Shown: positions 1 through 33,201 of the stretch, in pieces
Layout of the letters: each line of letters begins with the position of its first letter
Position numbering within the stretch: the first letter of the stretch is position 1
Assembly: GCA_021647785.1 (NCBI GenBank)
Contig: JAKIUC010000051.1
Location: forward strand, 1-33,201
From: Melioribacteraceae bacterium
Lineage (GTDB): Bacteria > Bacteroidota > Ignavibacteria > Ignavibacteriales > Melioribacteraceae
Direction: 5' to 3'
Length of the DNA: 33,201 bases
Position numbers and translations under genes: made by a program
The notes under the pieces: generated by a model
Told to the model about the DNA's origin: nothing
Database searches by the model: none
The model's input: only the letters and a program-made list of their open reading frames with translations

Positions 1-125
1 ACAAATGTTGTTGCTCGTTTTTTGTTTAACACTTTTTGTAAAAGAGTAGTTACACCTTCAATAAGTTCGGCTTTTTGTTTAGATGTTACATTTTCTTGGG
101 TTATTTTAATATTAACGTAGGGCAT
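1..125 (-). CDS. 4-oxalocrotonate tautomerase family protein, partial
   Basis: The reading frame starts at an ATG (complement of 123-125) and runs off the left edge, so only the first 41 residues are visible. It begins MPYVNIKIT, with a proline right after the initiator Met. In the 4-oxalocrotonate tautomerase family this Pro becomes the N-terminal catalytic base after Met removal. A TSKQKAELIEGVT segment follows, matching the first helix of these 60-80 residue enzymes. The family interconverts enol and keto forms of small unsaturated acids; the substrate here cannot be told. It lies 2 bases downstream of the DUF2798 gene on the same strand, so it is probably the last gene of a three-gene operon. 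Confidence 0.85.
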   Translation of the reverse strand, partial: MPYVNIKITQENVTSKQKAELIEGVTTLLQKVLNKKRATTF

Positions 126-127
126 AA

Positions 128-331
128 TTAATTTTTTATTTTTTTTCTGATGATTGGTGGTAAAAATAATAAAGATGGTACAGCCAATAAATATGCAATA
201 AACCAACTACGCAACCATAAAATCATAAAATTACTATTAAACCCAGCATTGATTACAACCAATATGAAACTGATGTAGCTTGTTACAATGAATGCCATTG
301 TAAAAGCAAATTTTAAATTCGGCTTATTCAT
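128..331 (-). CDS. DUF2798 family small membrane protein
   Basis: A 67-residue protein with two hydrophobic helices (roughly residues 7-28 and 39-58) and a basic C-terminus (IIRKKIKN). The pattern of an N-terminal helix, a short NAGF linker, then a LWLRSWFIAYLLAVPSL helix, matches the DUF2798 family, whose function is not known. Its ATG overlaps the stop codon of the upstream YCII-like gene by one base (TAATG), so the two are very likely translationally coupled. Cytoplasmic-membrane location is inferred from the helices. Confidence 0.75.
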   Translation of the reverse strand: MNKPNLKFAFTMAFIVTSYISFILVVINAGFNSNFMILWLRSWFIAYLLAVPSLLFLPPIIRKKIKN

Positions 332-699
332 TATTGTTCTTTTCTGAAATAGATATTGATTGGTTTAAGCCTTGCACTCATCATTCCTTTTTTAATAGAT
401 GGGTCGTTTAGCACTATTTCTTTAGCTTGCTCATAATTATCAACTGAAAGGATTATTATACCTGTTTGATTCTCTAAAGATTGGTCAACGATTCCTGCTA
501 TTTCTATCTTACCATTTTTTGTAAGACTGTCTAAATAGACTATATGCTCTTGTTGGATGTTTTTTTCTTTTTCGCTCCAATTTATGGAGTTTCTAAATTG
601 TTCAAAAAGAGTGATTTCATATATAAATGTTTTTTGTTTCTGTGCCATAATGTTTGTAGTTATAAATAGTAAAATGATTGCTGTTAATATTGATTTCAT
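331..699 (-). CDS. Secreted YCII-related protein
   Basis: A 122-residue protein with an N-terminal signal peptide (MKSILTAIILLFITTNIMA, cleavage after MA) followed by a single domain. The body, about residues 26-118, has the YciI/YCII layout: an N-terminal beta strand, a helix ending near QQEHIVYLDSLTKNGKI, a strand with IIILSVDNYEQAKEIVLNDPS, and a final strand. The DNYEQA..VLNDP segment is typical of YCII domains. YCII proteins are usually small cytoplasmic proteins of uncertain enzymatic role, so the signal peptide is a small departure, although exported versions occur in Bacteroidota-like genomes. The start ATG has AGGAAA a few bases upstream. First gene of the minus-strand trio. Confidence 0.7.
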   Translation of the reverse strand: MKSILTAIILLFITTNIMAQKQKTFIYEITLFEQFRNSINWSEKEKNIQQEHIVYLDSLTKNGKIEIAGIVDQSLENQTGIIILSVDNYEQAKEIVLNDPSIKKGMMSARLKPINIYFRKEQ

Positions 700-711
700 A
701 AGTTTCCTGTA

Positions 712-915
712 TTGTTTTATTTTTTAACAATTTCTTTTGCCTTTATTTTTTCCCTGCTTGTAATTGCGGTACTGTATATTATTATTTATATTGATTATCA
801 GCATTTTTTTATAGAAAATTCAATGCTTTTGTTATTATTGTTTTTTACTTTTTTTAGTATTTTATTTTTTCAATCAGTAGGCGGGTTTCCCATTGTATTA
901 GAACTATACTTGCGG
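712..915. other. AT-rich gap with no supported gene
   Basis: About 200 very T-rich bases on the plus strand between the YCII-like gene and the end of the broken Lon-like gene. A plus-strand frame opening with TTG at 712 is continuous to 1005, but it is almost all Phe, Leu and Ile and then runs antisense through the Lon fragment, so I do not call it a gene. The missing 3' part of the Lon-like gene should have been here; no trace of its protease domain is visible in the minus frames I read. Confidence 0.4.
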
Positions 916-1623
916 TTAAAGGTTGCACTTGTTGCCTTTATATTTTTTTGTAATCTTTTCAACTCTTTTTTTAGTTATTACTTTTTCAGTTACCAATTCA
1001 TTTAATGATTGAATTGGGAAAGCTTTTTCACCAACAATAGCAAATATTTCTGGATGAACTGTTTCTCCTTCCTGAACTTGGGCAAGGGTTAAACTATCCT
1101 TTGTTAATTTTTCTTCGAAAGTACCCATTAACTTCGATTGAACAGCATGATATTTTGTAATAATTTTTTCTTTATTTTTCGAAAAAGGCTCTGACTCAAA
1201 TGTTTTAGCAACTTGAGTCTTTATAAACTCAATGCTTCTTAACATATCTTTCTTAAATTTAATAGCTTTCCCAGCTTTAAACTTTAAGAGAATGGGTTGG
1301 TCTTCATCTTCAAAATTATTTACGTATGCGTAATCGTTCATTAAAGAACATTCTGGTTGAAGCGTCTCGAGCATTTTCTTAACAGTAGTAAACTTTCCCG
1401 TTCCAGAAAGACCTGTTATAAAAATATTATAACCTTGTTTTCGAAGTTCAACACCAAGCCTGAGTGCTTTTATTGCCCTCTCTTGACCAATAATTGATAA
1501 AATGGGTTTTGCAATATTTGCCAAATCACCATTTGTAATATCAGGATTAAATATATATTTCAAATCTTCTGGAATTAACTTTTTGTATCTGGAAGGTCTC
1601 AACAATGCCACAGTATGCTCCAA
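916..1623 (-). pseudogene. Lon-like protease (LonB/COG1067 type), truncated after the N-terminal AAA region
   Basis: The 235-residue frame matches the start of the Lon-like proteases with an AAA_32-type domain. It has an N-terminal LIPEDLKYIFNP segment, then IIGQERAIKALRLGVEL, then YNIFITGLSGTGKFTT holding the Walker A P-loop (normally GxxGTGRT/KT; Phe after Lys is unusual). A helical stretch containing FPIQSLNELVTEK follows. Intact members are about 800 residues with a C-terminal S16 Ser-Lys protease domain; here the frame stops and that part is absent, so it cannot be a working protease. The start may be TTG at 1623, or GTG at 1611 with GGAG six bases upstream. It sits next to an insertion-sequence remnant, which fits decay at a rearranged site. 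Confidence 0.75.
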
Positions 1624-1686
1624 TTATTAGAAAACATCTACATTGCAAAGATAATGTTATTTGTAGTCTTATTAAAATTGAATCTG

Positions 1687-1709
1687 TTATAACTCATTAA
1701 AAATGTCAT
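1687..1709. repeat. Terminal inverted repeat of the IS remnant, left copy
   Basis: Begins TTATAACTC and ends AAATGTCAT. It pairs with the reverse complement of 2218-2240 at 21 of 23 positions; the differences are A/T at the tenth base and A/G at the fourteenth. Confidence 0.8.
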
Positions 1710-1786
1710 GTTAATTTTAATAAAATAGTAGCACTAATTGAGAATTTGGGTGAACCGTCCTGAAAAAGGTTGCTCTCTTTATTCCT

Positions 1787-2199
1787 TCATTCATATCTTG
1801 CTTTCCCAATTTTCATTTTCTTCCAAGAATGGTCTTTCTTTGGCTTTGTTACAACTCTTGCTCTTTTAGGCTTTTCATTTATTGGTTTATGTTCTAACTC
1901 TTTTTCTATAAATTCATCTTTTTCATTGCTCGACTAAACTCCGTCTGTTTTTCTCTCTCATAATAAACAGCGTGTCTATCGACATATATCGAACGTGGAA
2001 TACCTATCTCTTTGACATAGTCTTGTAATTCTATAAACACACTCTACGTTGATTCTGCTGCTACCTTTATCGTTATTTTTCTAGCCATTACTTCTTCTAA
2101 CAATTTAACTCTGTCATGTTCTTTCAAACTCATCAGTAAATCCTTTCTCATACTAGTATCCTTTTTTTTTGGAATACTAATATGTCTTTTTACTGACAT
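1787..2199 (-). pseudogene. Transposase remnant in three pieces
   Basis: Three minus-strand fragments follow one another in the order of a DDE transposase. 2044-2199 gives 51 residues starting MSVKRHIS and including MSLKEHDRVKLLEEV, the typical start of the N-terminal helix-turn-helix region. About 1906-2040 gives a core piece with GIPRSIYVDRHAVYYEREK and TEFSRAMKK, which resembles the DDE-core segment of ISNCY-type transposases around the second acidic residue. 1787 to about 1925, in another frame, gives the C-terminus with KPKKDHSWKKMKIGK, like the DHPWR ending of that family. The breaks near 2040 and 1915 look like deletions or frameshifts. No functional protein is possible. Confidence 0.65.
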
Positions 2200-2217
2200 T
2201 TCTATCGAGTCCTATCT

Positions 2218-2240
2218 ATGACATTTCTAAAGAGTTATAA
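2218..2240. repeat. Terminal inverted repeat of the IS remnant, right copy
   Basis: Begins ATGACATTTC and ends GAGTTATAA. It is the inverted partner of 1687-1709 and marks the outer boundary of the element, just upstream of the regulator gene, so the IS end may overlap that gene's promoter region. Confidence 0.8.
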
Positions 2241-2405
2241 TAAATCCCAAGAAAATTGATTAATTCTCTTGACATTTCAAAAAAAAATGATTATAATAGA
2301 AATGTAGTAAAACAAACATTTTTTAATGAAAGATGTAGTAAACAGTACAAAATAATTTTAAGGTATTATAATAAAAATTTACACTCATTCGAAAGGCAAA
2401 TAATT

Positions 2406-3215
2406 ATGGCTGGAAAACAGAATAGTCCAATAACTTTAATCAACAATCTATACGCCTCTTTAAGTAAATCAGAAAAGAAGGTTGCTGAATATATTCAAGA
2501 ACATATGGATGAGGCTGTACTTTTGTCTTTGCAAGGTGTTGCAAAAAAGTGTAAAACAAGTGATCCTACTGTTCTTCGGTTTTGTCGTTCATTAGGATAT
2601 CATGGTTTTTCAGACTTTAAGGTATCATTAGTACCAGAACTACTACGTAATGGGAAAACGGTATATACGGATTTAAATAGTAGTGACGAACCTAAAAGTA
2701 TAAAAGATGTGTTTAAAAAGAATTTAAGTATTCAAACAGATTCAACTCTTGATAATATAGATATAAAAGAGCTAAGTAAAGTTTCACGTAAAATCTTTTC
2801 AGCAAATAGAGTAGTTGTTATTGGTTTGGGGGGGTCTGCTGGAGTTGCTCAAATATTTTGTGATTCACTTGGTAGTCTTGGAATATTTAGTGCATATTTT
2901 AATGATCGTTCAATAATTCAACATATTGCTACAATTATAAAACCTAAAGATATTCTAATTGGTATCTCTCACTCTGGAGAAACAGAGGAGGTTGTCGCAG
3001 CAATAAGAAAGGCAAAAGATATTGGAGCAACAACTGTAGGAATATCAAATTCTGTACATTCAAGTTTTGCTGATATAGCGCAAATCCCTCTAATAACAGG
3101 AGTTCCTACAAACTTAATGGGAAGTTATTCTTGTCAAGCTAGAATATCCCAGTTAGTCATTTTGGAACTAATCCTCAGTGAAATCGCAAAATTGTTTAAA
3201 AAGAAAAACTCCTAA
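2406..3215 (+). CDS. MurR/RpiR family transcriptional regulator (HTH + SIS)
   Basis: A 269-residue protein from the ATG at 2406. The frame is open from 2256, but the preceding 50 codons are not conserved-looking and the family's N-terminal helix begins right after MAGKQNSPITLIN. An HTH_6 domain covers about residues 1-80, with SKSEKKVAEYI and the recognition region KTSDPTVLRFCRSLGYHGFSD. A SIS phosphosugar-binding domain starts near residue 136 (VVVIGLGGSAG) and carries the SHSGET loop at 188-193. RpiR proteins sense phosphorylated sugars or polyols and repress or activate nearby catabolic genes. The neighbouring genes are for glycerol phosphate, so glycerol-3-phosphate is a plausible effector, but that is inference. 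It stands as the first gene before the secreted-protein gene, with 115 bases between. Confidence 0.93.
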   Translation: MAGKQNSPITLINNLYASLSKSEKKVAEYIQEHMDEAVLLSLQGVAKKCKTSDPTVLRFCRSLGYHGFSDFKVSLVPELLRNGKTVYTDLNSSDEPKSIKDVFKKNLSIQTDSTLDNIDIKELSKVSRKIFSANRVVVIGLGGSAGVAQIFCDSLGSLGIFSAYFNDRSIIQHIATIIKPKDILIGISHSGETEEVVAAIRKAKDIGATTVGISNSVHSSFADIAQIPLITGVPTNLMGSYSCQARISQLVILELILSEIAKLFKKKNS

Positions 3216-3267
3216 GATGAATTTTAATAAACAATAAATAATATTAAACTAAAAATATTTTCCATAT

Positions 3268-3277
3268 AAGGAGGTAA
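3268..3277 (+). promoter_or_regulatory. Near-perfect Shine-Dalgarno sequence with no gene behind it
   Basis: AAGGAGGTAA lies 54 bases before the next gene's ATG at 3331. It is too far away to serve that start, which has its own AAGGAAAA at 3319-3326. No ATG, GTG or TTG with an open frame follows at the normal distance. It may be chance, a ribosome standby site in the 5' leader, or the relic of a lost small gene. Confidence 0.3.
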
Positions 3278-3330
3278 TAAGGGAAATAATAACTAACAAT
3301 ATTTAACAATTATATTTTAAGGAAAATAAG

Positions 3331-5094
3331 ATGATGAAAATTAAAAAATTACTTTTTATTCTAGCATTAGTATTACTTAGTATAACTAATATTCAAGCAA
3401 ATGTGTTTGCATCAGCCGTTGAAATATCTTACAGCGGATCATTTCCTGCAACAATTTCATATAGTCTAAATCAAAATGCAACTTCTGTTGTTATTAATAT
3501 TAAAGATGCCTCGGGAGCTATAGTCAAAGTAATTAACATAGCTGGTGGTGTGAATGGTGCATTATTGGGTTTCAATGATGTAGATTGGGATGGAACATTA
3601 GATGCTGGTGGCAGTGCAACTAGTGGTGTTTATTCAGTAGAAATTGAAGCTAATGATAATGTGGGAACAGATCCTTATACAAATATTGCTTATGAGACAA
3701 ATCCGGATAGCTGGTATTGGAGTGGTAGTGGTGTAGCAGCTAATACACGTCAAGCAAGTCCATATTTTGGAATGACCTATATATCAGAAAGAACCGGTAA
3801 GTTAGGTCACGACAATGGCTCAAAACCTAGAGGTATCTATATCCATGATTCTCATGGCCGTTATTTTGGTCAATCACAAGCATCGGCATATGCATCAGGT
3901 AATAATGAAGTTGTTAACTGGGATGATTTAGCAGGATACGAAGGCTCACCATGGGGCATTACAGTTGGTCCTGATGATAGAACTTATGCTTTTGTTTTAT
4001 CGAGCAATGGTAAAACCAGTAGAGATGGTGGATTAGTAGTTGGAGATGCTTTGTTTTCAGCTGGTAGTATATCAACAATTTTACCTTTTACCGGCGATCC
4101 TATATCTGATGCGTTAGTTGTTGGGTTAGGTGCAGATAGAGTTCTTTATACTGTTGAGCAAACAAGTGAAAGAACTGGTTCTGATAATGATTCAGCTGAT
4201 GATGGTGATGGTTTTGATGCAGCTCATATTATGAAGTATTCTATTGGTGAATCTGATGGTGATGCTTCCGGTACTGGTGTAGAAGTAATACCTACTTCAA
4301 CTCTAAGCCATCCTTTTAGAATAGAGATGGATTCCGAAGGTTTTCTTTATGTAGTACAAACAGCGTATGATTCTCTTGCTAGGGCAAATAATATTTATGC
4401 TTTAAGTAAGTGGGATATTTCCGGTGCTACACCCACTGAAGTATGGCATATCGGTTTAAATGATGCTCCGGATCATGCTGATTCTGCTGCAAATGCAAAT
4501 AATGCAAGAGCAATAAATTTTAATGGTTTAGCCATTGATGAAGCGAATGGGCGTGTTTGGACTACACGTAAAAACAATAGTAAAGCGCACAACATTATGG
4601 CATATAGCATGTCGGATGGTACTTTAGGAGATAGTTTTGGTGATGGCGGCTGGAGTATTAGAGATGTAAATGTGGATGCAGCCGGTAATGTACTTATCAT
4701 TAGTAGTTCTTATGAGAAATTTAGAATATTTTCACCTACAGGGGCTAATAGTTATACTACAGTTAGTCCGTCAAAAATTGATGTTGATAATGGTGTTGTA
4801 GGTGTTGAAGAAATTTCTTCTGAAATACCAAAGGAGTATGCTTTAGGACAAAATTATCCAAATCCATTTAATCCAACAACATTGATTAACTTTTCATTAC
4901 CAGAAAGTGGATTAGTAACATTAAAAGTATTTAATATTCTTGGACAAGAAGTTGCAGAACTAGTAAATGATGTAAAAGCAGCCGGAAGTTATAAAGTATC
5001 TTTTGATGCTTCTGGTTTAACAACTGGATTATATGTTTATAAAATTCAAGCTAACAATTATACAGCAACAAAGAAGATGATGTTAGTTAAATAG
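3331..5094 (+). CDS. Secreted propeller-like protein with T9SS C-terminal sorting domain
   Basis: 587 residues. An N-terminal signal peptide (hydrophobic LLFILALVLLSI, probable cleavage near residue 24 or at FASA) is followed by a FlgD-like Ig domain at about 27-105. That domain holds the pattern VDWDGTLDAGGSATSGVYSV. Residues about 120-485 contain repeated strands with a SPWGITVGPDDRTYAFVL / FRIEMDSEGFLYVVQ / FNGLAIDEANGRVWTTR / IRDVNVDAAGNVLIIS rhythm, as in NHL/SMP-30-type beta-propellers. The last ~85 residues are a T9SS sorting domain with QNYPNPFNPTTLINFSLP, NILGQEV and GLYVYKIQ, ending in KMMLVK. It should be exported and either anchored on or released from the cell surface. The function of the propeller is unknown. 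Followed directly by its own terminator, so it is probably expressed apart from the downstream receptor block. Confidence 0.88.
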   Translation: MMKIKKLLFILALVLLSITNIQANVFASAVEISYSGSFPATISYSLNQNATSVVINIKDASGAIVKVINIAGGVNGALLGFNDVDWDGTLDAGGSATSGVYSVEIEANDNVGTDPYTNIAYETNPDSWYWSGSGVAANTRQASPYFGMTYISERTGKLGHDNGSKPRGIYIHDSHGRYFGQSQASAYASGNNEVVNWDDLAGYEGSPWGITVGPDDRTYAFVLSSNGKTSRDGGLVVGDALFSAGSISTILPFTGDPISDALVVGLGADRVLYTVEQTSERTGSDNDSADDGDGFDAAHIMKYSIGESDGDASGTGVEVIPTSTLSHPFRIEMDSEGFLYVVQTAYDSLARANNIYALSKWDISGATPTEVWHIGLNDAPDHADSAANANNARAINFNGLAIDEANGRVWTTRKNNSKAHNIMAYSMSDGTLGDSFGDGGWSIRDVNVDAAGNVLIISSSYEKFRIFSPTGANSYTTVSPSKIDVDNGVVGVEEISSEIPKEYALGQNYPNPFNPTTLINFSLPESGLVTLKVFNILGQEVAELVNDVKAAGSYKVSFDASGLTTGLYVYKIQANNYTATKKMMLVK

Positions 5095-5106
5095 ATCTAA
5101 AATTAT

Positions 5107-5140
5107 AAAAGGCGGGAATTAAGTTTTCCGCCTTTTTTTT
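5107..5140 (+). terminator. Rho-independent terminator after the T9SS protein gene
   Basis: A stem of AAAAGGCGG with CCGCCTTTT (9 bp, extended by weaker pairs) around a short loop is followed by a run of eight T. It lies 13 bases after the stop codon at 5094, a textbook intrinsic terminator. Confidence 0.92.
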
Positions 5141-5200
5141 CTTTTCAGTTGCAATTGTATTATACATCAAGAATTTAGTTTTAGAATAATTTAATAGTTG

Positions 5201-8065
5201 ATGGATGTAATGATAAAAATGAAAAACATATTTATACCTAAAATAATTTTTTCAGTGAAGATATTAATTTTATCTATAATGTTGTTTAGTAGCATTATAG
5301 AAGCTGGGATAACTGGTAAAATTAAAGGGCGAATCGTTGATGATAAAACCGATGAACCATTAATAGGCGTTAACGTTATGATTGATGGTACAATGCTGGG
5401 AGCAGCAACTGATATAGATGGTTTCTACATAATATTGAATGTCCCTCCGGGAAAATATAAGTTAAAGGTTTCCTATATTGGATATGCAACCTCTATAATT
5501 GAAATTAGTGTTAGTGTTGATTTAACAACAACGCAACACTTTAGATTAAAAGATGAAACAGTAGGACTTGATGTAGTTACCGTTACTGCAGAAATACCAA
5601 CTGTAACTATGGATAGAACTAACTCAATATCAAAAATAGGTGCTGACCAAATAAAAGATTTACCAGTACAAAACTTGAACGATTTGGTTCAATTACAAGC
5701 TGGTGTTGTGTTAGATACTAAAGGTGGTGTACATATTCGCGGAGGTAGATCGAGCGAAGTTGCTTATCTCGTAGATGGCGTTCCTATAAGTAATCAATTC
5801 TCTTCTGGTGGCGGTAGTTTGCTAGATCTCGAAAGTGGTAGCATTCAAGAGTTACAAGTGATAAGCGGAACATTTAATGCTGAGTATGGGCAAGCACAAT
5901 CGGGTGTTATAAATGTGGTTACAAAAGCTCCACAAGATTACTATTCTGGTTCTGCAACAGCATTTATTGGTGACAGAGTAAGTAGTAATAACGATGTGTT
6001 TTTAGGTGTTAATGAATTTCGACCTCTTAATCAGTACAATATTGAGGGGAATATTACAGGTCCAATTCCTGGCATTAATAAGCTAGGATTTTACTTTTAC
6101 GGACGTTACACAAAAGATGATGGATACTTGTACGGACAGCAATTAGCTAATCCAGAAGATGCATGGAATATAGCCGTATATGAAAATTGGTACACACGAA
6201 AATATCCAAATGATCCTGGGGTTCGCAGTTCTATTATAGAAATTCCAGATTCATTATTCACAGGAGATCGTTCGTTTGTTCCAATGAATCCAAGAGAACG
6301 GCTATTTACGAACTTCAAGCTAAACTATGCTATTACCCCAACATTTCGTATTGGGTACAACTTATTTTTGGAGAATGAAACTGGTAAAATATATAACGAT
6401 AATTATCGCTATACTCCAGACGCTCTTCAAAATGTGGAGTCAAATAGTCAGATACATATATTTAATATTAATCATACATTAAATTCAAACATGTTCTATA
6501 ATGCTAGTATTAGTATGATTAAGCGAACTGAAAAACAATACCTCTATGATGATATTATTGATTCACGCTTACAAACAGTTTCACCATCTCGAGACAGGTT
6601 CTATCTTGGCGGAACTACACAGGGTATCACAAATATTGAAACAGATTATCTATTAGCTAAAATTGATTTAACTTGGCAAGTTGATAATTACAATCTCCTC
6701 AAAATTGGTGGAAATTTTATTAAGCATAGAGTTTACTACAATAATTTAACCCCAGAGTTTTCAGACGATGCTAGATTTGGCAGTAATTTTTATCCTATTG
6801 ATCCTGATTTGTCATTTGATGAATTTTTACAACAATCTAGAGAAGCACTGTTAGTTAAACCACAATTAACTGCAACTGGTGAAACAGGCTTTAGTGATTT
6901 GAAATATGAACATAATCCTACTGAAATTGCTTTCTTTGTGCAAAATACTTTAGAGTTAGATGAGATAATAATAAACCTTGGTTTAAGGTATGATTATTTT
7001 GATCCAGATCATCAAGTATTAACTGACCCAAGAGTTAATCCGGTGGTCGGAAGTGTTAGCCTCCTTAGTGCATCTACTTTAAAGGAAGTAGAAATTCAAT
7101 CTCAATTTAGTCCAAGGGTGGGAATTGCTTTACCAATTTCAGAGAATGGGGTTGTTCATGTTGCGTACGGACATTTTTTTAAGACACCCCCGTTTGAATA
7201 TATTTATGATAATTCTGAATATAAGGTTAATGGCATTGATGGTCCAATTGTTGGGAACGCAAACTTAAAACCTCAAAAGACAATTGCTTACGAAATAGGA
7301 TTACAACAAGAAGTTTTCACTAAAGTCAGTTTGGACGTAACACTTTTTTACTCTGATTTTACAAATCTAATAGGTCTTGAAGTTATTAGACAAATTGGAA
7401 ATTTTAGTAGTTATCTTCAAAGAACTAATATAGATAACGCTACAAACCAAGGTTTTACAATTGCTGTTGAAAAACTTTATGATGGTGGTTTACTAACTGG
7501 TGGTATCGATTATACATATCAAGTCGGAAAAGGGAATGAATCTGATCCAGATAATATAGCTATAATTCAAACTGCTGGATCGGCAGGTGGATCTTTTAAA
7601 GATACACAAAAAGAGTTTATCCCTTTAGACTGGAATCAGACACATACATTGAATGCAACTTTAGCTATGAATTTTAATGGATGGACTGTTAGTTTTATTG
7701 GAAGGTTACAAAGTGGACAGCCTTATTCACCAACTCCACTTCGACTAGATGTTTTATCACAGTTTAAAAATAGTGATAACAAACCAGTACAACATAGTGT
7801 TGATATGTTTGTAAGAAAAGGATTTATTCTAGGAAATAGTAATATAAGTTTATTCTTGAGAGTTTATAATCTTTATGATGCAGCTAATGAATTAACTGTT
7901 TATTCTATTACAGGTAGAGCAATCTCTGATCATAGATACCCAGTAGCAGAAAAATTAGAAGAAGCAAGATTAGTTGGACTTTTTAATCTTCAAGATGTTG
8001 ATACACGTCAAAATTGGTTTTCTCAACCAAGAAGAGTTGAATTAGGTTTAACTTTCTCATTCTAA
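5201..8065 (+). CDS. TonB-dependent outer-membrane receptor with carboxypeptidase-regulatory N-domain
   Basis: About 954 residues from ATG 5201; the in-frame ATG at 5219 (MKNIFIPKIIF) is an equally good start and gives a more usual signal peptide. Order: signal peptide; CarboxypepD_reg-like domain at about 45-125 (GRIVDDKTDEPLIGVNV, ATDIDGFYIILNVPPGKY); plug domain at about 135-245 (IKDLPVQNLNDLVQLQAGV, IRGGRSSEVAYLVDGVPI, FNAEYGQAQSGVINVVTK); then a large beta-barrel ending in Phe (ELGLTFSF). Such receptors take up ligands across the outer membrane using TonB energy; the substrate cannot be read from sequence. It opens a four-gene block with a T9SS cargo, a PorV-like protein and a SurA-like lipoprotein, spaced 73, 35 and 36 bases apart, so the ligand may be captured by the surface cargo. 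No SusD homologue is present. Confidence 0.93.
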   Translation: MDVMIKMKNIFIPKIIFSVKILILSIMLFSSIIEAGITGKIKGRIVDDKTDEPLIGVNVMIDGTMLGAATDIDGFYIILNVPPGKYKLKVSYIGYATSIIEISVSVDLTTTQHFRLKDETVGLDVVTVTAEIPTVTMDRTNSISKIGADQIKDLPVQNLNDLVQLQAGVVLDTKGGVHIRGGRSSEVAYLVDGVPISNQFSSGGGSLLDLESGSIQELQVISGTFNAEYGQAQSGVINVVTKAPQDYYSGSATAFIGDRVSSNNDVFLGVNEFRPLNQYNIEGNITGPIPGINKLGFYFYGRYTKDDGYLYGQQLANPEDAWNIAVYENWYTRKYPNDPGVRSSIIEIPDSLFTGDRSFVPMNPRERLFTNFKLNYAITPTFRIGYNLFLENETGKIYNDNYRYTPDALQNVESNSQIHIFNINHTLNSNMFYNASISMIKRTEKQYLYDDIIDSRLQTVSPSRDRFYLGGTTQGITNIETDYLLAKIDLTWQVDNYNLLKIGGNFIKHRVYYNNLTPEFSDDARFGSNFYPIDPDLSFDEFLQQSREALLVKPQLTATGETGFSDLKYEHNPTEIAFFVQNTLELDEIIINLGLRYDYFDPDHQVLTDPRVNPVVGSVSLLSASTLKEVEIQSQFSPRVGIALPISENGVVHVAYGHFFKTPPFEYIYDNSEYKVNGIDGPIVGNANLKPQKTIAYEIGLQQEVFTKVSLDVTLFYSDFTNLIGLEVIRQIGNFSSYLQRTNIDNATNQGFTIAVEKLYDGGLLTGGIDYTYQVGKGNESDPDNIAIIQTAGSAGGSFKDTQKEFIPLDWNQTHTLNATLAMNFNGWTVSFIGRLQSGQPYSPTPLRLDVLSQFKNSDNKPVQHSVDMFVRKGFILGNSNISLFLRVYNLYDAANELTVYSITGRAISDHRYPVAEKLEEARLVGLFNLQDVDTRQNWFSQPRRVELGLTFSF

Positions 8066-8138
8066 ATTGAAATGTTAATAATTATAATTGAAATAAAAAT
8101 ATTGCCAAATGGCATGCAGAATTATTCAGGAGAATTGC

Positions 8139-11100
8139 ATGAATAAATTAATAATAATTAAAATGGTATTACTCGTAGCTTTATTTTCTAGTTCTAATAT
8201 AGTATCTCAGGAACAAAAGGATAATGGACGTTTATCAAAAACCAATTTTAGTTTTTTTCTTAACCGTACAGGAGTTCATACAGGCAATTTAGTTAGGTCT
8301 GCATATTCCAATTATGGCAATATAGGAAGTAGAACTTTAAGTGAAGCAAGAATGGAATGGCCTGTTGGTAGCGGTGTAACATACGGTTTCGAGTTTATAT
8401 TCTTTACTGCGTCAGAAGTTGTTACAGATGATGGTGAAACCATTCACATAATTAGTGAAAGATATAGCGGTGCGAACCGAGATGTTCCTTCTCCGGAAGA
8501 TCATAACTGGGGTTGGGAACCAAAATCGGGATACTTTAATGATGGAGAAATTCACAGAGGAGTAAATGAAGATCTTAATGATAATGGAATTCTAGACCCA
8601 GGTGAAGATTTAAATAATAATGGAATTCTGGATTTAGAACTTTTTAATACAAAAGAATTTCCAGCCATGAGTCATTTACCAGGAACATGGCCTTATGATT
8701 GGCCAGAAGGGAGTTTCATTGGAGATGCAGGATCAAGACGAAATAAATGGAATGGTTTTTATGGACCATATGCACGGGCAGATCAGGAAAGCTACTACGT
8801 AATGGATGATAGGAGTAATGATGAGTTTCCATATTTTCCTTTTCCGGAAAATAAAGAACCATTTCTTGAAGGAGGAATACGTGGCGTGGGTCTTGAAGTC
8901 TCTGTTCGTAATCTACAATGGAGTAACCCGCAAGCTGAAGATATAATTATTTCAACATATCATATTAAAAATGTAAGTGATAAACCATTAGATAAGAATA
9001 TTGTTGGTATGTACGTTGACGCTGATGTTGGGCAAGGTGATTCTGAAGATGATGTCTCTTCATTTGACACCTTTGATGATATAGCATATCAGTGGGATGT
9101 TGAAGGTTTAGATTTACAAGGACGTGCAACAGGTTACTTTGGATTTGCGTTTCTTCAAAGCCCTGGATTAATTGATGGTATTGATAATGATGAAGATGGA
9201 ATGGTTGACGAAAGCCAAGAGAATGGAATTGATGATGATGGAGATTGGATAGCATTTTCTGATGACAATGGTAATGGTATTTGGGATCCGGAAGAACAAC
9301 TAAACGATGATACAGGTACTGATGGTTTAGGTCCTTTCGATAACGATTATGCAGGACCTGACCCTGATGGTACACAAGGAAATGCATCACCCGATAGAGG
9401 AGAACCAAATTTTGAATTTACAGATAATGATGAAATAGATCAAATAGGTTTAACTAGTTATTTTAGTGGAGGTACTGGCGGTAATTTTGTACCTAAAGAT
9501 GATGAAAACTATTGGCAGACAATAATTAGACCTGGAATATTTACTCCCGCAAGTTTTGGTTTTGATGTTGCGTTTAGTTACGGTTCAGGATTTTTTAGTA
9601 TAGCACCTGGTCAAACAGAAACCTTTGCTATTGCAAGTTTGTTTGGAAACGACTTTGATGATATTCTTCGTAACAAAAGAACTATGCAGAAAATTTATGA
9701 TGCTGATTTTAGTTTTGTTAAACCTCCAAAAAATTCAAACCTTAAAGCAATTGTAGGAGATAAAAAAGTTTATTTAGTTTGGGATGCTGTGGCTGAAAGC
9801 TCACGTGATCCTATATATGGTGCTGATTTTGAAATGTATAAATTATACAGATCAACCGATCCTTACTTTAATTCAATCAAAACAATTTCGGATGCATTTG
9901 GTAATCCAGTTTTATGGGAACCAGTTGCCCAGTTCGATTTAAACAATGGGCTTAATGGTCCACATCCAATTCCTCTTGATGGATTAGGTGTTAGCTATGA
10001 TATGGGCAATGATTCAGGTCTACGCCATTCCTATGTTGACTATTCAGTTGATAATGGGCGTACCTACTATTATGCTTTGGTCTCGGTAGATAAAGGGTAC
10101 GACGTTGATTTTTATGATCGTGGAATTTCTGAAAAAGAAAACTTGCTACCGATATCACCAACGGAATCCACCAAAATAATAGAAGTAGATATTCTTGGTA
10201 ATGTAATTACTTTAGGAATTAATGTTGTTGCTGTTATGCCAGTTGAACCTGCTGCAGGTAATATCCCACCAAAGTTTGAAAGCACTATGGAGCATACATC
10301 CGGAAACGCTACTGGTTTGGTTTCTACTTTTATTGTTAATCCAGAAGAAGTTGTTGATAGAACTTATGAAATCTTTTTTACGGATGATTCAACTTTGGAA
10401 CACCTCACAACTCATTTTACAATTATTGATCAGGAGTCTGATGAGGTATTATTAGAAGGGACTTCATCTGATTATGAATCTGAAGACTTTGAAAAAGTGT
10501 TAGTTGATGGACTAAATTTTGTTTTTGAAAATGACGCGAAAGCAGAGCCAGAAAAAGTAGAATGGTTCAGTGGAAGCAATTTAGAAATTAACATGAGTGA
10601 GCCATCAGTTAGTCAACCAATAGATTTTGAAATTAGATTTTTTGATGAAATTGCAGATACGTCATATCATCAATTAAGCAACTTTAGAATACCAGTAAAA
10701 TTTCAAGTTTGGAATATAACTGATGATGTAAAAATGGAATTTCAATTTATTGATGTTGAAATAGATACTAGTGCATCTGTTGAAGTTGGAGACGTAATTA
10801 CTCTTATTGCTGAAAGAAGTGGCAGAAACTTAACCACAACTTGGAGCCTTGATTTTAGTGTTGGTGGAATAAATACAATCCAGATCCCACCAGTTGGCGG
10901 CGATAAGATTCTAGTTGAAACAACAAAACCTTTTTCATCGAATGATACTTATAGTTTTGAAACCAATGGATGGGATAAGCAAGGAGAGAAAAATGAAAGC
11001 ATCCTTGATAATATTTATGTTGTTCCAGATCCTTATGTTGCAGTTAACACACTTGAATATAAGCAATCTGCTGCACTATCCGGAAGAGGAGAGCGGAAAA

Positions 11101-11321
11101 TTGATTTTGTAAACCTTCCAATGGAATGTACAATAAGCATTTTTACAGTAAGTGGAAAGCTAATTACAATTCTTAATCATAGTGCTTTTCAGGATAATGG
11201 ACGTGAACCTTGGAATTTAACAACAAGAGATGGTCTTGAAGTAGCATATGGTATTTATTTCTTTCATGTGGAAGCACCAGGAATAGGTGAGAAAATTGGC
11301 AGATTTGCAATCATTAAGTAA
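8139..11321 (+). CDS. Giant T9SS-sorted surface protein with calcium-loop repeats
   Basis: 1060 residues from ATG 8139, chosen because AGGAG sits at 8128-8132 and a signal peptide starts there (MNKLIIIKMVLLVALF). Two clusters of Asp/Asn-rich loops resemble calcium-binding dockerin or thrombospondin-type loops: DLNDNGILDPGEDLNNNGIL near residues 145-165, and a longer run near 345-430 with DNDEDGMVDE, DDNGNGIWDPEE and others. Residues about 525-640 look like a fibronectin-type segment (VYLVWDAVAESS). The end has the NIYVVPDPYV...FVNLPMECTISIFTVSGKLI pattern of a FlgD-like/T9SS sorting domain, finishing GIYFFHVEAPG...GRFAIIK. This protein type recurs in Ignavibacteria, Calditrichota and relatives next to PorV-like proteins. 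It is probably the surface partner of the TonB receptor just upstream; no enzymatic motif was recognised. Confidence 0.82.
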   Translation: MNKLIIIKMVLLVALFSSSNIVSQEQKDNGRLSKTNFSFFLNRTGVHTGNLVRSAYSNYGNIGSRTLSEARMEWPVGSGVTYGFEFIFFTASEVVTDDGETIHIISERYSGANRDVPSPEDHNWGWEPKSGYFNDGEIHRGVNEDLNDNGILDPGEDLNNNGILDLELFNTKEFPAMSHLPGTWPYDWPEGSFIGDAGSRRNKWNGFYGPYARADQESYYVMDDRSNDEFPYFPFPENKEPFLEGGIRGVGLEVSVRNLQWSNPQAEDIIISTYHIKNVSDKPLDKNIVGMYVDADVGQGDSEDDVSSFDTFDDIAYQWDVEGLDLQGRATGYFGFAFLQSPGLIDGIDNDEDGMVDESQENGIDDDGDWIAFSDDNGNGIWDPEEQLNDDTGTDGLGPFDNDYAGPDPDGTQGNASPDRGEPNFEFTDNDEIDQIGLTSYFSGGTGGNFVPKDDENYWQTIIRPGIFTPASFGFDVAFSYGSGFFSIAPGQTETFAIASLFGNDFDDILRNKRTMQKIYDADFSFVKPPKNSNLKAIVGDKKVYLVWDAVAESSRDPIYGADFEMYKLYRSTDPYFNSIKTISDAFGNPVLWEPVAQFDLNNGLNGPHPIPLDGLGVSYDMGNDSGLRHSYVDYSVDNGRTYYYALVSVDKGYDVDFYDRGISEKENLLPISPTESTKIIEVDILGNVITLGINVVAVMPVEPAAGNIPPKFESTMEHTSGNATGLVSTFIVNPEEVVDRTYEIFFTDDSTLEHLTTHFTIIDQESDEVLLEGTSSDYESEDFEKVLVDGLNFVFENDAKAEPEKVEWFSGSNLEINMSEPSVSQPIDFEIRFFDEIADTSYHQLSNFRIPVKFQVWNITDDVKMEFQFIDVEIDTSASVEVGDVITLIAERSGRNLTTTWSLDFSVGGINTIQIPPVGGDKILVETTKPFSSNDTYSFETNGWDKQGEKNESILDNIYVVPDPYVAVNTLEYKQSAALSGRGERKIDFVNLPMECTISIFTVSGKLITILNHSAFQDNGREPWNLTTRDGLEVAYGIYFFHVEAPGIGEKIGRFAIIK

Positions 11322-11356
11322 TTGATATTACTTTGAGAAAATTTGGAGTTAAAAAT

Positions 11357-12463
11357 ATGACTGTAGTTAGATTTAATAAAAATATTGATAAAATATCTCA
11401 GAGGTACAAGACTTTGAAACATCAATTAATCTTTCTTAGTGCATTGTTACTAATTCTAATAGTATTTTTACCTAGTAATTCTATTGCCGGAGAGGATGAA
11501 CCTCTTAGTTCTAATGGAAAAAATGTTGGTACAACTGCTGCGGCTTTTCTTGAAATTGGAGCAGGTGCAAGAGCTCAAGCAATGGGTGGGGCATATACCT
11601 CAATTTCAGAAGATGCATTTTCAATGTATTGGAATCCTGCTGGTATCAGTGATGTTAGCGGAGTTGAAGTAGTTGTCTCACACACCAATTGGATTTTTGA
11701 AACCAACTATGATTATATTGGAATAGTTTCATCTGTCGGTGATATGATTACTATAGGTGCCAATGTTACAAGTTTTGGTGTTGGTGATCAAATTGTTCGT
11801 GCTGTTGGTTACGAAGAGGGTACTGGTGAAGTTTACTCGGCACAAGATTTTGCTATAGGTCTCTCTTTAGCTATGAATGTAACAGACAGATTTTCATTTG
11901 GAATGAATGCAAAGTATATCGATCAAAGAATTTGGCATAGTAGTGCAACTGGCTTTGCAATTGATGTTGGTGCTTTATACAAAACACAACTTGATGGTTT
12001 ACAAATGGGTTTCAGTATCTCCAACTTTGGAACCAATATGCAAATGGCTGGAAGAGATTTAATTAATGCTATCGATCCTGATATCATTAATGAAGGTGTT
12101 GATAAGATTCCTGTAAATTATGAGACAGGTTCATTTGGACTTCCTATGTTATTTAGATTTGGTGTATCTTACCAAATGGATTTCCCTTCTGTACATTCTA
12201 AATTATTAGTTGCAACAGATTTGCTAAAGCCAAATAATAGTGAAGAGAGTATTAACATTGGATTAGAGTACGTAGTTTACGATATGGTAGCTCTCCGTGC
12301 AGGTTATAAATCTCTTTTCCTTGATGAAGGTACAGGTGGTTTATCATTTGGTGGTGGTATAATTATAGCTTCCTCTTCAATCAATCTATTAATCGATTAT
12401 GCCTATATAGATTTAGGTATGTTAAGTTCTGTACATAACTTTGGAATAAATCTGAAGTTATAA
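11357..12463 (+). CDS. PorV/PorQ family outer-membrane protein
   Basis: 368 residues from ATG 11357, chosen for GGAG at 11345-11348; an upstream in-frame TTG at 11333 lacks a ribosome site. The N-terminal signal (LIFLSALLLILIVFLPSNSIAG) precedes the family start GTTAAAFLEIGAGARAQAMGG, then AYTSISEDAFSMYWNPAGIS. The NPAG motif is shared with FadL/PorV barrels. PorV shuttles T9SS cargo from the translocon to the anchoring machinery in Porphyromonas. The rest is a string of amphipathic beta strands ending LGINLKL, as expected for a barrel of about 14 strands. Its position straight after a T9SS-sorted protein suggests a dedicated export partner or surface anchor for that protein rather than the general PorV. 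Confidence 0.88.
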   Translation: MTVVRFNKNIDKISQRYKTLKHQLIFLSALLLILIVFLPSNSIAGEDEPLSSNGKNVGTTAAAFLEIGAGARAQAMGGAYTSISEDAFSMYWNPAGISDVSGVEVVVSHTNWIFETNYDYIGIVSSVGDMITIGANVTSFGVGDQIVRAVGYEEGTGEVYSAQDFAIGLSLAMNVTDRFSFGMNAKYIDQRIWHSSATGFAIDVGALYKTQLDGLQMGFSISNFGTNMQMAGRDLINAIDPDIINEGVDKIPVNYETGSFGLPMLFRFGVSYQMDFPSVHSKLLVATDLLKPNNSEESINIGLEYVVYDMVALRAGYKSLFLDEGTGGLSFGGGIIIASSSINLLIDYAYIDLGMLSSVHNFGINLKL

Positions 12464-12499
12464 TATTTTAAAACATTTAACTTTTTTTGATGCAACTTA

Positions 12500-14068
12500 A
12501 TGAGTATAAGCAATTATAAAATAACATTATATCAAATTTTCTTATTCGGATTTTTTCTCCTTACTGTAGATGGATGTTCTAACAAAAAAAATGATTTTGA
12601 AAAAAATATAATTGCTTATGTTGGAGATCATGAGATATCTGTTGAAGATTTTAGACTAAACTATGAATTTGGATTTGCTCATCTTAAAGCAAAAGGTAAT
12701 AAAAAATTATCATACTTAGAGTACATGATAGATGAAGCTTTATTATCACAAGAAGGATATCGCTTAGAGTTAAATTTAAGTGAGGATATTAAAAACAAAG
12801 AGAAAGCATTACTCACTGAATTGTTGGTCGAAGAACTATTTAAGAAAGAAGTTGATGATAAAATAAATATATCTGATGATGAAATTAAAGAAGCAATATC
12901 TAAGTCGAATGTAAAATGGAAATTGCGTTACTGGGTTGAACCAGATTTGAAGGATGCTAAAAGAGTCTATAGCTCAATACGGAAAAGTAGCTATGAAGAT
13001 GTTATTCAAGGTTTGCTAAGTAGTCAAGAAGTTAAAAGTAATATTAAAGATTATGAAACTGATTATTTGACATGGCTAGATATGCCACCATTACTATTAG
13101 CAAAAATTAAAGACCTTGAGATTAACAAAATATCTAAGCCTATTTTAGTTGATAACGTCTATATTCTGGTTGAAATTATTGAGATTGCTTCAAACATACT
13201 TTCGGATTATGACTATCAAGCTACTTCAGATAAGTATAAGCAAATTCTTTTTTATAGAGAGCAAAAAAAAAAGACTGCACTATTTCTTAAAAGTTTTATG
13301 ATTCCAAAGGAAGTTATTACTAAGGGAACTGGATTCGGTTATATTCTTAACGCTCTTATAGCTTGGAAAAACTCTGAAATAGAAAAGATTACTTTCGAAG
13401 AAGCTATTGAAAATGCAAATAATTCAGAACCAGAATTACTATTGTTAAAGAAGCATTATTATGAAATTTTGGTAACATTTAAAGATGGTACGTGGAGTAT
13501 AAAAGATTTTTTAACTCGCTTCAATTCTTCCGAGATTACAGCAAAAGCATCTGAGAAACGAAAAATGTATAACCAGCTAAATCATCAAATAGCAATGAGT
13601 ATCCGTAACCACTTCTTTGTGGAAGAAGCCCTTGTTCATGGCTTAGATAAATCACCTGATATTAAAAGTGAGCTTAAGATGTGGCGTGATAAGTGGGTAT
13701 ATGATGAGTTAAGAAGAGAGCTTACTAATAATATTAAAATTGATGAGGCTACTGCATTAGAATACTTTAATACTCATAAAAATATTTATAAAACTAAAAA
13801 TGGGTTAGAAGCAACTTTTGATGAATTTGGTAGCCAGGCTAAGTATGATGCTTACTTTAGTCAAACTTTTAAGATACTTGAAAATAAACTTAAATATCTC
13901 AAGAAAGAATTTCCTGTAAGAATAAATAGAGAGTTATTGGATTCTGTAAAAGTCTTTGACACAGAAAAATCTAGATGGTCTACAGTTTTTCTTGTTAAAG
14001 GAAATAGTAACAGAATAGCAATACCTACAGTTGATCCATCTTGGGGTTTGAAAAATGTGAAAAAATAA
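12500..14068 (+). CDS. SurA/PpiC-like lipoprotein (periplasmic chaperone or isomerase)
   Basis: 522 residues beginning with a lipoprotein signal; the lipobox ends TVDGC near residue 26. A SurA-type N-terminal domain follows: IIAYVGDHEISVEDFRLNYEFG, then a helical region with SYLEYMIDEALLSQEGYRL. A PpiC-like region is expected at about 130-230, but its usual parvulin sequence is weakly kept, so isomerase activity is doubtful. The C-terminal half repeats helical segments (IDEATALEYFNTHKNIY). SurA-like proteins escort outer-membrane proteins through the periplasm. Being last in the receptor/T9SS/PorV block, this one may be a private chaperone for those barrels. The ATG at 12500 has no clear ribosome site. 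A 26-bp palindrome lies 16 bases after the stop. Confidence 0.78.
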   Translation: MSISNYKITLYQIFLFGFFLLTVDGCSNKKNDFEKNIIAYVGDHEISVEDFRLNYEFGFAHLKAKGNKKLSYLEYMIDEALLSQEGYRLELNLSEDIKNKEKALLTELLVEELFKKEVDDKINISDDEIKEAISKSNVKWKLRYWVEPDLKDAKRVYSSIRKSSYEDVIQGLLSSQEVKSNIKDYETDYLTWLDMPPLLLAKIKDLEINKISKPILVDNVYILVEIIEIASNILSDYDYQATSDKYKQILFYREQKKKTALFLKSFMIPKEVITKGTGFGYILNALIAWKNSEIEKITFEEAIENANNSEPELLLLKKHYYEILVTFKDGTWSIKDFLTRFNSSEITAKASEKRKMYNQLNHQIAMSIRNHFFVEEALVHGLDKSPDIKSELKMWRDKWVYDELRRELTNNIKIDEATALEYFNTHKNIYKTKNGLEATFDEFGSQAKYDAYFSQTFKILENKLKYLKKEFPVRINRELLDSVKVFDTEKSRWSTVFLVKGNSNRIAIPTVDPSWGLKNVKK

Positions 14069-14084
14069 AGGAATAATTGATGTA

Positions 14085-14150
14085 ATTCCCGAATGTTTTT
14101 AGTGGGAATCTTCAACCCAACATAGATTCCCACTAAAAACATTCGGGAAT
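14085..14150. repeat. Perfect 26-bp palindrome with 14-base loop
   Basis: The left arm 14085-14110 (ATTCCCGAATG...GTGGGAATC) is the exact reverse complement of the right arm 14125-14150. The loop is 14111-14124. No T-run follows on the plus strand (GAGAGATAAA comes next), so it is not a normal intrinsic terminator, although such a strong hairpin could pause transcription or block exonucleases. It separates the receptor block from the glycerol-phosphate operon. The form suits a REP/MITE-like dispersed hairpin. The terminator at 22407-22450 shares the string TTTTAGTGGGAA with it. Confidence 0.88.
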
Positions 14151-14237
14151 GAGAGATAAACATAAGTGTAAATCACAAAATGTTAAATTGTTGAAGTAAT
14201 ACTAAAATTAGCAAAAGAATTATTCGGAGAAACAAAG

Positions 14238-15584
14238 TTGACAACAGCAAAAAGTACTTTCAAAAAAAATCCAAAATATGAATTAGCAAGATACAAAGCA
14301 TTTGGAATATCTTGGTTGGCATATGCTGGCTTTTATCTAACGCGTGCTTCTTTTTCTGTTGCGAAAATTGGAATTGCAGATGACCCAAATGTTACTTTAA
14401 CACTAGAGCAAATGGGAATAATAGATGGTCTTTATCTTATTGGTTATGCCATAGGGCAGTTTGTTTGGGGAATACTTGGCGATAAATTTGGAACTAAAAA
14501 AATAGTTCTTGGTGGATTAACAGCATCAATTATTGCTGGCTTTGCAATGGGTGTCTCCTCAATTATGCTTGCGTTTGGTGTCTTCGCACTTATTCAAGGA
14601 TTAAGTCAATCAACAGGATGGGCACCACTGGCAAAAAATATTACTAAGTGGTTCTCCTTAAAAGAGCGTGGTGTTGTGATGGGCTGGTGGGCAACAAACT
14701 ATACCATTGGTGGATTAATAGGTGCTCCAATTGCAGGCTTAGCAGCAGCATATTTTTTAGATTGGCGATTTGCATTTTTTATTCCAGCGCTAATTCTTTT
14801 AGGTGTATTAGTTCTATTTTATTTTATCCAAGTAAATAAGCCTGAAGATATTGGACTTCTACCAATTGAAGAATATCATAAAGAAATTGAATTAGCTGAA
14901 GAGAAAAAAGCAATTGAAGAAACTAACCATGTTAAAGAGAGCAGTAGTGAATCTCTAGATGAGGGATCTTGGCAGATGACACTAAGTGTTATCAAAAATC
15001 CAATGGTTTTACTTTTAGGAACCATGTATTTCTTTTTGAAACCAACACGTTACGCAATACTATTTTGGGGACCTTTATTTATTAGTGATACTTTAGGAAC
15101 TGGAATGGTTGAGTCTGCATTTGTTAATGCTGCATTTTTCCTTGCAGGTCCTCTTTCAGTACTTGCTGGAGGTTATGCTTCTGATAAAATATTTGGTTCA
15201 CGTAGAATGCCTTATGCTGCAATTTCTATGTTGTTGTTATCAGTTCTATTGTTTTTCTTCAATGACCTTGCATCTATTCATAGTATGACGGTTTCAGCAG
15301 CAATATTATTTCTTGCTGGATTCTTAATCTACGGACCTGATTCTCTTGTAAGTGCAACTGCGGCTGTCGATTTTGGAACAAGCAAAGGAGCTTCAACAGC
15401 TTCTGGGGTTATAAATGGTATGGGTTCTATTGGTGCTATTGTGGGTGGAACAATACCTGGATTTTTTAAGGTAACATGGGGATGGGATGGAGTTTTTATT
15501 TTAATGGCAGGATCAGTTTTAATTGCTGGTTTGCTAATGGTTGCAAAATGGAATGCACTTCCAGATAATGTTGATGGAAATTGA
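14238..15584 (+). CDS. glpT: OPA-family major facilitator, probable glycerol-3-phosphate:phosphate antiporter
   Basis: 448 residues from a TTG start at 14238, supported by CGGAGA at 14225-14230 and no better in-frame start. Twelve predicted membrane helices in two halves, with an acidic-basic cytoplasmic loop at about 215-245. The N-terminal WLAYAGFYLTRASFSVAK matches the organophosphate:Pi antiporter signature. Arg36 and Arg271 (KPTRYAILFWGP) sit at the places of the two phosphate-binding arginines of GlpT (Arg45 and Arg269 in E. coli). GDKFGTKK is the usual loop 2-3 motif. The family imports glycerol-3-phosphate, hexose phosphates or phosphoglycerate in exchange for phosphate; the adjoining dehydrogenase and glycerol kinase make glycerol-3-phosphate, or a glycerophosphodiester, the best guess. 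First gene of the operon. Confidence 0.87.
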   Translation: MTTAKSTFKKNPKYELARYKAFGISWLAYAGFYLTRASFSVAKIGIADDPNVTLTLEQMGIIDGLYLIGYAIGQFVWGILGDKFGTKKIVLGGLTASIIAGFAMGVSSIMLAFGVFALIQGLSQSTGWAPLAKNITKWFSLKERGVVMGWWATNYTIGGLIGAPIAGLAAAYFLDWRFAFFIPALILLGVLVLFYFIQVNKPEDIGLLPIEEYHKEIELAEEKKAIEETNHVKESSSESLDEGSWQMTLSVIKNPMVLLLGTMYFFLKPTRYAILFWGPLFISDTLGTGMVESAFVNAAFFLAGPLSVLAGGYASDKIFGSRRMPYAAISMLLLSVLLFFFNDLASIHSMTVSAAILFLAGFLIYGPDSLVSATAAVDFGTSKGASTASGVINGMGSIGAIVGGTIPGFFKVTWGWDGVFILMAGSVLIAGLLMVAKWNALPDNVDGN

Positions 15585-15596
15585 AAATTATTGAAA

Positions 15597-17159
15597 ATGG
15601 GAAATAAGAAAATGAATAAGTCCGGAAAACTTTTGTATAATTCATTAAATGACAATTATGAGGAGTCATTAAAATTTAAAGATGTTTCACAATTAGGTGA
15701 TACCCCTTATGATGTAGCAATTGTTGGTGCTGGCATAGTCGGTACAGCATTAGCATATAAGCTTTCACAGTACAAAGTGAAAACATTGTTAATAGAAAAA
15801 AACTATGATGTTGGTGAAGGAACAAGTAAAGGAAGTAGTGCAATAATACATACAGGTTTTGATGCTCCTGTTGATACTTTGGAATCGGAATTGGTAACAA
15901 AAGCATCGTTAGAGTGGCCCAACCTTGCTGAAAAACTCAAAATACCTTTCAAAAATTGTGAAGCAATTGTTATTGCCATTGATGAAGAACAGGAAAAAAA
16001 GTTACAAGTAGTTTACGATAAAGGAATAAAAAATGGTGTAACTGATATTAAAAAATTAAGTGGGGAAGAAGTAAAAGAATTAGAACCAAATGTATCTGAA
16101 AAAGTTAGAGGTGGTGTTCTTGTTCCGCGTGAATCCCTTGCAGATCCTTTCTCTTCTTCAATTGCGTTTTCAGAAATAGCCATGCAAAACGGTACTGATA
16201 TTATTCTTGGTGTTGAAATTATAGATGTTGAAAATAAAAGTGAAGTGATAAAATCTCTTGTTACAGCTTGTGGAAAAAAAATAAAAACTAAAAGAATTGT
16301 AAATGTTTGTGGGCTTGGTAGTGAAAAGTTTGCCAAGATTTATGGTGGAGAAAATTTTGATACTAATCCAAGACGTGGACAGTTTTTAATTTTTGATAAA
16401 CATAGTGGAACTAAAATAAGTCGGATATTCTTACCTATTCCAACTGCTGTAACTAAAGGAGTTTTGGTCTCTCCTACTATTTTTGGAAATTTACTTGCAG
16501 GTCCAACAGCAGAAGATTACCCACATAGTTTTGAAACAATTTCAGAAACCACCACAGAACAGCTTCAACTATTAAAAGAAGGTGCTTCAAAATTATATCC
16601 AGGACTAAATGAGCAACCTGTAATTAACATCTTTGCTGGAGTACGCTCCAATTGTACACAAGGAAGTTATTGGATTAGATGTAATGACAATAGCCCAGGC
16701 ATTTTAACAGTTGCTGGTATTCGTTCAACTGGTTTTACATCTTCACCAGCATTAGCTCAATATTTAATTTACAAGTTAAAAGACGAACTAGGATTAAAGT
16801 TGGAAGAGAATCCGGATGCAATTGATAGCCGACCAGAAAATAAATGGCCCGGTTGGTGGAAACCACGATATAATAATAAAGAAGCAGTTAAAGAAAATTC
16901 AGATGATGGAAAAGTAGTTTGCTACTGCGAACAAATTACAAAAGGTGATATTATTCGTCATTTAGATTCACCATTAAAACCACGCACTTTAGATTCAATA
17001 AAACGAAGAACCCGTGCTCAAATGGGAAGATGCCAAGGATTTGACTGCATGGTGAATGTTGCTAAAATTATTTCGTACCATTGTGAAATACCGTTAGAAG
17101 GAATTAGCAAACGTGGACCTGGGACTGAGATATCTTCCACTATTCCTTCAAATAATTAA
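15597..17159 (+). CDS. glpA: GlpA-like FAD-dependent glycerol-3-phosphate dehydrogenase with BFD [2Fe-2S] domain
   Basis: 520 residues from ATG 15597; ATG 15612 is also possible, and neither has a strong ribosome site. The N-terminal DAO-type flavin domain has DVAIVGAGIVGTALAYKL (GAGIVG at 44-49) and IEKNYDVGEGTSKGSSAIIH, the dinucleotide fold and substrate-side loop of GlpA/GlpD relatives. The C-terminus carries a BFD-like [2Fe-2S] domain with Cys442, Cys444, Cys479 and Cys484 (VCYCEQITKGD, then MGRCQGFDC), as in the anaerobic GlpA branch, which oxidises glycerol-3-phosphate to dihydroxyacetone phosphate. Twelve bases after the transporter and overlapping or touching the next flavoprotein gene, so the two probably form a complex. 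No GlpC-type Fe-S membrane subunit is seen here. Confidence 0.88.
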   Translation: MGNKKMNKSGKLLYNSLNDNYEESLKFKDVSQLGDTPYDVAIVGAGIVGTALAYKLSQYKVKTLLIEKNYDVGEGTSKGSSAIIHTGFDAPVDTLESELVTKASLEWPNLAEKLKIPFKNCEAIVIAIDEEQEKKLQVVYDKGIKNGVTDIKKLSGEEVKELEPNVSEKVRGGVLVPRESLADPFSSSIAFSEIAMQNGTDIILGVEIIDVENKSEVIKSLVTACGKKIKTKRIVNVCGLGSEKFAKIYGGENFDTNPRRGQFLIFDKHSGTKISRIFLPIPTAVTKGVLVSPTIFGNLLAGPTAEDYPHSFETISETTTEQLQLLKEGASKLYPGLNEQPVINIFAGVRSNCTQGSYWIRCNDNSPGILTVAGIRSTGFTSSPALAQYLIYKLKDELGLKLEENPDAIDSRPENKWPGWWKPRYNNKEAVKENSDDGKVVCYCEQITKGDIIRHLDSPLKPRTLDSIKRRTRAQMGRCQGFDCMVNVAKIISYHCEIPLEGISKRGPGTEISSTIPSNN

Positions 17160-17176
17160 TGCAAGCGAGAGAGAAA

Positions 17177-18148
17177 ATGAATTCTAATAAAGATTATAAA
17201 GCTATTATCATTGGTGCTGGTCCAGCAGGAATTGGAGCTGCGATGAAGTTATACAAAAGTGGAGTTAAGTCTATTCTTGTAGTTGATAGAAATGATAGAA
17301 TTGGTGGTATTCCATCTTTTTATAAAAAGAAAAAAGGTGGAGTAAGAACATTTATGAGATGGTCAAGAGGTGGTTATCCAGTGTTTGGTGAAGATTTTGC
17401 TAAATGGCTTGAAAGTTTAATATCTGAAACAGACATTGAAGTAAAATTGGATAGTCAGGTTTTAGAAATTGATGCAAAAAAAAAGAGTGTAACTTTTGTT
17501 AATCCAAAAGATGGAAAAGTAATCGTTTCGGCTGATGCAATTGTAATGGCAAGTGGTTCAAGGGAAGAAAATATTGCAGAAAGAAAATGGCTTGCAGGTG
17601 CAAGACCATCTAGGGTAATGTACACAAAACAGTTGCTTAATTTAGACAGAAATGATTTGCTTCCAATTAAAAAACCTTTAATAATTGGTTCAGATACAAT
17701 TGCCTATGCTGCTGCTGCAAAACTAAAAGTCGCTGGTGCAGCCGATGCCATTATTGTAGATAATAGAAGCAATCCCACATGCCCAATTCATGAGAGACTC
17801 TATTTTAGATTCTGGACTAATCCATCTTTTCATGGTTTTAATGTTGATACAATGGAGATAAAAGGGAAAGAATCTGCAACTGGTGTTCTTGTAAATGGTA
17901 AACATTTTGATTGTGACGGAATTGTTATTAGTGGAGAACTTATTCCAAATAGTGAATTGGCTTTAATTGGAGATATAAAGATTGATATACCTTCAAGGGT
18001 TCCAGTAGTTAATAAAGATCATCAACTTTCAGAATCAGGTTGGTTTGCCGCTGGAAATATTCTTGGTGGGTTTCACGGGGCAGAATGGTGTTACTTTAAT
18101 GGGAAAAAAACGGCTGGTTCTGTACTTAAATATATTTCGAAATCTTAA
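17177..18148 (+). CDS. FAD-dependent oxidoreductase, partner of the GlpA-like dehydrogenase
   Basis: 323 residues from ATG 17177, preferred because of GAGAGAG just upstream; an ATG at 17159 overlapping the previous stop by one base is the alternative. A FAD-binding start (AIIIGAGPAGIGAAMKL), a VMASGSREEN strand and a GWFAAGNILGG C-terminal flavin motif define the disulfide-reductase-like fold. The second nucleotide site reads PLIIGSDTIAYAAAAKL rather than a standard GxGxxG, so NAD binding may be altered. In Thermotoga and clostridia, as I recall, a flavoprotein of this type lies between a BFD-containing GlpA and a small DUF1667 protein in glycerol operons. That small protein is missing here and an EutH-like gene follows instead. 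It probably passes electrons from the dehydrogenase onward; the acceptor is unknown. Confidence 0.78.
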   Translation: MNSNKDYKAIIIGAGPAGIGAAMKLYKSGVKSILVVDRNDRIGGIPSFYKKKKGGVRTFMRWSRGGYPVFGEDFAKWLESLISETDIEVKLDSQVLEIDAKKKSVTFVNPKDGKVIVSADAIVMASGSREENIAERKWLAGARPSRVMYTKQLLNLDRNDLLPIKKPLIIGSDTIAYAAAAKLKVAGAADAIIVDNRSNPTCPIHERLYFRFWTNPSFHGFNVDTMEIKGKESATGVLVNGKHFDCDGIVISGELIPNSELALIGDIKIDIPSRVPVVNKDHQLSESGWFAAGNILGGFHGAEWCYFNGKKTAGSVLKYISKS

Positions 18149-18201
18149 TTGTTCATTTTGGTTCTTGCTATAAGAAATATTTTAATTGATAAGGAGTTAT
18201 A

Positions 18202-19326
18202 ATGGAATTCGACCAGATGATTATTTGGCTTATGGCAATTGGAATTCTTATTGGTGGTCTTGATAAGGTTTTTGGAAATAAATTGGGATTGGGCGAACAA
18301 TTTGAAGAGGGCTTTAATGCAATGGGACCATTGGCATTGGGTATGGTTGGCATTGTTACTTTAGCTCCAGTAATTGCTAAGGTATTAGGTCCTGTTATTA
18401 TTCCAGTTTTTACCTTTATGGGTGCTGACCCAGCAATGTTTGCAATGATTTTGGCTAATGATATGGGGGGATATCCTCTTGCAATGGAACTTGCACAAAA
18501 TGAACAGGCGGGATTATTATCTGGACTTATAGTCTCTTCCATGATGGGATGCACACTTGTATTTTCAATTCCTGTGGGCTTGGGGCTTATTGAATTTAAA
18601 GATAGACCATTTTTTGCAAAAGGATTATTGATTGGTTTAATAACGGTTCCAATTGGTGGAATTGCTGGTGGACTAATTGCGGGATTTGATCCTGTATTAG
18701 TTTTAGTGAATAATATTCCTGTTCTTATTCTTTCAATTTTCTTTGTTCTTGGATTATTATTCTTTCCAAAACAAATGATTAGCGGTGCACTGGTCTTTGG
18801 TAAGTTTATTGTAATTGTTATCACAATTGGCTTGGCTGCATCTGCTTTTCAGGAGTTAACTGGTGTTATTATTATTCCTGGTATGGCACCAATAATGGAT
18901 GCAATGGTAATTATAGCTCAGATTGCTATTATCCTGCTTGGTACTTTCCCAATCTTGACGCTAATCACCAAATTTTTAAATAAGCCATTAACTAAACTTG
19001 GTCAAAAATTTGGTATGGATGCAACAAGTGCTGCAGGAATTGTAATCACTTTAGCTAATAGCATTCCGGTTTACAAGATGATGAAGAATATGAATCCAAA
19101 AGGAAAAGTAATTAATACAGCATGGTTGGTACCTGCAACAGCTGCATTGGGCGATCATCTTGGTTTTACTGCAGGTGTAAGACCTGATATGATAACTCCA
19201 GTACTATTTGGGAAACTGATAGCTGGTGTTCTTGCAATTGTGATTTCCCTATACTTCACAAAAGATTTAAATTATGAAATAGAGCAAAGTAAAAAGTTGG
19301 AACAAAAAACTGTTACTACTAACTAA
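18202..19326 (+). CDS. eutH: EutH family permease (ethanolamine or small-alcohol transporter)
   Basis: 374 residues with about ten to eleven membrane helices and a perfect AAGGAG at 18191-18196. It matches EutH along its length: FEEGFNAMGPLALGMVGI near residue 35-52, the conserved ADPAMFAMILANDMGGYPLA near 75-95, and near the end AATAALGDHLGFTAGVRPDM. Slightly shorter than E. coli EutH (about 400). EutH brings ethanolamine into enteric bacteria and usually sits in eut operons with ammonia-lyase and microcompartment genes; none is present here. In this operon it lies between the glycerol-3-phosphate oxidoreductase and glycerol kinase, and there is no GlpF. It may import ethanolamine released from phosphatidylethanolamine, or may have been adapted to glycerol. 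Confidence 0.88.
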   Translation: MEFDQMIIWLMAIGILIGGLDKVFGNKLGLGEQFEEGFNAMGPLALGMVGIVTLAPVIAKVLGPVIIPVFTFMGADPAMFAMILANDMGGYPLAMELAQNEQAGLLSGLIVSSMMGCTLVFSIPVGLGLIEFKDRPFFAKGLLIGLITVPIGGIAGGLIAGFDPVLVLVNNIPVLILSIFFVLGLLFFPKQMISGALVFGKFIVIVITIGLAASAFQELTGVIIIPGMAPIMDAMVIIAQIAIILLGTFPILTLITKFLNKPLTKLGQKFGMDATSAAGIVITLANSIPVYKMMKNMNPKGKVINTAWLVPATAALGDHLGFTAGVRPDMITPVLFGKLIAGVLAIVISLYFTKDLNYEIEQSKKLEQKTVTTN

Positions 19327-19352
19327 GTTGAATTAGAAAAGGTATAAAATAA

Positions 19353-20861
19353 ATGAAATACTATCTAGGCATAGACCAAGGTACCACGGGAACAACATCA
19401 ATAATATTTGATGAAGAATGGAATATATGCGGCAAAGGATATGTTGAGCACACACAGTATTATCCAGAGCCAGGTTGGGTTGAACATGACCCAATTGAAA
19501 TTTGGAACAAAACAAAAGAGTCAGTTGCTATTGCTTTAGTTCATTCAGGCATAAATGCAAAAGATCTAAGAGCCATCGGTTTGGATAATCAAGGTGAAAC
19601 ATGTATGGCTTGGGATAAGAAAACAGGTAAACCAATTTATAATGCAATAGTTTGGCAAGATAGAAGAACAGCAAAAAGAGCAGATGAGCTAAAAGAAAAA
19701 TACAATGAACTTATTGTAAATAAAACTGGATTAACAATTGATGCATACTTTTCTGCATTAAAAATAAAGTGGATATTAGAAAATGTATCGGATGCCAAAC
19801 AAAAAGCAGAAAAAGGAGATTTATTGGTTGGAACTTTAGATACATGGCTGTTATGGAAAATGACTGAAGGCGAAGTGTACGTAACAGATTCTTCTACAGC
19901 ATCTCGAACAATGCTATTTAATCTTCATACAAATCAATGGGATGATGAAATTCTTAAAATCATTGGAATCCCTAAATCAATTCTTCCGGAAATAAAAGAT
20001 AGTGCAGAAATCTATGGTTATACTTCAACCGATTTTATCGACGCAAAAATTCCAATAGCTGGAAGCGTTGTAGATCAGGCTGCGGCATTATTTGGTCAGG
20101 CTTGTTTTGAGAAAGGTTCTGTAAAAACAACTTACGGAACAGGTTGTTTTATGCTTATGAATACTGGGGATAAACCAATAGTTTCTAAAAATGGCTTAAT
20201 AACAACGGCTGTATGGAGTTTAGAAAAAAAAATCACATTTGCCCTGGATGGTGGTGTATATATTAGTGGTGCTGCTGTTCAATGGCTTAGGGATGGTCTT
20301 AAAATTATTAAAAGTGCCGATGAAACAGAAGCAATGGCTAAATCAGTTGCAGATACAGGGGGTCTCTATTTTGTTCCAGCATTTACGGGATTGGCTGCAC
20401 CCTATTGGGACCAATATGCAAGAGGTACAATGATAGGAATAACTGGAGGTACTACAAGGGAACACATTGTAAGAGCAACATTGGAAGCAATTGCTTTTCA
20501 AGTAGCAGAAAACTTAGAAGTTATGCGAATGGATTCTGGAATGACTATAGACTCAATGCGAGTAGATGGTGGAGCAGTAGTTAATAAATTCCTAATGCAG
20601 TTTCAAGCTGATATTCTAGGAATACCGGTTGATGTTCCAGTAATTCACGAAACTACTGCTTTAGGTGCCGCATACCTTGGTGCACTGGGAGTTGGTGATT
20701 TTAGTTCGGTTGGTGATATAAATAGTAACTGGAAATTAAACAAAAGATATATTCCATCTATAGGTGATGACCAAAGAGAAACGAAGATGGAACAATGGAA
20801 AAAAGCTGTAAAACGTTCAACTAATTGGATTAATAAAATGCAAGGAGAAAAAAATGCTTAA
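19353..20861 (+). CDS. glpK: Glycerol kinase
   Basis: 502 residues, the usual length for the FGGY-family glycerol kinases. It begins YLGIDQGTTGTTSIIFDE (phosphate-binding loop) and has the glycerol kinase pattern YYPEPGWVEHDPIEIWN at about 32-48. GLDNQGETCMAWDKKTGKP and VWQDRRT follow, then GSVVDQAAALFGQACFEKG, TYGTGCFML, and in the C-terminal domain DGGAVVNKFLMQFQADILG and ETTALGAAYLGALGVG. It phosphorylates glycerol to glycerol-3-phosphate with ATP, feeding the dehydrogenase encoded upstream. The stop overlaps the next gene's start by 8 bases, so the phosphodiesterase is translated together with it. GlpK over other FGGY kinases is supported by the WVEHDP and ETTALGAAYL signatures and by the neighbours. 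Confidence 0.94.
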   Translation: MKYYLGIDQGTTGTTSIIFDEEWNICGKGYVEHTQYYPEPGWVEHDPIEIWNKTKESVAIALVHSGINAKDLRAIGLDNQGETCMAWDKKTGKPIYNAIVWQDRRTAKRADELKEKYNELIVNKTGLTIDAYFSALKIKWILENVSDAKQKAEKGDLLVGTLDTWLLWKMTEGEVYVTDSSTASRTMLFNLHTNQWDDEILKIIGIPKSILPEIKDSAEIYGYTSTDFIDAKIPIAGSVVDQAAALFGQACFEKGSVKTTYGTGCFMLMNTGDKPIVSKNGLITTAVWSLEKKITFALDGGVYISGAAVQWLRDGLKIIKSADETEAMAKSVADTGGLYFVPAFTGLAAPYWDQYARGTMIGITGGTTREHIVRATLEAIAFQVAENLEVMRMDSGMTIDSMRVDGGAVVNKFLMQFQADILGIPVDVPVIHETTALGAAYLGALGVGDFSSVGDINSNWKLNKRYIPSIGDDQRETKMEQWKKAVKRSTNWINKMQGEKNA

Positions 20862-22359
20862 AAAAACATTAACAATATTATTATTTCTTTCGATTTTTAT
20901 TTCGTGTGATAATAAAAAAACAAATGAATTTTTGCGTCTACCCATGGTAGGTTTAATTCTTAATAACCAAGTCCCAATTTTAGTTAAAGCAGTTTCTGAT
21001 GGTACAGTTAGAATTGAATACAAAAAATTAGAAACAGGATCTATTTCATCTACAAAGTGGGGTAACCTAACTGAAGAGAATAGTTTTTCAACAAGTTTAG
21101 TTTTGAAAAATTTGGATTACAATTCTGAATATAAATACAGAGTGGAATTTGATGACAATAATTTCTCTAAATGGTTTAGTTTTAAAACTTTTCCTGAACA
21201 AAGAAAACCTGGAAAATTTAGTGTGGTTTTTTCAAGTGGGATGAGAGAAAAATATTCAACTCCTTATGTGTACGAAAACATAAAAAAAATGTCTCCAACA
21301 TTTGTTGCTTTATTAGGCGACCAGATGTATGGCGATTACGACGGCAATCTAAACAAATTAGAAGAATATCTTGCAAATGATTATCTTCGTAAAAAGAAGA
21401 TTGAGGAAGGTGAAGTTATGCTGAAAGAAAAAACAGTATTGGATGCTTTCCGTGGGAAGTACCATCGTACTTTTGTTGAGAGCTTTCAACATATGAGTAG
21501 CGAAATTCCAATTATGGGTATTTGGGATGACCACGATTTTGGTCAAGATAATAATGATAGAACATATCCATACAAAGAAATTGCTAGAAAAGTCTTTTTG
21601 GAGACTTACCCTACTTATCCTTACGAGTTAGAAACTGGTGGAATTTTTTATCGCTTTTTAATTGCAGATGTTGATGCTTTTGTTTTGGATACGCGTTGGT
21701 ATCGCTCTCCAATGCAGAACGCTGAAGGAGAGGATAAAATAATGCTTGGCGAGAAACAACTTGCATGGTTTCTAAATGGATTGAAACAATCGACGGCACG
21801 TATAAAAATTATCTTTTCGAGTATCCCTTTTAACGATTATGGTGGTGATACATCACGAGACAGACCTGGATATTATGACAGTTGGATGGGTTATAAATAT
21901 GCACGCAACAAAGTAATGTCCTTTATTAAAGAGAATAAAATTACCGGTGTTGTAATCCTCTCTGCAGATCAACATTATCCAAGTACACATATATTAAATT
22001 GGAAAGCACCAATAAAACATGTTTCAAAAACTGATACTTCAGTAGTTTATTCGCTTTCAGAATTAGATAATGCAATTTTTGATTTTTCTTCTGGACCATT
22101 TAATTATAAGAAAGCTGCAGGACATCCATTACTTCCCGAAAACCAGAAAAATCCTTTAATCTCTTATGAAGTTTATAGACCAGCGTGGGCAATGCCAGAA
22201 AACAAAGAAGATAGACCTACTGTTTCTGCTTCCGTATTTGGTATGGCTGAAATAGATACTGAAAGCTCACCAGCTACAGTTACAGTAAAGTTTTATGAGT
22301 TGGATAAAGAAACAAAAAACATGGTTGAGATTTATAAAATAAGTTTGTTAGTTGAGTAG
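20854..22359 (+). CDS. PhoD-like phosphodiesterase/alkaline phosphatase lipoprotein
   Basis: 501 residues. The N-terminus MLKKTLTILLFLSIFISC is a lipoprotein signal with the lipid-bearing Cys18, so the enzyme should be anchored in the envelope and face the periplasm or the outside. A fibronectin-like N-domain (about 25-115) precedes a calcineurin-type metallophosphatase domain of the PhoD family. Its metal ligands are GDQMYGDYDG (Asp156), IWDDHDFGQDNN (Asp and His227) and VVILSADQHYPS (His374). PhoD enzymes cleave phosphodiesters such as teichoic acids and phospholipid head groups, or phosphomonoesters. Translationally coupled to glycerol kinase by an 8-base overlap, with AAGGAG ahead of the start; this suggests that it generates glycerol or glycerol-3-phosphate, and possibly ethanolamine, for the rest of the operon. 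Confidence 0.88.
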   Translation: MLKKTLTILLFLSIFISCDNKKTNEFLRLPMVGLILNNQVPILVKAVSDGTVRIEYKKLETGSISSTKWGNLTEENSFSTSLVLKNLDYNSEYKYRVEFDDNNFSKWFSFKTFPEQRKPGKFSVVFSSGMREKYSTPYVYENIKKMSPTFVALLGDQMYGDYDGNLNKLEEYLANDYLRKKKIEEGEVMLKEKTVLDAFRGKYHRTFVESFQHMSSEIPIMGIWDDHDFGQDNNDRTYPYKEIARKVFLETYPTYPYELETGGIFYRFLIADVDAFVLDTRWYRSPMQNAEGEDKIMLGEKQLAWFLNGLKQSTARIKIIFSSIPFNDYGGDTSRDRPGYYDSWMGYKYARNKVMSFIKENKITGVVILSADQHYPSTHILNWKAPIKHVSKTDTSVVYSLSELDNAIFDFSSGPFNYKKAAGHPLLPENQKNPLISYEVYRPAWAMPENKEDRPTVSASVFGMAEIDTESSPATVTVKFYELDKETKNMVEIYKISLLVE

Positions 22360-22406
22360 AAACAGTGAGGCGTAGTAGTCCTTCCACTGCTATGGCTAAT
22401 TGGTTG

Positions 22407-22450
22407 GGGATTTTAGTGGGAAATAGTGAAGCCTGCTAAAATCCCTTTTT
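22407..22450 (+). terminator. Rho-independent terminator of the glycerol-phosphate operon
   Basis: GGGATTTTAG at 22407-22416 pairs with CTAAAATCCC at 22436-22445, with further partial pairing inside (GGG with CCT), then five T and an AT-rich tail. It lies about 50 bases after the PhoD stop. Confidence 0.85.
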
Positions 22451-22658
22451 AATTTTAAGTCAATACGATTAAACGGAAAGATGGAAGTCTTTTTGAAGTT
22501 AAGGTTCGCTCTGTAAAAAAAATCACACTTGGATGTAAAAGGTATATGTTACAATAATAAAAATTACAATAATAAAAACAAAATGATTTGAGCATTAAAG
22601 AAAAAAAAATAATATATTCACTTGTTAACTATTAATTTCTAATAACTCGGAGGAAACA
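22451..22658 (+). other. Leader region before the FadL gene, with a 15-bp tandem repeat
   Basis: No gene is supported here. Two perfect, directly adjacent copies of a 15-base unit (TTACAATAATAAAAA) lie at 22549-22563 and 22564-22578. A 32-codon stretch without stops (about 22460-22556, containing FEVKVRSVKKITLG) has no start codon and may be a gene scrap or chance. The FadL promoter presumably lies in the AT-rich part. Confidence 0.5.
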
Positions 22659-23900
22659 TTGAACAAAAAATTACTTTTTTTGATTATTTCACTGATAGTA
22701 ACTACTCAAGTATTTGCTAGTGGATTTCAAATTAATGACCAAGGCGCAAGGGGTATGGCAATGGCAAGTGCCGGTGCAGCTTTAGCATTTGATGCTTCAA
22801 CTCTTTTTTATAACCCAGCAGGGTTATCGCAACTATCGGGTACACAAATAATGTTTGGTACTACACTCGTTAAACCAAGTTCATCTTTTAGAGGAGTTAG
22901 TCCGGAAATTGATGAAGTATCAAAGGAGCCTGCTCTTTTTACTCCAATTAACCTATACGTATCGCATCAATTAAATGATGACTGGGCAATTGGTTTTGGA
23001 GTTAATAACCAATTTGGACTTGGCTCTGAATGGGATGAAAATTGGATAGGTAGATATCTTACTATCAAAACACAATTAACAACTTTTTACCTTACAGGTG
23101 GTGCTTCGTATAAATTTTCTGATAAACTTTCTGTTGGTCTTTCAGCATCGTATGTTATAGGAAGTGTTGAAATTTTGAGAAAATCTCGATTAGACCCATT
23201 TGATGCAGATGCAACAATTGATCTTTCAGGAACTGGAAATTCTTTTGCTTATGCATTGGGACTTCTATATAAGCCAAGCGATTTAATTAGTATTGGTCTT
23301 AATTTTAGAAGTACTACTAAAATAGAATTTAGCGGTTCAGCAGATATTACTGCTCCAAGTGCATTGAAGAGTTTGCTACCTTCTGGCAATATTACTGCCC
23401 CAATAACTTTACCATTAAATGCTACTATTGGTTTAGCACTAACACCATCGGACGAATGGACAATTACTTCAGCATTCCAATATGTAGGATGGTCAAGTTA
23501 TGATAAAATGGAAGTTACATTTACTGACTCTGACCCAGATTATGTAAGTACATCTCTTAGAAATTCTGAAGATAGTTGGATAGCACGTCTTGGTGCAGAG
23601 TACTCAATGAGTAGCGATTTAGACCTACGTGGCGGGTTATTCTATGACAAAAACCCTGCACAAGATGAATGGCTTGAACCATCTCTTGGTGATGCAGATA
23701 GGTCAGGTATTACTTTGGGTGTTGGGTATAAAGTATCTTCAAATATTACAATTGATTTAGCTTATATGTTTGTACGATTTGTTGAAAGAACTATTACTAA
23801 CTCTAAAGTGGATTACACAAGTGGTGTTGCTGGGTTTAACGGAACTTATAACTCAACAGCAAACCTTCTCGGTATTAACTTTACATATTTAATTAACTAA
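22659..23900 (+). CDS. FadL/OmpP1/TodX family outer-membrane transporter
   Basis: 413 residues from a TTG start; GGAGG at 22649-22653, five bases before, leaves little doubt. A signal peptide (LLFLIISLIVTTQVFA) is followed by the FadL N-terminus SGFQINDQGARGMAMASAGA and the family's NPAG in LFYNPAGLSQLSG. The remainder alternates amphipathic strands, ending LLGINFTYLIN. FadL barrels pass long-chain fatty acids and other hydrophobic compounds across the outer membrane by lateral diffusion. The next gene, 16 bases on, is an SGNH hydrolase lipoprotein, so the pair fits release and uptake of acyl chains. Other hydrophobic substrates cannot be excluded. Confidence 0.9.
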   Translation: MNKKLLFLIISLIVTTQVFASGFQINDQGARGMAMASAGAALAFDASTLFYNPAGLSQLSGTQIMFGTTLVKPSSSFRGVSPEIDEVSKEPALFTPINLYVSHQLNDDWAIGFGVNNQFGLGSEWDENWIGRYLTIKTQLTTFYLTGGASYKFSDKLSVGLSASYVIGSVEILRKSRLDPFDADATIDLSGTGNSFAYALGLLYKPSDLISIGLNFRSTTKIEFSGSADITAPSALKSLLPSGNITAPITLPLNATIGLALTPSDEWTITSAFQYVGWSSYDKMEVTFTDSDPDYVSTSLRNSEDSWIARLGAEYSMSSDLDLRGGLFYDKNPAQDEWLEPSLGDADRSGITLGVGYKVSSNITIDLAYMFVRFVERTITNSKVDYTSGVAGFNGTYNSTANLLGINFTYLIN

Positions 23901-23916
23901 GGATAGGAGAATATAC

Positions 23917-25326
23917 ATGTTGAACAACGTGAAATCCCGTTTATTCTCGGGAAAAAAATATATTATACTTCTTGCAATGACATCGCTCCTTTTCTTTGTT
24001 GCTTGCGAGGATAGATCAGAACTAACAGCACCTTCAGCACCAAATACTGGAAGTGCCGATTTTACACGATTTGTTTCTATAGGAAATAGCTTAACTGCCG
24101 GATACCAAAGTGGTTCACTTTACGAAAGCTCTCAAGTCTATTCTTTTGGAAAAATAATGGCTGACCAAGTTGGAGTCTCTTATGAGCAACCTCTAATCAG
24201 CGAACCAGGAATACCTGGTAAATTGGAATTGCATGATTTTACACCAACAATTATTCCAAATCCTGGAATGGGAACACCAACTAATTTAGCTTATGCAGCT
24301 CCTTACAATAATCTCGGTGTACCTGGGGCTATTATTTTTGATTTAACAGATGAAACAGATTTTGCTACTAAATCAGAAGCAAGAGGCAATCCATATTTTA
24401 GTATAGTACTTAGAGATCAACAACTTGGTGCTAGTATTATTAAACAAGCGTTAAATCTTCAGCCAACATTTATTAATCTTTGGATTGGAAATAACGATGT
24501 ACTTGGTTATGCTACAAGTGGAGGGTCTAGTGGAACTGATGCTACAGGGTTACTCCCTACAGATCCAGCAGTATTCGGATTTTTCTATAACGCAATTGCT
24601 ACTGCTTTAACAGACTCTACTGGTGCTAGAAAAATTGCAGCAGCAAATATTCCTGATGTACAAAATATACCTTTCTTTACAACAATTGGTCCTAAAATAG
24701 GAGTAGCTTTAATTGATGTTATAGCTGTAAATCCGGCAGTAGTTGGGTTATTTTATCAAAAAAATGGTGAAGCAGTTGCATCTAGTTTTGCAACTCCTGA
24801 GCAACTGATTGCTGGCGATATACTTCTTACATTAGCTGCTAGTCCTTACGCATCTCTTGTTGGAGTGCCTACTGGTAAATTTTATAGAGAAGTTATGGGA
24901 GGTTATGTACCTCCTGGTATCGATACTACTCAAGCATTTGGATTACACCCGCAAAATCCGTGGCCTCATCCTTACACACTTGATGCTACTGAGTTAGCTC
25001 TTGTTCAAACACATACGGGCGCATTTAATGCAGTAATTAAAGCAACAGTTGATGCAAACTCAGATACATGGGTTTTAGTTGATATTAATTCTTACTTTGC
25101 AAAGTTAGCTGATGGTGGACTTATTATTGATGGAATTAACTTTAGTAATAGCTATATACTTGGTAATACATTTAGCTTGGATGGAGTTCATCCAACAACA
25201 CAAGGTTATGGCGTTGTTGCCAATGAGTTTATTAGTGCAATAAATGGCAAGTTTGATGCTACAATTCCAAGAGTTAATGTCTCTACATTACCTGCTAGTA
25301 TTGGATTAGGTAATGCTACTCCTTAA
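23917..25326 (+). CDS. SGNH/GDSL-type hydrolase lipoprotein
   Basis: 469 residues with AGGAG at 23905-23909. The N-terminal lipoprotein signal ends FFVAC (Cys about 29), followed by a low-complexity linker (EDRSELTAPSAP). Block I is FVSIGNSLTAGYQSG, with Ser58 as the probable nucleophile (GNSL in place of GDSL). Block III is NLWIGNNDVLG (Asn192/Asn193), and the catalytic Asp422-His425 pair is in LDGVHPTTQGYGVVANEF. All four SGNH blocks are recognisable. These enzymes hydrolyse ester bonds of lipids, acyl groups or acetylated sugars; paired with a FadL-type porin this is most likely a surface or periplasmic lipase/esterase. The same two-gene arrangement is frequent in Bacteroidota-like genomes to my knowledge. 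Confidence 0.88.
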   Translation: MLNNVKSRLFSGKKYIILLAMTSLLFFVACEDRSELTAPSAPNTGSADFTRFVSIGNSLTAGYQSGSLYESSQVYSFGKIMADQVGVSYEQPLISEPGIPGKLELHDFTPTIIPNPGMGTPTNLAYAAPYNNLGVPGAIIFDLTDETDFATKSEARGNPYFSIVLRDQQLGASIIKQALNLQPTFINLWIGNNDVLGYATSGGSSGTDATGLLPTDPAVFGFFYNAIATALTDSTGARKIAAANIPDVQNIPFFTTIGPKIGVALIDVIAVNPAVVGLFYQKNGEAVASSFATPEQLIAGDILLTLAASPYASLVGVPTGKFYREVMGGYVPPGIDTTQAFGLHPQNPWPHPYTLDATELALVQTHTGAFNAVIKATVDANSDTWVLVDINSYFAKLADGGLIIDGINFSNSYILGNTFSLDGVHPTTQGYGVVANEFISAINGKFDATIPRVNVSTLPASIGLGNATP

Positions 25327-25354
25327 AGTTCTAATAGTTTACAATTAGTATTTT

Positions 25355-25395
25355 ATTTGCCTATCTTTTATTATATTAGATGGGCAAATTTTTTT
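25355..25395 (+). terminator. Rho-independent terminator after the SGNH hydrolase gene
   Basis: ATTTGCCTATCT at 25355-25366 pairs with AGATGGGCAAAT at 25378-25389 (12 bp with one wobble), then seven T. Confidence 0.88.
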
Positions 25396-25414
25396 AATTT
25401 TAGCAAGGGCTAAG

Positions 25415-25864
25415 ATGAAAATTATAAACACTTTTCTATTCGTATCACTTTTTTATATTGTTGGTTGCTCGGCAACTAAAGAGACTGATAAAGATACTGC
25501 ATCTGAAACACAGAGTGTATATGTCTTTGACGATATAACTACAACTGATACTTTATCTACTGCGGCAGAAGAAGTTCCTGTAACCGAAGTATCAAAAGTT
25601 GAAGAAGAATCATCCGCTTTTGAATTTTATATTGTTCAGTTAGGTGCTTTTTCAACTTTAGAAAAGGCAGAAACATTTGTGAACAGCACTAAGGATAAAA
25701 CAGATTATGAATTGAATATACACTATAGTGAGAAAGTAAATTTACATGTAGTTCAATTAACTCCGTTTAGATCTCGAGAAAAAGCAGATGAAGTGCGAGA
25801 TGAATTACGAAATATTCCCGAATTTAATGGTGCTTTTATAGTACCAAATAATAAAAATAAATAA
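25415..25864 (+). CDS. SPOR-domain lipoprotein
   Basis: 149 residues. A lipoprotein signal (FVSLFYIVGC, Cys18) is followed by an acidic Thr/Glu-rich linker to about residue 70, then a C-terminal SPOR domain at 71-145. That domain starts FYIVQLGAFSTLEKAETFV, continues with LHVVQLTPFRSREKADEVRDEL and ends GAFIVPNNK. SPOR domains bind glycan strands lacking stem peptides, so the protein probably sits at division or remodelling sites of the cell wall. Eighteen bases upstream of SSB, with which it may share a transcript. Confidence 0.9.
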   Translation: MKIINTFLFVSLFYIVGCSATKETDKDTASETQSVYVFDDITTTDTLSTAAEEVPVTEVSKVEEESSAFEFYIVQLGAFSTLEKAETFVNSTKDKTDYELNIHYSEKVNLHVVQLTPFRSREKADEVRDELRNIPEFNGAFIVPNNKNK

Positions 25865-25881
25865 AAAGAGGAGGACCAACT

Positions 25882-26316
25882 ATGGCGTTTTCATTGAACA
25901 AAGCTCAACTGATTGGAAATTTGGGTAAAGATGCTGAAACATCATTTACAACTTCAAATTTATCAGTAACAAAATTTACACTTGCTACAACTCACAGTAG
26001 AAAAACTAAAGATGGTAATTGGGAAAACCTAACAACTTGGCATAACATTACTGCTTTTGGGTTAAATGATTTCCTAAAGGATCAACTTAAAAAAGGAAAG
26101 AAATTTTACATTGAAGGAAGAATTGATCACAACAGCTATGAAAAAGATGGTCAAACAAAGTATTTTACTAGTATTCTTTGTGATTTTAATGGAATTATTC
26201 CTTTAGAAAGAAAGGACGATTATTCATCAGGTTCATCATCCGATAGTGGCACTTTTACTGAAAGTGCACCTGCACCTGCAAGTAACGAAAGTACTGCTGA
26301 TGATCTTCCATTCTAA
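25882..26316 (+). CDS. ssb: Single-stranded DNA-binding protein
   Basis: 144 residues with a strong GAGGAGG site before the ATG. The OB fold (about 1-110) has LNKAQLIGNLGKDAETSF, VTKFTLATTHS, WHNITAFG and KKGKKFYIEGRIDHNSYEKD. A Ser/Pro-rich linker leads to the acidic tail ADDLPF, the standard C-terminal hook for replication and repair partners. Coats single-stranded DNA during replication, recombination and repair. A terminator follows closely. The length is slightly short for a main chromosomal SSB, so a second copy elsewhere is possible. Confidence 0.95.
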   Translation: MAFSLNKAQLIGNLGKDAETSFTTSNLSVTKFTLATTHSRKTKDGNWENLTTWHNITAFGLNDFLKDQLKKGKKFYIEGRIDHNSYEKDGQTKYFTSILCDFNGIIPLERKDDYSSGSSSDSGTFTESAPAPASNESTADDLPF

Positions 26317-26340
26317 AAAGCAAATACGATTCAATATTCA

Positions 26341-26376
26341 AAAAGAGCAATTAAATATTTTTAATTGCTCTTTTTT
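26341..26376 (+). terminator. Rho-independent terminator after ssb
   Basis: AAAAGAGCAATTAAA at 26341-26355 and TTTAATTGCTCTTTT at 26360-26374 form a perfect 15-bp stem with a four-base loop, with further T. The symmetrical A and T runs mean it could stop transcription from either side. Confidence 0.93.
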
Positions 26377-26425
26377 ATTATATTTAGTCTGGTTTTGTAA
26401 AACATTATGAGGTCTTTAGACTTAA

Positions 26426-27718
26426 TTGGAAATTGATTGGTATTCGGGGATATTTTTTTTATTTCTTTCATTAGTTATGTCAGCATTTTTTTCTGGTTCT
26501 GAGGTAGCTCTCTTCTCATTAGATAAAAAACAACTTAATAAAATTGAAGCTCAAAATTCTCTTCTAAATAGATATATAATTTTGCTTTTAAAATCACCAC
26601 GTAGATTATTAGTTACAATACTTTTGGGTAATACAATTTTTAATGTTGCTGCAACAATTATTGCTGTTTCGTTAGCGGTAGAAGTATCTAAGGTTTATAA
26701 TTATTCTGTTGAGTTAGTTCTTTTAATTCAAATTATTGCACTTACAATTTTTATTTTGATAATTGGTGAAATTACACCAAAACTCTTTGCCTCCAAAGCA
26801 CCAGTTACATTTTCACGAATTGTAGCATTTCCGCTTTACTGGACTTCGGTTATTATTTATCCCGTTGCAAAAATCTTAACAGACTCTATCAAATTTCTTG
26901 TTTCAAAAATAAAAATAGATTCTTCAAAAACAGCTTTAAGGAGATCGGAAATTACAGAATTAGCTGATATTGGAATGGAGCATGGCTCTATTGAGGAGGA
27001 TGAGCATGAGTTAATTCATGGCTTAGTTGATTTTAAATCGATAAGTACTCGTGAAGTTATGACCCCAAGGGTTGATATAAAATCTATTTCGGTTGAATCT
27101 TCTTTTGAAAAAGTGATTAAAATAATAACCGATTCGGGTAATAGTAGAATCCCAATTTACAAAGATAGTTTAGATAATATTGTTGGAATATTATATGCTA
27201 AAGATGTTCTGAACTTTCTTGTAATTGGAAAAGCGAAACATAATTTTAATTTGAAAAAGATTTTGCGAGAGGCAATGTTTGTTCCTGAAACAAAACTAAT
27301 AAGTGAATTGCTTAAAGAGTTTCAAAAAAAAAATATGCACATAGGAATTGTTGTTGATGAATATGGCGGTACTGCCGGTTTAATTTCTCTTGAAGATATT
27401 TTGGAGGAAATTGTTGGCGAAATACAAGATGAATATGATAATGAGGATGACGAAATAATTAAAATAAATGATGATAAGTATATACTTCTCGGTAAAGTTG
27501 ATATTGATGAAGTGAATGAATTGCTTGATAGTGATTTTAAAAACGAAGATGATGATTATGACACAGTTGGGGGTTTTATTTTCCAGCAAGCAGGCAACAT
27601 TCCAGAAAAAGGTTATAGTTTCGATTATAATAATTTTAATTTTGAGGTAATAGAGATTGACAATAATAGAATTTCAAAAGTTATTGTTAAAAAAATTAAA
27701 AGGAAAGAAGCCAAGTGA
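26426..27718 (+). CDS. CNNM/CorC-type membrane protein with CBS domains (HlyC/CorC family)
   Basis: 430 residues from a TTG start at 26426; the next in-frame ATG would cut the first helix, although the ribosome site (GAGGTC at 26409) is distant. An N-terminal CNNM (DUF21) domain at about 5-185 has four membrane helices and the motif MSAFFSGSEVALFSLD and IGEITPKLFASK. A CBS pair follows at about 205-330 (REVMTPRVDI, GNSRIPIYKDSLDNIVG, VVDEYGGTAGLISLEDILE), then a C-terminal CorC_HlyC domain at about 345-425 (DDYDTVGGFIFQQAGNIPEKG). Family members are linked to magnesium or other cation export; the old hemolysin name is historical. Its stop overlaps the next gene's GTG (GTGA). Confidence 0.92.
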   Translation: MEIDWYSGIFFLFLSLVMSAFFSGSEVALFSLDKKQLNKIEAQNSLLNRYIILLLKSPRRLLVTILLGNTIFNVAATIIAVSLAVEVSKVYNYSVELVLLIQIIALTIFILIIGEITPKLFASKAPVTFSRIVAFPLYWTSVIIYPVAKILTDSIKFLVSKIKIDSSKTALRRSEITELADIGMEHGSIEEDEHELIHGLVDFKSISTREVMTPRVDIKSISVESSFEKVIKIITDSGNSRIPIYKDSLDNIVGILYAKDVLNFLVIGKAKHNFNLKKILREAMFVPETKLISELLKEFQKKNMHIGIVVDEYGGTAGLISLEDILEEIVGEIQDEYDNEDDEIIKINDDKYILLGKVDIDEVNELLDSDFKNEDDDYDTVGGFIFQQAGNIPEKGYSFDYNNFNFEVIEIDNNRISKVIVKKIKRKEAK

Positions 27719-28071
27719 AGTTGGGTTGTATTCTAAAATTTATTGCAATAATAATTGTTATTGTAGGAATATCATTCTATTTATATGATAAATATGGGAA
27801 AGATTTTGTTTCTAAAAGTAGCGAGCGAGCTAAAGAATTAGCAATTAAAAAGATTGAAAAACTTGTTGATGATTTTAGTGAAAACGAAATTAAAAATCCA
27901 CTAAAAGAGAAGTTTGCAGAAATAATTAATGATGTTGAAGAAAGAAAAGATGAATATAGTGATGCAGAATTTGATGAAATTATTAGTAGTTTTAATAAAA
28001 TAATAAAAGAGAGTAACTTTGATAAAGCTACATTGGATGACTTAAAAAAAATGATTGAAAATAAGAAATGA
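27715..28071 (+). CDS. Small membrane-anchored protein of unknown function
   Basis: 118 residues from a GTG that overlaps the CorC-family stop by four bases. One N-terminal helix (LKFIAIIIVIVGISFYLYDKYG, residues about 7-28) is followed by a charged, wholly helical body rich in Lys, Glu and Asp (AIKKIEKLVDDFSENEIK, FDEIISSFNKIIKESNFD). The order suggests a cytoplasmic or periplasmic coiled-coil-like tail on a membrane anchor. I do not recognise a family. Coupling to the CNNM/CorC gene suggests a partner role. Its stop overlaps the RhuM pseudogene's ATG (ATGA). Confidence 0.7.
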   Translation: MKLGCILKFIAIIIVIVGISFYLYDKYGKDFVSKSSERAKELAIKKIEKLVDDFSENEIKNPLKEKFAEIINDVEERKDEYSDAEFDEIISSFNKIIKESNFDKATLDDLKKMIENKK

Positions 28072-28701
28072 AAGAGAAGAAGTTATCAACAATAAGTTCT
28101 CAATTATCAGATGAAAATAAATTTTCGAATTTCGTTATTTTCCAAACAGAAACTGGAAAAGTAAATATAGATGTTTATTTTCAAAATGAAACTTTATGGC
28201 TAACTCAGAAGATGATGACAGAGCTTTTTGAGGTAAATGTTCCTGCTATTTCAAAACATCTAAAAAATATTTTTTTAACTAACGAGTTAAAAGAATATTC
28301 AGTTATTTCCATTTTGGAAACAACTGCCGAAGATGGAAAAAAATATAAAACCAAGTACTATAATCTAAAAGCGATAACCGCTGTTGGATACCGTATAAAC
28401 TCACATAGAGCTACTGAATTTAGAAAGTGGAAGAATTGTTTCGGCTTATTTAGACTTAGCAGAAAATAGAGCAACCCGTGGTATAGTTATGAATATGGAA
28501 GATTGGATACTATTTTTGGATAAATTTTTAGAGTTATCTGACTATCCAATTTTGCTTGATAGTGGGAAAATATCTGCTTTAGAAGCCCAAATTAAAGCGG
28601 AAGCAGAATATGATAAATTTAGAGTTATCCAAGACAGAAACTATCTATCTGATTTTGACCTCGAAATTAAACAACTAACAAGTAAAAATGATAAACGATA
28701 G
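28068..28701 (+). pseudogene. RhuM family protein, broken by an internal deletion
   Basis: The first 121 residues match the start of RhuM-family (virulence RhuM) proteins: VIFQTETGKVNIDVYFQNETLWLTQ, ELFEVNVPAISKHLKNIF, TKYYNLKAITAVGYRINS and RATEFRKW. At about 28428-28432 the frame jumps: the frame beginning AGA at 28432 reads RIVSAYLDLAENRATRG, NMEDWILFLDKFLELSDYP and ends ISDFD-like (LSDFDLEIKQL) at the stop 28701, which is the family's C-terminal part. Around 100-140 residues from the middle are missing and the join is out of frame, so the first frame ends early at 28469 (FRLSRK). RhuM proteins are about 330 residues, common in accessory DNA and of unclear function. Not expected to be functional. 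Confidence 0.82.
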
Positions 28702-28704
28702 AGT

Positions 28705-28873
28705 TATACCTACAATGAAATGTCTGTCCCATAGGGATGCCTTTGGTATGAGACTCTTACGGAGGTTTTCGTCTGTGAGATTTCTTCGGAGGAATTTCTC
28801 CCGCACAGCGGGATTGTCGGTATATAACATAAAAATTGACCCGCAAAGCGGGACAATTTGTGTTGTGAATACA
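28705..28873 (+). repeat. Modular intergenic repeat, copy A (longest form)
   Basis: Starts TATACCTACAATGAAATGTC four bases after the RhuM stop and ends GGGACAATTTGTGTTGTG. Between lie GAGACTCTTACGGAGGTTTTCG, a CCCGC-ACA-GCGGG hairpin, ATTGTCGGTATATAACA, and a second hairpin (AATTGACCCGC / GCGGGACAATT). Shares the outer blocks with copies B, C and D. A frame across it gives 68 residues of no known protein; I read it as non-coding. Confidence 0.85.
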
Positions 28874-28926
28874 AATAAAAAAAAGATTTTTTAAGAATAA
28901 TAATTTAGTAACAACTATATTTAAGA

Positions 28927-29835
28927 ATGAAAAAAGAGAAAAAAACAGAACTCAAAGTTGGAATAACAGTAATTGTTGGAATTATTGTTTTACTTTGGGT
29001 ACTTGGATGGGCAAAGAATTTTAGTTTCAGTTCTGATGAAAAAAACCTCACTATAGCATTTAAAAATGTAGCCGGTTTATCAATTGGGGATATTGTAGCT
29101 ATTCAAGGAATTAAAGGAGGATATGTTGAGGATATTTACAACAAAAAGAATTCTGTAATTGTTGAAGTATTATTGCCCCCAAATTATGATTTAAGAGAAG
29201 ATGCAAAATTTTCGATTATGATGTTAGATTTAATGGGCGGGAAAAAAATTGAGATTACGCCGGGGGAGTCTGCTACACCATTGGATTATTCAAAAGTTCA
29301 AAATGGCATATTTCTCGGTGATGTTTCAACAACTATGGCTATGCTTGGTTCGGTTCAGAACGATTTGGTTGATGTGATATATGAAATTAAAGATGCATTA
29401 AATTCGTTTAATAAGTTGATGAACCACTCAGAGTTTATTGATGAATTACAAATTAGTGTTGCATCTTTAAATCAGCTTATTGCTAAGACTGATAAAATCA
29501 TATCTGAAAATGGGGATTCGTTCTCCGAATTACTTCAAAACAGTAACGAGTTAGTTACCAATTCAAATAAATTTATAGTTAAAAATAGTGCTAATATTGA
29601 AGCATCAATTGGCAGCATAAATGAAGTATTAAAAAGTACAGATGGACTTGTGTTAAAATTAAACAACTTTTTTGATGAAGTTAATAACCAAGAAAATAAT
29701 CTTGGAAAACTAATGTACGATAAAGAGTTAGTTAAAGATTTATCGGTAACGTTAAAACAATTAAAAGAGTTGAGTGAAATAATAAATAGACAAATAAAGG
29801 AAAAAGGGTTAAAGGTTGATGCAAATATTTTTTAG
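28927..29835 (+). CDS. MlaD/MCE family lipid-transport protein
   Basis: 302 residues. A Lys-rich start (MKKEKKTELKVG) precedes one membrane helix (ITVIVGIIVLLWVLGWA, about 13-29). An MCE domain then covers about 37-115: LTIAFKNVAGLSIGDIVAIQG, GGYVEDIY, EDAKFSIMMLDLMGGKKIEI. The remaining ~180 residues are helical and likely coiled coil (NELVTNSNKFIVKNSANIEA). MCE proteins form rings or tubes that carry phospholipids between inner and outer membranes, working with an MlaE permease and MlaF ATPase; neither is next to it here, so it is an orphan or its partners are elsewhere. Flanked on both sides by copies of the same intergenic repeat. Confidence 0.9.
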   Translation: MKKEKKTELKVGITVIVGIIVLLWVLGWAKNFSFSSDEKNLTIAFKNVAGLSIGDIVAIQGIKGGYVEDIYNKKNSVIVEVLLPPNYDLREDAKFSIMMLDLMGGKKIEITPGESATPLDYSKVQNGIFLGDVSTTMAMLGSVQNDLVDVIYEIKDALNSFNKLMNHSEFIDELQISVASLNQLIAKTDKIISENGDSFSELLQNSNELVTNSNKFIVKNSANIEASIGSINEVLKSTDGLVLKLNNFFDEVNNQENNLGKLMYDKELVKDLSVTLKQLKELSEIINRQIKEKGLKVDANIF

Positions 29836-29844
29836 ATATTTATT

Positions 29845-29969
29845 TATACCGACAATGAAATGTCTGTGAGACTCTTACAGAGGTTTTCGGAATTCCAAAA
29901 GCGAATATTGTCGGTATATAACAACAAAATTGTCCCTCTGAGCGGGACAATTTGTATTGTGTATATAAC
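29845..29969 (+). repeat. Modular intergenic repeat, copy B (overlaps the gamma-glutamyltransferase start)
   Basis: Starts TATACCGACAATGAAATG nine bases after the MlaD-like stop. Contains GAGACTCTTACAGAGGTTTTCG, ATTGTCGGTATATAACAAC and the hairpin AAATTGTCCC/GGGACAATTT, ending TTGTGTATATAAC-like. The first and central blocks carry inverted ends (TATACCGACAAT and ATTGTCGGTATA). An open frame runs through the whole repeat into the next gene. Confidence 0.87.
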
Positions 29970-31629
29970 TCTCTTTTTCTTTAGTTATTCTGTTTTAGCA
30001 AAATCGAATGCTCCAGTTAGAGCTAAAAATGGAATGGTTGTCTCCGCAAGTGATATTGCCTCTATGGTTGGAGTGGATATTCTTAAAAAGGGTGGAAATG
30101 CAATTGATGCTGCTGTTGCTACAGGGTTTGCTCTTGCAGTAACTTATCCGCAAGCTGGAAATATTGGTGGTGGCGGTTTTATGGTAATTCATCTTATGGA
30201 TGGAACCAACACAACAATTGATTACCGAGAGAAAGCTCCGCAAGCAGCATACAGAGATATGTTTCTTGATGAAGATGGTAATTTCGATTTAAAGAAAAGT
30301 ACAGAAGGGTGGGCATCTTCTGGTGTACCGGGCAGTGTTGCAGGAATGCTTTATGCACTTGAGAAGTATGGAACTATGAGTCGCGAAGAGATAATTATGC
30401 CCGCAATTAAATTAGCGAGTGGCGGATTCCCGATAAGCTACAGATTTGCTGATGTACTAAATAATTTCAAAAAGAGTTTTACTCGATATGAATCGACAAA
30501 AAGAATTTTTACTAAAGAGGATGAATATTTTACTGAAGGTGATTTGTTCGTTCAAAAGGATTTGGCACATACCCTCTCTTTAATAAAACAAAATGGTAGG
30601 GATGGATTTTACAAAGGTGAAATAGCAAATTTAATTTCGAGGCAATCAAAGGAGAATGGCGGATTTATTACATTAGATGATTTAACAAATTATTTTCCTG
30701 TTGAGCGAACTCCAATACTTGGCGAATATAGAGGAAGTAAAATTGTTTCGATGGGACCTCCATCATCTGGCGGAATTGCTTTGATAGAAGCATTAAACTC
30801 GCTTGAAAATTTCTCGTTCGATAAAGAGACATGGGGAAGTAGTGATTATATTCATATAGTTTCTGAAGTTCTTAAATATGTTTATGCAGATAGAGCAGAG
30901 CATCTTGGCGATGAAGATTTTTATCCAGTTCCAAAAGAGTGGTTAACTTCTAAAGAGCGTGGCAAAGAGATTGCGGCACTTGTTGAAGAAAGGGCTGTTC
31001 CATCAGATAGCATCTCTCATACAACTCCTCCGATAATGGAAAGTGAAGAGACCACTCATTATTCTGTTATTGATTTGTATGGAAATGCAGTTAGCGTTAC
31101 AACTACATTAAATTCAACCTTTGGAAATAAAATTGTTGTTGAAGGTGCTGGTTTTATACTCAATAATGAAATGGATGATTTTTCAGCAAAGCCTGGCATA
31201 CCAAATCAATTTGGATTACTTGGCGGTGTGGCAAACTCTATTGAGCCTAACAAAAGAATGCTAAGTGCAATGACACCAACTATAGTTCTTAACTCGGAGG
31301 ATAAACCATACATCATTATTGGCTCTCCTGGAGGCTCAACAATTATTACAACCGTGATACAAATTATTCTAAATATTATCGATTTTGATATGGATATTCA
31401 AGAGGCAATTAACCGTCCACGTTTTCACCATCAATGGAAACCGGAAAGAATTGATTACGAACATCTCGGAATGACAGAAGATGTAAAAGCAAATTTGATT
31501 AAAAAAGGTCATTTTATAGGTAAAGAAAGAACACTTGGCAGAGCCGAAGGAATTATTGTTGATTACGAAAATAATATAATATGGGGTGCATCCGACCCAC
31601 GCGGTTATGGAGAAGCAGTAGGTTATTAA
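29860..31629 (+). CDS. ggt: Gamma-glutamyltransferase, with a repeat-derived N-terminus
   Basis: 589 residues if the ATG at 29860 is used. Residues 1 to about 36 are encoded by intergenic repeat copy B. The normal enzyme begins near KSNAPVRAKNGMVVSAS, preceded by the end of a signal peptide (YITLFFFSYSVLA). Without the repeat, only GTG or TTG inside the repeat's last block could start it. The body is a classical Ntn-hydrolase: GGNAIDAAVATGFALAVTYP, GNIGGGGFMVIH, and the self-cleavage site ETTHYSVID (Thr398-Thr399). VTTTLNSTFGNKIVVEGAG, LNNEMDDFSAKPG and GSPGGSTIITTVIQ follow. It cleaves glutathione and other gamma-glutamyl compounds, normally in the periplasm. Whether the repeat-built signal works is open. 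Another repeat copy follows its stop. Confidence 0.9.
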   Translation: MSVRLLQRFSEFQKRILSVYNNKIVPLSGTICIVYITLFFFSYSVLAKSNAPVRAKNGMVVSASDIASMVGVDILKKGGNAIDAAVATGFALAVTYPQAGNIGGGGFMVIHLMDGTNTTIDYREKAPQAAYRDMFLDEDGNFDLKKSTEGWASSGVPGSVAGMLYALEKYGTMSREEIIMPAIKLASGGFPISYRFADVLNNFKKSFTRYESTKRIFTKEDEYFTEGDLFVQKDLAHTLSLIKQNGRDGFYKGEIANLISRQSKENGGFITLDDLTNYFPVERTPILGEYRGSKIVSMGPPSSGGIALIEALNSLENFSFDKETWGSSDYIHIVSEVLKYVYADRAEHLGDEDFYPVPKEWLTSKERGKEIAALVEERAVPSDSISHTTPPIMESEETTHYSVIDLYGNAVSVTTTLNSTFGNKIVVEGAGFILNNEMDDFSAKPGIPNQFGLLGGVANSIEPNKRMLSAMTPTIVLNSEDKPYIIIGSPGGSTIITTVIQIILNIIDFDMDIQEAINRPRFHHQWKPERIDYEHLGMTEDVKANLIKKGHFIGKERTLGRAEGIIVDYENNIIWGASDPRGYGEAVGY

Positions 31630-31632
31630 TAA

Positions 31633-31728
31633 TATATGCACAACACAAATTGTCTGTTAGAGTCTCATACCTCCATAGGAGTCTCACAGACAAAGACATA
31701 TAGGGACAGACACTTTATTGTTGGTATA
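31633..31728 (-). repeat. Modular intergenic repeat, copy C (short, inverted)
   Basis: Read on the minus strand it starts TATACCAACAATAAAGTGTC, has CTGTGAGACTCCTATGGAGG and GAGACTCTAACAGACAATTTG, and ends TTGTGTTGTGCATATA. It begins four bases after the gamma-glutamyltransferase stop and lacks the central ATTGTCGGTATA block of copies A, B and D. Confidence 0.8.
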
Positions 31729-31796
31729 GAAAAATTAGATTTGAATAAGTATGAGAATAAGTTATATTACACTATAAAAGTTAATTAGAGAATGAG

Positions 31797-31985
31797 ATGG
31801 AAACAATAACAATAAATATTAAAAATGATAAACTAACCGATAAAGTAACAAGGTTTTTAGAACTTTTAAAAGATGACGGTTTAGAAATCATTAATAAAGA
31901 AGATTATGAAGACCTAAAGCTTTTAAGAGAAACTCGAGTTGAGGAATCTATTCCGTTTGAAGAGTATTTGAAAAATGAAAATTGA
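31797..31985 (+). CDS. Putative antitoxin of a RelE-type toxin-antitoxin pair
   Basis: 62 residues: a short beta-strand start (METITINIKNDKLTDKVTRF), a helix (LELLKDDGLEIINKED) and a charged tail ending FEEYLKNEN. The size, acidic C-terminus and an 11-base overlap with a downstream RelE/ParE-like gene are the usual marks of a type II antitoxin, which neutralises the toxin by wrapping it and represses its own promoter. No known DNA-binding fold is certain from sequence. The ATG follows AGAG at about 31787. Confidence 0.78.
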   Translation: METITINIKNDKLTDKVTRFLELLKDDGLEIINKEDYEDLKLLRETRVEESIPFEEYLKNEN

Positions 31986-32220
31986 GATTCGGAAAAGTGC
32001 TATTAAGGATCTAAAAAGAATTGATAAAAAGTTTCTGAAACATATTCACTCTAAAATATTTGAACTCCAAGAATATCCCAAAATTGAAAACATCAAAAAA
32101 CTAACTAATTTTGAACCATCTTACCGTTTAAGAATTGGCAATTATAGAGTTCTCTTTGATATATTGAATGATACTATTGTTATTGGTAGAGTGTTACACA
32201 GAAAAGAGAGTTATAAATAG
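31975..32220 (+). CDS. RelE/ParE family toxin
   Basis: 81 residues. The pattern MKIEIRKSAIKDLKRIDKKF, then FELQEYPKIENIKKL and SYRLRIGNYRVLFDI, then IVIGRVLHRKESY, follows the RelE fold (strand, two helices, three strands). The Arg of YRLRIGNYRV and the final HRKESYK are basic residues expected in the mRNA-cutting site. RelE toxins cleave mRNA in the ribosome and stop growth when the antitoxin is lost. Overlaps the antitoxin gene by 11 bases. The stop codon abuts repeat copy D. Appears intact. Confidence 0.9.
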   Translation: MKIEIRKSAIKDLKRIDKKFLKHIHSKIFELQEYPKIENIKKLTNFEPSYRLRIGNYRVLFDILNDTIVIGRVLHRKESYK

Positions 32221-32345
32221 ATATACACAACCCAAATTGGTTTTCGGATAAAGAAAACAATTTGGTTGTTATATACCGACAATATTTGCTTTTGGAATTC
32301 CGATAACCTCTGTAAGAGTCTCACAGACATTTCATTGTCGGTATA
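32221..32345 (-). repeat. Modular intergenic repeat, copy D (inverted)
   Basis: Read on the minus strand it starts TATACCGACAATGAAATGTC, has GAGACTCTTACAGAGG, GGAATTCCAAAAGCAAATATTG, ATTGTCGGTATATAACAAC and an imperfect AAATTG/CAATTT hairpin, and ends GGGTTGTGTATAT. Close to copy B in the first ninety bases; the open frame MSVRLLQR.SEFQK.ILSVYNN is kept in both. Lies between the toxin stop and acpS. Confidence 0.87.
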
Positions 32346-32382
32346 ATTAGTTTTTGCAATTATTATTGAAATTTGAGAAAAA

Positions 32383-32757
32383 ATGGTTTTTGGAATAGGA
32401 ATAGATTTAATAGAAATTGATAGAATTGAAAAAAGTATATCCAAATTTGGTGATAGTTTTTTAAATAAAATATTTACAAAAGGTGAAATAGAATACTCTT
32501 CTTCAAAAGGCTCACCCTACCAACACTACGCTGCACGTTTTGCTGCAAAAGAAGCAATTGCAAAAGCACTTTCAACGCCAGATAACAAAGGCTTCAATTG
32601 GAAAGATATCGAAGTTTACAACGAGGATAATGGATATCCAAACGCTAAATTATTTGGGAAAGTCAAAGAGATACTCGGTGATGATAAAGAACTGAAAATC
32701 TCAATAAGTCACTCGGATAATTACGCTACTTGTGTAGCTATTGTTTATTCTAAATGA
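32383..32757 (+). CDS. acpS: Holo-[acyl-carrier-protein] synthase
   Basis: 124 residues, the normal AcpS length. It starts FGIGIDLIEIDRIEKSI (metal-binding Asp in GIDLIEI) and has HYAARFAAKEAIAKALSTP, the central signature with the KEA catalytic region, followed by the C-terminal ISISHSDNYATCVAIVY. It moves the 4'-phosphopantetheine arm of coenzyme A to a serine of acyl carrier protein, in the cytoplasm, a required step for fatty-acid synthesis. It stands alone after a repeat copy; the ATG at 32383 has only a weak AGAAA upstream. Confidence 0.94.
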   Translation: MVFGIGIDLIEIDRIEKSISKFGDSFLNKIFTKGEIEYSSSKGSPYQHYAARFAAKEAIAKALSTPDNKGFNWKDIEVYNEDNGYPNAKLFGKVKEILGDDKELKISISHSDNYATCVAIVYSK

Positions 32758-32855
32758 TTTTCGCGTTGGTTTTATAAAAAAATTGTAAAACAGATTACTA
32801 TTAACACGACGGTAATAGGTTAGGATATCAGCATATAATTTCGTATATTTCCACT

Positions 32856-33201
32856 ATGGAAAAACAAGATTTACGCAGAGTTAACGACAGCATCCGAGAC
32901 ACTATTCGGATGCGAGCAATAGCCTCAATAGAACGAGGAACTAAGAAAAAAGAAGTAGCCAAAATATTTGGAGTAAATGTAAACTCAATAACAAACTGGG
33001 TTAAGCGTTACAAAACAAATGGAAGCGAAGGTTTGGTGGGAGCCAAACGAGGCGTTAAATCAGCAGATAAAAAGTTATTATCTACTGAACAAGAATTATC
33101 AATACAGAACATGATTATAGATAAAATGCCAGACCAATTAAAACTATCATTTTCTCTATGGACACGTAAGGCAGTAAAAGAACTCATAGAAAGAGAGTTG
33201 G
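32856..33201 (+). CDS. IS630-type transposase, partial (cut by the window edge)
   Basis: 115 complete codons from ATG 32856 to the right edge. The N-terminal helix-turn-helix reads IRMRAIASIERGTKKKEVAK and FGVNVNSITNWVKRYKTNG. It is followed by the winged-helix part with MPDQLKLSFSLWTRKAVKELIE, a near-exact match to the IS630 family's second DNA-binding segment. The DDE catalytic domain would lie beyond the window. IS630 elements insert at TA; the left end should be in 32758-32855, but I could not fix its terminal repeat without the right end. Probably a recent insertion, as the visible frame is intact. Confidence 0.88.
   Translation, partial: MEKQDLRRVNDSIRDTIRMRAIASIERGTKKKEVAKIFGVNVNSITNWVKRYKTNGSEGLVGAKRGVKSADKKLLSTEQELSIQNMIIDKMPDQLKLSFSLWTRKAVKELIEREL

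Follow-up and report, generated by a model that had tools for sequence, protein, structure and literature searches.

A gene block that pairs an EutH-family permease with a glycerol-kinase-like enzyme carrying glycine at the Arg83 position

The window, that is the whole stretch of 33,201 nucleotides of Melioribacteraceae DNA analysed here, contains a conserved block of genes that extends from an RpiR-family regulator to a PhoD-type phosphodiesterase (2256-22359). At its centre lie genes for an EutH permease, a kinase annotated as GlpK, and the partners GlpA and GlpB. The place of EutH is taken by an APC permease in related blocks, and the kinase has glycine at the position of the glycerol-binding Arg83. 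The block likely scavenges a phosphodiester-linked molecule. The substrate could well be a glycerol-like amino alcohol (for example serinol or 3-amino-1,2-propanediol) rather than glycerol, a reading that we hold at slightly less than even chances. The features are as follows:

2256-3215, + strand: RpiR-family regulator (HTH_6 and SIS; Pfam), first gene of the block, also in G125 and G135
3331-5094, + strand: T9SS-sorted surface protein (FlgD_ig, Por_Secre_tail; Pfam); 55-56% in L139 and L144, 40% in L143
5198-8065, + strand: TonB-dependent receptor (Pfam); 68% in L139 and L144, 49% in L143
8109-11321, + strand: p8109, large exported protein of 1070 residues without a Pfam match, possible receptor partner; 69-71% in L004, L135 and L139, 54% in L143
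11333-12463, + strand: PorV-like outer-membrane protein (Pfam); 80% in L004
12500-14068, + strand: SurA-like protein (weak match, under the cut-off)
14238-15584, + strand: MFS transporter, organophosphate-type antiporter (GlpT/PgtP/Uhp group)
15591-17159, + strand: GlpA/GlpO-type FAD oxidoreductase with BFD [2Fe-2S] domain (profile matches)
17159-18148, + strand: GlpB-like pyridine nucleotide-disulphide oxidoreductase (Pyr_redox), partner of GlpA (profile match, neighbourhood)
18202-19326, + strand: EutH of the kinase-linked clade (profiles, tree)
19353-20861, + strand: FGGY kinase annotated as GlpK (profiles, residue alignment)
19593-19595, + strand: codon of Gly81, at the position of E. coli GlpK Arg83 (alignment)
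20854-22359, + strand: PhoD-type phosphodiesterase (PF09423), last gene of the block; lipoprotein-like signal judged by eye
22659-25326, + strand: FadL and SGNH, outside the block, start of the core block (DNA similarity to G1202 from 22566)

Limits and conservation of the block

The region 14238-25326, which the initial annotation had drawn as one unit, is no unit: the block ends at 22359 and a second, core block starts at 22659. The upstream half, with the T9SS protein, the TonB receptor, p8109 and the PorV- and SurA-like proteins, had been missed; all six genes from RpiR to the SurA-like gene lie on the same strand as the genes from MFS to PhoD. The eight gene identities proposed initially were borne out by Pfam and NCBIfam scans, and RpiR, suggested as a possible controller, is indeed part of the block and heads it in the two relatives listed above as well.

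FadL and SGNH form a pair throughout the family. The SGNH gene was found in 30 of the 57 family genomes, the window's own included, and FadL adjoins it in 28 of the 29 other loci; in the exception (L112) the available sequence reaches just 129 bases past the gene. SPOR follows SGNH in 23 of the 29 loci, as it does in the window, where SSB, CNNM and other genes come further downstream. No match to EutH, kinase or PhoD was detected near these 29 loci in stretches of up to about 1.5 kb on each side. In two genomes of the same genus (G1202 and G493), an ORF of 777 residues, MutS2-like by our own reading, is located directly upstream of FadL, and DNA similarity to the window begins at 22566 and 22580, respectively; in G1209 the apparent end of a similar ORF precedes FadL. 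Genomes of the same genus thus lack the block ahead of FadL, whereas MAGs and other members of the class retain it. Thus, it is most simply read as horizontally mobile and inserted ahead of the core block. A single locus reaching from PhoD to SGNH was rejected on the family-wide FadL-SGNH pairing and the limits of the insertion, and the acyl-chain arm proposed initially falls away since this core pair lies outside the inserted block. FadL matches the Toluene_X family, and the SGNH protein matches GDSL with 35 bits (cut-off 24), no single stretch of it being significant alone. Composition was rejected as a marker of the block since the GC ranges of genes within it (29-37%) and of the other listed genes (24-37%) overlap. 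No Rfam match at gathering score was found within the window.

Four named contigs contain close relatives of the window EutH. The order MFS-GlpA-GlpB-EutH-kinase-PhoD is kept in L004, L005 and L007, with 66-90% identity (49-58% for PhoD), and L004 has p8109, PorV and a SurA-like gene upstream of it. Neither FadL nor SGNH had a match in these three stretches, of which L005 and L007 are short contigs. Six of the eight genes initially proposed as one locus, PhoD, MFS, GlpA, GlpB, EutH and kinase, therefore stay together in these relatives, which makes a scavenging locus likely, and the proposal fails for FadL and SGNH, which are scattered. In L004 and L005 a HisJ-family phosphatase gene is located between EutH and the kinase and a beta-lactamase-family gene precedes the last PhoD gene; the DNA of the two is 90-97% identical across most of the shared length, so the Labilibaculum bin may include a misplaced contig. 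Kinase homologues (E up to 1e-120) are present in 8 of the 197 genomes of the window's class, its own included. Two genomes, G125 (L139) and G135 (L144), carry the whole block from RpiR through two PhoD genes, and in G184 the block has diverged: it includes a type I phosphodiesterase, and PhoD was not found in it. PhoD is retained in L004, L005, L007, L135 and L137.

The EutH clade and the exchange of permeases

The window permease matches the EutH profiles (PF04346, E 4.7e-134; NF011666, 501 bits with a cut-off of 482), and EutH is rare, being present in three of 197 genomes of the class and four of 395 of the phylum, the fourth being marginal. In a tree of 50 EutH proteins, the window protein forms one clade with L004, L005, L007, L042, L006 and L044 (support 99/98), and the EutH of eut operons is a clade apart. 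A kinase gene adjoins EutH or lies one gene off in six of the seven clade members; no kinase was found near the EutH of L044. Among the 38 stretches L042-L079 and L006, a kinase is located beside EutH only in L042, L043 and L006, the latter two being the same place. Around 14 EutH genes with 41-54% identity, eut or microcompartment genes are near 11 and not near three (L053, L054, L055).

EutB was absent from the window genome (G000) and from G502, G503, G504, G505 and G668, and present in G066, G119 and G560; the last of these has two EutH, one of the eut-operon type and one kinase-linked. Ethanolamine as the head group, the initial proposal, is thus not supported, given the lack of EutB in this genome and the position of EutH in the kinase-linked rather than the eut clade. 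A MIP protein was present in G502 and absent from G000, G503, G504, G505, G560, G668, G066 and G119.

Six kinase-linked EutH proteins (L044 is shown in the alignment but left out of this set) share the changes F14G, F196A, F308W, S311P and F314A at residues that 39-43 of 43 other proteins retain. The window protein has G14, A196, Q217, W308, P311 and A314, compared with F, F, E, F, S and F at these positions in eut-operon EutH. With L044 included the clade has four such changes, compared with 0-4 in other clades, one clade of three rows also reaching four; the changes are thus modest evidence. Solved EutH structures were not found at E up to 1, and an AlphaFold model was set aside (mean pLDDT 42.8, from 5 sequences).

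The permease gene is exchangeable in its position. The exact slot of EutH is taken in G125 and G135 by an APC permease of the amino-acid/choline type (split into two ORFs in the G135 assembly, with 77% to the G125 protein), and in G184 a 52% relative of it precedes GlpA. The kinase of L007, which has an EutH block, is closest to the kinases of the APC blocks of G125 and G135 (91%), indicating a change of permease within a block that was otherwise retained. The permease has apparently been swapped at least twice between EutH and APC/ACT. Transporter family names can bear little weight here, since the APC proteins reach none of the NCBIfam cut-offs listed.

The catabolic core of permease, kinase, GlpA and GlpB recurs in other phyla as an independent module, frequently accompanied by a DeoR regulator, and is present in Bacteroidota/Ignavibacteria, Clostridia, Actinomycetes and Proteobacteria. 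The APC version was found in plasmid relatives from Streptomyces NBC_00376, Agrobacterium HAMBI 105 and Roseateles XES5, and tblastn also located it in two rhizobial records without annotation (L149, L150); three other plasmid APC relatives (L148, L152, L153) have no kinase beside them. The Agrobacterium cluster has DUF1937 beside the APC permease and also carries an aldolase and FBPase; these enzymes and the DeoR/GlpR-type regulators of the free-standing modules would also fit plain triose phosphate from glycerol. A P. aeruginosa locus (L154) contains DUF1937, a distant EutH (33%), DeoR, GlpA, GlpB and a kinase with glycine at position 83; another, distant APC permease (23%) lies past a peptidase. 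Its EutH has G14, Q217, T248 and A314 as in the window clade, of which its relatives L155 and L156 have none and L157 one. This possible convergence, extending to 7 of 22 listed positions, was taken as suggestive only, since the unrelated EutH of L067 also reaches 7. The window EutH and kinase have 80% and 74% to the clostridial pair of G560, compared with 41% and 27% for GlpA and GlpB; permease and kinase thus seem, by these identities, to have moved together.

The kinase and its glycerol site

In GlpK, Arg83, Glu84, Tyr135 and Asp245 hydrogen-bond glycerol, and a passage of the same source calls the GlpK signatures identical across clusters (PMC3245297). The window kinase has Gly81 at the position of E. 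coli Arg83 (NQGET for NQRET) and Val240 at Gly244, directly before the catalytic Asp245. It passes the GlpK equivalog TIGR01311 (667 bits, cut-off 590) and keeps four of the five signature positions R83, E84, Y135, D245 and F270 (as G, E, Y, D, F), features that would suit glycerol better than an amino alcohol. The related kinases L145, L146 and L143 stay below that cut-off with 418, 375 and 581 bits.

Glycine at position 83 was found in 21 of 31 kinases, accompanied by V, Y or C at position 244, and all 21 cluster with a GlpA-type gene; the remaining 10 have Arg83 and Gly244. The set omits L124 and L126 (both Arg83) and stretches that repeat genes already included, and its plasmid loci were collected with APC, EutH, kinase and L146-kinase queries, not at random, the residue being no criterion. 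According to tblastn, the stretches of the 21 Gly83 kinases contain EutH in 7 cases, an APC permease in 8 (the distant APC of L154 is excluded) and MIP in none. The other six show neither EutH nor APC, which does not speak for an amino alcohol; three of them carry TRAP transporters. MIP is present in five of the ten Arg83 stretches, EutH or APC in none. In the free tree the Gly83 group of the window falls inside the Arg83 kinases; however, a single Gly83 clade is not rejected by the AU test (p 0.633; the held tree is 5.34 log units better). Two independent losses of Arg83 are therefore not claimed, and the 21 kinases may represent few independent events.

Proposed function and alternatives

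Several window proteins match broad families without reaching the narrower profiles. PhoD passes its domain cut-off (PF09423, 124 bits with a cut-off of 27) and lies under the NCBIfam equivalog (53 versus 1000 bits). The MFS protein belongs to the GlpT/PgtP/Uhp group and is below every NCBIfam cut-off listed, so its substrate is not fixed. It retains arginine at GlpT R45 and R269 and has tyrosine at H165 and glutamine at K80, residues whose roles in GlpT we presume. The GlpA-type enzyme scores below the curated cut-offs for type 2 glycerol-3-phosphate oxidase and GlpA (263 versus 460 and 104 versus 553 bits), and its best PDB match is a GlpO. Its G3P-oxidase-like motifs are preserved, as if G3P were the substrate, which speaks against the amino-alcohol reading.

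The gene content, the limits of the block, the exchange of permeases and the residue change are observations; from them we infer the substrate and each step of the following route. The TonB receptor, with the T9SS/PorV surface parts and PhoD, would capture a phosphodiester and cleave it, either extracellularly or in the periplasm; such a source is suggested by the GlpT-like arginine pair of the MFS protein together with PhoD and the TonB/T9SS parts. The MFS protein would import the phosphorylated product and EutH the free alcohol, which the kinase would phosphorylate. The GlpA/GlpB flavoenzyme pair would then oxidise the phosphate ester to a product at the level of triose phosphate, and RpiR might sense the phosphorylated intermediate. 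With serinol phosphate, GlpA/GlpB could yield DHAP and ammonia if the C2 amine is oxidised. EutH and APC families are otherwise tied to amino alcohols and amines. Two such carrier families alternate in one slot next to a kinase that has lost the positive charge of Arg83 at its glycerol site, which argues for an amino alcohol. In the same direction point the HisJ-family phosphatases beside EutH, also seen in four clostridial loci from three genomes (the named substrate of the family is an amino-alcohol phosphate), and the choline/ethanolamine-kinase-like enzyme in a Nitratireductor EutH cluster. We propose only tentatively, with the odds rather against it, that the core is an unnamed catabolic module for a glycerol-like amino alcohol, with an amine-type permease, a kinase subfamily drawn off glycerol by loss of Arg83 and a GlpA/GlpB pair possibly yielding DHAP; in the window's class this module would be embedded in a block that scavenges phosphodiesters, and its components currently carry the names of glycerol and ethanolamine genes.

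The main alternative is that the substrates are glycerol and G3P, with the EutH of the kinase clade acting as a glycerol facilitator in place of GlpF and the locus scavenging glycerophosphodiesters. The apparent joint movement of EutH and kinase would fit this, as would the clostridial gene order DeoR-EutH-kinase-GlpA-GlpB-DUF1667 (G504, G560), which is laid out like a glycerol operon, the absence of MIP from five of the six genomes with kinase-linked EutH, and a title in a reference list that cites EutH as easing diffusion of uncharged ethanolamine. We earlier favoured EutH as such a plain GlpF substitute; it was displaced by the Arg83 comparison, since glycine in all 21 kinases of these clusters and an amine-type permease in the same slot stand against it, and we now regard it as unlikely while retaining it as the main rival.

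Phosphatidylethanolamine, entering as G3P through MFS and as ethanolamine through EutH, seems improbable. The known substrate of the EutH family would agree with it, as would the occurrence of PhoD together with an MFS of the organophosphate type in the block; however, the genome has no EutB, the window EutH lies outside the eut clade with E217Q and the losses of phenylalanine, FadL and SGNH are unlinked to the block, and in G560 a eut-operon EutH exists in addition to the kinase-linked protein. It is still less probable that the block scavenges teichoic acid (polyglycerol phosphate), PhoD cutting the polymer and a serine esterase stripping D-alanine. Bacillus PhoD acts on wall teichoic acid, and L004 and L005 have the beta-lactamase-family protein, but the genes scanned in the window include no such protein, both PhoD and PF00144 are broad families, and the permease and the change in the kinase would be left unexplained.

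Compared with known systems, the block shares with the glp glycerol regulon the kinase family, a GlpA/GlpO-type flavoenzyme, an organophosphate-type MFS and, in the free-standing form, DeoR; however, the regulon has GlpF (MIP) and a kinase with Arg83, whereas the block has EutH or APC instead of MIP and its kinase, without Arg83, sits among TonB, T9SS and PhoD genes. With the eut operon it has the EutH protein in common, but the window genome lacks EutB, its EutH is of a separate clade with changes at well-kept residues, and no microcompartment shell protein is among the scanned window genes. EutH has been given as an ethanolamine carrier at acid pH in a part of PMC5821096. Bacteroidota phosphate-utilisation (Pus) loci with SusCD-like receptors and phosphodiesterases are described in sections of PMC8115612; the TonB receptor beside phosphodiesterases is common to both, whereas Pus loci, as presented in these sections, have SusD and the window block has PorV-type partners, RpiR and a carbon-catabolic core. 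Among the matches listed, no paper linked EutH to glycerol kinase, to glpK or to a glycerol facilitator, and the accessible part of PMC6163223 held nothing relevant to this pairing.

If the substrate is an amino alcohol, a set of genes labelled glycerol kinase and EutH would be misannotated and would mark a new nutrient pathway in several phyla, as well as in P. aeruginosa records, and the role of EutH as a permease family would seem to reach beyond ethanolamine utilisation. With glycerol as substrate, the replacement of GlpF by EutH and the lack of Arg83 in a GlpK would still call for an explanation. P. aeruginosa PAO1 presumably carries a second kinase of the Gly83 type; among the papers listed, none names two of the PAO1 locus tags concerned. 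Mutants of PAO1 in glpK fail to grow on glycerol, as stated in part of PMC9765544, where glpFKRD forms its own cluster; such a phenotype would agree with the amino-alcohol reading.

Other contexts of EutH

EutH beside a HisJ-family PHP phosphatase constitutes a third EutH context, the phosphatase gene directly adjoining the clostridial EutH genes in four loci (L068, L072, L074 and L075). The Nitratireductor cluster (L155, 2630-8212) comprises DeoR, a choline-kinase-like phosphotransferase, a DAO-GCV_T oxidoreductase and EutH. The stretch L044 (2533-10506) carries an EutH of the kinase-linked clade; a sodium:solute symporter is encoded close to it, as are a GAPDH-like protein, PGK and malic enzyme, and no kinase of the kind found in the block was detected nearby.

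Palindrome and repeats in the window

In the gap between the SurA-like gene and the MFS gene lies a palindrome (14085-14150) of 27 perfectly paired bp, with 12 nt in the loop; none was found in the corresponding gap of four related stretches (L004, L005, L135 and L137). The gamma-glutamyltranspeptidase gene is flanked by 93-nt inverted repeats with 96% identity (29841-29933 and 32257-32349), which are MITE-like; the left arm overlaps the gene start, and an additional partial copy is located upstream (28813-28874).

Gene fragments, contig end and related contigs

The following features were also found in the window:
916-1623, Lon-like fragment
28068-28469, RhuM fragment
32856-33200, transposase-type HTH, at the contig end

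L004 and L005, two contigs assigned to different lineages, share 90-97% DNA identity across most of their shared length; this likeness across lineages may reflect misbinning or recent transfer.
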